This document shows positions 1-64,000 of a DNA stretch of 64,000 nt, one piece after another. The number at the start of each line of letters is the position of its first letter. The stretch's first letter is position 1. The position numbers and the translations under genes were made by a program. Source of the DNA: Chaetoderma sp. LZ-2023a (lineage: Eukaryota; Mollusca; Caudofoveata; Chaetodermatida; Chaetodermatidae); NCBI GenBank assembly GCA_034401795.1, contig CM067372.1, positions 16,090,424 to 16,154,423 of the forward strand, read 5' to 3'. Under the pieces are notes generated by a model that ran no database searches, was not told where the DNA came from, and saw only the letters and a list, made by a program, of their open reading frames with translations.

Positions 1-100
1 AGGGAGAGAGGTGGACATAAGGAGTGCAAGAGTGGCACTGTCTCCTTCGCCAGAAACACCGGAGTGGTTCTCACCGCGGTAACCGGCCCATCAGGCACGA

Positions 101-1890
101 TTACCACGACCAGATCCTCGCGCGCCATGCCCAGCACCGCGCGCACCTCGGTGCACGGGTGGAAGTGAGTGGGTGGCTGCCTGTGCCTGAGGAGCCTGCG
201 CCCCCCTCACTGCTGGCCAAATCGCACGCGGCCGAGACAGACGCTACGCTGGTGGCTGGCCTCTGACCCGGCCACCCCCCACCTCGAGCCTGCAGGGGAC
301 AATACGCAGGGGGTGCTGCACGAACGTGCTCCCTACGGAGCACTTCAAACTGCTCGCGCAGCGCCCTCTGGTTATTGACCAGAGTAACCGTCTCCTGGAG
401 GTGCCTACATCCCTCACCTCCAAAGAGACCAGGACCTGTCATAGGCATACGCAGTAGCCTATTATACAGGTCCTGGGATGGGCACAGGTTGTCCAAGGCA
501 AACGTGCGCCTCGCCCGGACACTCCTGGTCACCGCCCGAGTCATGCAGTCCAGAGCCAGGTTGATACCATCCTGGATGGCTCTCTGGACTGTGACCGGGC
601 TCGGTTGGCGCGATGCGGATGCTGTTACCACCCCCTGTAACAGCTGGGAGACGTGGGACAGAGCCGCAATAGAAGCTCTCCCACTCTCCTCCACATCACG
701 CAATGCGGCATTTGCCGAACGCAACGCGTTCAAGCACAAAGCTCCCGTGTCAGAACGGGAGCCTGGCCGCGCATCCTCGCCCAAAGCCGCGTGGTCATCC
801 ACGCTAGGCTTGGGCACCACACCGTACCTCTGGTAATCCACGGGCACGATGCGGCAATGCCTTGCCACCTCGCGAGGGGCCTTCGCGAGACGCCCATTCG
901 CCTTGATGGACGTCTCCGCCGCCGAGAACATAACGACGATATGCTCTACTAACGGCAGAGATCGCATAGCGCTAGCAGTGGCCTTACCAGCTAACCACGG
1001 CCTGTGGTCACGCTGGCTAGCCGACTGCTCCACGGGAAGGTCTGGCCTAACCCGTACCAGCCATTGGCAAGCATCAGACCAATCCTCCTCCGGGGCTAGC
1101 TGCGAGTGCTCTACAAGACGTCTCGTCTTCCTCCTGAGAACAAGCAGCAGAGCTTGACGGCGGATAAGCTGACACTCCTGGCAAGCCAGAGAAAGCATGC
1201 GGGCCCGAAAGAGCAGGCATGCTAATCTGACTGGCTTGACCAGGAGCAGGTGCCGCGGTAGAGCGTGGGGCAGATACCGGCCCACCACGGCCCCGGCCAG
1301 CACCAGCAATACTCTCGGAAAGCCGAGGTATGCGGAAAAGCTGGCCATCATCGCCGACCAGGGCCACCTTCTGAGCCGTGAAATCTACTCCTGCGTGAGT
1401 AGAACCACGGAACATGTCACCTGTATTCCCCGCGAGGGGTGCACAGACGTCATACTCCATGGTCACGTCCTCAGACGGTGACCCTAACAGAAAATCCTCT
1501 TCTTCCTGGCCAGAAAGATTAGACTCCGGGTCAGCAAAGAGAGCTAACCCGGACTGGCCAGGAAAGGTACCATAGGAGGTACCCAACATCTCACTACGGA
1601 AGGCCTCCATGTCCACTGAAGACGAGGCCTTCCTCTTACTCTTCTTACTTACTACCTCTCTTTTCTGCTTCCTCTCCTCTTCCACCACCTTGTCCTTAGC
1701 CTGCAAGCATAAAAACTCGGCCATTAGCTCGCCCCCCCCAATGCTTACATATCTCACAATTGAGCAATGGCCCACAGGGGCTACATTGAAAACAGAGATG
1801 AGGTATGAATTTTTCCTTAAGGAAACGTTCACAGGACGGGCAACCAGGCCTTTGAAACAGGACAAAAGACGAGGACAATGAGTAATTTTG
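101..1890 (-). pseudogene. Gag-like ORF1 of DIRS copy A, frameshifted
   Basis: Family 1 Gag-like protein, presumed to bind nucleic acid and package element RNA. Its parts are spread over three frames: the N-terminal Cys cluster (CPSC, HLCFQCSPCG, NCEICKHWG) at about 1725-1878; the acidic middle region (1074-1865); and the conserved segment with APREVARHCRIVP, QRYGVVPKPS and GPGLFGGEGC (down to about 101). Compared with copy D, about 110 residues are missing between EAFRSEMLG and TSYGTFPGQ. The C-terminal Arg/Gly tail is lost to a frameshift after RGGGWPGQ. It cannot make a full protein. Assignment is by alignment to copy D, whose ORF is open. Confidence 0.85.
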
Positions 1891-2752
1891 TTACGGTTAG
1901 AAACTCAAAACCAACTAAAAGAGAGGAAAAGATCATAAAGATCACTAATCAACTGAAAACCAGCGTTGGACAAACTTTAATTGTTAAAAAAGAGCAAGGC
2001 TGATTATGATGTCATTAATCCCATGACAGAAATTAAATCGATTCGAAACAAGCATCCAGGTGTAAGGACGAATTGTATTCATAAGCAGAACATCTTCAGG
2101 ATAGATATTCAGACTACACAACATCAGATACACAATGATAACAATGGCAATTATAGTTAATTTTCCTTTTAAATAATTAACATCACCTCATATCATTAAC
2201 TAGATACCTGACACTTTGTATAGACAAACCATCCAACGTGATGAACTGGAGCACTCCACCAAGACTACGCCTCTTAACTCTCCACCTTAGGGGAAGGAAT
2301 TGGATCAAGAGGGCAAAGTGAGAAGACCTTCATATGAGGCCTCCGAATCACTGGACATAGACTTTTTGGTTAAGTAACCTAACAGTATTAGTAGGAAATG
2401 GAACCTTGGTGGAGAGAAACAAACCCTCTGATGCTGTGATGTCCATTACATATCCTGACAGATAACTGTGGACATAAACACAAAGAGAGATTAGTATGAT
2501 ATAGCACCTTGTTGAAATAAAACAACTAAACTAGGCGCTTATAACGGTAAACGCGAGTCCCGGAAACACATTACACCGGGAAAAACTCGCTAATTTTAAT
2601 AGAAGTCACCTGATGGATAGGTCCTGGGCCCTCCTCCGGCGAAAGTACTCTCTCCGACATCACAAACAGGCTTGAACTTCTTATTTTATAGGTTAATATG
2701 ACTTGTAAACGAGTAGAAAAGTGTAAAGCACAAAAACATGTGTTCACTCTCT

Positions 2753-2931
2753 GCCAATAAATTAGCAAAGAGGAAGTGGTAGTCAGCGCATGCGCGGTGG
2801 TGGGGCTGGCATCCGCCGGACTACACTCTGACTACCTGCCCAGTAGGGGCACCTAACTGTTTTTATTCTGAGTGTTTATTGAGTGAACGCCGATATTTAG
2901 CAATATCAAAGAGTATTAGGGAGGTAAGTAT
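2753..2931. repeat. Outer inverted terminal repeat of DIRS copy A
   Basis: Matches the right repeat of copies B, C and D, from GCCAATAA to GTAAGTAT. It includes the GCGCATGCGC palindrome (2785-2796 with flanks) and ends in AGGTAAGTATACTC. It is slightly more diverged than the other copies, and the partner repeat lies outside the window. Confidence 0.85.
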
Positions 2932-2946
2932 ACTCTTGAAGTGAAA

Positions 2947-3385
2947 TAACAGAAACCTTTTGTCCAGACTCTAGTTTCAAGTGTCTTTGGTATACAGGAA
3001 CTAACTTGGTGTATGCATACTACTTTGAATGTGCGCAGTGTATGAAAAAAATGTCAGTATGATCTACTTCCATGGATCACTGACAATTATGGCAAATTTT
3101 TCTCTGGGCTGTAATTTCACGAGGTTTTGGTATACGGGAACTAAACTTGGTGTATTATAGTGTGAAGTTGTGTTGTGTATGAAAGTAGGTCAGCATCTGG
3201 GCCATAGTTTCAAGCCTTTCCCTGCAGAGTATGCCTTTGGGGAGCATCCATCAGTTTACTGATTTGTTGTGTTCTTATACACCTCCTCACATAAATGCAA
3301 ATACCTTCTTCCACTTACAGGGCAAGGGAAATGTTTTATATGATTCACTTGTACAGAGACTGAAATGGATCAAGGGAATACATAC
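2947..3385 (-). other. Presumed host intron or downstream sequence
   Basis: Non-coding sequence between DIRS copy A and the last recognised host exon. A loose direct repeat is visible (the motif TTTGGTATAC.GGAACTAA at about 2988-3006 and 3127-3147). I saw no exon, RNA gene or mobile-element end here. Confidence 0.4.
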
Positions 3386-3551
3386 CTTCATTATATGTGA
3401 AAGTGAATCCTGTTGATGGCACCAGAGCGCTGGACAGAAGCACAATATACAAGACTGAGCCAGAAGAGGTAACACTGATAGGACTTATAGATCCTGTAAA
3501 ACCTGTCTCAGAATGCAATGCTGCTGCTGTCTCATTATTTCCATCATAAAC
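3386..3551 (-). CDS. Host gene exon 9: CUB3 second half
   Basis: The 166-nt exon sits between an acceptor ending CATCAG (AG at 3552-3553) and the donor GAAG|GTATGT (GT at 3384-3385). It begins in phase 0 and ends in phase 1. The product begins VYDGNNETAAALHSE and ends STGFTFTYNEG. Joined to exon 8 it gives YLK-VYDGN, the usual CUB strand that follows a DxVxI/YD turn, and it ends on the FxFxY strand of a CUB C-terminus. It is open throughout and too short for standard ORF scans. CUB domains are extracellular beta-sandwich binding modules. Exon boundaries are read from sequence only, and the next exon downstream was not found. Confidence 0.8.
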
Positions 3552-3780
3552 CTGATGTTTAAAGTACAGTCACAATGTCATATTAGAAACATGACTGATA
3601 AATTCAATTTTATTGACAGATTCATTTTAGAAAGCAGATCAAGGGGCATATTGTTGTTGTTATTGTTTCAGGCGCACAGCAACTAAGATGCTCAGTGAGA
3701 TCCAAAGTGCTCATGGGCCATGATGCTCACCTGTCTAAAATGTCAACTCTTGAGCCATGTCATATATAGCTTCATATTCA

Positions 3781-6700
3781 CCAAGCCAGAATTCTAGTGG
3801 TCAATTCTCAGACATATTAACCAAGCCAGTGTCTAGTGGTCAATACTCAGACATATTACCAAGCCAGCATTCTAGTGGTCACTATCCAGACATATTAACC
3901 AAGCCAGTGTTCTAGTGGTCAATACTCAGACATATTCCCTAAGCCAGTGTTCTAGTGGTCAATACTCAGACATATTAACCAAGCTAGCATTCTAGTGGTC
4001 ACTATCCAGACATATTAACCAAGCCAGTGTTCTAGTGGTCAATACTCAGACATATTACCTAAGCCAGTGTTCTAGTGGTCAATACTCAGACATATTAACC
4101 AAGCCAGCATTCTAGTGGTCACTATCCAGACATATTAACCAAGCCAGTGCTCTAGTGGTCAATACTCCGACATATTACCCAAGACAGCATTCTAGAGGTC
4201 AATACATAAGACATATTAACGAAGCCCCTGTTTCTAGTAGTCAATACTCACACATATTAACCAAGACAGTGTTCTAGTCATCAATACTCAGACATATTAT
4301 CCAAGCCAGTGTTCTAGAGGTCAATACTCAGATATATTAATGAAGCCAGTGCTCTAGAGGTCAATACTCAGATATATTAATGAAGCCAGTGTTCTAGAGC
4401 TCAATACTCAGACATATTACCCAAGCCAACACTCTAGTCATCAATACTCAGACATATTACCCAAGCCAGTGTTCTAGTGGTCAACATCCAGACATTAACT
4501 AAGCAAGCGTTCTAGTCATCAATACTCAGATATATTACCCAAGCCAGTGTTCTAGAGGTCAATACTCAGATATATTAACCAAGCCAACATTCTAGTCATC
4601 AATACTCAGACATTTTATCCAAGCCAATGTTCTAGAGGTCAATACTCAGATATATTAATGAAGCCAGTGCTCTAGAGGTCAATACTCAGATATATTAACG
4701 AAGCCAGTGTTCTAGAGCTCAATACTCAGACATATTACCCAAGCCAACACTCTAGTCATCAATACTCAGACATATTACCCAAGCCAGTGTTCTAGTGGTC
4801 AACATCCAGACATTAACTAAGCAAGCGTTCAAGTCATCAATACTCAGATATATTACCCAAGCCAGTGTTCTAGAGGTCAATACTCAGATATATTAACCAA
4901 GCCAACATTCTAGTCATCAATACTCAGACATATTACCCAAGCCAGTGTTCTAGAGGCCAATACTCAGATATATTAACGAAGCCAGTGCTCTAGAGGTCAA
5001 TGCTCAGATATATTAATGAAGCCAGTGTTCTAGAGGTCAATACTCAGACATATTACCCAAGCCAACACTCTAGTCATCAATACTCAGACATATTACCCAA
5101 GCCAGTGTTCTAGTGGTCAATATCCAGACATTAACAAAGCCAGCATTCTAGTCATCAATACTCAGACATATTACCCAAGCCAGTGTGCTAGAGGTCAATA
5201 CTCAGATATATTAACCAAGCCAACATTCTAGTCATCAATACTCAGACATATTACCCAAGCAAGTGTTCTAGAGGTCAATACTCAGATATATTAATGAAGC
5301 CAGTGCTCTAGAGGTCAATACTCAGATATATTAACGAAGCCAGTGTTCTAGAGGTCGATACTCAGACATATTACCCAAGCCAACACTCTAGTCATCAATA
5401 CTCAGACATATTACCCAAGCCAGTGTTCTAGTGGTCAATATCCAGACATTAACTAAGCAAGCGTTCTAGTCATCAATACTCAGACATATTACCCAAGCCA
5501 ACATTCTAGTCATCAATACTCAGACATATTAACCAAGCCAGTGTTCTAGTGGTCAATACTCAGACATATTACCAAGCCAGCATTCTAGTGGTCACTATCC
5601 AGACATATTAACCAAGCCAGTGTTCTAGTGGTCAATACTCAGACATATTACCAAGCCAGCATTCTAGTGGTCACTATCCAGACATATTAATCAAGCCAGT
5701 GTTCTAGTGGTCAATACTCAGACATATTCCCTAAGCCAGTGTTCTAGTGGTCAATACTCAGACATATTACCAAGCCAGCATTCTAGTGGTCACTATCCAG
5801 ACATATTAACCAAGCCAGTGTTCTAGTGGTCAATACTCAGACATATTACCTAAGCCAGTGTTCTAGTGGTCAATACTAAGACATATTAACCAAGCCAGCA
5901 TTCTAGTGGTCACTATCCAGACATATTAACCAAGCCAGTGCTCTAGTGGTCAATACTCGGACATATTACCCAAGACAGCATTCTAGAGGTCAATACATAA
6001 GACATATTAACGAAGCCCCTGTTTCTAGTAGTCAATACTCACACATTAACCAAGACAGTGTTCTAGTCATCAATACTCAGACATATTATCCAAGCCAGTG
6101 TTCTAGTGGTCAATACTCAGATATATTAACCAAGCCAACATTCTAGTCATCAATACTCAGACATATTATCCAAGCCAGTGTTCTAGAGGTCAATACTCAG
6201 ATATATTAATGAAGCCAGTGCTCTAGAGGTCAATACTCAGATATATTAATGAAGCCAGTGTTCTAGAGCTCAATACTCAGACATATTACCCAAGCCAACA
6301 CTCTAGTCATCAATACTCAGACATATTACCCAAGCCAGTGTTCTAGTGGTCAACATCCAGACATTAACTAAGCAAGCGTTCTAGTCATCAATACTCAGAT
6401 ATATTACCCAAGCCAGTGTTCTAGAGGTCAATACTCAGATATATTAACCAAGCCAACATTCTAGTCATCAATACTCAGACATTTTATCCAAGCCAGTGTT
6501 CTAGAGGTCAATACTCAGGTATATTAATGAAGCCAGTGCTCTAGAGGTCAATACTCAGCTACATTAACGAAGCCAGTGTTCTAGAGCTCAATACTCAGAC
6601 ATATTACCCAAGCCAACACTCTAGTCATCAATACTCAGACATATTACCCAAGCCAGTGTTCTAGTGGTCAACATCCAGACATTAACTAAGCAAGCGTTCT

Positions 6701-9700
6701 AGTTATCAATACTCAGATATATTACCCAAGCCAGTGCTCTAGAGGTCAATACTCAGATATATTAACGAAGCCAGTGTTCTATAGCTCAATACTCAGACAT
6801 ATTACCCAAGCCAACACTCTAGTCATCAATACTCAGATATATTACCCAAGCCAGTGTTCTAGAGGTCAATACTCAGATATATTAACCAAGCCAACATTCT
6901 AGTCATCAATACTCAGACATATTACCCAAGCCAGTGTTCTAGAGGTCAATACTCAGATATATTAACCAAGCCAACATTCTAGTCATCAATACTCAGACAT
7001 ATTACCCAAGCAAGTGTTCTAGAGGTCAATACTCAGATATATTAACGAAGCCAGTGTTCTAGAGGTTGATACTCAGACATATTACCCAAGCCAACACTCT
7101 AGTCATCAATACTCAGACATATTACCCAAGCCAGTGTTCTAGTGGTCAATATCCAGACATTAACTAAGCAAGCGTTCTAGTCATCAATACTCAGACATAT
7201 TACCCAAGCCAACATTCTAGTCATCAATACTCAGACATATTACCCAAGCCAGTGTCCTAGTCATCATTACTCAGACATATTAACCAAGCCAGCGTTCTAG
7301 TCATCAATACTCAGACATATTACCCAAGCCAGTGTTCTAGTCATCAATACTCAGACATATTACCTAAGCCAGTGTTCTAGTGGTCAATACTCAGACATAT
7401 TAACGAAGCCACTGTTTCTAGTAGTCAATACTCACACATATTAACCAAGACAGTGTTCTAGTCATCAATACTCAGACATATTACCCAAGCCAGTGTTCTA
7501 GTGGTCAATATCCAGACATTAACAAAGCCAACATTCTAGTCATCAATACTCAGACATATTACCCAAGCCAGTGTTCTAGTGGTCAATATCCAGACATTAA
7601 CAAAGCCAACATTCTAGTGGTCAATTCTCAGACATATTACCCAAGCCAGTGTTCTAGTGGTCAATATCCAGACATTACCAAAGCCAGCATTCTAGTCATC
7701 AATACTCAGACATATTACCCAAGCCAGTGTTCTAGAGGCCAATACTCAGATATATTAACGAAGCCAGTGCTCTAGAGGTCAATACTCTGATATATTAACG
7801 AAGCCAGTGTTCTAGAGGTCAATACTCAGACATATTACCCAAGCCAACATTCTAGTCATCAATACTCAGACATATTACCCAAGCAAGTGTTCTAGAGGTC
7901 AATACTCAGATATATTAACGAAGCCAGTGCTCTAGAGGTCAATACTCAGATATATTAATGAAGCCAGTGTTCTAGAGGTCGATACTCAGACATATTACCC
8001 AAGCCAACACTCTAGTCATCAATACTCAGACATATTACCCAAGCCAGTGTTCTAGTGGTCAATATCCAGACATTAACTAAGCAAGCGTTCTAGTCATCAA
8101 TACTCAGACATATTACCCAAGCCAACATTCTAGTCATCAATACTCAGACATATTACCCAAGCCAGTGTCCTAGTCATCAATACTCGGACATATTAACCAA
8201 GCCGGCGTTCTAGTCATCAATACTCAGACATATTACCCAAGCCAGTGTTCTAGTGGTCAATATCCAGACATTACCAAAGCCAGCATTCTAGTCATCAATA
8301 CTCAGACATATTACCCAAGCCAGTGTTCTAGAGGTCAATACTCAGATATATTAACCAAGCCAACATTCTAGTCATCAATACTCAGACATATTACCCAAGC
8401 CAGTGTCCTAGTCATCAATACTCAGACATATTAATCAAGCCAGCGTTCTAGTCATCAATACTCAGACATATTACCCAAGCCAGTGTTCTAGTCATCAATA
8501 CTCAGACATATTACCTAAGCCAGTGTTCTAGTGGTCAATACTCAGACATATTAACGAAGCCACTGTTTCTAGTAGTCAATACTCACACATATTAACCAAG
8601 ACAGTGTTCTAGTCATCAATACTCAGACATATTACCCAAGCCAGTGTTCTAGTGGTCAATATCCAGACATTAACAAAGCCAACATTCTAGTCATCAATAC
8701 TCAGACATATTACCCAAGCCAGTGTTCTAGTGGTCAATATCCAGACATTAACAAAGCCAACATTCTAGTGGTCAATTCTCAGACATATTACCCAAGCCAG
8801 TGTTCTAGTGGTCAATATCCAGACATTACCAAAGCCAGCATTCTAGTCATCAATACTCAGACATATTACCCAAGCCAGTGTTCTAGAGGTCAATACTCAG
8901 ATATATTAACCAAGCCAACATTCTAGTCATCAATACTCAGACATATTACCCAAGCAAGTGTTCTAGAGGTCAATACTCAGATATATTAACGAAGCCAGTG
9001 TTCTAGAGGTTGATACTCAGACATATTACCCAAGCCAACACTCTAGTCATCAATACTCAGACATATTACCCAAGCCAGTGTTCTAGTGGTCAATATCCAG
9101 ACATTAACTAAGCAAGCGTTCTAGTCATCAATACTCAGACATATTACCCAAGCCAACATTCTAGTCATCAATACTCAGACATATTACCCAAGCCAGTGTC
9201 CTAGTCATCAATACTCAGACATATTACCTAAGCCAGTGTTCTAGTGGTCAATACTCAGACATATTAACAAAGCCACTGTTTCTAGTAGTCAATACTCACA
9301 CATATTAACCAAGACAGTGTTCTAGTCATCAATACTCAGACATATTAACCAAGCCGGCGTTCTAGTCATCAATACTCAGACATATTACCCAAGCCAGTGT
9401 TCTAGTCATCAATACTCAGACATATTACCTAAGCCAGTGTTCTAGTGGTCAATACTCAGACATATTAACAAAGCCACTGTTTCTAGTAGTCAATACTCAC
9501 ACATATTAACCAAGACAGTGTTCTAGTCATCAATACTCAGACATATTACCCAAGCCAGTGTTCTAGTGGTCAATATCCAGACATTAACAAAGCCAACATT
9601 CTAGTCATCAATACTCAGACATATTACCCAAGCCAGTGTTCTAGTGGTCAATATCCAGACATTAACAAAGCCAACATTCTAGTGGTCAATTCTCAGACAT

Positions 9701-9863
9701 ATTACCCAAGCCAGTGTTCTAGTCATCAATACTTAGACATATTACCCAAGCCAGTATTCTAGAGGTGAATACTCAGACATATTAACAAAGCCAGTGTTCT
9801 AGAGGTGAATACTCAGACATATTAGCCAAGACAGCATTCTAGTGGTCACTATCCAGACATATT
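3781..9863. repeat. 6-kb tandem satellite, 39-bp unit
   Basis: About 155 head-to-tail copies of a 39-bp unit beginning CCAAGCCAGTGTTCTAGTGG and continuing TCAATACTCAGACATATTA. Variants include GAGGTC, CATC and GCTC replacing GTGGTC, and short units with TATCCAGACATTAAC. Variants recur in the same order, so blocks of several units have been duplicated (compare 6961-7700 with 8340-9120). It fills most of the intron between host exons 8 and 9. Short open stretches, for example 5946-6146, follow from 39 being divisible by 3 and are not genes. Confidence 0.95.
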
Positions 9864-10002
9864 CTTCTCTTCGCCTGCAAGTGGACATTCACAGTGAAAA
9901 AGCCTCTCTTCTCTGAACAAAACTTGAGCACTAAATGACCATTGTACAGTTATCTAGAACATAAAGAATAGCTTAAAGATAAGATAAAACATAGTTACTC
10001 AC

Positions 10003-10178
10003 CTTAAGATAGTCAACTCCATCTTGAAGTTGAAATTTACTTTCAAAGTTCAATTTCAATGATCGTCTCCTAGGAGATGTGAGTTTCCAAGAACACTTAA
10101 TGCCGTTTGGGTAAGAAATAACGTCATATCCTGGTGATGTGATCCTTCCATTTGCTTTGCTCAGATCTACAATGCACC
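10003..10178 (-). CDS. Host gene exon 8: CUB3 first half
   Basis: The 176-nt exon lies between acceptor TTTACCAG (AG at 10179-10180) and donor CTTAAG|GTGAGT (GT at 10001-10002). It enters in phase 1 and leaves in phase 0. The product starts CIVDLSKANGRITSPGY, continues YPNGIKCSWKL and ends QDGVDYLK. It has the CUB signature of C1, an SPGY.YPN turn and C2-x-W, with C1/C2 expected to form the first CUB disulfide. The next exon in gene order (3386-3551) supplies the rest of the domain across an intron filled by the 39-bp satellite. Confidence 0.9.
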
Positions 10179-11042
10179 CTGGTAAACAAAAGTGAAATAT
10201 AAACACAGGAAAAACAAAAACAACTTAACTCTCTTAACACAAAAACAACAAACTCTTTATATTAAGCAAAACATTTGGTTTAAGTAATTACATTCTAAAC
10301 TCTATTGAAGCTGGATCAAACAAAATTAAATATGGGATGCTCAAATATTTTATCAACAATTTTTGCAGAAAGTTTAAATTCAACGTAAAAAATTGTATTC
10401 AAAGACTGAATTCTATGCGTTAAGTTTTATTAAGCCGTTCATCTCTGAAATCTTAAATATCTCATATTCAAGGCAACTACCCAGGTACAATGTTGAATAC
10501 ATGTATTTATCTTGAAACTTATTTGATTGGATGATGGTATTTTCTACAGTAGGAATTTTCCTGTCAAATAAGCTTTAAAGTTTTCAGCAGAATACTTTGT
10601 ACACCATATTGAGTCTAGCACCTCAGAGTGACTGTTGCTGAATGGATTAACTATCCACACTGGCCAGAATAGAGGGATCTGATCTGTCACTTAAGTATCT
10701 AACATAATAATGAAATATGTCACTGGTTAGCTGAAGTTATATACAACATGACATAAGTCCATCATGAAAGTTGAAACGACCATCCCGAACCTGTGCCAAT
10801 TGTATGTCTTTGGTGAATTTACAATTTGATAAACATTCTGTTAAATATTCTTAAGCTAATTTGATTGGTTTCAAAATGGTTACCAGCTTACCTGTATAAT
10901 TATGGTGTAGGTGAAATTCTGGGAATTCAGACTTGAAGGTATATAAAGTGACTCCAACACGCATTCAAAGTAGGCGGAGTTTGGGTGAAAAAAGGGTAGG
11001 GCTTAACTCCAACTGTTACCTGCTATTAATAAACACTGTTAC
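10179..11042 (-). other. Host intron between CUB2 and CUB3
   Basis: An 864-bp phase-1 intron bounded by donor CAAG|GTAACA at 11042-11041 and the acceptor at 10180-10179. It is AT-rich. I see no repeat array, mobile-element end or coding segment in it. Confidence 0.7.
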
Positions 11043-11238
11043 CTTGTTGATATGTCAGTTTGACACCTGTCCTTGCTACTGCGGGTCCAGTAACCACGGT
11101 AATGTACACACTTCTCACAGTAGATGTTAGTATTGTCCCACTATGACCATTGGTCAGTTCTAACAGGACTGGACTGTCTGGTTCCTGGCCATTAAGAATG
11201 GTCACTCGGTCACCTGACGCTATATGGATATCCAGAAT
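11043..11238 (-). CDS. Host gene exon 7: CUB2 second half
   Basis: The 196-nt exon follows acceptor CATTCTAG (AG at 11239-11240) and ends at donor CAACAAG|GTAACA. Phase is 0 in and 1 out. The product begins ILDIHIASGDRVTILNG, has SVYITVVTGPAVARTG in the middle and ends VKLTYQQG. These are the CUB strands GDxVxIxNG, the VYIxV segment and the terminal LTY strand; there is no second cysteine pair. In-frame continuation past the donor reaches a stop within a few codons, which supports the donor. Immediately upstream lies the 33-bp minisatellite, so the exon abuts repeated DNA. Confidence 0.88.
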
Positions 11239-11304
11239 CTAGAATGAAACATCACTGGCTTCTTTAATGAATGCATGAACAAAAACTAAAAATAAGTCAA
11301 CGGT

Positions 11305-12292
11305 AAGCTGCAAATCAGTCAGTATGACCATGACCATAAAAGGCAAATCACTCAGTATGAGCTTGACAATATAAGGCAAATCACTCAGTATGAGCTTGAC
11401 AATATAAGGCAAATCACTCAGTATGAGCTTGACAATATAAGGCAAATCACTCAGTATGAGCTTGACAATATAAGGCAAATCACTCAGTATGAGCTTGACA
11501 ATATAAGGCAAATCACTCAGTATGACCATGACCATAAAAGGCAAATCACTCAGTATGAGCTTGACAATATAAGGCAAATCACTCGGTATGAGCTTGACAA
11601 TATAAGGCAAATCACTCAGTATGAGCTTGACAATATAAGGCAAATCACTCAGTATGAGCTTGACAATATAAGGCAAATCACTCAGTATGACCGTAACAAT
11701 ATAAGGCAAATCACTCAGTATGGGCTCGACAATATAAGGCAAATCACTCAGTATGGGCTCGACAATATAAGGCAAATCACTCAGTATGAGCTTGACAATA
11801 TAAGGCAAATCACTCAGTATGAGCTTGACAATATAAGGCAAATCACTCAGTATGAGCTTGACAATATAAGGCAAATCACTCAGTATGACCATGACCATAA
11901 AAGGCAAATCACTCAGTATGAGCTTGACAATATAAGGCAAATCACTCAGTATGAGCTCGACAATATAAGGCAAATCACTCAGTATGACCATGACAATATA
12001 AGGCAAATCACTCAGTATGAGCTCGACAATATAAGGCAAATCACTCAGTATGAGCTCGACAACATAAGGCAAATCACTCAGTATGACCATGACAATATAA
12101 GGCAAATCACTCAGTATGAGCTCGACAATATAAGGCAAATCACTCAGTATGAGCTCGACAACATAAGGCAAATCACTCAGTATGAGCTCGACAATATAAG
12201 GCAAATCATTCAGTATGAGCTTGACATTATAAGGCAAATCACTCAGTATGAGCTTGACCATAAAAAGCAAATCACTCAGTATGAGCTTGATC
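11305..12292. repeat. 33-bp minisatellite, about 30 units
   Basis: Units of 33 bp based on AGGCAAATCACTCAGTATGA followed by GCTTGACAATAT. Variant units carry GACCATGACCATAAA or GAGCTCGACAACAT. On the minus strand the array keeps one frame open (11239-12369, 376 codons) as an 11-residue repeat LILSDLPYIVK, because 33 is a multiple of 3. It sits in the intron just upstream of exon 7 and its stop codon is at the splice acceptor, so I treat it as non-coding. Confidence 0.93.
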
Positions 12293-12365
12293 AGTGTGTG
12301 CGTGCGTGCGTGCGTGCGTGTGTGTGTGTGCATGCGTATGTGTGTACATGTACATGTATGTGGAT
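12293..12365. repeat. TG/TGCG microsatellite
   Basis: A run of TGTGTGCGTGCGTGCG type followed by TG and TACATG steps, adjoining the 33-bp array. Purine/pyrimidine alternation is typical of Z-DNA-prone microsatellites. It lies within the CUB2 intron. Confidence 0.85.
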
Positions 12366-12404
12366 GCATATTAACAGGTAAGGTTCTAACATGACACCTT
12401 ATGT

Positions 12405-12773
12405 ATCACATATGTTTGTGTGCATTAACTTGGTTAGGGTAGAGGGTGGGCTTGGTGGTGGATATGTTTGTGTGTATTAACTTGGGTGGGGTAGTGGGTG
12501 GGCTTGGTGGTGGATATGCTTGTGTGTATTAACTTGGGTGGGATAGAGGGTGGGCTTGGTGGTGGATATGTTTGTGTGTATTAACTTGGATGGGGTAGAG
12601 GGTGGGCTTGGTGGTGGATATGTTTGTGTGCATTAACTTGGGTGGGATAGAGGGTGGGCTTGGTGGTGGATATGTTTGTGTGCATTAACTTGGGTGGGGT
12701 AGAGGGTGGGATTGGTGGTGGATATGTGTGTGTATTAACTTGGGTGGGGTAGAGGGTGGGCTTGGTGGTGGAT
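12405..12773. repeat. 52-bp minisatellite, left segment
   Basis: About seven units of the form ATGTTTGTGTGCATTAACTT then GGGTGGGGTAGAGGGTGGGC then TTGGTGGTGGAT. DIRS copy B is inserted exactly inside this array; the array resumes at 19815. It is G-rich on the plus strand. Confidence 0.92.
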
Positions 12774-12812
12774 TAAACGAAATCTAGGATTTCTTTTTTC
12801 ACGAGAGAGTTG

Positions 12813-12988
12813 ATACTTACCTCCATAATATTTTTGATATTGCTAAATATCGGCTTTCACTCAATAAACACTCAGATTAAAACAGTTAGGTGCCCCTACT
12901 GGGCAGGGAGTCAGAGCGTAGTCTGGCGGATGCCAGCCCCACCACCGCGCATGCGCAGACTAGCACTTCCTCTGACTAATTTATTGGC
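12813..12988. repeat. DIRS B left inverted terminal repeat
   Basis: Core repeat of about 176 bp from ATACTTACCTCC to TTATTGGC, the reverse complement of 19623-19799. Outside it are about 38 end-specific bases beginning TAAACGAAATC. Those contain the palindrome GAAATC-TAG-GATTTC (12779-12793). Confidence 0.93.
12946..12957. promoter_or_regulatory. NRF-1-like palindrome in DIRS ITR
   Basis: CGCGCATGCGCA fits the NRF-1 consensus YGCGCAYGCGCR. The same site occurs in the other family 1 repeats (22122-22133, 28774-28785, 33033-33044, 39729-39740) and in a variant form at 2785-2796. Function as a promoter element is inference. Confidence 0.45.
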
Positions 12989-13024
12989 TGATACACATGC
13001 AACTATTAAGAGCCTGAAGACCGA

Positions 13025-13045
13025 GCCTCTGTGGGGTGGAGAGGC
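13025..13045. other. Hairpin beside the ICR (copy B)
   Basis: GCCTCT, a 9-nt loop GTGGGGTGG, then AGAGGC, followed by GGGTCCGTA at 13047-13055. Family 2 has the same structure with GCCTCC/GGAGGC at 42415-42435. The compensating change at one stem pair (T-A to C-G) suggests that the structure itself is conserved. The same hairpin is at 22201-22221 (copy C) and 33112-33132 (copy D). Confidence 0.6.
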
Positions 13046-13060
13046 CGGGTCCGTATCTAG

Positions 13061-13157
13061 GGAGGTAAGTATCAACTCTCTCGTGAAAAAAGAAATCCTA
13101 GATTTCGTTTATTTCACATCAAGAGTATACTTACCTCCCTAATACTTTTGATATTGC
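13061..13157. other. DIRS B internal complementary region (ICR)
   Basis: 13061-13110 is the reverse complement of the left end 12775-12824, and 13111-13157 of the right end (about 19768-19814). Together they give the abutted ends (CGTTT-A-TTTCACATC). In DIRS elements such a region is thought to template completion and circularisation of the cDNA before integration. Copies C and D carry equivalents. Confidence 0.92.
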
Positions 13158-13757
13158 CAGAATTCGACAGTGAATTCGGCGGGAGGGAGGCGAGGTCAAA
13201 AGACCAGCACATCCCTATACGCTTTTCTGCGTTTAAGGCACTTAAACTTCTGAAACTGTATGAAAAAACAGTCAGGATTTGACTAACCATCGGATAACAC
13301 CACCGATGTATGAGAGATGACCGAATGTCATATGCGCTCCCCCCCCCCTCCTTCCTGGGAGGAAGAGTCGAATGACCTCAATGTCCTATACGCTCTCTAC
13401 GTACAAGTGCCATGTACTACAGGACAGAGACGAAAAAACTCCATTTTCGTATACTCTCAACAATGAACCACATAAATACACAAAACCATCATCATATTAA
13501 TAACGGGTAACGTGACAAGACAATCAACAATGGACAACTCATACACAAGACTGACCTTGTTGAAATGGCTGCTGACATCCTCTTCCCATTGGTGAAGAAC
13601 GATGCAGTCCCAAAAAAGTGGTTGTTTCCATCAATTAATTGTGAAATATATAAGCAATGAGGAAACCCCATCAAAAATATAAGCCTAGTTATCTTTTCAA
13701 AATCGACAAGGCGAGAGGATTAGAGGTGTCACGGAGATAATGGTCTGTAAAACTTGA

Positions 13758-14822
13758 CTAACAGTGCCACTGAGCCACCGACATAATATCATCCACAGGG
13801 ACCCCATTAAATAGGGCAGTGGATGTCACTACGCCGCGGACACTGTGAGCCTTGGCCACGTCAACCTGCTTCCCGGTGGCGGATTTATGACAAAACTGAA
13901 TGCATTCTACAATCCACCTGGAAATGGTGTCCTTAGAAGCCCTGCCATGGGGTTCAATATATGACAACCATAACGCCGACTGGTCGGTGCGCCACTCCGA
14001 TGTACGTTGTTTGTACCGGAGAAGTGCCCGGACGGGACACCATGCTTTAGAATTAGGATCATATCTAGTTAAAGCAGGCAAAACAATAGGTTGACCTGGA
14101 TATTTCAATGACTGATTCTTAGCCAAGAAATTAATCCTAGGTAGCAGCTTAAGGCCTTCCCCTGAAACCACAAAACGGTCATCCTCGGCTGATAAGGCAT
14201 GAATTTCACTTCTACGCCTAGCCGAGGCCGCAGCAATTAAAAACACAGTCTTCAGTGTTAATAGTTTCATAGAAATGCAACTAAGTGGTTCAAACGGCTT
14301 ATCACCTAGTCCTTGAAGCACTAGCGATAAACTCCAAGACGGAATCACAGGGGGATTCGTTGGTCTTAGATTGCCCATGCCTTTAATTAATACATTTAAT
14401 GTATTTACTTCATCACTTCCCCTCTTAGCCAAGCAAGGAATAACAGGCATTAAAGCTGACTTATAACCAGCAATAGAGTTAGGCTTGAGGATATAGGCAT
14501 CATACAGGTGACAGAGGAAATCAGCTACTACCTGAATAGATGAATCCATTGGATCAATACATCTTTTTGAGCACCATTCTGCAAATCTGTTGATTTTATA
14601 ATTATATGCTCTGGAGGTTGACCCCCTCCTGGCTTTGGCCATAAACATGGCTGCTTGCTCAGAAAAGCCCTCCTTAATTCTAGATTCCTTGACAACATCC
14701 ACGCAGTCAATCTGAACATTGACGGATTGTTGTGAAGGGCCTTGCCCTGGAAGATAATATCGTCCATCAGAGGCAGAGGAACCGGATTGCAGACCAGAAG
14801 GTCCAGCAGATCCGTATACCAT
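13758..14822 (-). pseudogene. DIRS B tyrosine recombinase, truncated before catalytic Tyr
   Basis: Integrase of the lambda-type YR fold that would insert circular DIRS DNA. The start is taken at the ATG at 14822 (MVYGSAGPSG), which overlaps the end of the RT ORF by about 295 nt; another start is possible. Arg I lies in SARRRSEIHAL and the HxxR box in HSVRG. A TAG directly after AQWHC replaces the GAG of copy D, so the last 23 residues, including the catalytic Tyr of FTDHYL, are missing. The product would be 354 residues and should not cleave DNA. Otherwise the frame is open and close to copies C and D. Confidence 0.9.
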
Positions 14823-16534
14823 GATCGGCTTGGCCAATCCGGGGCGATCAGAAGCACTTGGCATTCCTCTTGTCTGATTTTCTGAAGAATTTTTGGAATC
14901 AGGATTGCTGGAGGGAATGCGTATGCATACATTCTCCCCCAGCTGATAGCTAACGCATCTGTTGCGAAAGCGCTTGGATCCGGAATCGGAGAGACGTACG
15001 TCGTCATCTTCGCATTCTTCTTCGTTGCGAACAAATCGATATTGGGTTTCCCCCAATGGTCGAACAGACGATCCGCCACACATTGATTTAGTTGCCATTC
15101 CGTGGGTAAAACACTCATCCTTCGGGTCAATGAGTCTGCTAGCAGATTTAACCTTCCCGGAATATGAACTGCCTTCAAGGTGATCCCATGATCTAGGCAC
15201 CAACAAAGCAGTCTCCATGTCATCATACAGAGACTGGGCGACTTCGTTCCGCCCTGGCGGTTTATGTAAGTCACAACTGTTGAGTTGTCTGAACGAATAA
15301 GAACAATCTTGCCCTGAACTTTCTGTAAGAAATGTTCCAGGCCCAGGACTACTGCTCTTAGCTCCAGTAGATTTATATGTTCCTTTGACTGTTCCGGATT
15401 CCAAAGCCCTGATATCGTGGATTCTTCCAGACAAGCTCCCCAGCCCTCCATCGATGCATCTGTATACACACTCACCTGAGGGTGGGGAGGGGTTAGCATA
15501 ACCCCCACCAAGAGATTCTCTGTGTCCAACCACCATTGCAGGTGATGAATCAGAGGCGCCAACACTGACACGTTCGAGTCCAGCGAACCTGTACTCTGGG
15601 TCCATTGTGTCATGAGAAATAACTGGATCGGCCGCCTGCGTAAGGCGGCCTGAGGAATGACTGGTTCCAATGAAACCATCAACCCCAGCATTCTCAAGTA
15701 AACCCGTGCCAGGACATGACGACTGTCGCACACTGACTGAATTAATGAGATGAGTTTCTGAACTCTCTCCTGAGTAGGAAAAACATATCCTGTCTCTAGA
15801 TCGAAGAACATCCCCAGGTAAACAAACTTCTGGGATGGAGTCAGCTCTGATTTTGGGAAATTGATCATCCAGCCCAAGTCTGTGAGAGTCTTCAAAACAA
15901 TCTCCAGACTGGCCGATAAACTTTCCTGGGTGTGCGCTTTCAACAGCCAGTCGTCTATGTACGTGTGGACTGCTATGCTTCTCCTGCTGAGGTATGCGGT
16001 GATCGCAAGAACCACACGGGTGAAAACCCGAGGAGCCGTGGAAATTCCGAAGGGTAACACCCTGAATTCCCACTGTCTGCCCTGGAATGCAAATCTCAGG
16101 AAGCGACGGAAACTCCTGTGTATGGGGATGTGGAAATAAGCGTCCTTCAAATCGATCGATGCTGTCCACATTCCCCTCTCTAACCCCGCCAACACCGAGC
16201 ACACAGTCTCCATCTTGAAACTGGGCGTCTCTATGAACTTGTTCAATGGCTTGAGGTTGAGAATTGGTCTCCACCCTCCGGTGTTTTTTGTTACTAAGAA
16301 CAGGGTTGAATAGAAGCCCGGACACCTCTGTGCCGGCTGAGTAGCTCCTTTTTGTATGAGGGAATTTATTTCCTCCTCGATACACAACCTTTGCTCTGGA
16401 TCTCTCGGATTTGGAGTCCAGATCGGCACTAGAGACAGTCGCGATGGCAGGCCTGTCATCCAATCGGGATGATACCCGACTGAAAGCCATCGCAAGACTA
16501 AACGGTCCTGAGTTAACCGTTCCCACTCTTGCAT
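14528..16534 (-). CDS. DIRS B reverse transcriptase-RNase H polyprotein
   Basis: Open frame of 668 residues from the ATG at 16534 (MQEWERLTQD), the first Met in this frame downstream of the Gag end; the frame itself is open further upstream to 16984. RT: SIDLKDAYFHIP with catalytic Asp near 128-131, LPFG at 160-163, and YIDD at 192-195. RNase H: Asp359 in VYTDASMEGWG, Glu391 in NLLELRA, Asp416 in IRSDNSTV, Asp467 in LADSLTRR. The C-terminal region (about 480-620; IDLFATKKNA, DALAISWGRMYAYAFPP) matches the extra domain that follows RNase H in DIRS elements, often described as methyltransferase-like; I see no clear catalytic motif for that. This is the longest RT frame in the window. Confidence 0.92.
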   Translation of the reverse strand: MQEWERLTQDRLVLRWLSVGYHPDWMTGLPSRLSLVPIWTPNPRDPEQRLCIEEEINSLIQKGATQPAQRCPGFYSTLFLVTKNTGGWRPILNLKPLNKFIETPSFKMETVCSVLAGLERGMWTASIDLKDAYFHIPIHRSFRRFLRFAFQGRQWEFRVLPFGISTAPRVFTRVVLAITAYLSRRSIAVHTYIDDWLLKAHTQESLSASLEIVLKTLTDLGWMINFPKSELTPSQKFVYLGMFFDLETGYVFPTQERVQKLISLIQSVCDSRHVLARVYLRMLGLMVSLEPVIPQAALRRRPIQLFLMTQWTQSTGSLDSNVSVLAPLIHHLQWWLDTENLLVGVMLTPPHPQVSVYTDASMEGWGACLEESTISGLWNPEQSKEHINLLELRAVVLGLEHFLQKVQGKIVLIRSDNSTVVTYINRQGGTKSPSLCMMTWRLLCWCLDHGITLKAVHIPGRLNLLADSLTRRMSVLPTEWQLNQCVADRLFDHWGKPNIDLFATKKNAKMTTYVSPIPDPSAFATDALAISWGRMYAYAFPPAILIPKILQKIRQEECQVLLIAPDWPSRSWYTDLLDLLVCNPVPLPLMDDIIFQGKALHNNPSMFRLTAWMLSRNLELRRAFLSKQPCLWPKPGGGQPPEHIIIKSTDLQNGAQKDVLIQWIHLFR

Positions 16535-16658
16535 GTGGTCGGCTAGCCGGCCTCCCACCGGTCCACCTAGGGATAGAGGTGGACATAAGGAGTGCAAGAG
16601 CGGCACTGTCTCCTTTGCCAGAAACACCGGAGCGGTTCTCACCGCGGTAACCGTCCCA

Positions 16659-18713
16659 TCAGGAACGATTACCCCGCCCAGATCCTCGCGCGCCACGACC
16701 AGCACCGCGCGCACCTCGGTGCGCGGGCGGCTGCCTGGCTGACTGCGCCTGAGGAGCCTGCGCACCCCTCGCTGCTGGCCGAATCGCACGCGGCCGAGGC
16801 CGACGCTGCGATGGTGGTTGGCCTCTGACCTGGCCACCACCACCTCGAGCCTGCAGGGGACGATACGCAGGGGGTGCGGCACGAACGTTAGCACGACGAA
16901 GCACCTCAAACTGCTCGCGCAGCGCCCTCTGGTTATTGACCAGAGTAACCGTCTCCTGAAGGTGCCTACATCCCTCACCTCCAAAGAGACCAGGACCTGT
17001 CATAGGTTACGCAGTAGCCTATTGTACAGGTCCTGGGACGGGCACAGATTGTCCAAGGCAAATGTGCGCCTTGCCCGGACACTCCTGGTCACCGCCCGCG
17101 TCATACAGTCCAGAGCCAGGTTGATACCATCCTGGATGGCTCGCTGGACTGTGACCGGACTTGGCTGGCACGATGCGGATGCTGTTACTACCCCTTGTAA
17201 TAGCTGGGAGACGTGGGACAGAGCGGCAATCGAAGCCCTCCCACTCTCCTCCGCATCACGCAACGCGGTATTTGCTGAACGCAACGCGTTCGAACACAAG
17301 ACTCCCGTGTCAGAACGGGAGCCTGGCCGCGCATCCTCACCCAAAGCCGCGCGGTCATCCACGCTCGGCTTAGGTACCACACCGTACCGCTGGTAATCCA
17401 GGGGCACGATGCGGCAACGCCTGGCCACCTCGCGCGGGGCCTTAGCGAGACGTCCACTCGATTTAATGGACGTCTCCGCCGCCTCGAACATGTCAACGAC
17501 ATGCTCTGCCACCGGCAGAGAAGGCATAGCGTTAGCAGTAGGCTTACCAGCTAACCACGGCCTGTGATCACGCTGGCTAGCCGACTGCTCCACGGGCAGA
17601 TCTGGTCTAACACTCACCAACCACTGGCAAGCGTCAGACCAATCCTCCTCCGTGGCTAGCTGCGAGCGCTCTACAAGACGGGGGCCTTCGTCTTCCTCCT
17701 GAGCGCAAGCAACAGAGCTTAACGGCGGATACGCTGATATCCCTGGCAAGCCAGGGAGAGCATGCGGGCCTGATAACACCGGCATGCTAATCTCACTGGC
17801 TTGACCAGGAGCAGGCGCCGTGGTAGAGCGCGGGGCATATACCGCCCCACCACGGCCCCGGCCAGCACCAGCGACACTCTCGGCAAGCCGAGGTATGCGG
17901 TAACGCTGGCCCTCAGCGCCCAGGGCCACAGTCTGAACCGTGGATCCTACCCCTGGGAGAGTAGAACCGTGGAATAAGTCGCCTGTATTCCCCGCGAGGG
18001 GTGCACAGGCGTCATAATCCATGGCCACGTCCTCAGACGGCGACCCCAACAGGTAATCCTCATCCTCCTGGCCAGACAGATTAGACTCCGGGTCAGCAAA
18101 GAGAGCTAACCCGGACTGGCCAGGGAAGGTGCCATACGAGGTACTGGCACCCGCGGCGTGCGGATACCCCTGGACTGATAAGCAGCCCGCGGGTTCCAGC
18201 GACAACCGTCCACGGTCCCTATTCGGCGCGGCACTAAGCCTGCTGCCAGGGTCGTGGAACGCCCCCTCTAATGGGGCCACCTCTGAATCTTCGAACAACG
18301 GAAGCGTACTAAGGAAAGGTGATTCAGAGGTGGGGATTACCTGCTCCGAAGCAGATGATGAGGCCAGCAAAGGATTTGGTCCAGGAAGCATGCCACGAAG
18401 CAACTCTGGAACCAAATCCTTTATTGTCCTCCTCATCTCTCCTAACATCTCGGTCCGGAAGGCCTCCATGTCCACCACGGACGAGGCCTTCCTCTTACCC
18501 TTCTTACTCACAACCTCTCTTTTCTGCTTCTTCTTGTCCTCCTCCACCACCTTGTCCTTCGCCTGCAAGCACAAGAATTCGGACATTAGCTCGCCCCCCC
18601 CAGTGCTTACATATCTCGCAATTAAGCAAGGGACCACAGGGGCTACACTGATAACAGAGATGAGGCACAAACTTGTCCTTCAAAAACCGTCCACAAGACG
18701 CACAACCAGGTCT
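16659..18713 (-). pseudogene. DIRS B Gag-like ORF1, two frameshifts
   Basis: Two open pieces cover it: 17000-18670 (556 codons) and 16659-17003 (114 codons). A one-base loss plus a substitution near 17006 (GGTTACGC against GGCGTACGC in copy D) separates them. A C8 run at 18594-18601 (C7 in copies C and D) throws the N-terminal Cys cluster out of frame. Conserved blocks include APREVARRCRIVPLDYQRYG, QRAIQDGINLALDC, GPGLFGGEGC and a C-terminal Arg/Gly tail (GARGAGRGARGSGRG). The tail suggests RNA binding. Confidence 0.88.
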
Positions 18714-18864
18714 CTGAAACAGGGCAAAGGACGAGGAGTATGAGCAATCTAGTTAAGCTCAGAAACTCACCAACTCAAGAGAAGGAAATGATCATACAGA
18801 TCAATATTAATCAGAAAACCAGCTTCGGACAACTTTAATTGTTAATAAAGAGCAAGGCTGATTA

Positions 18865-18872
18865 TGACGTCA
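18865..18872. promoter_or_regulatory. Palindromic CRE in family 1 leader
   Basis: TGACGTCA, the full CREB/ATF site, in the 5' leader of copy B. It is kept in copies C (27989-27996) and D (38936-38943) and mutated in A. Family 2 copy E has the same octamer in its leader at 49434-49441. A role in transcription is inference. Confidence 0.5.
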
Positions 18873-19622
18873 TTAATCCTATGACAGGAAAAAATCGATC
18901 CCCAACAAACATCCAAGTGCAAGGACGAATTGTATCTCTAACCAGAACATGTGCAGAATGGACATTTCGACTACACAACCATCAGATATATACTGATAAC
19001 AATGGCAAATACTGTTAATTATCTCCCTTTCCTCTAAATAATTAACATCACCTCATATCAATAATTAGATACCTGACACCTTGTATAGACAAACCATCCA
19101 ACGTGATGAACTGGAGCACTCCACCAACTGAACGCCTCTTAACTCTCTCCACCTCTAGGGGAAGGAATTGGATCAAGAGGGCAAAGTGAGAAGACCTTTA
19201 TACTAGGCCTCCGACTCACTGGACATAAAATTTTTGGTTAGATAACCTAACAGTATTAGTAGGAAATGGAACCATGGTGGAGAGAAACAAACCCCCTGCT
19301 GATGTGATGTCCATTACATGTCGTCTCACAGACCTGTGGACATAAACACAAAGAGAGATTAGTATGATATAGCACCTAGTTGAAATAAACCAACTAAACA
19401 AGGCGCTTATCACGGTAAGCGCGAGTCCCGGAAACACATTACAGCGGGGACAAAACTCGCTAATTTTACTAGAAGTCACCTGATTTAAAGGTCCTGGGCC
19501 CTCCTCTGGCGAAGTCATCCTTCCTGCCATCTTTATCAGGGATAAACACTTCCAAATTTTCACAAAAACACTAAGAATTGAGCGAAGAAAAGCACTAGCA
19601 CAAAAACATGTGTAGACTCTCT

Positions 19623-19799
19623 GCCAATAAATTAGCAAAGAGGAAGTGCTAGTCTGCGCATGCGCGGTGGTGGGGCTGGCATCCGCCAGACTACGCTCTG
19701 ACTCCCTGCCCAGTAAGGGCACCTAACTGTTTTAATCTGAGTGTTTATTGAGTGAAAGCCGATATTTAGCAATATCAAAAGTATTAGGGAGGTAAGTAT
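19623..19799. repeat. DIRS B right inverted terminal repeat
   Basis: About 177 bp, the reverse complement of 12813-12988. It contains the TGCGCATGCGCG palindrome (19655-19666) and ends in GGAGGTAAGTAT. Beyond it are about 14 end-specific bases (ACTCTTGATGTGAA) and then host minisatellite. Confidence 0.93.
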
Positions 19800-19814
19800 A
19801 CTCTTGATGTGAAA

Positions 19815-20010
19815 ATGTTTGTGTGCATTAACTTGGGTGGGCTTGGTGGTGGATATGTTTGTGTGCATTAACTTGGGTGGGGTAGAAGGTGGGCTTGGTG
19901 GTGGACATGTTTGTGTGTATTAACTTGGGTGGGGTAGAGGGTGGGCTTGGTGGTGGATATGTATGTGTGTATTAACTTGGGTGGGGCAGAGGGTGGGCTT
20001 GGTGGTGGAT
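19815..20010. repeat. 52-bp minisatellite, right segment
   Basis: About four more units of the array seen at 12405-12773, the first one shortened. It marks the right side of the copy B insertion and ends about 65 bp before exon 6. Confidence 0.9.
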
Positions 20011-20076
20011 GGATAACCAACAGATGGAATCAGGAGCTATGGCAGTATAAGAACAAATACTTTCATCATTGCTCAC

Positions 20077-20225
20077 CTCGAGAGTGATGACAGGTGCTGA
20101 TTGTGCCGTGACTACCCAGACAAGCCATTGCCCTCCTGGACAGTTGCTTGGGTAGAATGGTGTATTGAGCGATGCAGGAAGATCAAGCGCAGTTAGAATG
20201 CTGGGATTGACTGCTGTCACTGGTG
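20077..20225 (-). CDS. Host gene exon 6: CUB2 first half
   Basis: The 149-nt exon runs from acceptor ATCAACAG (AG at 20226-20227) to donor CTCGAG|GTGAGC (GT at 20075-20076). Phase is 1 in, 0 out. The product includes PVTAVNPSILTALDLPASLN, FYPSNCPGGQWLVWV and ends APVITLE. Joined to exon 7 it reads VITLE-ILDIHIASGD, a normal CUB core. Only one Cys is present (NC), so the first CUB disulfide is missing or altered. The partner exon is 8.8 kb away across the intron that holds DIRS copy B and three simple-repeat arrays. Confidence 0.88.
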
Positions 20226-20254
20226 CTGTTGATAAAAAACACCATTCAATGAAC

Positions 20255-20520
20255 GAGACTATAACATGAAAACACAATCATTCCTTTCATGGTCATTACT
20301 GTCAAAAACACAATCATCCCCTTAATGGTAAAAAACACAATAATCTCTTTAATGGTCAGAACTGATCAAAAACACAATAATCTCTTTAATGGTCAGGACT
20401 GGTAAAAAACACAACCATCCCTTTACTGGTCAGGAGTGGTCAATTACAGAATCAGCCCTTTAATGGTCACCACTGGTCAAAAACTAAATCAGCCCTTTAA
20501 TGTTCACCACTGGTCAAGGA
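20255..20520. repeat. Short tandem repeat, about 40-45-bp units
   Basis: Roughly six decayed units of AAAAACACAATCATCCCTTT plus AATGGTCA.GACTGGTC. It lies just upstream of exon 6, inside the intron between CUB1 and CUB2. Confidence 0.8.
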
Positions 20521-20540
20521 AACTGACATCTTTGCTCAGT

Positions 20541-20710
20541 GAATGTCCATCTTCAAGCCAAGATAAGACTATTTTTGAAAATATATCACTGGAATGACTA
20601 GCTCAATAATGTGAACTTATTTGCGCTAAGTTCACCCATAATCGAGTCAGTCATTCCAGTGATATATTTTCAAAAATTGTCTTCTCTTGACTTGTAAATG
20701 GCCATTCGCC
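20541..20710. repeat. Foldback element 1 (hairpin MITE-like)
   Basis: Imperfect arms of about 60 nt: GAATGTCCATCTTCAAGCC...CACTGGAATGAC on the left, and the complementary GTCATTCCAGTG...GGCCATTCGCC on the right. The loop includes AAGTTCACCC. Related hairpins are at 31430-31557, 31701-31815 and 50083-50217. No coding capacity. Confidence 0.8.
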
Positions 20711-21067
20711 GTGGCAGATGTCAGTTTTGGTCAGTTTTACCACTAAATGTTTAATAGTATCTCGTCGTAATTGACAATCAGAGAAACCTTCTAGAATTCA
20801 AATCAATTGAATGCTTTCATCACAGATATCACTGTATTTCTTTTCAAAAAACATACAAACAAGCTGTTGAATATTTTACTTATCATTTGTCACACATAAT
20901 TTGTCATATCTGGTTTATCAGACTGACAAGCTTAATCAGGGGATGGAAAGCATGAACAATAGCAATAGGAAATGGTGTACAAATTAGATATAAACATAGT
21001 GTATAAACACTCCTGTATCGAGGACTGTGCTTGCAAGCTTTTGATATTTGCGCTAAGTTCACGAGGC

Positions 21068-21949
21068 TTCATAAATATAAACAAGAGACCCAAGGGCCTG
21101 TGGCGCTCACCTGGACCATTAGTATTTGAACCATTTGAATTTAAATAGAAATGATGGCTAATTTTCGGAAAATTCAAGATGGTTACCAAGAAAATTGACC
21201 AATCAGAATACTCATTTGATTTCTTGAAGCCTATCATCATTGGGTCATTCCACCCAGATGCGTTTGATATTGAGCCACAAAAATTCTGAAAATATTGTAG
21301 AAGGTCCAAGGTGGCTACCGAACAAAAATTACCAATCAATACACTCAAAGTCTTTAAGCCGATCACCATAGGATCATTCGATACAGGTTTCCTTGAAATC
21401 TGGCCATTGATTAGCATTATAACGTATTTCTGGAAAATCCAAAAGCCAGAAAAAATTGAGCAATCAAAATTCTGTATATACATTCTGAAGCCTACCCACC
21501 TTGGGTTCTTCCAACTGATTTCACAAAACTTTGGGAAAAGCCAAGATGGGCGCCAAGAAAATAGAGCAATCAAAATACTGTCTACAACTTCTGAAGCTTG
21601 CCACCACAGGGTTCTCCCAACCAAGTTTGGTTGAAATCGCCCAAGCAGTTAATGAAGAGTAGCATCTAAATCGATTTCCGGTAGTTTTCATAATATTCAA
21701 GATTTTCACCAAAAGATTTACCAATAAAAATTCTGTATACAAGTTCTGAAACCTACACTCATAGGGTCCTTCTAGCCAAACTAAATTAAAATCTATCTAC
21801 CAAGCGGTCATCATTAAAAGTAGCATTTTGACAATTTCCGCCAAGAAAATTGACCAATCAAAAATCTGAATAGACGTCCTAGACCATACCCCAATAGGAT
21901 CCTTCTAGCCAAATTTGGGTGAAATCTGCCAAGAAGCTAAGGAGGAGAT
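21068..21949. repeat. Tandem 155-160-bp repeat element with inverted ends, copy 1 left part
   Basis: Starts GGCGCTCACCTGGACCATT and runs through about six units containing GACCAATCAAAATTCTG, TTCTGAAGCCTACC and AAGATGGCCACC. It is interrupted at 21950 by DIRS copy C and resumes at 28934, ending GGCCAGGTGAGCTAA at 29273. A longer second copy lies at 50690-52498. Start and end are partly inverted (CTCACCTGG and CCAGGTGAG). Confidence 0.85.
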
Positions 21950-21988
21950 TAAACGAAATCAAGGATTTCTTTTTTCACGAGAGAGTTG

Positions 21989-22164
21989 ATACTTACCTCC
22001 CTAATACTTTTGATATTGCTAAATATTGGCTTTCACTCAATAAACACTCAGATTAAAACAGTTAGGTGCCCCTACTGGGCAGGGAGTCAGAGCGTAGTCT
22101 GGCAGATGCCAGCCCCACCACCGCGCATGCGCAGACTAGCACTTCCTCTGACTAATTTATTGGT
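21989..22164. repeat. DIRS C left inverted terminal repeat
   Basis: Reverse complement of 28742-28918. Outside it the end reads TAAACGAAATCAAGGATTTC, which keeps the GAAATC-N3-GATTTC palindrome with a different centre (AAG) from copy B (TAG). Confidence 0.92.
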
Positions 22165-22236
22165 TGATACACATGCAACTATAAAGAGCCTGAAGACCGA
22201 GCCTCTGTGGGGTGGAGAGGCCGGGTCCGTATCTAG

Positions 22237-22333
22237 GGAGGTAAGTATCAACTCTCTCGTGAAAAAAGAAATCCTTGATTTCGTTTATTTCACATCAAGA
22301 GTATACTTACCTCCCTAATACTTTTGATATTGC
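22237..22333. other. DIRS C internal complementary region
   Basis: Complementary to both element ends, as in copy B. It carries the end-specific variant CCTTGATTTC that matches copy C's own left end (AAGG), not copy B's. The ICR and terminus of each copy therefore agree with each other. The conserved hairpin GCCTCT-N9-AGAGGC precedes it at 22201-22221. Confidence 0.9.
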
Positions 22334-22863
22334 CAGAATTCGACAGTGAATTCGGCGGGAGGGAGGCGAGGTCAAAAGACCAGCTCATCCCCATACGCTT
22401 TTCTGCGTTTAAGGCACTTAAACTTCTGAAACTGTATGAAAAAAAAGTCAGGATTTGACTAACCATCGGATAACACCCCCGATGTATGAGAGATGACCGA
22501 ATGTCATATGCGCTCCCCCCCCCTCCTTCCTGGGAGGAAGAGTCGAATGACCTCAATGTCCTATACGCTCTCTACGTACAAGTGCCATGTACTACAGGAC
22601 AGAGACGAAAAAACTCCATTTTCGTATACTCTCAACAATGAACCACATAAATACACAAAACCATCATCATATTAATAACGGGTAACGTGACAAGACAATC
22701 AACAATGGACAACACATACACAAGACTGACCTTGTTGAAATGGCTGCTGACATCCTCTTCCCATTGGTGAAGAACGATGTAGTCCCAAATTAGTGGTTGT
22801 TTCCATAAATTAATTGTGAAATATATAAGCAATGAGGAAACCCCATCAAAAATATATGCCTAG

Positions 22864-23850
22864 TTATTTTTTCAAAATCGACAAGGCGAGAGGATTAGAG
22901 GTGTCACGGAGATAATGGTCTGTAAAACTTGACTCACAGTGCCACTGAGCCACCGACATAATATCATCCACAGGGACCCCATTAAATAGGGCAGTGGATG
23001 TCACTACGCCGCGGACACTGTGAGCCTTGGCCACGTCAACCTGCTTCCCGGTGGCGGATTTATGGCAAAACTGAATGCATTCTACAATCAACCTGGAAAT
23101 GGTGTCCTTAGAAGCCCTGCCATGGGGTTCAATATAAGACAACCATAACGCCGACTGGTCGGTGCGCCACTCCGCCGTACGTTGTTTGTACCGGCGAAGT
23201 GCCCGGACGGGACACCATGCTTTAGAATTAGGATCATATCTAGTTAAAGCAGGCAAAACAATAGGTTGACCTGGATATTTCAACGACTGATTTTTAGCCA
23301 AGAAATTAATCCTAGGTAGCAGCTTAAGGCCTTCCCCTGAAACCACAAAACGGTCATCCTCGGCTGATAAGGCATGAATTTCACTTAAAAACACAGTCTT
23401 CAGTGTTAATAGTTTCATAGAAATGGAACTAAGTGGTTCAAACGGCTTATCACCTAGTACTTGAAGCACTAGCGATAAACTCCAAGACGGAATCACAGGT
23501 GGATTCCTTGGTCTTAGATTGCCCATGCCTTTAATTAATACATTTAATGTATTTACTTCATCACTTCCCCTCTTAGCCAAGCAAGGAATAACAGACATTA
23601 AAGCTGACTTATAACCAGCAATAGAGTTAGGCTTGAGGCTATAGGCATCATAGAGGTGACAGAGGAAATCAGCTACTACCTGAATAGATGAATCCATTGG
23701 ATCAATACATCTTTTTGAGCACCATTCTGCAAATCTGTTGATTTTATAATTATATGCTCTGGAGGTTGACCCCCTCCTGGCTTTGGCCATAAACATGGCT
23801 GCTTGCTCAGAAAAGCCCTCCTTAATTCTAGATTCCTTGACGACATCCAC
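22864..23850 (-). pseudogene. DIRS C tyrosine recombinase lacking Arg I segment
   Basis: Open frame of 328 residues from MDVVKESRIK. The C-terminal boxes are present: HSVRG, AQWHC and the Tyr of FTDHYL. A 27-nt in-frame deletion removes nine residues (IAAASARRR) before SEIHAL, so VFL joins directly to SEIHAL. The deleted part carries the first catalytic arginine of the YR family. The frame looks intact to an ORF finder, but the enzyme should be inactive. The ATG at 23850 arises from a substitution; copies B and D have Val there and probably start upstream. Confidence 0.88.
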
Positions 23851-23914
23851 GCAGTCAATCTGAACATTGACGGATTGTTGTGAAGGGCCTTGCCCTGGAA
23901 GATAATATCGTCCA

Positions 23915-25660
23915 TCAGAGGCAGAGGAACCGGATTGCAGACCAGAAGGTCCAGCTTGGCCAATCCGGGGCGATCAGAAGCACTTGGCATTCCTCTTGTC
24001 TGATTTTCTGAAGAATTTTTGGAATCAGGATTGCTGGAGGGAATGCGTATGCATACATTCTCCCCCAGCTGATAGCTAACGCATCTGTTGCGAAAGCGCT
24101 TGGATCCGGAATCGGAGAGACGTACGTCGTCATCTTCGCATTCTTCTTCGTTGCGAACAAATCGATGTTGGGTTTCCCCCAATGGTCGAACAGACGATCC
24201 GCCACACATTGATTTAGTTGCCATTCTGTGGGTAAAACACTCATCCTTCGGCTCAATGAGTCTGCTAGCAGATTTAACCTTCCCGGAATATGAACTGCTT
24301 TCAAGGTAATCTGGTGATCCAGACACCAACAAAGCAGTCTCCATGTCATCATACAGAGACTGGGCGACTTCGTTCCGCCCTGGCGGTTTATGTAAGTCAC
24401 AACTGTTGAGTTGTCTGAACGAATAAGAACAATCTTGCCCTGAACTTTCTGTAAGAAATGTTCCAGGCCCAGGACTACTGCTCTTAGCTCCAGTAGATTT
24501 ATATGTTCCTTTGACTGTTCCAGATCCCAAAGCCCTGATATCGTGGACTCTTCCAGGCAAGCTCCCCAGCCCTCCATCGATGCATCTGTATACACAGTCA
24601 CCTGAGGGTGGGGAGGGGTTAGCATAACCCCCACCAAGAGATTCTCTGTGTCCAACCACCATTGCAGGAGATGAATCAGAGGCGCCAACACTGACACATT
24701 CGAGTCCAGGGAACCTGTACTCTGGGTCCATTGTGTCATGAGAAATAACTGGATCGGCTGCCTGCGTAAGGCGGCCTGAGGAATGACTGGTTCCAATGAA
24801 ACCATCAATCCCAGCATTCTCAAGTAAACCCGTGCCAGGACATGACGACTGTCGCACACTGACTGAATTAATGAGATGAGTTTCTGAACTCTCTCCTGAG
24901 TAGGATAAACATATCCTGTCTCTAGATCGAAGAACATCCCCAGGTAAACAAACTTCTGGGATGGAATCAGCTCTGATTTTGGGAAATTGATCATCCAGCC
25001 TAAGTCTGTGAGAGTTTTCAAAACAATCTCCAGACTGGCCGATAAACTTTCCCGGGTGTGTGCTTTCAACAGCCAGTCGTCTATGTACGTGTGGACTGCT
25101 ATGCTTCTCCTACGGAGGTATGCGGTGATCGCAAGAACCACATGGGTGAAAACCCGAGGAGCCGTGGAAATTCCGAAGGGTAGCACCCTGAATTCCCACT
25201 GTCTGCCCTGGAATGCAAATCTCAGGAAGCGACGGAAACTCCTGTGTATGGGGATGTGGAAATAAGCGTCCTTCAAATCTATCGACGCTGTCCACATTCC
25301 CCTCTCTAACCCCGCCAACACCGAGCGCACAGTCTCCATCTTGAAACTGGGCGTCTCTATGAACTTGTTCAATGGCTTGAGGTTGAGAATTGGTCTCCAC
25401 CCTCCGGTGTTCTTTGTTACTAAGAACAGGGTTGAATAGAAGCCCGGACACCTCTGTGCCGGCTGAATAGCTCCTTTTTGTATGAGGGAATTTATTTCCT
25501 CCTCGATACACAACCTTTGATCTGGATCTCTCGGATTTGGAGTCCAGATCGGCACTAGAGACAGTCGCGATGGCGGGCCTGTCATCCAATCGGGATGATA
25601 CCCGACTGAAAGCCATCGCAAGACTAAACGGTCCTGAGTTAACCGTTCCCACTCTTGCAT
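23915..25660 (-). pseudogene. DIRS C RT-RNase H, frameshifted near the C-terminus
   Basis: The RT and RNase H portions are open and carry SIDLKDAYFHIP, YIDDWLL, VYTDASMEGWG, IRSDNSTV and LADSLSRR. A 22-nt deletion near 23956 (present in copies B and D as the stretch containing ATCCGTATACCATGATCGG) shifts the frame inside the post-RNase H domain, and the frame ends at 23915. The lost C-terminal part continues in another frame (24857-23676). The polymerase core might still fold, but the C-terminal domain is replaced. Confidence 0.88.
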
Positions 25661-25784
25661 GTGGTCGGCTAGCCGGCCTCCCACCGGTCCACCTAGGGAT
25701 AGAGGTGGACATAAGGAGTGCAAGAGCGGCACTGTCTCCTTTGCCAGAAACACCGGCGTGGTTCTCACCGCGGTAACCGTCCCA

Positions 25785-27805
25785 TCAGGAACGATTACCC
25801 CGCCCAGATCCTCGCGCGCCACGACCAGCACCGCGCGCACCTCGGTGCGCGGGCGGCTGCCTGGCTGACTGCGCCTGAGGAGCCTGCGCCCCCCTCGCTG
25901 TTGGCCGAATCGCACGCGGCCGAGGCCGACGCTGCGATGGTGGTTGGCCTCTGACCTGGCCACTACCACCTCGAGCCTGCAGGGGACGATACGCAGGGGG
26001 TGCGGCGCGAATGTTGGCACGACGAAGCACCTCAAACTGCTCGCGCAGCGCCCTCTGGTTATTGACCAGAGTAACCGTCTCCTGGAGGTGCCTACATCTC
26101 TCACCTCCAAAGAGACCAGGACCTGTCATAGGCGTACGTAGTAGCCTATTGTATAGGTCCTGGGACGGGCACAGATTATCCAAGGCAAAAGTGCGCCTTG
26201 CCCGGACACTCCTGGTCACCGCCCGCATCATACAGTCCAGCGCCAGGTTGATACCATCCTGGATGGCTCGCTGGACTGTGACCGGACTTGGCTGGCGCGA
26301 TGCGGATGCTGTTACTACCCCTTGTAACAGCTGGGAGACGTGGGACAGAGCGGCAATCGAAGCCCTCCCACTCTCCTCCGCATCACGCAACGCGGTATTT
26401 GCTGAACGCAACGCGTTCGAACACAAGACTCCCGTGTCAGAACGGGAGCCTGGCCGCGCATCCTCACCCAAAGCCGCGCGGTCATCCACGCTCGGCTTAG
26501 GTACCACACCGTACCGCTGGTAGTCCAGGGGCACGATGCGGCAACGCCTGGCCACCTCGCGCGGGGCCTTAGCGAGACGTCCACTAGACTTAATGGACGT
26601 CTCCGCCGCCTCGAACATGTCAACGACATGCTCTGCCAGCGGCAGAGAAGGCATAGCGTTAGCAGTAGGCTTACCAGCTAACCACGGCCTGTGATCACGC
26701 TGGCTAGCCGACTGCTCCACGGGCAGATCTGGTCTAACACTCACCAACCACTGGCAAGCGTCAGACCAATCCTCCTCCGTGGCTAGCTGCGAGCGCTCTA
26801 CAAGACGGGGGCCTTCGTCTTCCTCCTGAGCGCAAGCAACAGAGCTTGACGGCGGATACGCTGATATCCCTGGCAAGCCAGGGAGAGCATGCGGGCCTGA
26901 CAATACCGGCATGCTAATCTCACTGGCTTGACCAGGAGCAGGTGCCGTGGTAGAGCGCGGGGCATATACCGCCCCACCACGGCCCCGGCCAGCACCAGCG
27001 ACACTCTCGGCAAGCCGAGGTATGCGGTAACGCTGGCCTTCAGCGCCCAGGGCCACAGTCTGAACCGTGGATTCTACCCCTGGGAGAGTAGAACCGTGGA
27101 ATAAGGCGCCTGTATTCCCCGCGAGGGGTGCACAGACGTCATAATCCATGGCCACGTCTTCAGACGGTGACCCCAACAGGTAATCCTCATCCTCCTGGCC
27201 AGACAGATTAGACTCCGGGTCAGCAAAGAGAGCTAACCCGGACTGGCCAGGGAAGGTGCCATACGAGGTACTGGCACCCGTGGTGTGCGGATAGCCGTGG
27301 ACTGATAAGCAGCCCGCGGGTTCCAGCGACAACCGTCCATGGTCCCTATTGGGCGCGGCAATAAGCCTGCTGCCAGGGTCGTGGAACGCCCCCTCTAATG
27401 AGCCACCTCTGAATCTTCAAACAACGGAAGCGTACTAAGGAACGGTGATTCAGAGGCGGGGATTACCTGCTCCGAAGCAGATGATGGGGCCAATAAAGGA
27501 TTTGGTCCAGGAAGCATGCCACGAAGCAACTCTGGAACCAAATCCTTGATTGTCCTCCTCATCTCTCCCAACATCTCGGTCCGGAAGGCCTCCATGTCCA
27601 CCGCGGACGAGGCCTTCCTCTTACCCTTCTTACTTACAACCTCTTTTTTCAGCTTCTTCTTCTCCTCCTCCACCTTGTCCTTCGCCTGCAAGCACAAGAA
27701 TTCGGACATTAGCTCGCCCCCCCAGTGCTTACATATCTCGCAATTAAGCAAGGGACCACAGGGGCTACACTGAAAACAGAGATGAGGACCAAACTTGTCC
27801 CTCAA
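25785..27805 (-). pseudogene. DIRS C Gag-like ORF1, one frameshift
   Basis: Two open parts: 27395-27805 (136 codons, including the Cys cluster HLCFQCSPCG, NCEICKHWG) and 25785-27332 (515 codons, to the Arg/Gly tail). They are separated by a one-base loss near 27398 (AATGAGCC against AATGGGGCC in copy D). The rest matches copy D closely. Removal of this single defect is all that distinguishes the frame from an open Gag. Confidence 0.88.
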
Positions 27806-28741
27806 AAATCGTCCACAGGACGCACAACCAGGTCTCTGAAAAAAGCCAAAGGATGAGGAGTATGAGCAATCTAGTTAAGCTTAGAAACTCACCAACTCAA
27901 GAGAAGGAAAAATGATCATAAAGATCATAATTTATCAGAAAACCAGCTTCGGACAACTTTAATTGTTAATAAAGAGCAAGGCTGATTATGACGTCATTAA
28001 TCCTATGACAGGAAAAAATCGATCCCCAACAAACATCCCAGTGCAAGGACGAATTGTATCTCTAACCAGAACATGTGCAGAATGGACATTTCGACTACAC
28101 AACCATCAGATATATACTGATAACAATGGCAAATACTGTTAATTATCTCCCTTTCCTCTAAATAATTAACATCACCTCATATCAATAATTAGATACCTGA
28201 CACCTTGTCTAGACAAACCATCCAACCTGATGAACTGGAGTACTCCACCACTGAACGCCTCAACTCTCTCCACCTCTAGGGGAAGGAATTGGACAAGAGG
28301 GCAAAGTGAGAAGACCTTTATAATAGGCCTCCAACTCACTGGACATAGAATTTTTGGTTAGATAACCTAACAGTATTAGTAGGAAATGGAACCATGGTGG
28401 AGAGACACAAACCCTCTGCTGATGTGATGTCCATTTTATTTCTTCACACAGACCTGTGGACATAAACACAAAGAGAGATTAGTCTTATATAGCACCTAGT
28501 TGAAATAAACCAACTAACCAAGGCGCTTATCACGTTTAGCGCGAGTCCCGGAAACACATTACAACGGGACAAAACTCGCTAATTTTACTAGAAGTCACCT
28601 GATTTAAAGGTCCTGGGCCTTCCTCTGGCGAAGTCACTCTTCCTGCCATCTTTATCAGGGATAAACACTTCTTATCTTTCACAAAAACACTTAGAATTGA
28701 GCCACGAAAAGCACTAGCACAAAAGCATGTGTAGACTCTCT

Positions 28742-28918
28742 GCCAATAAATTAGCAAAGAGGTAGTGCTAGTCTGCGCATGCGCGGTGGTGGGGCTGGCA
28801 TCCGCCAGACTACGCTCTGACTCCCTGCCCAGTAGGGGCACCTAACTGTTTTAATCTGAGTGTTTATTGAGTGAAAGCCAATATTTAGCAATATCAAAAG
28901 TATTAGGGAGGTAAGTAT
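28742..28918. repeat. DIRS C right inverted terminal repeat
   Basis: From GCCAATAA to GTAAGTAT, the reverse complement of 21989-22164, with TGCGCATGCGCG at 28774-28785. The element ends GATGTGAA at 28932. Confidence 0.92.
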
Positions 28919-28933
28919 ACTCTTGATGTGAAA

Positions 28934-29273
28934 TTGACACTTTTGGTTGAATTTTCTACAAAATCAGGCAGTTAATGAGGAAATATGTTTTGAAACTTTT
29001 GGGTAATTATTTTGGATAAAACCTAAGATTTTTTACCCAAAAAATTGATCAATCAAAAATTTGAAGAGGTTTTAGAGCCTACCACTATATGGTCCTTCCA
29101 GAAAATTTAGTTGAAATCTGTCATGAAGCGAAGGAGGAGATGCATTTTGACACTTTTCGGTAACTTTTTTACAAAATCTAAGATTTTCACCAAAAAAATC
29201 GACCAAAATTTGAATAGAAGATCTAGAACCTACATCCATACAATGCTTCCATTCTGGCCAGGTGAGCTAACAA
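28934..29273. repeat. Tandem 155-160-bp repeat element, copy 1 right part
   Basis: Resumes after DIRS C with about two units (GATCAATCAAAAATTTGAAG, CTAAGATTTTCACCAAAAAA) and closes with CATTCTGGCCAGGTGAGCTAA, the same terminus as the copy ending at 52498. Confidence 0.82.
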
Positions 29274-29557
29274 TGAGCTGGTGTTGAACAAATTTCCGCC
29301 AATGAAATTGCTCGATAACAAATAAACAAAATCTGATGTCAAACTGAAAAACGCTAGTAATGTTACGTCACATAGCAGGAGAACAAAGAACTGCAAGTAC
29401 GGCCACAGAGCTGTGTGAGGGGGCATATGTTAGTACAATGAGTGACAATGAATTGTGATCAGCAGGTAGAAATTATAGATTCGATATCAGTTCTCAAATA
29501 AAGCCAGCCAGCAAATTTGATTAAAGTAGATATATTCTTTTAATGTCTTCTGTCAAT

Positions 29558-29660
29558 GGTGTGTGCATGCGTGCGTGTATGTATGTGCAGGCATGTATAT
29601 GTGTCCATGCATACGTGCCTGCATGGATATATGCACGCATGTGATGTGCATTCACATGCA
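29558..29660. repeat. Degenerate TGCATG/TGTATG microsatellite
   Basis: Alternating GTGTGCATGCGTGCGTGTAT type sequence just downstream of exon 5 in gene direction. The rest of 29274-29557 shows nothing recognisable. Confidence 0.75.
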
Positions 29661-29671
29661 TACTAACTTAC

Positions 29672-29894
29672 CTGTTCTCCATGAAGCAGTAAATCCAGCA
29701 GCTTGGACAGTCGCATCAGTGACAAACTTGATGACCAGGATATTGTTACTACTATAGTAAGTGTCTACCATACTGGCGAGAGAACCAGACAGCTTAGCTA
29801 GTCTCACACCGCTGGACACGCCGCTGGATATGGTCATGCTGCCAGCGTAGATCTCCACCTCATCTACAAACTCCTCTGTGTCAAAACGCCAAAA
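29672..29894 (-). CDS. Host gene exon 5: CUB1 second half
   Basis: The 223-nt exon runs from acceptor TTTTTCAG (AG at 29895-29896) to donor ACAG|GTAAGT (GT at 29670-29671). Phase is 0 in, 1 out. The product has VDEVEIYAGS, YYSSNNILVIKFVTDATVQ and ends AAGFTASWRT. This is a textbook CUB C-terminal half: D.vxIY.G, the YSSNNxLxIxFxTD strand pair and GFxAxW. No cysteine pair is seen. Asp in VDEVEI and FVTD fits the Ca-binding type of CUB, which I infer from the motif only. Confidence 0.93.
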
Positions 29895-30099
29895 CTGAAA
29901 AACAGTGCAGCAATAACACACATTGTCAGAATATTATTAGTAATTTGCTAGATACACATACATTTACACTTATCTATAATGGATTCTTGTTTTAGGGTCA
30001 GAAGATGGTCACCATGGTTCTTTAAGACATGTGGTCATAAAACCACCTATGTTAATGGACCACCATCACATGGCCCTAAAAGCTATATAACATAAGCAA

Positions 30100-30470
30100 C
30101 CACATTTAGTGGCCACCTCTGTCTATAGTGACCACCTCTGTCTTTAGAGACAACCACTGTCTTTAGAGACAACCACTGTCTTTAGAGACAACCACTGTCT
30201 TTAGAGACAACCTCTATCTTTAGAGGCCACCTCTGTCCTTAGAGGCCACCTCTGTATTTAGAGACCACCTCCGTCTTTAGAGACAACCACTGTCTTTAGT
30301 GACCACTTGTCTTTAGTGGTCATGTGTCTGTAGCGATGGCCTGTCTTTAGTGATGACCTGTCTTTAGTGACCACCTCTGTCTTCAGGACCACCTGTCCAT
30401 AGTGACCACCGGGTTTTAATGATCACTTCCTTAGTGGCACTTGTATCTAATGACCATCTATCTGTAGTGA
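30100..30470. repeat. 20-bp tandem repeat in CUB1 intron
   Basis: Repeats of GTCTTTAGAGACAACCACT and variants (GTCTTTAGTGACCACCT, GTCTTTAGAGGCCACCTCT), about 18 units with decay toward the right. It lies inside the phase-0 intron that splits CUB1. Confidence 0.85.
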
Positions 30471-30668
30471 CCACCTGTCATTAGTGACGACTTTCTATGG
30501 TGTTGTACAGACACGTCAAACAACACCACCTGTCTGTGGTGACCACCTGTCATTAGTGACGACTTTCTATGGTGTTGTACAGACAGGTCAAACAACAACA
30601 CCTGGCTGTAGTGACCACCTGTCATTAGTGACGACTTTCTATGGTGTTGTACAGACAGGTCAAACAAC
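30471..30668. repeat. About 72-bp tandem repeat, three units
   Basis: Three near-identical units of GACCACCTGTCATTAGTGAC then GACTTTCTATGGTGTTGTAC then AGACAGGTCAAACAACAACACC. They follow directly on the 20-bp array and share its GACCACCTGTC.TTAGTG core, so they may have grown out of it. Confidence 0.87.
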
Positions 30669-31003
30669 GCTACTATAGTAGATACAGTGTGATTTTAAGA
30701 TAGACACAAATATAAAGCACGTTTACATGCCATTGTATAACTTTATGGTGTCTTTTAGACAGAGGATTAAATGAATGACTTGTAATATAATCACATGGTA
30801 TAATACAATTGTAAATTGCTGTATGTTTAGCAATCTAACCCAGACTACAAATGTCAGAAATTTAGCATATCTGTATGCCTAAGAGCATCTTACATGTATT
30901 TACAAGATAAAATGGCACTTATATTCACCTCAGCATTAGCATTACATAAATTAAATATCATAAAATCACAATAAATAAGGTAACTTGTATTTAAAAAACA
31001 GAC

Positions 31004-31137
31004 CTGTACTTCAATTCTACTGCCTACAGCTCCCTCTAGTGTCCACTGACAGACACTATTAGCGGGGTATGAGGATGGCCAGGAAGGAGATTCAATTTGC
31101 TGAGCAACATTCCTAAACCAGTAGCGGCATTGAGAGG
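31004..31137 (-). CDS. Host gene exon 4: CUB1 first half
   Basis: The 134-nt exon runs from acceptor CCTTTCAG (AG at 31138-31139) to donor GTACAG|GTCTGT (GT at 31002-31003). Phase is 1 in, 0 out. The product has SQCRYWFRNVAQQIESPSWP, SYPANSVCQWTLEG and ends SRIEVQ. Both cysteines of the first CUB disulfide and the SPxWPxxYP turn are present. Joined to exon 5 it reads RIEVQ-FWRFDTE. It is too short to appear as a stand-alone ORF. Confidence 0.9.
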
Positions 31138-31429
31138 CTGAAAGGTTATTAAATCAATATTTAAGTAAAGAAACATCAAAATATTGAATGACAAATTAAT
31201 TTTTTAGATCTGACCTTGACAATAGCATATCATGCTTGATATTTTGCTAGAATTATGTTTTATAGAATCAAGGTAATTACACAGTTATTGACTGTACCTG
31301 AAATTTGACTGCTATTGCTGGCTTGATGACAGTGTACTTGGATGACGTTAAATCCCTCTGTCTAGTAAATGCTGCTTAAACACTTAAAACTCAAGCCAGC
31401 TAAAAGCAGCTTCTTCAGTAGTCGTAAGA

Positions 31430-31557
31430 AATGTCCATTTGCAGAACAAGAGAGAGATGACTAATTTTGAAAAGTTACCACTGGAATGACTGGCTCAGCC
31501 TGTCATTTCAGTGGTAAATTTTCAAAAATAACCTTCTTTCGGTATTCAGATGAACAT
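31430..31557. repeat. Foldback element 2
   Basis: Hairpin with arms around CCACTGGAATGACTGGCTC and its complement TGTCATTTCAGTGG. It begins ATGTCCATTTGCAG and ends CAGATGAACAT. Same family as 20541-20710. It lies in the intron between LDLa and CUB1. Confidence 0.75.
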
Positions 31558-31700
31558 TTTTTTATGTGCATGTAAAAGTTTTAAAGTTTCTTGAACAAAT
31601 GTGAGAGCTAAAGGTTTAAACCACAAAGTGATTCATCTGTCATTGTCTGTACCAGACCTGGCCCTTATTCACTTAGAGGTCAAGAGTGTCTCGCCTTCTG

Positions 31701-31815
31701 AGTGTCCATCATGCACGCCTAGAGAATATTATTTTTTTACAATTTAGCAGCTTTTGGCCAGTGGAATGATTGGCTCGGTTAGTAAATTGTAAAAGAATAT
31801 TCCTATCATCGCCTA
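31701..31815. repeat. Foldback element 3 (decayed)
   Basis: Shorter hairpin with AGAATATTATTTTTTTACAA and the complementary TTGTAAAAGAATATTC, around CAGTGGAATGATTGGCTCGG. It lies 140 bp from foldback element 2 in the same intron. Confidence 0.65.
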
Positions 31816-31998
31816 CAAACACGACAAATGAACGCTTCTCAAGAACAGTGCAAAAGCCACGATTGGCCGGTTTGACTTGTAAGTGGAAATGAGACAATGA
31901 TTGCAACTCTAGCACGCACACACATGCACGCACGCACGCACACACACACACACATGACAATCAACCACAGGTCCATGTGACATCATATTATGGTCGAC

Positions 31999-32600
31999 AC
32001 ATGTGCATATTTGAGAGTACACTACACCCCGCCCCCACCATTCATGACATCACATTTCAGTGAGGTGTATGAATGTGAATATTTGTGATGACATCACAGG
32101 TCTTCCCCCTACCACACCATCCAGGACATCACGCCGCAGTGAAGTATGGGTAAATATTTATGATGACACCCTTACCCTTGTGCTCACACTCACATGCGTG
32201 CATGCATGCATGCACACATACACATCCTTCAGGACATCATGCTGCAGTGAAGTGTATGTATGTGAATATTTATGACAGAACCGCTGGCCTCCCCACCCTC
32301 AATGACATTACAGTGTACAATACAAATGTTTGTGATGACACACCTTCCTACCAACTTTAATGACATGCATGTGAATATCTACATGAGAACACGCCTCCGC
32401 ACAAACCCCACCCCCACCCCACACCCACTCAATCACATCACATTGTGATGAGGTGCGAGTAAGTGAATATTTCTTTGTTATGACTCGTATCCGCCTACCA
32501 CCTTTGACAACCTCATATTCAGTTGAAGCATAAACATGTGAATATTTGTGCAAACTGACAAGCTGACATCCCACCATTAATGTCATCACATGTTAAAAAT
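31999..32600. repeat. Decayed tandem repeat, about 90-110-bp units
   Basis: Five to six diverged units with the landmarks ATGACATCACA, CAGTGAAGTGTATG and GTGAATATTTGTGATGAC, separated by C-rich CCACCCC stretches. No coding content is supported. Confidence 0.65.
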
Positions 32601-32721
32601 GAGCCTAACTTTAGTCAAACCATGATTGATTATGCATACATTAGCAAATAGACAATCTGGAACATAGTCCAGTAACAAAAGGTATGATGTCTGACATGGT
32701 AAGCCGCTCTGGATGACTTAC

Positions 32722-32820
32722 GACAATTAGCTTCATCCGAGTCATCCGGACAGTCTGAATGTCCATCACAAAGCTTGGATTGTGGCACACAGAGATCTGA
32801 TGTAGCACAGGAGAAAGAGC
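32722..32820 (-). CDS. Host gene exon 3: LDL-receptor class A module
   Basis: A 99-nt symmetric phase 1-1 exon with acceptor TGTTTTGCAG (AG at 32821-32822) and donor TTGTC|GTAAGT (GT at 32720-32721). The product has SFSCATSDLCVPQSKLCDG and HSDCPDDSDEANC. It shows the LDLa hallmark CDGxxDCxDxSDExxC, including the acidic Ca-binding residues. Only five cysteines are inside the exon; the sixth, first in order, comes from the end of exon 2 (RLACPSG). This supports direct splicing of the CTLD exon to this one. The usual role is ligand binding outside the cell. Confidence 0.93.
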
Positions 32821-32862
32821 CTGCAAAACAAGGATAATGCACAGGAGAAAGAGCCTGCAAAA
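32805..32862. repeat. Duplicated splice-acceptor segment next to DIRS D
   Basis: A 24-nt block, GCACAGGAGAAAGAGC plus CTGCAAAA, occurs at 32805-32828 and again at 32839-32862 (34-bp period). It holds the LDLa acceptor and the first 16 exon bases. The second copy touches the left end of DIRS copy D, so there are two acceptors 34 nt apart. Use of the outer one would shift the frame. Confidence 0.9.
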
Positions 32863-32899
32863 TAAACGAAATCAAGGATTTCTTTTTTCACAAGAGTTG

Positions 32900-33075
32900 A
32901 TACTTACCTCCCTAATACTTTTGATATTGCTAAATATTGGCTTTCACTCAATAAACACTCAGATTAAAACAGTTAGGTGCCCCTACTGGGCAGGGAGTCA
33001 GAGCGTAGTCTGGCGGATGCCAGCCCCACCACTGCGCATGCGCAGACTAGCACTTCCTCTGACTAATTTATTGGC
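32900..33075. repeat. DIRS D left inverted terminal repeat
   Basis: From ATACTTACC to TTATTGGC, the reverse complement of 39697-39873, with TGCGCATGCGCA (33033-33044). Relative to copies B and C the outer end has lost a few bases (CACAAGAGTTG for CACGAGAGAGTTG), yet the ICR keeps the longer form. Confidence 0.92.
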
Positions 33076-33147
33076 TGATACACATGCAACTATAAAGAGC
33101 CTGAAGACCGAGCCTCTGTGGGGTGGAGAGGCTGTGTCCGTATCTAG

Positions 33148-33244
33148 GGAGGTAAGTATCAACTCTCTCGTGAAAAAAGAAATCCTTGATTTCGTTTATT
33201 TCACATCAAGAGTATACTTACCTCCCTAATACTTTTGATATTGC
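33148..33244. other. DIRS D internal complementary region
   Basis: Complementary to both ends. It still reads CAACTCTCTCGTG although the D left terminus has been shortened, so the terminus changed after insertion. The hairpin GCCTCT-N9-AGAGGC is at 33112-33132; the following motif is mutated to GTGTCCGTA. Confidence 0.9.
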
Positions 33245-33772
33245 CAGAATTCGACAGTGAATTCGGCGGGAGGGAGGCGAGGTCAAAAGACCAGCTCATC
33301 CCTATACGCTTTTCTGCGTTTAAGGCACTTAAACTTCCGAAACTGTATGAAAAAACAGTCAGGATTTCACTAACCATCGGATAACACCCCCGATGTATGA
33401 GAGCTGACCGAATGTCATATGCGCTCCCCCCCCCCTTCCTGGGAGGAAGAGTCGAATGACCTCAATGTCCTATACGCTCTCTACGTACAAGTGCCATGTA
33501 CTACAGGACAGAGACGAAAAAACTCCATTTTCGTATACTCTCAACAATGAACCACATAAATACACAAAACCATCATCATATTAATAACGGGTAACGTGAC
33601 AAGACAATCAACAATGGACAACACATACACAAGACTGACCTTGTTGAAATGGCTGCTGACATCCTCTTCCCATTGGTGAAGCACGATGCAGTCCCAAATT
33701 AGTGGTTGTTTCCATAAATTAATTGTGAAATATATAAGCAATGAGGAAACCCCATCAAAAATATATGCCAAG

Positions 33773-34906
33773 TTATTTTTTCAAAATCGACAAGGCGAGA
33801 GGATTAGAGGTGTCACGGAGATAATGGTCTGTAAAACTTGACTCACAGTGCCACTGAGCCACCGACATAATATCATCCACCGGGACCCCATTAAATAGGG
33901 CCGTGGATGTCACTACGCCGCGGACACTGTGAGCCTTGGCCACGTCAACCTGCTTCCCGGTGGCGGATTTATGACAAAACTGAATGCATTCTACAATCCA
34001 CCTGGAAATGGTGTCCTTAGAAGCCCTGCCATGGGGTTCAATATATGACAACCGTAACGCCGACTGGTCAGTGCGCCACTCCGCCGTACGTTGTTTGTAC
34101 CGGCAAAGCGCCCGGACGGGACACCATGCTTTAGAATTAGGATCATATCTAGTCAAAGCAGGCAAAACAATAGGTTGACCTGGATATTTCAACGACTGAT
34201 TTTTAGCCAAGAAATTAATCCTAGGTAGCAGCTTAAGGCCTTCCCCTGAAACCACAAAACGGTCATCCTCGGCTGATAAGGCATGAATTTCACTCCTACG
34301 CCTAGCCGAGGCCGCAGCAATTAAAAACACAGTCTTCAGTGTTAATAGTTTCATAGAAATGGAACTAAGTGGTTCAAACGGCTTATCACCTAGTACTTGA
34401 AGCACTAGCGATAAACTCCAAGACGGAATCACAGGTGGATTCCTTGGTCTTAGATTGCCCATGCCTCTAATTAATACATTTAATGTATTTACTTCATCAC
34501 TTCCCCTCTTAGCCAAGCAAGGAATAACAGACATTAAAGCTGACTTATAAGCAGCAATAGAGTTAGGCTTGAGGCTATAGGCATCATAGAGGTGACAGAG
34601 GAAATCAGCTACTACCTGAATAGATGAATCCATTGGATCAATACATCTTTTTGAGCACCATTCTGCAAATCTGTTGATTTTATAATTATATGCTCTGGAG
34701 GTTGACCCCCTCCTGGCTATGGCCATAAACATGGCTGCTTGCTCAGAAAAGCCCTCCTTAATTCTAGATTCCTTGACAACATCCACGCAGTCAATCTGAA
34801 CATTGACGGATTGTTGTGAAGGGCCTTGCCCTGGAAGATAATATCGTCCATCAGAGGCAGAGGAACCGGATTGCAGACCAGAAGGTCCAGCAGATCCGTA
34901 TACCAT
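33773..34906 (-). CDS. DIRS D tyrosine recombinase, intact
   Basis: Open frame of 377 residues from the ATG at 34906 (MVYGSAGPSG); the same frame runs open further upstream as a shadow of RT. Catalytic set of the YR family: Arg in ARRRSE (about 202-204), His326 and Arg329 in HSVRG, His353 in AQWHC, Tyr362 in FTDHYL. The N-terminal part (about 45-160) resembles a SAM-like core-binding domain (RAYNYKINRFAEW). It overlaps the RT frame by 190 nt here. The protein would insert circular DIRS cDNA; it is the only family 1 YR in the window with every key residue. It could act in trans on copies B and C. Confidence 0.93.
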   Translation of the reverse strand: MVYGSAGPSGLQSGSSASDGRYYLPGQGPSQQSVNVQIDCVDVVKESRIKEGFSEQAAMFMAIARRGSTSRAYNYKINRFAEWCSKRCIDPMDSSIQVVADFLCHLYDAYSLKPNSIAAYKSALMSVIPCLAKRGSDEVNTLNVLIRGMGNLRPRNPPVIPSWSLSLVLQVLGDKPFEPLSSISMKLLTLKTVFLIAAASARRRSEIHALSAEDDRFVVSGEGLKLLPRINFLAKNQSLKYPGQPIVLPALTRYDPNSKAWCPVRALCRYKQRTAEWRTDQSALRLSYIEPHGRASKDTISRWIVECIQFCHKSATGKQVDVAKAHSVRGVVTSTALFNGVPVDDIMSVAQWHCESSFTDHYLRDTSNPLALSILKK

Positions 34907-36615
34907 GATCGGCTTGGCCAATCCGGGGCGATCAGAAGCACTTGGCATTCCTCTTGTCTGATTTTCTGAAGAATTTTTGGAATCAGGATTGCTGGAGGGA
35001 ATGCGTATGCATACATTCTCCCCCAGCTGATAGCTAACGCATCTGTTGCGAAAGCGCTTGGATCCGGAATCGGAGAGACGTACGTCATCTTCGCATTCTT
35101 CTTCGTTGCGAACAAATCGATGTCGGGTTTCCCCCAATGGTCGAACAGACGATCCGCCACACATTGATTTAGTTGCCATTCCGTGGGTAAAACACTCATC
35201 CTTCGGCTCAATGAGTCTGCTAGCAGATTTAACCTTCCCGGAATATGAACTGCTTTCAAGGTAATCTGGTGATCCAGACACCAACAAAGCAGTCTCCATG
35301 TCATCATACAGAGACTGGGCGACTTCGTTCCGCCCTGGCGGTTTATGTAAGTCACAACTGTTGAGTTGTCTGAACGAATAAGAACAATCTTGCCCTGAAC
35401 TTTCTGTAAGAAATGTTCCAGGCCCAGGACTACTGCTCTTAGCTCCAGTAGATTTATATGTTCCTTTGACTGTTCCAGATTCCAAAGCCCTGATATCGTG
35501 GACTCTTCCAGGCAAGCTCCCCAGCCCTCCATCGATGCATCTGTATACACAGTCACCTGAGGGTGGGGAGGGGTTAGCATAACCCCCACCAAGAGATTCT
35601 CTGTGTCCAACCACCATTGCAGGTGATGAATCAGAGGCGCCAACACTAGCACATTCGAGTCCAGCGAACCTGTACTCTGGGTCCATTGTGTCATGAGAAA
35701 TAACTGGATCGGCCGCCTGCGTAAGGCGGCCTGAGGAATGACTGGTTCCAATGAAACCATCAACCCCAGCATTCTCAAGTAAACCCGTGCCAGGACATGA
35801 CGACTGTCGCACACTGACTGAATTAATGAGATGAGTTTCTGAACTCTCTCCTGAGTAGGATAAACATATCCTATCTCTAGATCGAAGAACATCCCCAGGT
35901 AAACAAACTTCTGGGATGGAATCAGCTCTGATTTTGGGAAATTGATCATCCAGCCTAAGTCTGTGAGAGTTTTCAAAACAATCTCCAGACTGGCCGATAA
36001 ACTTTCCCGGGTGTGCACTTTCAACAGCCAGTCGTCTATGTACGTGTGGACTGCTATGCTTCTCCTGCGGAGGTATGCGGTGATCGCAAGAACTACACGG
36101 GTGAAAACCCGAGGAGCCATGGAAATTCCGAAGGGTAGCACCCTGAATTCCCACTGTCTGCCCTGGAATGCAAATCTCAGGAAGCGACGGAAACTCCTGT
36201 GTATGGGGATGTGGAAATAAGCGTCCTTCAAATCTATCGACGCTGTCCACATTCCCCTCTCTAACCCCGCCAACACCGAGCGCACAGTCTCCATCTTGAA
36301 ACTGGGCGTCTCTATGAACTTGTTCAATGGCTTGAGGTTGAGAATTGGTCTCCACCCTCCGGTGTTTTTTGTTACTAAGAACAGGGTTGAATAGAAGCCG
36401 GGACACCTCTGTGCCGGCTGAATAGCTCCTTTTTGTATGAGGGAATTTATTTCCTCCTCGATACACAACCTTTGATCTGGATCTCTCGGATTTGGAGTCC
36501 AGATCGGCACTAGAGACAGTCGCGATGGCGGGCCTGTCATCCAATCGGGATGATACCCGACTGAAAGCCATCGCAAGACTAAACGGTCCTGAGTTAACCG
36601 TTCCCACTCTTGCAT
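34717..36615 (-). CDS. DIRS D RT-RNase H, stop codon 35 residues early
   Basis: 632 residues from the ATG at 36615, 125 bp downstream of the Gag stop. The RT (SIDLKDAYFHIP, LPFG, YIDDWLL) and RNase H residues (VYTDASM, NLLELRA, IRSDNSTV, LADSLSRR) are present. Relative to copy B one Thr codon is missing in AKMTYVSP, and a TAG follows QPCLWP, removing 35 C-terminal residues. The same base change is only Lys to Ile in the overlapping YR frame (MFMAIARR). The polymerase and RNase H are probably unaffected; whether the tail matters is unknown. Confidence 0.9.
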   Translation of the reverse strand: MQEWERLTQDRLVLRWLSVGYHPDWMTGPPSRLSLVPIWTPNPRDPDQRLCIEEEINSLIQKGAIQPAQRCPGFYSTLFLVTKNTGGWRPILNLKPLNKFIETPSFKMETVRSVLAGLERGMWTASIDLKDAYFHIPIHRSFRRFLRFAFQGRQWEFRVLPFGISMAPRVFTRVVLAITAYLRRRSIAVHTYIDDWLLKVHTRESLSASLEIVLKTLTDLGWMINFPKSELIPSQKFVYLGMFFDLEIGYVYPTQERVQKLISLIQSVCDSRHVLARVYLRMLGLMVSLEPVIPQAALRRRPIQLFLMTQWTQSTGSLDSNVLVLAPLIHHLQWWLDTENLLVGVMLTPPHPQVTVYTDASMEGWGACLEESTISGLWNLEQSKEHINLLELRAVVLGLEHFLQKVQGKIVLIRSDNSTVVTYINRQGGTKSPSLCMMTWRLLCWCLDHQITLKAVHIPGRLNLLADSLSRRMSVLPTEWQLNQCVADRLFDHWGKPDIDLFATKKNAKMTYVSPIPDPSAFATDALAISWGRMYAYAFPPAILIPKILQKIRQEECQVLLIAPDWPSRSWYTDLLDLLVCNPVPLPLMDDIIFQGKALHNNPSMFRLTAWMLSRNLELRRAFLSKQPCLWP

Positions 36616-36739
36616 GTGGTCGGCTAGCCAGCCTCCCACCGGTCCACCTAGGGATAGAGGTGGACATAAGGAGTGCAAGAGCGGCACTGTCTCCTCTGCC
36701 AGAAACACCGGCGCGGTTCTCACCGCGGTAACCGTCCCA

Positions 36740-38752
36740 TCAGGAACGATTACCCCGCCCAGATCCTCGCGCGCCACGACCAGCACCGCGCGCACCTCGG
36801 TGCGCGGGCGGCTGCCTGGCTGACTGCGCCTGAGGAGCCTGCGCCCCCCTCGCTGCTGGCCGAATCGCACGCGGCCGAGGCCGGCGCTGCGATGGTGGTT
36901 GGCCTCTGACCTGGCCACTACCACCTCGAGCCTGCAGGGGATGATACGCAGGGGGTGCGGCGCGAACGTTGGCACGACGAAGCACCTCAAACTGCTCGCG
37001 CAGCGCCCTCTGGTTATTTACCAGAGTAACCGTCTCCTGGAGGTGTCTACATCCCTCACCTCCAAAGAGACCAGGACCTGTCATAGGCGTACGCAGTAGC
37101 CTATTGTACAGGTCCTGGGACGGGCACAGATTGTCCAAGGCAAAAGTGCGCCTTGCCCGGACACTCCTGGTCACCGCCCGAGTCATACAGTCCAGAGCCA
37201 GGTTGATACCATCCTGGATGGCTCGCTGGACTGTGACCGGACTTGGCTGGCGCGATGCGGATGCTGTTACTACCCCTTGTAACAGCTGGGAGACGTGGGA
37301 CAGAGCGGCAATCGAAGCCCTCCAACTCTCCTCCGCATCACGCAACGCGGTATTTGCTGAATGCAACGCGTTCGAACACAAGACTCCCGTGTCAGAACGG
37401 GAGCCTGGCCGCGCATCCTCACCCAAAGCCGCGCGGTCATCCACGCTCGGCTTAGGTACCACACCGTACCGCTGGTAATCCAGGGGCACGATGCGGCAAC
37501 GCCTGGCCACCTCGCGCGGGGCCTTCGCGAGACGTCCACTCGACTTAATGGACGTCTCCGCCGCCTCGAACATGTCAACGACATGCTCTGCCAGCGGCAG
37601 AGAAGGCATAGCGTTAGCAGTAGCCTTACCAGCTAACCACGGCCTGTGGTCACACTGGCTAGCCGACTGCTCCACGGGCAGATCTGGCCTAACACTTACC
37701 AACCACTGGCAAGCGTCAGACCAATCCTCCTGCGAGCGCTCTACAAGACGGGGGCCTTCGTCTTCCTCCTGAGCGCAAGCAACAGAGCTTGACGGCGGAT
37801 ACGCTGATACCCCTGGCAAGCCAGGGAAAACATGCGGGCCTGACAACACCGGCATGCTAATCTCACTGGCTTGACCAGGAGCAGGCGCCGTGGTAGAGCG
37901 CGGGGCACATACCGCCCCACCACGGCCCCGGCCAGCACCAGCGACACTCTCGGCAAGCCGAGGTATGTGGTAACGCTGGCCCTCAGCAGCGCCCAGGGCC
38001 ACAGTCTGAACCGTGGATTCTACTCCTGCGTGAGTAGAACCGTGGAATAAGTCGCCTGTATTCCCCGCGAGGGGTGCACAGACGTCATAATCCATGGCCA
38101 CGTCCTCAGACGGCGACCCCAACAGGTAATCCTCTTCCTCCTGGCCAGACAGATTAGACTCCGGGTCAGCAAAGAGAGCTAACCCGGACTGGCCAGGGAA
38201 GGTGCCATAGGAGGTACTGGCACCCGCGGCGTGCGGATACCCCTGGACTGATAAGCAGCCCGCGGGTTCCAGCGACAACCGTCCACGGCCCCTCGGCGCG
38301 GCACTGAGCCTGCTGCCAGGGTCGTGGAACGCCCCCTCTAATGGGGCCACCTCTGAATCTTCGAACAACGGAAGCGTACTAAGGAAAGGTGATTCAGAGG
38401 TGGGGATTACCTGCTCCGAAGCAGATGATGAGGACAGCAAAGGATTTGGTCCAGGAAGCATGCCACGAAGCAACTCTGGAACCAAATCCTTTATTGTCCT
38501 CCTCATCTCTCCTAACATCTCGGTCCGGAAGGCCTCCATGTCCACCGCGGACGAGGCCTTCCTCTTACCCTTCTTACTCACACCCTCTCTTTTCTGCTTC
38601 TTCTTCTCCTCCTCCACCACCTTGTCCTTCGCCTGTAAGCACAAGAATTCGGACATTAGCTCGCCCCCCCAGTGCTTACATATCTCGCAATTAATCAAGG
38701 GACCACAGGGGCTACACTGATAGCAGAGATGAGGCACAAACTTGTCCTTCAA
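36740..38752 (-). CDS. DIRS D Gag-like ORF1, intact
   Basis: 670 residues from the ATG at 38752 (MKDKFVPHLC). The frame stays open upstream to a likely 3' splice site (pyrimidine tract then TTTCAG at 38783-38788), which would add RPGCASCGRFL and complete a seven-Cys motif. Features in order: Cys motif; a Lys-rich stretch (KKKQKREGVSKKGKRK); an acidic/Ser-rich middle; the block PREVARRCRIVPLDYQRYG; QRAIQDGINLALDC; GPGLFGGEGC; an Arg/Gly/Pro tail. It has no capsid fold I can name. A role in RNA packaging is inferred from its position and basic tail. Confidence 0.88.
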   Translation of the reverse strand: MKDKFVPHLCYQCSPCGPLINCEICKHWGGELMSEFLCLQAKDKVVEEEKKKQKREGVSKKGKRKASSAVDMEAFRTEMLGEMRRTIKDLVPELLRGMLPGPNPLLSSSSASEQVIPTSESPFLSTLPLFEDSEVAPLEGAFHDPGSRLSAAPRGRGRLSLEPAGCLSVQGYPHAAGASTSYGTFPGQSGLALFADPESNLSGQEEEDYLLGSPSEDVAMDYDVCAPLAGNTGDLFHGSTHAGVESTVQTVALGAAEGQRYHIPRLAESVAGAGRGRGGAVCAPRSTTAPAPGQASEISMPVLSGPHVFPGLPGVSAYPPSSSVACAQEEDEGPRLVERSQEDWSDACQWLVSVRPDLPVEQSASQCDHRPWLAGKATANAMPSLPLAEHVVDMFEAAETSIKSSGRLAKAPREVARRCRIVPLDYQRYGVVPKPSVDDRAALGEDARPGSRSDTGVLCSNALHSANTALRDAEESWRASIAALSHVSQLLQGVVTASASRQPSPVTVQRAIQDGINLALDCMTRAVTRSVRARRTFALDNLCPSQDLYNRLLRTPMTGPGLFGGEGCRHLQETVTLVNNQRALREQFEVLRRANVRAAPPAYHPLQARGGSGQVRGQPPSQRRPRPRAIRPAARGAQAPQAQSARQPPAHRGARGAGRGARGSGRGNRS

Positions 38753-38935
38753 AAACCGTCCACAGGACGCACAACCAGGTCTCTGAAACAGGGCAAAGGA
38801 CGAGGAGTATGAGCAATCTAGTTAAGCTCAGAAACTCAACCAACTCAAGAGAAGGAAATGATCATAAAGATCAATATTCATCAGAAAACCAGCTTTGGAC
38901 AAACTTTAATTGTTAATAAAGAGCAAGGCTGATTA

Positions 38936-38943
38936 TGACGTCA
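38936..38943. promoter_or_regulatory. Palindromic CRE in DIRS D leader
   Basis: TGACGTCA in the leader of the most intact copy, at the same place as in B and C (within GATTATGACGTCATTAATCC). Confidence 0.5.
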
Positions 38944-39696
38944 TTAATCCTATGACAGGAAAAAATCGATCCCCAACAAACATCCAAGTGCAAGGACGAA
39001 TTGTATCTCTAACCAGAACATGTGCAGAATGGACATTTCGCCTACACAACCATCAGATATATACTGATAACAATGGCAAATACTGTTAATTATCTCCCTT
39101 TCCTCTCTAAATAATTAACATCACCTCATATCAATAATTAGATACCTGACACTTTGTATAGACAAACCATCCAACGTGATGAACTGGAGCACTCCACCAA
39201 CTGAACGCCGCTTAACTCTCTCCACCTATAGGGGAAGGAATTGGATCAAGAGGGCAAAGTGAGAAGACCTTTATACTAGGCCGCCGACTCACTGGACATA
39301 AAATTTTTGGTTAGATAACCTAACAGTATTAGTAGGAAATGGAACCATGGTGGAGAGAAACAAACCCTCTGCTGATGTGATGTCCATTACATATCGTCAC
39401 ACAGACCTGTGGACATAAACACAAAGAGAGATTAGTATTATATAGCACCTAGTTGAAATAAACCAACTAAACAAGGCGCTTATCACGGTAAACGCGAGTC
39501 CCGGAAACACATTACACCGGGGAAAAAAACTCGCTAATTTTACTAGTAGTCACCTGATTTAAAGGTCCTGGGCCCTCCTCTGGCGAAGTCATCCTTTCTG
39601 CCATCTTTATCAGGGATAATCACTTCCAAATTCACACAAAAAGACTATAAATTGAGTAAAGAAAAGCTCTAGCACAAAAACATGTGTAGACTCTCT

Positions 39697-39873
39697 GCCA
39701 ATAAATTAGCAAAGAGGAAGTGCTAGTCTGCGCATGCGCGGTGGTGGGGCTGGCATCCGCCAGACTACGCTCTGACTCCCTGCCCAGTAGGGGCACCTAA
39801 CTGTTTTAATCTGAGTGTTTATTGAGTGAAAGCCGATATTTAGCAATATCAAAAATATTAGGGAGGTAAGTAT
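39697..39873. repeat. DIRS D right inverted terminal repeat
   Basis: Partner of 32900-33075. Contains TGCGCATGCGCG (39729-39740) and GGAGGTAAGTAT near its end. Confidence 0.92.
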
Positions 39874-39887
39874 ACTCTTGATGTTAA

Positions 39888-40909
39888 AATCAAAAAACAC
39901 AAGGACACCCCTGTTGCTAAACATTTTAATTTGCCCAATCATAATGGAAAAAACGTATCATATAAAATTATACAAGTTCTTCCTCACGACCCTGAGGTTA
40001 CTGACAAATGCATATCAGAAAAGAACAAGAGCAGTACTGGATACATCAACTACACACGCTAGATCCCATAGGGATTAATCATGCAGATTGGTGATTCCAA
40101 AACCTGAGTTGTTCTTTCCTCATGATGTAACAAATGCTCTGTTGTTTTCTCCTGGCAAATGTAATAATGTACACAAGATTAGTTTCAAGACGAATAACCA
40201 ATCTCGACACATAAGTCAAAAACTGTGCTGAATGCAAAAAGAAATTTTACGGTTTCATACCAAGGTTACAGTGACTCTGACCTTCAACCTGATGTAAGCG
40301 TCACTGCGTTGCCTCGTATAAATGTGACTAACAATGGCAAGGATAAAATCTAATAAGACTGACCAATACTGAGAGACCAAGATGTACCGTAGCTAAAATA
40401 TACTTTGATTGCTTAAACATTACACTTGATACGAAATAATTACGGTGTATGTGCAAGAAATGATGGATGGACAGAAGGATGGATGGACAGATGGATGGCG
40501 GGATGGATGGATGGACAGTCAGATGGAGGGATGGATGGATGGACAGATGGATGGATGACTTGCACATCTTAAGGTACATCTAGTAATGGTAGTATGTACC
40601 AACATTCACAAAACAAAACAATGGAAGTAGTTTCTTGACAAGAAATGATTACAGATGGATAGACAAATGGACAGACACCCTGATCACTTTCTCGCTTGCA
40701 TTTCATACCAAGTGATAAAACCTTCATATTAACAGTAGAACGTAGTATGTTTCACTTTCCATTTCAAGTTTGAGATCACAAGATACAGATTATATAAAAC
40801 TTGAGGTATACAGTACACCATGGAAACATTGGGAGACATCTGCTGTCATCTGAAATCAAGAAGCTAAGTGCATGTAAATGAAATCCATTAATGTATGTAA
40901 TTCACATAC
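39888..40909 (-). other. Host intron between CTLD and DIRS D
   Basis: About 1 kb of non-coding sequence. It has a GGAT/GGAC microsatellite at about 40465-40557 (GATGGATGGACAGATGGATG type). Otherwise I see no exon or element end. Confidence 0.65.
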
Positions 40910-41140
40910 CTGAGGGACATGCCAGTCTCTGACAGATATATGGACGAAATCTGTCACAAACATCCATGTGCCATACATAACCATTCTTGATTGTGTCCAG
41001 TTGAACATAGCTACAGCTCCCTCTTGCGATGTCCGGCTCATTGTATCCCCAGATACCCACACTGATCGATATCTCAGTCCCATCACTCCAATGACCGACA
41101 GAGAGACTCTGCGGGCCTGTCAGACCTATTGTATTGTAAC
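40910..41140 (-). CDS. Host gene exon 2: C-type lectin domain second half
   Basis: The 231-nt phase 1-1 exon runs from acceptor TTTTTCAG (AG at 41141-41142) to donor CCTCAG|GTATGT (GT at 40908-40909). The product has YNTIGLTGPQSLSVGHWSDG, VGIWGYNEPDIARGSCSYV and YVWHMDVCDRFRPYICQRLAC. These are CTLD landmarks: W.DG, an EPD motif in the long loop where EPN is usual, Cys pairs GSC/DVC and PYIC with the Cys of exon 1. The usual WND is WHMD, so Ca-dependent sugar binding is uncertain. The last Cys (RLAC) becomes the first Cys of LDLa in exon 3. Confidence 0.9.
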
Positions 41141-41324
41141 CTGAAAAACATTACAGATTTAACTTTGAAAATCCTGACATCTAACTGACTGATTGAAAGT
41201 CATATACATATTTCAAAAGAATTAGCTGCATGTTAAGCTAAGATATATTATAACAACAAATCACCATGAGCGACAGAAAGATCCAACTCCTGCATCAACT
41301 TGTAACGTGCACGTTAGCTAGCAC

Positions 41325-42010
41325 TGTACAAATCTAGATTCATACTCTCGAATGGGACATCAGTAATGTATAAAGCTAGATTCATCCTCTCTAATGGGGC
41401 ATCGGTAATGTAGAGAGCTCGATTCATCCTCCTTAATGGGACATCAGTAACGTATAAAGCTAGATTCATCCTCTCTAGGATGGGACATCAGTAATGTATA
41501 AATCTAGATTCATCCTCTATAATGGGACATCAGTAATGTATAAAGCTAGATTCATCCTCTCTAGGATGGGACATCAATAATGTATAAAGCTAGATTCATC
41601 CTCTATAATGGGACATCAGTAATGTATAAAGCTAGATTCATCCTCTCTAATGGGACATCAGTAATGTATAAAGCTAGATTCATCCTCTCTAATGGGACAT
41701 CAGTAATGTATAAAGCTAGATTCATCCTCTCTAGGATGGAACATCAGTAATGTATAAAGCTAGATTCATCCTCTCTAGGATGGGATATCAGTAATGTATA
41801 AAGCTAGATTCATCCCCTATAATGGGACATCAGTAATGTATAAAGTTAAATTCATCCTCTCTAGGATGGGACATCAATAATGTATAAAGCTAGACCCATC
41901 CTCTATAATGGGACATCAGCAATGTATAAAGCTAGATTCATCCTCTCTAATGGGACATCAGTAATGTATAAAGCTAGATTCATAATCTCTAATGGGACAT
42001 CAGAAATCTA
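41325..42010. repeat. 42-44-bp tandem repeat, about 16 units
   Basis: Units of GTAATGTATAAAGCTAGATT then CATCCTCTCTAATGGGACAT then CA; some have CTAGGATGGGACATCA (44 bp). It lies in the CTLD intron beside exon 2 and ends about 180 bp before the left end of DIRS E. Confidence 0.92.
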
Positions 42011-42231
42011 TTGACTATTTTGAAACAAATTTGACTAGAATCTGTGGCTGCCATAGGCATCAACAGGTACCTGGCAAATTAATTTAAAAATACTCACTAA
42101 AATATTCCTAACATCAAAAAGAATGTGTGGTTTTTTATCTGTAACAGTTAAAGCAAGTAATTCACTGCAGTAAGCAGTTGGCGGGATATCAAAATGCAGG
42201 AAATTTCAATTTCCCTTTCTCCGAGATCTAA

Positions 42232-42387
42232 CAATACTCACCATTCTGTTACTTTCTGATACACAGCTGGCCTTGACAGCTGGCTCTAGGACTATAGACT
42301 TAGAAAGCTTTACCGACTCCTTGGAACCAGGTACTCGGCTCCCAACCGCCGAGTACCCGTCTACCAGAGCTCATATTGTTTGCATAG
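42232..42387. repeat. DIRS E left inverted terminal repeat with internal hairpin
   Basis: About 156 bp, the reverse complement of 49817-49975. It holds a perfect hairpin GGTACTCGGC-TCCCAACC-GCCGAGTACC at 42330-42357. The outer end has the palindrome GGAAAT-TTCA-ATTTCC at about 42199-42214. Confidence 0.92.
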
Positions 42388-42414
42388 CCACCAAACAAGA
42401 GAAAACACTGGCTT

Positions 42415-42435
42415 GCCTCCGTGGGGCTGGGAGGC
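42415..42435. other. Hairpin beside the ICR (family 2)
   Basis: GCCTCC, loop GTGGGGCTG, GGAGGC, followed by GGGTCCGTA at 42437-42445. It differs from the family 1 hairpin by one compensatory pair (C-G for T-A) and loop changes, while the loop start GTGGGG and the 3' motif are identical. Confidence 0.6.
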
Positions 42436-42442
42436 TGGGTCC

Positions 42443-42545
42443 GTAACAGAATGGTGAGTATTGTTAGATCTCGGAGAAAGGGAAATCGAAATTTCCTGCA
42501 TTCTCCTTCGATCAATACTCACCATTCTCTTACTTTCTGATATAC
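42443..42545. other. DIRS E internal complementary region
   Basis: 42443-42503 is complementary to the left end (about 42194-42256), and 42504-42545 to the right end (about 49948-49988). Flanking GAATGGTGAGTATTG and CAATACTCACCATTC form an inverted pair around the end junction. Confidence 0.9.
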
Positions 42546-43045
42546 ACCAGATTTGTTCAGTAACCTGGTGGGAAGGGGCAAGCCATAAATGCTACTTTTG
42601 ACCCTTGGAGAAAGATTTTAGACTTAACAACTTGACTAACGGAGACCTAAAAGGACCGTCAAGTTATCGAAACCGAATCACATTCGCGTCACTGCCCACC
42701 CCCTTTTTTCTCCTAAGAAAAGGGAGAGAACTCACGAACATGTATCTCGCCTGAAACACAAATATGCCAAGAGGGTTAACTGCTCCTTGCATATCCACAT
42801 GTATTAGCCTGGGAATGAGCATGAATATATAAGATGAATGAACATGATATATAGACATAATACAAAAAACTCTCACTTATGAATTACCTTATGATAACTG
42901 GACTTCAGACGTACCGCCTCCAACCATTCACTGGTCCGGCCATCAGTGACACAATCTGGTTGTCATCCTCACGCTCGACCATGCCTGCTTTAGGTTCTTT
43001 TCTAACCGAAGTGAAAAAAGGGTGAAGAGCAGTGTGGCCACTTAA

Positions 43046-44065
43046 CTATCGTCTCAAAACAGCTAAAGCGAGTGGACTGGCTGAGTCTGACACATCCCTC
43101 ATATAGTAATCCGTAAATGAGGACTCACAGTGCCATTGTGCAACGGCCATGATGTCCTCTAACGGAACACCACTGTAAAGGGCGGTCGAGGCGGCTATTC
43201 CTCGAACATTGTGTGCCCTTACGCCTTGCACCTGGTGCCCAGTCGGCATCTCATGAGTAGTCTGAATGCATTCGTCTACCCAACGAGAGATAGTATCCAT
43301 GGATGCGGCGCCATAAGGCTTCTTATGACAGATCCATAGATGTCTATCGTTCGACCGTAACGAGTCAGTCCGTTTCTTGTACTTAGTCAAAGCACGGACC
43401 GGGCACCAGACACTGGCATCATGATCAAACCTAGTTAACTTCGGTATTATGATCGGTTTGCCGGGATATCTCAAAGATTGATTCTTTGACATAAACTCTG
43501 CTCTTGGCAGAAGACGCAGACCCTCTCCAGAGACAATAAATCGGTCCCTCTCTGCCGAAAGCGCATGGATCTCACTGCGCCTTCTAGCTGAGGAAGCTGC
43601 CAATAGAAAGACCGCCTTTAGAGTCAAATGCTTTAGACTAGCCGAACACAACGGTTCGAAAGGGTGCTTGGCCAGTACATTAAGCACTAAAGATAGACTC
43701 CAGGCTGGAATGACTACCGGTTGTCTCAGTCGGAGATTGCTCATTCCCTTCACCATCACATTTAACTGGGCCACCTCTGGACTATCCCTGTTGGCTAGAC
43801 AAGGGATAACTGATGCCAAAGCTGACTTGTATCCAGCAATTGTGACGGGAGCTAGTCCTGAAAAGAACAGCTCACAGAGAAAGTCTGCTATTTGCTGAAT
43901 AGTGGATTGAAAGGTATCAATACCCTTTTCTTCACACCAGTCTGCAAATCTGTTAACCTTGTTGTTATATGACTTGAAGGTTGACCTCCTTCTCGCAGCC
44001 GCGATGAAATCAGCAGCTTGTCGAGAAAAGCCTTCCGACGTGGAACGTTGTTTGATAACATCCAC
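43046..44065 (-). CDS. DIRS E tyrosine recombinase, intact
   Basis: 339 residues from MDVIKQRSTS at 44065, overlapping the RT frame by 178 nt. All catalytic positions are present: Arg in ARRRSEIHAL (161-163), His285 and Arg288 in HNVRG, His312 in AQWHC, Tyr321 in FTDYYM. The N-terminal core-binding part has KSYNNKVNRFADWCEE. It is colinear with copy D YR from its residue 41 onward, ending LALAVLRR against LALSILKK. It is the only undamaged gene of this copy. Family 2 may also start further upstream, as inferred for family 1. Confidence 0.93.
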   Translation of the reverse strand: MDVIKQRSTSEGFSRQAADFIAAARRRSTFKSYNNKVNRFADWCEEKGIDTFQSTIQQIADFLCELFFSGLAPVTIAGYKSALASVIPCLANRDSPEVAQLNVMVKGMSNLRLRQPVVIPAWSLSLVLNVLAKHPFEPLCSASLKHLTLKAVFLLAASSARRRSEIHALSAERDRFIVSGEGLRLLPRAEFMSKNQSLRYPGKPIIIPKLTRFDHDASVWCPVRALTKYKKRTDSLRSNDRHLWICHKKPYGAASMDTISRWVDECIQTTHEMPTGHQVQGVRAHNVRGIAASTALYSGVPLEDIMAVAQWHCESSFTDYYMRDVSDSASPLALAVLRR

Positions 44066-45860
44066 GCAGTCAATTTGAACATTTCGGGACGCTCATGTAG
44101 GAAGCGTCCCTTGGCCTGGGAGATTATGTTCGGAATCTCGGGCAATTGCACTGGGTTTTCCACCAGCAGATCTAGCAGATCCGTGAACCACGCCCTGCTT
44201 GGCCAATATGGCACTATTAGCAGGACCAGACACGGTTCCTCCCTGATCTTCAGTAATACCTTCGGCAGAAGGATGGTGGGTGGGTACGCGTAAGCGTGCA
44301 TCCCCCTCCAGCTTATCGCCAGAGCGTCTGTATCGACGGCATTTGGATCTGGAATCGGCGAGACATAAGTCATGATTTGAGCATTTTCCTTTATGGCGAA
44401 CAAGTCCACGTTGGGTTTGCCCCAATGTTCGAAGATCCTTCGTAGAATTGGAGGGTTGAGGGACCATTCTGTTGGCAGAATTCTCTGTCTGCGAGACAAA
44501 GCATCCACCAGAATGTTCAATCGGCCAGGAATGTGAGCTGCTTTCAAAACAACCGAGTAATTCCTGCACCATTGAATCAAGTGCCACACTTTGATACAAA
44601 GTGTTGGTGACCTGGTCCCGCCTTGGCGATTTATGTATGATACTACCGTCCAATTGTCTGACCGTATCAATATCACCTTGCCCCTGATCATCGGAAGAAA
44701 CTCTTCCAACGTCAGTTCCACTGCCATCATTTTCAACAGATTGATATGCAGCTGACTCTCCAGGAGAGTCCATGTGCCCGAGACCTGGTGTTCTCCCAGG
44801 CAGGCACCCCACCCTTCCAGCGACGCATCCGTGTACACGGACAGCTGGGGGCGAGGTAGGTGCAGCGAAACCCCTACTAGGAGATTCTGACGCTGTTTCC
44901 ACCATAGCAGATGCGATATTATCGGCTCCAAAACTGGCACCAGTTTTGACAGGGGTTCTGTTCTCTGTTTCCACAGAGACATCAGATACAACTGGATAGG
45001 TCTTCTCATTAGAGCAGCGAACGGGATCACCTGCTCCATGGAGACCATCATTTCCAGCATCTGAAGAAACCGCCTCGCCTGAACGTGGTTTCCCACTCGA
45101 AAACTCTTGAGGATGGCTAACAGAGACACCACTCTGGGCTCTGACGGGTAAACCCTGCCCTCCTCGAGATCGAATCGCATCCCCAAATAAACAAAATGTT
45201 GAGTGGGCGTCAACTTGGATTTCTCCTTGTTGACTATCCAGCCTAGATCTGAAAGTAACTTCAGAGTCAGAGCAGTATCCACGTTCAACCTGGCTGCCGA
45301 GTCTGCCTTGAGCAGCCAGTCGTCTATGTAGGTGTGTAGCGTCACATTCTCTTTTCTGAGAAACGCTGTCACCGCAAGGACCACTCATGTGAAAACCCTC
45401 GGAGCTGTCGACAGGCCAAACGGGAGAACAGTAAACTCCCATACTTGATTCTGAAACGCAAATCTCAGAAACCTGTGCCAACTCCGGTTCATTGGAATGT
45501 GGAAATATGCATCTTTCAGATCGATCGACACACACCACATTCCCTTCCTCAATCCCGTCATTACCGATCTCGGCGTTTCCATCTGGAACAGAGGCGTATG
45601 GATAAACCAATTTAATGGCCTGAGATTGAGTATGGGGGATGCTCTTGGGGACAAGGAACATGTTTGAATAGAAGCCTGGAGTGTTCCGGTTCGCTGGTTT
45701 TATTGCTCCCTTCAGAAGCAAACCCGACACTTCCTTTTGCACGGCTTCTAACTTGTCTGGCTCCCTTGGTACGTGTGTCCAGACAGGTGCCAAAGACAGA
45801 TTTTGTGGCGGAAAGTCCCACCACTCCGGCATGTAACCCTGGGATAACCATCCCAGGACC
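43888..45860 (-). pseudogene. DIRS E RT-RNase H, stop plus frameshift
   Basis: The main open part 43888-45384 (498 codons) holds YIDDWLL, VYTDASLEGWGACLG, IRSDNWTVVSYINRQGG, HIPGRLNILVDALSRR and the post-RNase H domain (VDLFAIKENA, DALAISWRGMHAYAYPP). Upstream, 45385-45654 carries SIDLKDAYFHIPMNRS and LPFGLSTAPRVFT, followed by a TGA where family 1 has Arg. A deletion/frameshift near 45650 separates it from the N-terminal part (EWWDFPPQNLSLAPVW, GFYSNMFLVPKS). The RNase H LVDALSRR has Val where LADS is usual, but the Asp is kept. Confidence 0.9.
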
Positions 45861-46088
45861 AGACTGTCTGACGTCACACCTCGCCAGGCCTCGACGAAAC
45901 GCATGAGTCTTCCACCCACCATAGACACCTCAACGTCTAACGGGGTTGTCCGGCTCGCGGTCCGCTCCCCCCCTCTCTTAACGAGAGAGAGAGAACCATT
46001 TCGGTCTCGGCACGGCGGGTATAACTGGCACTGCTGTTCCTGTCGCACAGGTGCGGACCAGGCGGATATGAAGGGAGCTCTCGTACCC

Positions 46089-48912
46089 TCAGGTACGATG
46101 CGCTCCCTTCTGTCCGCCCTTGGAGGACTTACCCATACCCTTCCCCTTGCCCTTCCCGCTTCTAGGGCAGTCAGGAGCAACCTTGGGGAGGGTAGGAGCC
46201 TCTACAACCTTCCTGGCTTTCTTAGCCGGCGGCGGCTGAGAAAATCCAGCTGAAGCAGAAGTTGCAGCAGGCTTAGCTTTCGCCTTGCCCTTATGCTTCT
46301 TCTGCTTCTTTGGAGGTTGGCCAGCTAGCAGTTTCCCCACAGCCCCTAGTGCGTGCGCTTGCCGCACTAGCTCCAGCTGTAGGTTGACCGCCAACCGATT
46401 CTGCGCGATGCTGGCCATATCCTCTAGGATGGCCCGCGCTTGGCCACCGAAGATGCTAGGCCCTGTCAGGGGCGTCCCAAGAAGACGCTCCCTGACTGCC
46501 GTAGCCGGACGCATATGGTCAATAACCATTTGCCTCCTGGATTTGGTCACACGTGCCTGCACCCTTGCCAGTGCGTCCATAGACAGCACCAAGCCGTCAT
46601 TAACGCACGAAAGCGCCACAGGTGGCACAGGGTGGCCTGCCCCCGCTTCAGCCCACACCGACTGAAGGAGACGATAAGAGTGGTTGACAACTCTATGAAC
46701 CATGGATCCAGTCCCACTGACTGGATCCGGGCCGCGGGCAAGATCCCCGTCCGAATCGATGCAACCGACGGACGGGGCGCATCCTCCTCGGCCGTGGCCG
46801 AAACCACAGATGGGTCCACCCTGGCTAGCCAAGCCAGAGCCTCGGACCAGTCTATTTCCGAGGAGGAAACACCCGCAAACACGTCACCCGTTGACGCGCT
46901 CACAGGCCTGGCAGCCACGGCCTCCCGGCAAGGAGCCGCAGCTGACACACCAGGCACTCCGGTACCACCTGGTTCCGCCGCCACCCCATGAACCATACCA
47001 GTCCATGGGATAGGTCCGCACGGAAAACCGTACGGACTCGTAGCGGACGCGGAACCGTGGCCAAACACGGGCGCCAACGGCACCCCATGTCCGACCGCCG
47101 GACCGGGCGAGATAGGCGAGTATCACGCCCGGCCCGGCACACCGGTCACCGTGCCAGCTGGTGCCAAACCAACCGACACGGAACCGGTGCCCGGTACCAG
47201 ATTGGCCTCAACCACAGGCGGAGCCGCTGCCCTGGCTTGCGCCAAGCCAGACAGATGGAGGGCGGTTCCGTCCAGGATGGAATCGACCTCCATATGCTCC
47301 ACCCGTGGCATCACAGGCCGCAGCAATAACTCCTCCTCGGCCTCCTCGTCTTCAGACTCCGAAGAGTCGTCACCAGACGAGGAAACCGCGGAGCCGTCCT
47401 GGCGGACGGCTACCACACCTGACGGACCGGCCACCGCTATTGGACCACCCGGAGGTGGCCGCAGAGAGACAGAACCCGCCAGGCCGGAGCCAGATGCGAC
47501 TGCCAGGGGGCCGTACGAAACGGCCCCCTCGGTAATAATAATAATAATAATACAGCATTTGTAAAGCGCCATGTGTCAATGTCAATTTTCAAAGGCGCTT
47601 GTGAAGAGATGTGTTTTTAATTTTTGTTTGAAATCATTAATTGATTGGATGGATTTGATGTGGACAGGTAGCTGGTTCCATAGTCTCGGAGCCACAACAC
47701 TGAAGGCTCTGTCCCCACAGGAGCGTAAATTCGATCGCGGAATTTGGAGCAATAGCTTATCCACAGAACGAAGTCTGCGACATGGATCATATGTCAAGAG
47801 AAGTTCCTGCAAATAGTCGGGAGCGTTGTTGTTTAGACATTTCCAAGTCAAGAGCAGAATCTTGAACTCAATCCGTTTCCGGATGGGGAGCCAATGAAGA
47901 TCTTTCAAAATTGGTGTTATGTGATGACGCTTTTCGACCTTGACTACCAGACGAGCCGCAGCATTTTGCACATATTGCAGTTTATCAAGGGATTTTTCGG
48001 TGATGCCATATAAGAGACTGTTTCCATTGTCCAATCGTGATGTGATAAACGCGTGAACAAGTGTCTCTGTGGTCTGATATGTCAGCACATTTCTGATGGA
48101 ATTAATGTTACGCAAATGGTAAGTCGCAGATTTGCACACAGAGCTTACATGTGCATCCATATTCATAGCCTGGTCTAGATACACGCCCAAGTTCCTAGCG
48201 GATGTAGTTGCCGGGATCACGCTGTCAACTAACTGAACTTCCGTAGTGCCGATTTTGCTGCGTTGTTGATTTGTCGCTATGATAAGGAACTCAGTCTTGT
48301 CTGGATTGAGTTTTAGCTTGTTCTTGGTCATCCACCGGCTAATATCGGCGACGCATGTTCGGACCTGTTGTAGAGCTGATGTTTCCTGACAAGGTATGTT
48401 AGGCTTAAATGTTAGATAAAGCTGCGTGTCATCTGCGTACATATGCACCTGAAGGTTATGTCGCCGCACTATATCTGCTATAGGAGCAGAGTAACCAGTC
48501 CAGAACCCTGTCCAAGGACAGGGTCCGTACCAGGCATGGAGAGAAACTGCTCCCCAACCTTCGGTAGCAGTGACGACACCAGCATAGGCAGAATGCTATG
48601 CAGGAAACCCTGCATAGCCGGACCGAACCACGCCGGCGGTGCCATCTCCGCCACCTCCAGCTGGGGACGTGGAGCGCCCCCACCGGCCGAACCGGACGCT
48701 CCACGATTTAACCTCGGACCGCCTGACCCCGCGTCAGACCCAGCCACATCCTTCTGGCCAAGGAACTTCACCATCATATCGACGGACCACACTGCGCACA
48801 CATTACATCTATGATCAAGGTTACAGGGCATACACCTAAAACAGACATGGTCCTTAAACACGACGCGTACAAACTTATGGCACTCATCACATGATGGCGG
48901 GGCTGGCTTGGC
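46089..48912 (-). pseudogene. DIRS E Gag-like ORF1, split by a LINE and by internal loss
   Basis: The N-terminal part (48500-48912) has the seven-Cys motif SCDECHKF, HVCFRCMPCN, RCNVCAVW with the same spacing as family 1, right after a splice-acceptor-like TTATTTTATAG. The LINE at 47534-48500 interrupts it. The middle part (46547-47530) has STGDVFAGVSSSEIDWSEAL; the region with REVxxRC and the YKRYG box seen in relic F is absent, and the frame changes near 46690. The end (46089-46720) has GPSIFGGQARAILEDM and a Lys-rich tail (KKQKKHKGKAKAKPA, GKGKGKGMGKSSKGG), where family 1 is Arg/Gly-rich. Confidence 0.85.
47534..48500 (-). mobile_element. 5'-truncated LINE 3' end (CR1/L2/Jockey-like RT) nested in DIRS E
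   Basis: An open frame 47582-48469 (295 codons) starts inside the RT palm: ADIVRRHNLQVHMYADDTQLYL with the YADD catalytic box just upstream. It continues through WMTKNKLKLNPDKTEFLI and the C-terminal LAARLV-type LINE block (LDKLQYVQNAAARLV, HHITPILKDLHWLP). It ends with FKQKLKTHLF and a tail of ATT trinucleotides (47535-47553 on plus as TAATAATAATA). The left part of the element is missing, as is usual for target-primed LINE insertion. Clade is a guess. Insertion into Gag inactivated copy E. Confidence 0.9.
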
Positions 48913-49433
48913 CTATAAAATAAGCACAAACCTACAATAAGCAAGCGGAACGAGACACGGATAAAAGGCAGACAATTAATTTTCAAATAAATTGACCATA
49001 AATTAAATGTAACCCTCCCACACCCCACCCCGCAATGTTACAGCAAAGATCGCATTGATTATGACGACAAGAACGAGGCAGGCATAAATACACCCATAAT
49101 TGATCCTCCAGGATGTATCAAGCTCCAGGAATCATATCGCATAGCATTCGGGGTATATTTACCAATCAAAATAAATCATACTCCTACCGAAAGCCGACAC
49201 GATATGTGAAGAAACAACAAAATGTAACACACTGCTGTAGCACACGGTAAAACCGCAGACCACGCATCTCTCAAGAATTTTTACACCACCGATCATTGCA
49301 AACCGATCGTGATCACACGTAAACTTGACCATTCCAAAGTTTTCTGGTACCATTTTTAGTACGCAGCACCCAGAACAGATGCACGAATTAATGAAAACAT
49401 TTTCTTCACATAAACATCCGAGCCTCACGGGTG

Positions 49434-49441
49434 TGACGTCA
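49434..49441. promoter_or_regulatory. Palindromic CRE in family 2 leader
   Basis: TGACGTCA inside CGGGTG-TGACGTCA-CCCG, in the leader of copy E, comparable in place to the family 1 sites. Confidence 0.5.
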
Positions 49442-49816
49442 CCCGCTCGGACCTTACGGAAACGATGTCAGCCGATATTCGTGTTAGAAATACCGTAGCA
49501 AACACCTATTTTCATATCTGCCGATCGCCTGTTGGGGTTTAAAGAAGGCGATCGTCTGGCATATCTCGTTGTTAGCACACGTCCCAGATTCTATGGGGTC
49601 GGAAATTGGGACACAACGAAATTTAGAGACCTAAGTCTTTTAACTATGGATAATAAGGAATTATACAACCTGGTCTTTATTGGCGGTATTCTCCATTTTA
49701 TCCAGTTAGATCCTTCTAAGAACGCACAACTATCAATTCACAGATAAGACTTAGATTTCCTTTCACAAAAACTTAAAATCTTTCCTGCAAAAAAACCCCA
49801 TGGACAGCTCTTGTTG

Positions 49817-49975
49817 CTATGCAAACAAGAATGAGCTCTATGGTAGACGGGTACTCGGCGGTTGGGAGCCGAGTACCCGGTTCCAAGGAGTCGGTAAAGC
49901 TTTCTAAGTCTATAGTCCTAGAGCCAGCTGTCAAGGCCAGCTGTGTATCAGAAAGTAACAGAATGGTGAGTATTG
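49817..49975. repeat. DIRS E right inverted terminal repeat
   Basis: Partner of 42232-42387. The hairpin GGTACTCGGC-GGTTGGGA-GCCGAGTACC is at 49850-49877, and GAATGGTGAGTATTG lies near its end. The short ORF 49819-50001 is a shadow. Confidence 0.92.
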
Positions 49976-50082
49976 ATCGAATGAGAATGGTGGTTCTCTA
50001 AGACTTGTCATCTTATGTCCATACCTCCTAACCGTAACTTTAATGACTAAATTTTAACAAGAATATTGAAATATTTGCTTAG

Positions 50083-50217
50083 TGAATGTCTATTTGCAGG
50101 CCAAGTGAAACTATTTTTGAAATTTTACCACTGGAATGGCTGGCTCGGTTATGCAGCCAGTCATTCCAGTGGTAAATATTAAAAAACAGTCTTCTCTTGA
50201 CCAGCAAATAGACATTC
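50083..50217. repeat. Foldback element 4
   Basis: Arms GAATGTCTATTTGCAGG...CCACTGGAATGGCTGG and complement CCAGTCATTCCAGTGG...GCAAATAGACATTC. This is the best-preserved member of the family. It lies 124 bp downstream of exon 1 in gene direction. Confidence 0.82.
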
Positions 50218-50341
50218 CTCTCGACCCCTGCATACGCCAGTTTCGGTCGTCTTCGCCATGAAAGGGTTAAAGAATCTCTGTGTTGTGGCCCCAGAAGCAG
50301 GTGGTCACAATAGACAGGTCAGCGTTATCTACTATCCTTAC

Positions 50342-50445
50342 TTATCCAAGCAGTGGCGGCTCCAACTGACAGTGCCGCTTGTAGCTGCTGTCCAACATAC
50401 ACATTCACATCATATCCCGCTGCCTCGCATAACTTAGCTCCATTG
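50342..50445 (-). CDS. Host gene exon 1 (first recognised): C-type lectin domain first half
   Basis: The 104-nt exon runs from acceptor TTACCAG (AG at 50446-50447) to donor GGATAA|GTAAGG (GT at 50340-50341). It enters in phase 2 and leaves in phase 1. The product is NGAKLCEAAGYDVNVY, VGQQLQAALSVG, ATAWI. It matches the CTLD alpha1/alpha2 region (A.xLCxxxGYDVxxx..QLxxAL), with the Cys that pairs with PYIC of exon 2. The splice joins I-S-YNTIG. The frame stops shortly after the donor, which supports it. Earlier exons (signal peptide and first CTLD strands) were not found. Confidence 0.8.
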
Positions 50446-50689
50446 CTGGTAAGAAAGAGTGTTACGGGTTAATATGTCATTCTCAATTCACTGCAGGTTT
50501 CTCGCATGTTTTCTTAATGCTGCTTCCGTAACATCATTAGTTAAGTGACTATACAGATGAATAAAACAAGATGCCTCTGCAGAATTAGGATGACATTTTG
50601 GCCAAACACTATCTCAAATGAAGAGCTTAGATCAACGTACAGATCAATGTACAGATCATAAATAAGCATAAATGTTTCCAAAATAAACA

Positions 50690-52498
50690 CAGCAAGAGGC
50701 CCAAGTGGCGCTCACCTGGACCATTGGCTTTTAAACCATTTGCATATAAATAGACATGATGGATGACTTTCAGAAAATCCAAGATGGCCACCAAAAAATT
50801 GACCAATCAAGACTTGTTTAATATGTTGAAGCCTACCGTCATAGGATCGTTCAAACCAAGTTTTGTTGAAATCGGGTTAATCAGAGATTGCTGCGAAAAC
50901 ATTGACCTATCAAAATTCTGAATAGAATTTCTAGAGGCTACGACAATAGGATCCTTCCAGCCAAAATTGGTTGAAATTACCCAAGCGATTAATGAGGAGT
51001 AGCATTTTATATGAATTCCCATTTATCGGAAAACCCAAGATGGCCACCATCAAAATCAAGCCGTCAAAATTCTGTATACAAATTCTGAAACGCACAGGCC
51101 TAGGGTTCTTCCAGCTGGGTTTGGTTGAAATCGGCCAAGCGGTTAATGAGGAGTAGCCTTTTAACTGATTTCCCAAAATATTCAGAAAATCCAAAATGGC
51201 CGCCGGAAAAATTGACCTATCAAAATTCATTATGCATCTTCTAAAGCCTACCGCCCTAGGTTCGTTCCAGCCAGTCTGGTTGAAATCGCCGAAGTAGTTA
51301 ATGAGTTGACGATTTTCAGCCATTTTTCGGAAAATTCAAGATGGCCACGGAATAAATTGAAAATTCTATATACAAGCTCTGAAGCATAGAACTTTAGGGT
51401 CCTTCCAGCCGAGTTTGTTTGAACTCGTTCAAGCAGTTAATGAGGAGTAGTCTTCTAACTTATTTTACAAAATTTTCAGAAAATCCAAGATGGCCACCAG
51501 AAAAGCGGACCAATCAAAATTCTGCATACAAGTTCTGAAATCTACCAGCCTAGTATCCTTCCGGCCAAGTCTGGTTGAAATTGCTTAAACAGTTAATGAG
51601 GAGTAGCGTTTTATACGACTTCCCGCCATATTTCAGAAAATCCAAGATGGTTGCCGGAAAAACTGACCAATCAAAATTCTGTACATAGGTTCTGAAGCAT
51701 ACTAGGGTGGGGTTCTTCCATCCAAGTTTGAGTGCAATCGGCCCAGTGGTTATCAAGGAGTAGGCTTTTAAGTGATTTCCAGAAATTTTCAGAAAATCCA
51801 AGATGGCCACCGGAAAAATTAACCAATCAAAATTCTGTACACAAGTTTTGAAACCTACCAGCCTAGTATCCTTCCAGCCAAGTCTGGTTGAAATTGCTCA
51901 CACAGTTAATGAGGAATAGCGTTTTAAACGATTCGCCGCCATTTTTCAGAAAATCCAAGATGGCCACCGGAAAAATGGACCAATCAACATTCTGTACTTA
52001 ATATCTAAAGAATTCCATGCTAGGGTTCTTTCATCCAAATTTGATTGAAATCGGCCAAGTGCTTATCGAGGAGTAGGCTTTTAAGTGATTTCCAGAAATT
52101 TTCAGAAAATCCAAGATGGCCACCGGAAAGATTGACTAATCAAAATTCTGTATAAAAGTTCTGAAACATACCAGCGTACAATCCTCCCAGCTTGGTCTGG
52201 TTCAAATTGTCCAAGCAGTTAATGAGGAGTAGCGTTTTAAGCGATTTCGCAAAACTTTTCAGAAAATTTTAAATGACCAACGAAAAAATTGACCAATTAA
52301 AATTCTGTATACAAGTTCTAAAGTCTACCCACATAGGGTCCTTCCAACCAAATTAGGTTGAAATCTGCCAAGCGGTTACTGAGGAATAGCATTTTAAAGC
52401 AAAAGTTGAGGGACAGACGGGCGCCGAATGGACAGACGGATGGCGGACAGTCGCCATACCATAAGCTCACTTGGCCATTCTGGCCAGGTGAGCTAAAA
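50690..52498. repeat. Tandem 155-160-bp repeat element with inverted ends, copy 2
   Basis: About 11 units, each with GACCAATCAAAATTCTGTAT, TTCTGAAACCTACC, CCTTCCAGCCAAGT, TTAATGAGGAGTAGC and AAAATCCAAGATGGCCACC. It opens AAGAGGCCCAAGTGGCGCTC then ACCTGGACC. It closes GGACAGTCGCCATACCATAA then GCTCACTTGGCCATTC then TGGCCAGGTGAGCTAA. The open and close are partly inverted. No long ORF; class unknown. Confidence 0.88.
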
Positions 52499-53060
52499 AC
52501 ATGTTAATTAGTACAATTTTGAACTTATGCAGCCATATCCTCCAATCAAATCAAGTCCAGAATATTCCAGAATACATTATGTTATATTTTGTTTTGGAAA
52601 CATGTTAATGTAATGGAGTAATTGTATTACTGATACATATTTCTGTATTTCCGTTTCAGCAGTAAGCATGTTTTTTGGGAAGTCAGGGTTAATTACTTAG
52701 TATATTCTATATTAGCCTATCTAGCATTGCTATATCCGTGTTTACATCCGTGACACATTTTTTCAATGCACTTTTGTTGAGCGGAGATATGTCAGCTTTC
52801 TGATTGGTTAATTAGTAATGGTAAGCCATCCGATTGGTTGATGATCTTCTCGTCCATTTAGCGCAGCTGACGTGAACATCGATCATGAGAAATTCTTGGA
52901 ATTGACAAGATTGACTTTGATTGCAAACTTTGTTTCGTGCCGCTTATTGTTAAGCGCATAGTCGCTTGCTATCATGCAGTATATTAAATTCTGATGTCTG
53001 GATTTCTTGACTGCAGTGACAGATAATGACCATGGCTAGAGGATAGGTTAGTTCCACATT
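52499..53060. other. Unassigned spacer with CCAAT/CRE-like motifs
   Basis: No coding sequence recognised. GATTGGTT occurs at 52802 and about 52832 (inverted CCAAT boxes), with GCTGACGTGA at about 52866. This could be promoter-like, but no adjacent first exon is visible. Confidence 0.3.
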
Positions 53061-54450
53061 GCTGAGCCATTGGATTGGATTGGATTGGATGTCCTGGTAA
53101 ACCGACATTCGTCATGAGTATGAAGTTTTGCATACCCGCCACTATACCTGATTCATAGTAGGAGTGTCATCATGTTCTGATGTCTGGATTTCTTGACTGC
53201 AGTGACAGATTGGATTGGATTGGATTGGTTGTTCTTGTGAACTGACATTCGTCATGCGTATGAAATTTTGCATTCCCGCCACTATACTTGACTCATAGTA
53301 GGAGTGTCATCATGAAATTTTGCATTCCCGCCACTATACTTGACTCATAGTAGGAGTGTCATCATGAAATCTTGCATTCCTGCCACTATACTTGACTCAT
53401 AGTAGGAGTGTCATCATGTTCTGATCTCTTATTCACTGATTGTGGCCTGTCTTCTGTGACACATGGATTGTTTCCCTGATCGAAATGGAACTGATGCTTT
53501 GCTAATTGACAATGATCCGATGAGCTGTGTTACAGCTATTGTAACGTGATCAGGATGGAACTTTATTACATAATCACTCCTATATAACACTATGTTTGAT
53601 TACATCAAGTGCATGTTTAGCTAGGAATGTTAATCGACAAAATCAAATGAATCGGTTTGGATCAATATGATTAAATTGATGTTAAGTGTGTTTAGACACA
53701 TTCATGAACTATGGAATAAACTATGTGTATGTGTAGACCAAATTATGACTGCAATAGAGTATGTACAAATATTTGTTATATGATTTGTTGCATCATTTAT
53801 TTGAATACCATTCGCATCCCTTTCCATTAAATTGTTACGGTGTGGTTCCAAGAACATGTATTAAGGTTACACCTTGCGGAAAATAACAGATTGGATTGGA
53901 TAGGTTTAGTCTGATTTTGTTTGTTCTGGGGAACCGACATTTGTCATGAGTATGAAGTTTTGCGTTGCTGCCACTATACTTGACTCATAGTAGGAGTGTC
54001 ATCATATTCTGATGTCTTACTCACTGATTGTGGCTTGTATTTGGTGACACATGGATTGTTTCCACGATCGAAATGGAACTGATGCTTTGCTAATTGAATA
54101 TGATCCGATGACCCATGTCAATTAATTACAGCTATTGTAACGTGATCATGCTTATAGGATGGAGTCGGTTTGAATCAATATGATTACATAATCACTCCTA
54201 AATAACACTGGTTCATTACATCAAGTGCCTGTTTAGCTAGGAAGTGTATAACGTTTGAAATTTATATAGTCACTTAGTTTATTCCAAAGTCTTGTACGTG
54301 TAAACCACATTATGACTGCAATAGAGTATGTACAAATGTTTCTTATATGATTTGTTGCATCATTTATTTGAATGCCGTTCACATCCCTTTCCCTTATTAC
54401 ATTGTGGTCCCAAGAACATGTATTAAGGTTACACTTTGTGGAATATAACC
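53061..54450. repeat. Local diverged duplication with GATTG arrays
   Basis: Contains GATTGGATTGGATTGG arrays, and a segment CCGCCACTATACTTGACTCA then TAGTAGGAGTGTCATCATG repeated in tandem (about 53140, 53275, 53320, 53370 and again at about 53970). A longer block (about 53100-53880) recurs in diverged form at about 53890-54445: same order of CACATGGATTGTTTCC, TAACGTGATCA, GACTGCAATAGAGTATGTAC, GTTCCAAGAACATGTATTAA. No gene is recognised. Confidence 0.75.
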
Positions 54451-54671
54451 CTTTTCTAAATTAGTTTAGGAACAAATTTCAACTTAATGTTTTAAAACTC
54501 TGTCCTAAATTGACTATTTGTTCTTTTGTTAAATATTACTAAATTGTCAAAATTTCTGGTAACCTCGTTACATTAAGTTTTTTCTCAGCTGTACTATAGA
54601 GGGCCCCCAACAACTGCATCAGTGGTGAGCTCTAAGCAGTGGAGATGGCTATGACATGCGTGCAGAATGCA

Positions 54672-55836
54672 GGGCCAAAATGGCGCTATTAGCAGGACCA
54701 GGCACAGTTCTTCTCGATCTTCACCAGAACCTTCGGGAGAAGGATGGTAGGTGGTGCTTCCATCGCCAGCTTATCACCCGAGCATCTGTATCAACAGCAT
54801 TTGGATCTGGAATCGGCAAGACATAAGGCATGATTTGAGCACTTTCCTTTGTGATGAACAAGTCCACATTGGGTTTGCCCAAATGCTCAAAGATCCCTTA
54901 TAGAACCGAAGGGTTGAGAGACCATTCTGTTGGCATAATCCTCTGTCTGTGAGACAAAGCATCCGCCAGAATGTTCAATCGCCCAGGAATGTGAGCTGCT
55001 TTCAAAACAACTGAGTAATTCCTGCACCATTGAATCAAGTTCCACACTTTCATACAGTGTGGGAGACCTGGTCCCGCCTTGGCGATTTATGTATGATACA
55101 ACCTTGCCCCTGACTTCTGAAAAGAATCTCTCCAGTGACTATCTTGGAGAGTCATTGTGCCCGAGACCGTGTGTTCTCCCAGACAGATACCTCAACCCCT
55201 CCAGCGATGCATCCGTGTATACGAACAGTTGGGGGTGGGGTAGGTGAAGCAAAACTCCTACTAGGAGATTCTGATGCTCCTTCCACCATGCAAGATCCGA
55301 CATTATCAGCTCCAAAACCAGTATAGGTTTTGTCTGATCTCTGTTTCCAGAGTGACATCAGATACAACTGGATCAGTCTTCACATTAGAGCCATTGGAGA
55401 CCATCATGGCCAGCATCTGAAGAAACCTCTTCGCCTGAATGTGGTTTCCCACTCGAAATCCTTTAAGAATGGCTTACACGGTGTCAGGCTTGACCCTGAT
55501 GGATAAACCATGCCTTTCTCTAGGTTGAATCGCATTCCCCAATCGACAAAGTGTTGAGTTGGTGTCAACTCAGATTTCTCCTTGTTGATTATCCACCCTA
55601 GATCTGAAGGCAATTTCAGAGTCAGAGCCGTATCCATCTCTAACCTGGCTTGCGTGTCCACCTTGATAAGCCAATCGTCTATGTAGGTGTGAAGCACCAC
55701 ATTCTCTTTCTGAGAAATGCTGTCATCGCTTGGACCACTCTGGTGCAGACCCTTGGAGCCATCAACAGGCCGAATGGGAGCACTACAAACTCCCAGACAT
55801 AATTCTGAAACGCAAATCGCAGAAACCTGTGGCAGC
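54672..55836 (-). pseudogene. Relic RT-RNase H of DIRS F
   Basis: Matches copy E from about 44203 to 45478. Fragments in different frames include TYIDDWLIKVDTQARLEMDT (RT YIDD box), WIINKEKSELTPTQHFVDWG, and ITPSPTPPPTVRIHGC-type shadows of the RNase H region. Several stops and indels; the RNase H segment around the VYTD box survives only as DNA similarity (about 55200-55240). Non-functional. Confidence 0.85.
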
Positions 55837-57272
55837 TAGAGCTGGGCGGTCTGACGGTAGTACCGTGAGGACCGCGGTATACCGTGAACCGATACTGTGA
55901 CAGTTGACATTTCCAAATACTGTGAATACCGTCCATAATGTTTGAGCAATATTTGAGAAATATATTCATAAAATCTGACTTGACCAAGGGTAAATAGGTG
56001 CTAATAGTGCCAAAAATACAGGCATCCCTAACTATTAGCCGAGTTGAGGTGAAAGGGTCGTTGTAAAAACAAACATCAAGACGTCAATTACAAAATAATG
56101 ACAGGCAGAATTGTATGTCAAACGTACGTCTTCAAAGTCTCACGGTAAAATTGCTCTAGTTAAAACATCTAAACTCATTCTCTGGCCGTAATTACACCAT
56201 AATATATTCCCTATTCCCGTTTCTATTATTTGTAATTTATTACTCCAAGCATTTTGTCACCGAACAAACACGCTCGAATAACAAAATAACATACAAACTG
56301 CGTGGTATTCAAACACACCAGCGATCTCACAAAGACGTATCTGATTGGTTGGTCATGAACTAGATCGTGGGAAAATACATTTACTACGCTGAATTTATCA
56401 ATGAAAATTTACTAAAACATAGTATTTGCTCACGCAGTTTTGATCACGTGCTAATTTATTAACAACGAGCAGCGTTGAAGTCGTGGGGTTTTTTTCTGTC
56501 TTGTTTTAAGAAATTTCTTTACGGATTAAATCCAGTTTAAGTAACGACACCTAAAAATAATAGTGTTTTAGTTTTTGTAATTCATTTTTCAACTGGCTAC
56601 ACGTCGGAAGTTCGCGGAAATAGCTTTTTACACGCATTGTTCACGTGAAGCATGGCGAGTAAAGTGTCTGCACATCGGGTACTCGGTAATTATCAGAAGC
56701 TTTGGAATCGGCTATGTTCAATGTCGTGTTATATGTATGTGTATAGGCCTGTTTTCGCGAGTAACAGAATATACGACTCCAACAGAAATAAAAGCGTACA
56801 ACACTCACCCCGTTTAAATACTCGCGGATTTTGTCTGGACTCTGTTTATCAAAGCGCTCGACTGCCAAAATAAAATTTACCGTTTGCTGGTCGCACACAT
56901 TAATAGCAAGAACAATCGAGATTGAAAATAGTGCACCCCAATGTCTCAAACAGCGGGTTATAGTTAGCGAGTCGACCAAACCCTTTGACCGATATTCCCG
57001 TGAATGATATTACGTCAATAAAAATAGTGACCTAATAAAATCGTGAAACTAAACAGTCGCAATAGCCATGTTTTTCTTCTCTAAATCAGGAAGCCGATTT
57101 ATTTATTTTACCTATATTTACCGTTGATTGGAGATGGAAGTGTAAAGGAAATGGAAATGTTTTTTCTAATTTTGTGGCATGCCTCAAGCCCAGATGACGG
57201 TATACCGTGGTACCACGGTATTTTTTCATGGTACCGATACCGTCATGTAAATATCAATACCGCCCAGCTCTA
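55837..57272. mobile_element. hAT-type nonautonomous element 1 (1.44 kb)
   Basis: Ends TAGAGCTGGGCGGT and the inverted ACCGCCCAGCTCTA. Flanks GTGGCAGC (55829-55836) and GAGGCAGC (57273-57280) form an 8-bp duplication with one mismatch. Subterminal repeats ACGGTA/TACCGTG are frequent. No transposase frame is seen, so it needed another element's transposase. It interrupts DIRS relic F. Confidence 0.82.
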
Positions 57273-57280
57273 GAGGCAGC

Positions 57281-57737
57281 CCTTGTTAATTGGAATGTGA
57301 AAATATGCATCTTTCAGATCGATTGATACACACCACATTACTTTCCTCAATCCCACCGTTACCATCCTCGGTGTTTCCATTTTGAACTGAGGCGTATAGA
57401 TTAACCAATTAAATGGCCTGAGATTGAGTACGGGTCTCCTCCCCACCCCACCCCCACTTGTGCTTTTGGGAACAAGGAATGTGTTTGAATAGAAGCCTGG
57501 AGTGTACTGGTTTGCTGGCTTTATTGCTTCCTTCAGAAGCAAGCCTGACGCTTCATTTTGAATGGCTTCTAACTTGTCTGGCTCCCTTGGTACGGGAGTC
57601 CCGACTGGTGCCAAAAACAGATTTTGTGGTGGGAAGTCCCACCACTCTGGCATGTATCCCTGGTATATCCACCGCAGGACCAGACTGGCTGATGTCCCAC
57701 CTCGCCAAGCCTCCACCCATGATAGGCACATTGACAC
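57281..57737 (-). pseudogene. Relic N-terminal RT of DIRS F
   Basis: Open piece 57270-57737 with WVEAWRGGTSASLVLRWIYQ, EWWDFPPQNLFLAPVG, GFYSNTFLVPKSTSGGG and SIDLKDAYFHIP. It joins in sense to 54672-55836 across the hAT insertion (the SIDLKDAYFHIP box is followed in copy E by MNRSWHRFLRFAF, here at the far side). It gives a more complete fingers region than copy E, which has a deletion there. Confidence 0.85.
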
Positions 57738-57904
57738 CTATGGAGGGCGTCTGGCTCGCGATCTGCTCACGCCACACCCCACCTCCCTTTTTGATGGAGA
57801 TAGAAAGCCATTTAGATAGATCTAAGCTTGACCTGTCCGTCTGGCACCACTGTTCCTGTTGAACAGGTGCTGCCCAGGTGGATGTGAAGGGTGCTTCCGT
57901 ACCC

Positions 57905-58344
57905 TCAGGTACGATCCGCTCTCTTCTTTCCGCCCTTTGAGGCCTTACCCCTACACTTCCCACCTCTATGGTGACCAGGGCCGCCACCAGGGCATGCAGG
58001 GGCCTCCTTAGCCTTCTTTGCCGGAGGCAGTTGAGAGGGCCCAGAGGTTGCACTAGAAGGTGCAGCTTCCGCTTTGCTTTTCTGCTTGTGTTTCTTCGCA
58101 GAAGACTGTCCGGCTGGTGGCTTGGACGCAGTCTCTAGTGCATGAGCCTGGCACAATAGTTCCAACTGTATGTTGACCAGCCTATTATGTGCAATGTTTG
58201 CGGAATCCTCTAGGATTGCCCGCGCTTGACCACCGAAGATGTTAGGTCCATTCAGTGGGTGCCAAGCAACGTATCCCTGCCGGCCACAGCTTAATGCATA
58301 TGGTCAATGACCATTTGCCTCCTGGATTTTGTCACATGCGCCTA
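57905..58344 (-). pseudogene. Relic C-terminal Gag of DIRS F
   Basis: Contains LLCQAHALETASKPPAGQS and a Lys/Ser/Pro-rich tail (KKHKQKSKAEAAPSS, LPPAKKAKEAP, GKASKGGKKRADRT). It corresponds to the end of copy E Gag (QAHALGAVGKLLAGQPP, GKSSKGGQKGAHRT). It is broken on the N-terminal side at about 58344 by foreign sequence. Confidence 0.82.
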
Positions 58345-58375
58345 CATGCATCCTCATCTGACAAGATAAGTGTCA

Positions 58376-58815
58376 GCCATCTGTATCTAATTCCTGCCAT
58401 CATTTACAAGAACAAAGACCCAGTCAAAGCAAACGTGCAAGACCTTCTAACGGGCTATGAAACTGATCTGCCCAGTCCTAGTGGCGTAAATATAGAATTA
58501 GAACTTTGGGAGAGAAAGTGGAGAAGAACAGAAAGTGACCACCCCAGCACAGCAAGTGATGCCCTCAAGGTCTGCAGGAAAGAAGACTCCCAGTATCCAT
58601 CACCTTCTAAGGATCCTTTGCACCTCATGTGAGACAGAAAGGGCTAGCTAAGTGAGCTTAGCTATCTCAACACATACTTAAGAGCAACAATGGGACAGGA
58701 CAAAATTAATGGGTTGGGTCTGATGCATGTCAATTATGGCATGACAATCGATGTAGAAGAGGTTGTGACTCGCTTCGCTAGATGTCATCCAAAGAAGACT
58801 ACGACTTGTTAATAT
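58376..58815 (+). pseudogene. hAT transposase C-terminal relic (ZMYM/P52rIPK-like)
   Basis: The first open part reads HLYLIPAIIYKNKD, VNIELELWERKWRRTESDHP then STASDALKVCRKEDSQYPSP, matching the LPSP..xELxxWxxKW...PSTxxxALKxC stretch before the hAT dimerisation domain. After a break, another frame gives YLNTYLRATMGQDKINGLGL, MHVNYGMTIDVEEVV and RFARCHPKK: the LRxTMGQDRLNGLALxHxHY...DVEEVVxRFAxxHPRR end of such transposases. The RSFSxL core between them is decayed. It interrupts DIRS relic F. Confidence 0.83.
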
Positions 58816-59616
58816 GATAGAATCAGACTGAGATAGTCAGTCCTAATAATTCTTTTCTATTAAGTTCTCAGACTTACTCGTCTTACACAGTGTTAGGTTT
58901 CTTTTGACTGCCTTTGTAATTTGTTGGAAAGCATTTAGTTTTGCATTAAAGTAATACACATTTGATAGCGATTTGAGTTTATAAACTATGATCTAAGCAC
59001 CCGGGAGCTGCATCGTTCTGACAATATAATACACATTTGATAGTGATTTGAATTTATAAACTATGATCTAAGCATCCGGGAGCTGCATCGTTCCCCACTC
59101 CCCTCCCCAATCCCCCAACCCACCCACCCGGGACTGGTTAAACACTTTCACTTTTGCTCGTCATGAGATTAACCCACTTCTAGGCTTAATTAGGACTTTT
59201 GACATTCACCAATTATGTCCAAAATGTCATGGGAATATATCCTCAAATATCAGAAAAGTATATCCACAAAAGAGCTGAAAGTTGTTAAATGCCATTTCAG
59301 AGCATCTAATTTACAAAAGATTTCTCTGGGAGAATGCCCAGACTCCCGCACCCGCAGTAGAGGGGGGGGGGGGGGGGGGGGGGGACCTCAGATCATATAG
59401 CCTCTGAAAGACTGACCTTACCACACCATAGACTTTGCCTGTGTCAATTGAAAGGCAGTCCATATTCAGTGGGCGGAAATTCTTTGGGAAAATAAATTTA
59501 ACAGTAAAATGACCCTTAAAATATAATAATTTTATCAGCCAACTGACGATTCATATTCACCTCCAGAAATGCAGGAGAGGCCATCCCGGACCCCCAACTG
59601 GTGAGTCTGACAACAC
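58816..59616. other. Spacer with a short duplication and a G23 run
   Basis: A tandem duplication of about 73 bp (ATACACATTTGATAG.GATTTGA.TTTATAAACTATGATCTAAG) covers about 58957-59090. G23 is at 59362-59384. The ORF 59215-59400 crosses the G-run and is not supported. Nothing else recognised. Confidence 0.6.
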
Positions 59617-60635
59617 TAGGGCTGCGCGATATACCGATACCATATTTAAAACCGATATCCTGCACTGACGATTTCATAACCGATTTAAAAAAATAAATAT
59701 CGAAAAACCGAATAGGAACATATTTTCGGTTTTTCGTATCAGGATTGTTAAAAATAAAAGATACTAACGAGCATGAAAAGCGCAATGAATAATAATGGCT
59801 ACACTTTCCATAAAGCTACATTCGGGGCAACTAATAATTGAACGTGGCCCCAATTGCGCATATTGTGTAACTCCATGTAACTCGCTGTACGCCGAGAGAA
59901 ATCAAGCAGTGAATTAATTAAATAAATATCCACTCGTCTTTTCTCTGGTAGTCTCAGATAAATTTGCAATATAAAACACAATACTAACGCGGGAATTTGT
60001 CATTGAAATTTGTATCGGGGAAAACATTTCTAAACAACGGCATCCATTTTATTTACGTCACCGGCTAATTAACATAATGCAGTCGTCCCAAAACTAAATC
60101 GCCCGAATGCATAAAAATCTCGCCAATAAATATAATGCTGAATACATTTTGCTGATTAAGATATAATTTTAAATAAAATTATTACTCAAACCGTTTTTAA
60201 AACGTTATCTTCTATACACAATATCATATTAACTTATGAAATTCGTGTTCACAATATTACAGTTAATATTTTCTTCAAGGCATGATTTCGTCCTCGGGCC
60301 GAATTGGAAATGAAAGAAGAAAGGGATATAATTACATCATAATTAATTACAATCACGTGATTTATGTCTTTTCGCAAGTCTATTTAACTGTGCGTAATAT
60401 TTAGGCGGTCTAATTAATAATTTCACTCCCGCGATGATGGATATTATAAGGTATATTAAGCTTTAAAGGCGTAAAACGTTACGAATGTATCAGGGCGTGA
60501 AAATACATTCTGTTTTCGTGCTATTTTTTATCATTTAAATCTTTTGTTTCATGTCCATAAAACCGATATTCGGTTAAAACCGATATGAAGTCATATCGAA
60601 ACCGATATGGCTGTAAGCCAAACCGCGCAGCCCTA
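59617..60635. mobile_element. hAT-type nonautonomous element 2 (1.02 kb)
   Basis: Ends TAGGGCTGCGCGATAT and GCGCAGCCCTA, flanked by a perfect 8-bp duplication GACAACAC (59609-59616 and 60636-60643). Subterminal repeats ACCGATAT/ATATCGGT are abundant on both sides. AT-rich centre without a transposase frame. The ends differ from hAT-type element 1, so it is another family. Confidence 0.9.
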
Positions 60636-60655
60636 GACAACACCTTAAAATATTT

Positions 60656-61202
60656 CTGGATTCGCCCCTAAGCAGTCATTCTTTGTGAGCGTTGGGACCG
60701 ATCCGTAGCGCTTGTATTCCAACTTGGGAATACCGCACCTTGCCTGCACCTCCCTGGAGGTCGCAGGGAGCTGGCTCTTGGTAGAGAGCTGATTAGCGTA
60801 AATCTCTGCAAGTAGTTCCCTAAAATTTGTATCCAGGCCAATGCTCGGAATCCAAGCTGTGGGCAAGACTCCCATCCGTATGGCTGCCACCGACGGACGG
60901 AGAATGTCCTCCTCAGATGTGGCCAAGACCATGGATAGATCAACTCTGGATAACCAAGCCAAGGCCTCAATCCTATCCGTCTCTGTGGAAGACACCCCTG
61001 TAAACACATCACCCGTTGATGTGTTTACAGGTCTACCAGAAGCGGCCTCCAGGCAAGGAGCCGCTGATGGATAGCCATAAGAACCGGAACCATGTGGTTC
61101 TGCCACCACCCCATGGAACAATCCAATCCATGGGGAACCCAATGGTTCCAGACCATACACAGGCGCCAAAGGCACCCTGTGTCTAGCCGCTGGATCAGGC
61201 AT
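60656..61202 (-). pseudogene. Relic Gag middle region of DIRS F
   Basis: Open piece with VPLAPVYGLEPLGSPWIGLF, STGDVFTGVSSTETDRIEAL and SREVQARCGIPKLEYKRYGS. This is the family 2 counterpart of the family 1 block PREVARRCRIVPLDYQRYG, which is missing from copy E. It shows that the box was ancestral to both families. Broken at both ends. Confidence 0.82.
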
Positions 61203-61227
61203 GATAGGGGAGTACCACGCCTGACCA

Positions 61228-61375
61228 TACCCATGTCTCCTCCTGCTCTCCTGTATGTCATGGTTGGTGGTTTTTAGTGTCTGCAGTCTGTTGGTGTATG
61301 AAAGATTTCTTAGTACTGGTACTAGCTTTGTTGCTCTGCGCTGTACATTCTCTATGGCGTCAATATTATGCAGTT
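61228..61375 (-). pseudogene. Small LINE RT C-terminal fragment
   Basis: Reverse-strand translation gives HNIDAIENVQRRATKLVPVL then RNLSYTNRLQTLKTT, the IExVQRRATKxxPxLxxLxYxxRLxxL block found at the end of LINE reverse transcriptases. The plus-strand LINE at the right edge has the same block (EQIEGVQRRATKQLPGMKDL at about 63480). Too short to classify. Confidence 0.7.
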
Positions 61376-61770
61376 AACATATGCCAGGTGTGGATGGACA
61401 AGTGGCTTGTAAAGGAGCCTAAACATATCTAAGGCCAGGAGTGGGAGCACTTAACAATGTCACAGTAGTATTGGGGTGAGAAAGTCGTTGGGAATTGTGA
61501 CTTCGATAGATATTTTATAGTAGATTGTCGGACATACCACATCATGAATGGACCTTGTTGACATCCCTCTCGGCATCTACAAACAAGTGTACGCAGACCC
61601 CAGTAGCACGTTTAAGCCACTCTGAGCATCCCTTGGTCGGGCAATGATGTCATAGAGAATGCATACAGTAGTAGGTGGTGAAATAATAACAAACCAGACC
61701 TCTGACAAAGGGGGAACTCCAAATGCCAAGACAAGACAAGAATCAAGAATAACTGTAAAGAAAGTGTAAA
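61376..61770. other. Unassigned spacer
   Basis: About 395 bp between two LINE relics. No ORF or repeat recognised; it may be 5' sequence of the plus-strand LINE. Confidence 0.4.
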
Positions 61771-62813
61771 TAACTGTATAATATTTGATAAACTAAAATG
61801 TCTGTATACAAATGCAGATCAGCTGCGAAACAAACTCACTGAATTATCAGTTCGAGTAAATACAACTGGACCCCATATTATTGGAATAACAGAAGTTAAA
61901 CCCAAAAACAGCCTATATCCTATACAACCAACAGAACTCAACATTGAAATGTCATCGGATTATGATATATTCTCGAAAAACATTGACAACAACATAGGAA
62001 GAGGACTTTTGATGTATATCTACAAGACACTACAAGCCAAGGAAGTACATATGAAAACACAATATCAGGAAAACCTATTTGTGGAAGTAAAACTAAATGC
62101 TTCAGACAAACATTTGACTGGAGTGATATATAGATCTGACAGTGGAACTAATGAGAATAATGAAAACCTAAGAAAAATTTTACAGGAAGCCAGCAATAAA
62201 AAGTACACACATCTATTAATCACTGGTGATTTTAACTACCCAGACATAAATTTGGAGACCTAGAACACTAGCGGAGACCTTACAGACACACAGGAACACA
62301 GATTCGTGAAGTGTATCCTAGAAAACTATCTGTACCAACATGTTACAAAACCAACACGATGGCGCGGTAGTGATACACCCAACCTGCTGGACCTAATAGT
62401 AAAGAATGAAGAGAATATGGTATCAGAGCTAGAATATCAAAGCCCACTGGGTAAAAGTGATCACTGTGTTCTCCACTTCAATTTTAATTGCTATGCAAAA
62501 ATTCAGCGTATACCCAAATAGAAAGTGCTACGACAAAGCCGACTTCACTGGTGCCCTTAATGAACTACAAGGTGTTGACTGGCAGGTAATTCTAGTAGAT
62601 GAAAACATTAACACCAATTGGTCAATCTTCCTAAATAAGGTAAAAGAAATAGAAAATAGGTATGTCCCTACTAAGCATATTCAAATGACAAGGAAACACA
62701 AACATGGATTTCCAATAAACAGAGACACAATTGAAAAAATAACGCTTAAGAATACATTTTCAAGGAAGGCAATAAAAACCAAAGATCCACAAATACAAAA
62801 AGAAAGCATTTGA
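61771..62813 (+). pseudogene. LINE APE endonuclease and linker
   Basis: The frame gives LKCLYTNADQLRNKLTELSV, HIIGITEVKPKN, THLLITGDFNYPDINLET, then a stop, KPTRWRGSDTPNLLDLIVKN and GKSDHCVLHFNFN. These are the APE-type endonuclease motifs N-A-xx-L.NK, ITE, GDFNYPDI and SDHxxL that nick the target for LINE insertion. A linker follows in another frame (YDKADFTGALNELQGVDWQV, FLNKVKEIENRYVPTKH). Interrupted by a stop at 62261-62263 and a frameshift near 62510. Confidence 0.87.
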
Positions 62814-63911
62814 CACTGTGCGTCACAAGAGACTTATAAGTAAACTGAAATCTTATAATATGAATGAAGGCATAACAGAATGGGTCAAAGACTTCCTTGA
62901 TGGAAGGACACAGCGAGTAGCGGTAAAGGGAGAATACTCTCAAGATGGACAAATGTAACTTCTGGAATACCGCAAGGTTCAGTTTTGGGTCCAATCCTTT
63001 CTGTACTATTCATAAACGACCTTCCAGACATAGTCGAGTCAGAAATGTACTTATTTGCGGATGATACGAAAATACTCACGGCTATCACGGGCAAAAATGA
63101 TCAGGACATCCTTCAAAAGGATCTAGACAAGATGGCAGAATGGAGCAATCTATGGCTGCTGAGGTTCAACCCCGAGAAATGCAAACATATGCACATTGAT
63201 AAGAAACACAAAGTGGATATTAAGTATGAGCTTCATAATAAACCACTTCACACAGCAGGCACTGAGAAGGATATTGGAGTAACAATTGACAATGATCTCA
63301 GGTTCGAACAACACATCTGTGAAAAAGTGAAAAAGCTAACTCCATGTTAGCCTTAATTAGAAGGGCCTTTCAATATTTAAATGAAGAAACGTTTATCCCC
63401 TTATATAAAAGCCTAGTGCGAACACATATGGATTTTGCAAGCCCCATAAGGGCACCACAAAAAGTTAAACATGTAGAACAAATCGAAGGAGTTCAACGTA
63501 GAGCCACAAAGCAACTTCCAGGAATGAAGGATCTAACATACCTTGAGAGGCTAAGACGACTCAAGCTACCAACGTTATCGTACAGGAGAGCGAGGGGGGA
63601 TGTAATAGAGATGTACAAAATTCTTCACGGAGGATATGATAGAGGCCAGTGATTTTGTAAAATTATGGAGCGACGTCACAGAAAGGCAAAGTATTCGAGG
63701 AAACTCTTTGAAGATATATCCTCAAAGGTGCACAACGACGAAAAGACAGCATTACTTCACACTGCGAGTAGCCAAAATATGGAATGACCTCCCTGAAGCA
63801 GTTGTAACTCCACCAACATTAAATTCATTCAAGAACAGATTGGACAAATACTGGAAAAATCAGGTCTTATACGATAACTTTAAAGCATCCATCAAACTGG
63901 AGGAAGTCTAG
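62796..63911 (+). pseudogene. LINE reverse transcriptase, C-terminal half
   Basis: Begins abruptly at KKAFDTVRHKRLISKLKSYN (RT motif A with its Asp), then after a frameshift SGIPQGSVLGPILSVLFIND, MYLFADDTK (the catalytic ADD box), WLLRFNPEKCKHMHI, and after two more frameshifts EQIEGVQRRATKQLPGMKDL, SYRRARGDVIEMYKIL and LRVAKIWNDLPEAVV. About 200 residues of the RT N-terminal side are missing. Not functional. Confidence 0.88.
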
Positions 63912-64000
63912 AAAGACGGAGCGGAAATGAGGAGTCTGGTGAAGAGGACCTTTAGGACATGTACCAGAAGCAACGTTAAGTAACGACAAGTATAAGTAAC

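Follow-up and report, generated by a model that had tools for sequence, protein, structure and literature searches.

A conserved block of 31 nucleotides, which begins at the edge of the right internal complementary region (ICR) and ends in a small hairpin, was found in two families of DIRS1-like elements. Four elements had their 3' end in the window, that is, in the whole 64-kb stretch of DNA that was analysed, and all four carried the block. Its position, its fixed spacing from the ICR, its conservation far above that of saturated sites in the two families and its capability of forming a 6-bp hairpin were observed directly. We proposed that the block is a cis-acting DIRS signal at the right-ICR edge, which would act in the sense RNA or cDNA and would be read by a protein of the element. 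A probability of about 0.4 was assigned to this reading.

The host elements had been taken for DIRS type in the sequence-only reading, and this was borne out by a match to RT, by weaker matches to RNase H and a recombinase, and by inverted termini and a two-part ICR. By the features tested, the elements are DIRS1-like. Family 1 (F1) was represented by copies A, B and C (identity of 97.2% for A and C and 96.6% for A and B) and family 2 (F2) by a single element. The long frames of copy C comprised an RT frame, a frame with a tyrosine recombinase (YR) in its 3' part and a third frame without a Pfam match. The RT of copy C matched RVT_1 of Pfam (E 9.1e-23, 81.5 bits), and its RNase H matched RT_RNaseH at E 1.1e-4 with 22.8 bits, under the cut-off of 24.8. 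The recombinase of F2 matched Phage_int_SAM_1 (E 5e-5, 23.9 bits, over the cut-off of 22.3), and that of F1 copy C gave a Pfam match below the cut-off only (E 0.0014-0.0016). No Pfam match was obtained with the whole 987-aa recombinase frame of copy C, and no PDB sequence match with the copy C recombinase at E 0.1. The residues RRRSE, HxVRG, WH and Y were common to both families in the recombinase alignment, and we take them to be the catalytic pattern of tyrosine recombinases. A methyltransferase domain after the RT and RNase H gave no Pfam match at E 0.001 in the RT frame of copy C. This RT frame had a long overlap with the open 988-codon YR frame (33773-37017); for the mollusc elements of PMC3266345 no long overlap is reported.

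The inverted terminal repeats (ITRs) agreed at 93% over 200 columns in copy A and at 96% over 163 columns in F2. All four elements had two ICRs, one complementary to the outer left end and one to the outer right end, which meet at the circular junction; in F2 the two halves overlapped at CATT. Since the halves are the complements of two inverted repeats, the ICR is an imperfect palindrome. Copy A was flanked by a 52-bp tandem array (window positions 12410-12773 and 19815-20010). When its flanks were joined, the phase of the array was restored at zero offset (81/90, vs 60-76 at four other offsets), so no target duplication was made, as judged for copy A only. The coordinates of the features are collected in Table 1.

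Table 1. Positions of the DIRS1-like elements, their ICRs and the conserved blocks in the window
Feature	Positions	Strand	Remarks
DIRS1-like element, F1 copy A	12774..19814	-	inside 52-bp tandem array, without target duplication
DIRS1-like element, F1 copy B	21950..28934	-	edges from ICR-terminus alignments
DIRS1-like element, F1 copy C	32863..39888	-	three long open frames; edges approximate
DIRS1-like element, F2	42193..49989	-	frames interrupted, LINE-like RT insert; edges approximate
Tyrosine recombinase region, copy C	33773..34810	-	ends about 520 bp before the ICR
Right ICR, copy A	13054..13111	-	complementary to right terminus 12774-12830
Left ICR, copy A	13112..13166	-	complementary to left terminus 19760-19814
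Right ICR, F2	42443..42502	-	complementary to right terminus 42193-42252
Left ICR, F2	42499..42546	-	complementary to left terminus 49942-49989
Conserved block, F1 copy A	13025..13055	-	hairpin 13025-13045
Conserved block, F1 copy B	22201..22231	-	hairpin 22201-22221
Conserved block, F1 copy C	33112..33142	-	hairpin 33112-33132; flank differs, GGACACA
Conserved block, F2	42415..42445	-	hairpin 42415-42435

Several further features of the window were recorded. A LINE-like RT frame, recognized by eye within F2 (47582-48595), matched RVT_1 at E 1.8e-6 with 28.3 bits, under the Pfam cut-off of 29.6, and is probably a nested insertion. An F2-like relic (54668-61226) consisted of three pieces that were 66-76% identical to F2 and was without recognisable termini, and a partial element (1-2946) had its 3' end cut off by the window edge; hence neither of them yields a third hairpin. 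A 6-kb tandem array (3773-9863) had a 40-bp unit and a higher-order period of 318 bp. The ITR of F2 contained a GC-rich hairpin of at least 10 bp, in which GGTACTCGGC pairs with GCCGAGTACC (42330-42357), and the ITR of F1 a longer imperfect GC-rich hairpin closed by TAGTCTG/CAGACTA (12919-12962). The motif GGTRAGTAT (complement ATACTYACC) occurred 17 times in the window, each time inside a terminus or ICR of these elements (2923, 12813, 13064, 13127, 19791, 21989, 22240, 22303, 28910, 32900, 33151, 33214, 39865, 42234, 42453, 42515 and 49965). It resembles a 5' splice site or, on the other strand, the start of U1 snRNA.

The sequence-only reading had placed four hairpins in the window, and all of them were present where it had put them. 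A search with the degenerate 21-mer at up to 3 mismatches returned exactly these 4 matches and no further site elsewhere in the window, when a mean of 0.01 matches was expected from 100 shuffles. The three hairpins of F1 listed in that reading all exist, but their copies are about 97% identical, so that they come close to one observation. All four hairpins and elements lay on the minus strand, where the coding frames are, and the sense hairpin is therefore the reverse complement of the sequence first noted. It consisted of a 6-bp stem and a 9-nt C-rich loop, foldable in both families, the loop being CCACCCCAC in F1 and CAGCCCCAC in F2 on the sense strand.

The conserved unit was larger than the hairpin and comprised the 31 nt that begin at the right-ICR edge. 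On the sense strand it read TACGGACCCRGCCTC-(11 nt)-GAGGC, or TACGGACCCRGCCTC...CCCCACRGAGGC, and in copy A it was laid out as TAC of the ICR edge, GGACCCG and the hairpin. The hairpin had been said to be followed by GGGTCCGTA; this held for copies A, B and F2, while copy C carried the sense flank GGACACA instead of GGACCCR. In all four elements, as had been claimed, the hairpin lay with the right ICR on one side and the right terminal repeat on the other. The stretch over which the right ICR is complementary to the right terminus ended at 13054, 22229, 33140 and 42443 in A, B, C and F2, respectively, and the TAC of the block occupied 13055-13053, 22231-22229, 33142-33140 and 42445-42443. The ICR edge thus fell inside the first three bases of the block, and the hairpin began 7 nt later, in 4/4 elements.

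The conservation of the block was set against the divergence of the two families. The RT fragments of F1 and F2 were 60% identical, and the YR regions of copy C and F2 shared 215/344 amino acids. At fourfold-degenerate YR codon sites only 26/101 agreed between copy C and F2, as in unrelated sequence, so the neutral similarity between F1 and F2 is gone. The block matched F2 at 26/31 positions, ungapped, for each of A, B and C. With neutral sites saturated, a block conserved to this extent is most likely under purifying selection, as judged from two families compared in one window.

Further, the sequence from the right-ICR edge to about the inner edge of the ITR (the gap sequence) was aligned between F1 and F2. 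A score of 38 was obtained, which was equalled by 0/2000 shuffles per copy (null maxima of 27, 31 and 27). When the whole 3' noncoding regions of copy C and F2 were compared, the best match was formed by the block together with the ATACTYACC box (39; the highest score among 300 shuffles was 31). The second, third and fourth matches scored 24, 22 and 20, which is the null level (95th percentile 25, median 21). The surrounding DNA had been described as not otherwise alignable, and this stood for the 3' noncoding DNA of copy C and F2 except for the shared ATACTYACC box of the ICR. In the 5' noncoding DNA of the same pair nothing rose above the null, the best score of 23 being equalled by 94/200 shuffles. 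Among the F1 copies the variable columns numbered 0/21 in the hairpin, 2/31 in the block and 102/956 elsewhere, gap columns included, a divergence too small for a test.

It had also been claimed that one base pair of the stem was changed on both sides, from T-A to C-G. Such a covarying pair appeared in the ungapped alignment of the hairpins, which has 4 substitutions in 21 positions, and was absent from a gapped alignment (a single deletion and a single insertion besides one substitution), where no pair is compensatory. Of 9 scoring schemes tried, 6 gave the gapped alignment the higher score, by 1 to 3 points, and in the other 3 it did not win; the compensatory pair is dependent on which alignment is chosen. 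When 4 random substitutions were simulated (400,000 runs), all pairs were kept in 3.3% of the runs, and kept with a double change in 1.2%.

The formation of a perfect 6-bp hairpin with a loop of 3-12 nt was not rare by itself, being recorded in 7.3% (gap sequence of A) and 14.5% (gap sequence of F2) of 1000 shuffles. The two folds tested have ordinary predicted stability: for the F1 sense RNA a z of -1.73 was calculated, with 10/200 shuffles at least as stable, and for the F2 antisense DNA a z of -0.92, with 37/200 as stable. The predicted pair probabilities of the hairpin were 0.91-1.0 on the sense strand (A, C and F2); on the antisense strand the predicted hairpin probability was 0.99-1.0 in A and C and about 0.6 in F2. 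The model values thus lean slightly towards the sense strand. In the predicted folds of shortened RNAs (A and F2) the ICR formed a long hairpin with the small hairpin alongside. When the right terminus was included (A, C and F2), the right ICR was predicted to pair with it over more than 50 nt and to enclose a loop, in which the small hairpin was the first long stem. A longer lower stem, GGACC with GGTCT, was predicted in F1 for copy A and, in a shorter form, for copy C; F2 had none. A kissing interaction between the loop CCCCAC and a GTGGGG further downstream was also considered; that partner is present in F1 (12937, 22113 and 33024) and absent in F2, and the interaction was rejected as a conserved feature. 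The conservation of the loop and of the unpaired 5' flank as sequence points to recognition of sequence at least as much as of structure.

Other explanations of the block were weighed. It is distinctly unlikely that the hairpin is a polymerase stop of the strong-stop kind, at which a hairpin in the template just past the ICR edge would halt the extension of a first-strand cDNA 3' end annealed to the ICR copy. The hairpin lies directly beyond the ICR edge in the inferred copying direction, at a fixed distance in 4/4 elements, and both families can form a 6-bp stem. For a stop, however, the stem alone would suffice, yet conservation extends to the loop CCCCAC and to the unpaired GGACCC; moreover, a stem of 6 bp would be a weak block, its predicted probability in the template (antisense) strand of F2 is only about 0.6, and a polymerase halted at the stem would already have copied about 7 nucleotides too many. 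Conserved primary sequence of the arms and core would fit with a site in double-stranded DNA, a reading that we regard as unlikely. The site might be the palindromic binding site GCCTC-N11-GAGGC, a CACCC/GT-box with the core GTGGGG for a host transcription factor of the nearby ITR promoter or of antisense transcription, or an accessory site of the recombinase. The LTRs of DIRS-1 are promoters with sense and antisense transcripts according to the accessible part of PMC5633606, which agrees with such a role, but the block is outside the ITR, hence at one end only, and a spacing tied to the ICR edge would be needless for a promoter element.

That the block helps to form the 3' end of the sense RNA, for example through cleavage or stability, was judged very unlikely. 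This RNA may terminate a short way past the block, and F1 has an AATAAA about 40 nt downstream of the hairpin (12980-12985 and the equivalents in B and C). Against this, a second AATAAA of F1 is situated upstream, within the ICR (at 13108 and at the equivalent positions), both AATAAA and ATTAAA are missing from F2 between 900 nt upstream and 400 nt downstream, and no known RNA family was matched at the gathering level. The least probable explanation is that the block has no function and either is a remnant common to both families or passed from one to the other as a short tract. Only two families were seen, both in one cluster of the same genome region; still, the fourfold-degenerate sites are saturated when the block is not, and a recent exchange should have brought alignable flanks, of which none extend beyond the ICR box.

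Known RNAs and relatives of the elements were also searched for. Rfam gave 0 matches at the gathering score in the 64-kb window. Permissive Rfam scans gave 9 and 13 miRNA- or snoRNA-like matches, all far below the cut-offs (best E 0.0044) and centred on the ICR palindrome; a MIR5020 match (13036-13160) overlapped part of a hairpin and a MIR2118 match (42435-42542) touched one by a single base. A delta ribozyme was considered because of a passing likeness of GGACCCAGCCTCC, which we take to resemble it, and was dropped since Rfam gave no support. With regard to tRNA priming, no TGG was found in the conserved sense block; ARAGORN detected no tRNA genes in the window, a result without bearing on priming.

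Searches of viral contigs with the RT and YR proteins or alignments returned 1, 23, 74 and 41 pattern matches with no confirmed relative, and the RT alignment returned 28 matches in prokaryotic genome contigs, again with no confirmed relative. The hairpin pattern had 3 matches in viral contigs, whose 40-nt flanks, compared by eye, shared nothing with the block; a few such matches would, at a guess, be expected by chance. The longer block pattern gave 0 matches in viral contigs and 1 in prokaryotic contigs, in the actinobacterium Catellatospora vulcania, which was taken as chance. The collections scanned were prokaryotic and viral, and the absence of a third family from them says nothing about animals.

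The preferred reading remains that of a signal at the right-ICR edge read by a protein of the element. The hairpin lies between the ICR and the terminal repeat, within the sole noncoding block that stands out between the two families, so that it may plausibly have a role in the RNA or cDNA during replication. It would act in the sense RNA or in the single-stranded cDNA made from it, where the ICR would pair with the outer part of the right terminus, leaving the hairpin about 7 nt beyond the end of the duplex, and a protein of the element (RT, Gag or recombinase) would recognise the loop CCCCAC and the GGACCC flank. Recognition by such a protein is favoured, since conservation of the sequence is not confined to the stem and includes the loop and the unpaired flank. 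The bound protein could mark the start or the stop of the ICR-templated completion of the missing ends. A wider form of this proposal, which we consider unlikely, is that a signal at the right-ICR edge, specific in both sequence and structure and read by the element's own protein, is an undescribed obligatory part of DIRS replication in an entire clade of animal DIRS elements. As part of the same wider form, the signal would set the exact end of the ICR-templated completion or prime the start of cDNA synthesis where the ICR and the terminus have snapped back into a duplex.

In the published view (PMC5633606 and PMC3266345, in their accessible parts), the ends that the RNA lacks are believed to be restored by the ICR, and the rebuilding of DIRS ends from truncated RNA is described in the accessible part of PMC5633606 as a model that is not fully proven. 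The block at the ICR edge offers a concrete place to mutate in that model. Should it hold in further families, the block would add a new component to the model of DIRS end restoration and would be a simple marker of the right-ICR edge for annotation.

The elements resembled the DIRS1-like elements of PMC3266345, as described in the text available, in their inverted termini, in a left and a right ICR that overlap at the circular junction, in the RT/RH and YR frames and in insertion without target duplication. A short sequence common to both ITRs and both ICRs is likewise described there, and GGTRAGTAT may be its counterpart here. F1 measured about 7.0 kb, vs 3974-6283 bp for the 28 elements annotated by Piednoel et al. 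2011 (PMC3266345, accessible text). The main text of PMC3266345 contains no hairpin, stem-loop, stem, secondary structure or palindrom, and no description of a conserved block at the ICR edge was found in its accessible parts. DIRS-1 of Dictyostelium, likened here by description, is similar in that its ICR is believed to supply the termini that its RNA lacks and that its LTRs are inverted and act as promoters; it differs in that no ICR-flanking hairpin is mentioned in the text available, where the sole hairpin concerns Skipper-1 (PMC5633606). The hairpins in the accessible part of PMC8969392 belong to Helitrons, and PMC9210276, PMC2685390 and PMC3783388 contained no hairpin, stem-loop or secondary structure.

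Nothing was found in the open-access literature on DIRS, ICR and secondary structure. The block was not mentioned in the open literature searched, which is no proof of its being unpublished, subscription papers being outside that search. Packaging and primer-site hairpins of other retroelements are small conserved stem-loops next to the place at which copying begins or is transferred. To our knowledge, LTR elements lack an ICR. By analogy, the block would be like those hairpins in its placement and unlike them in adjoining an ICR.
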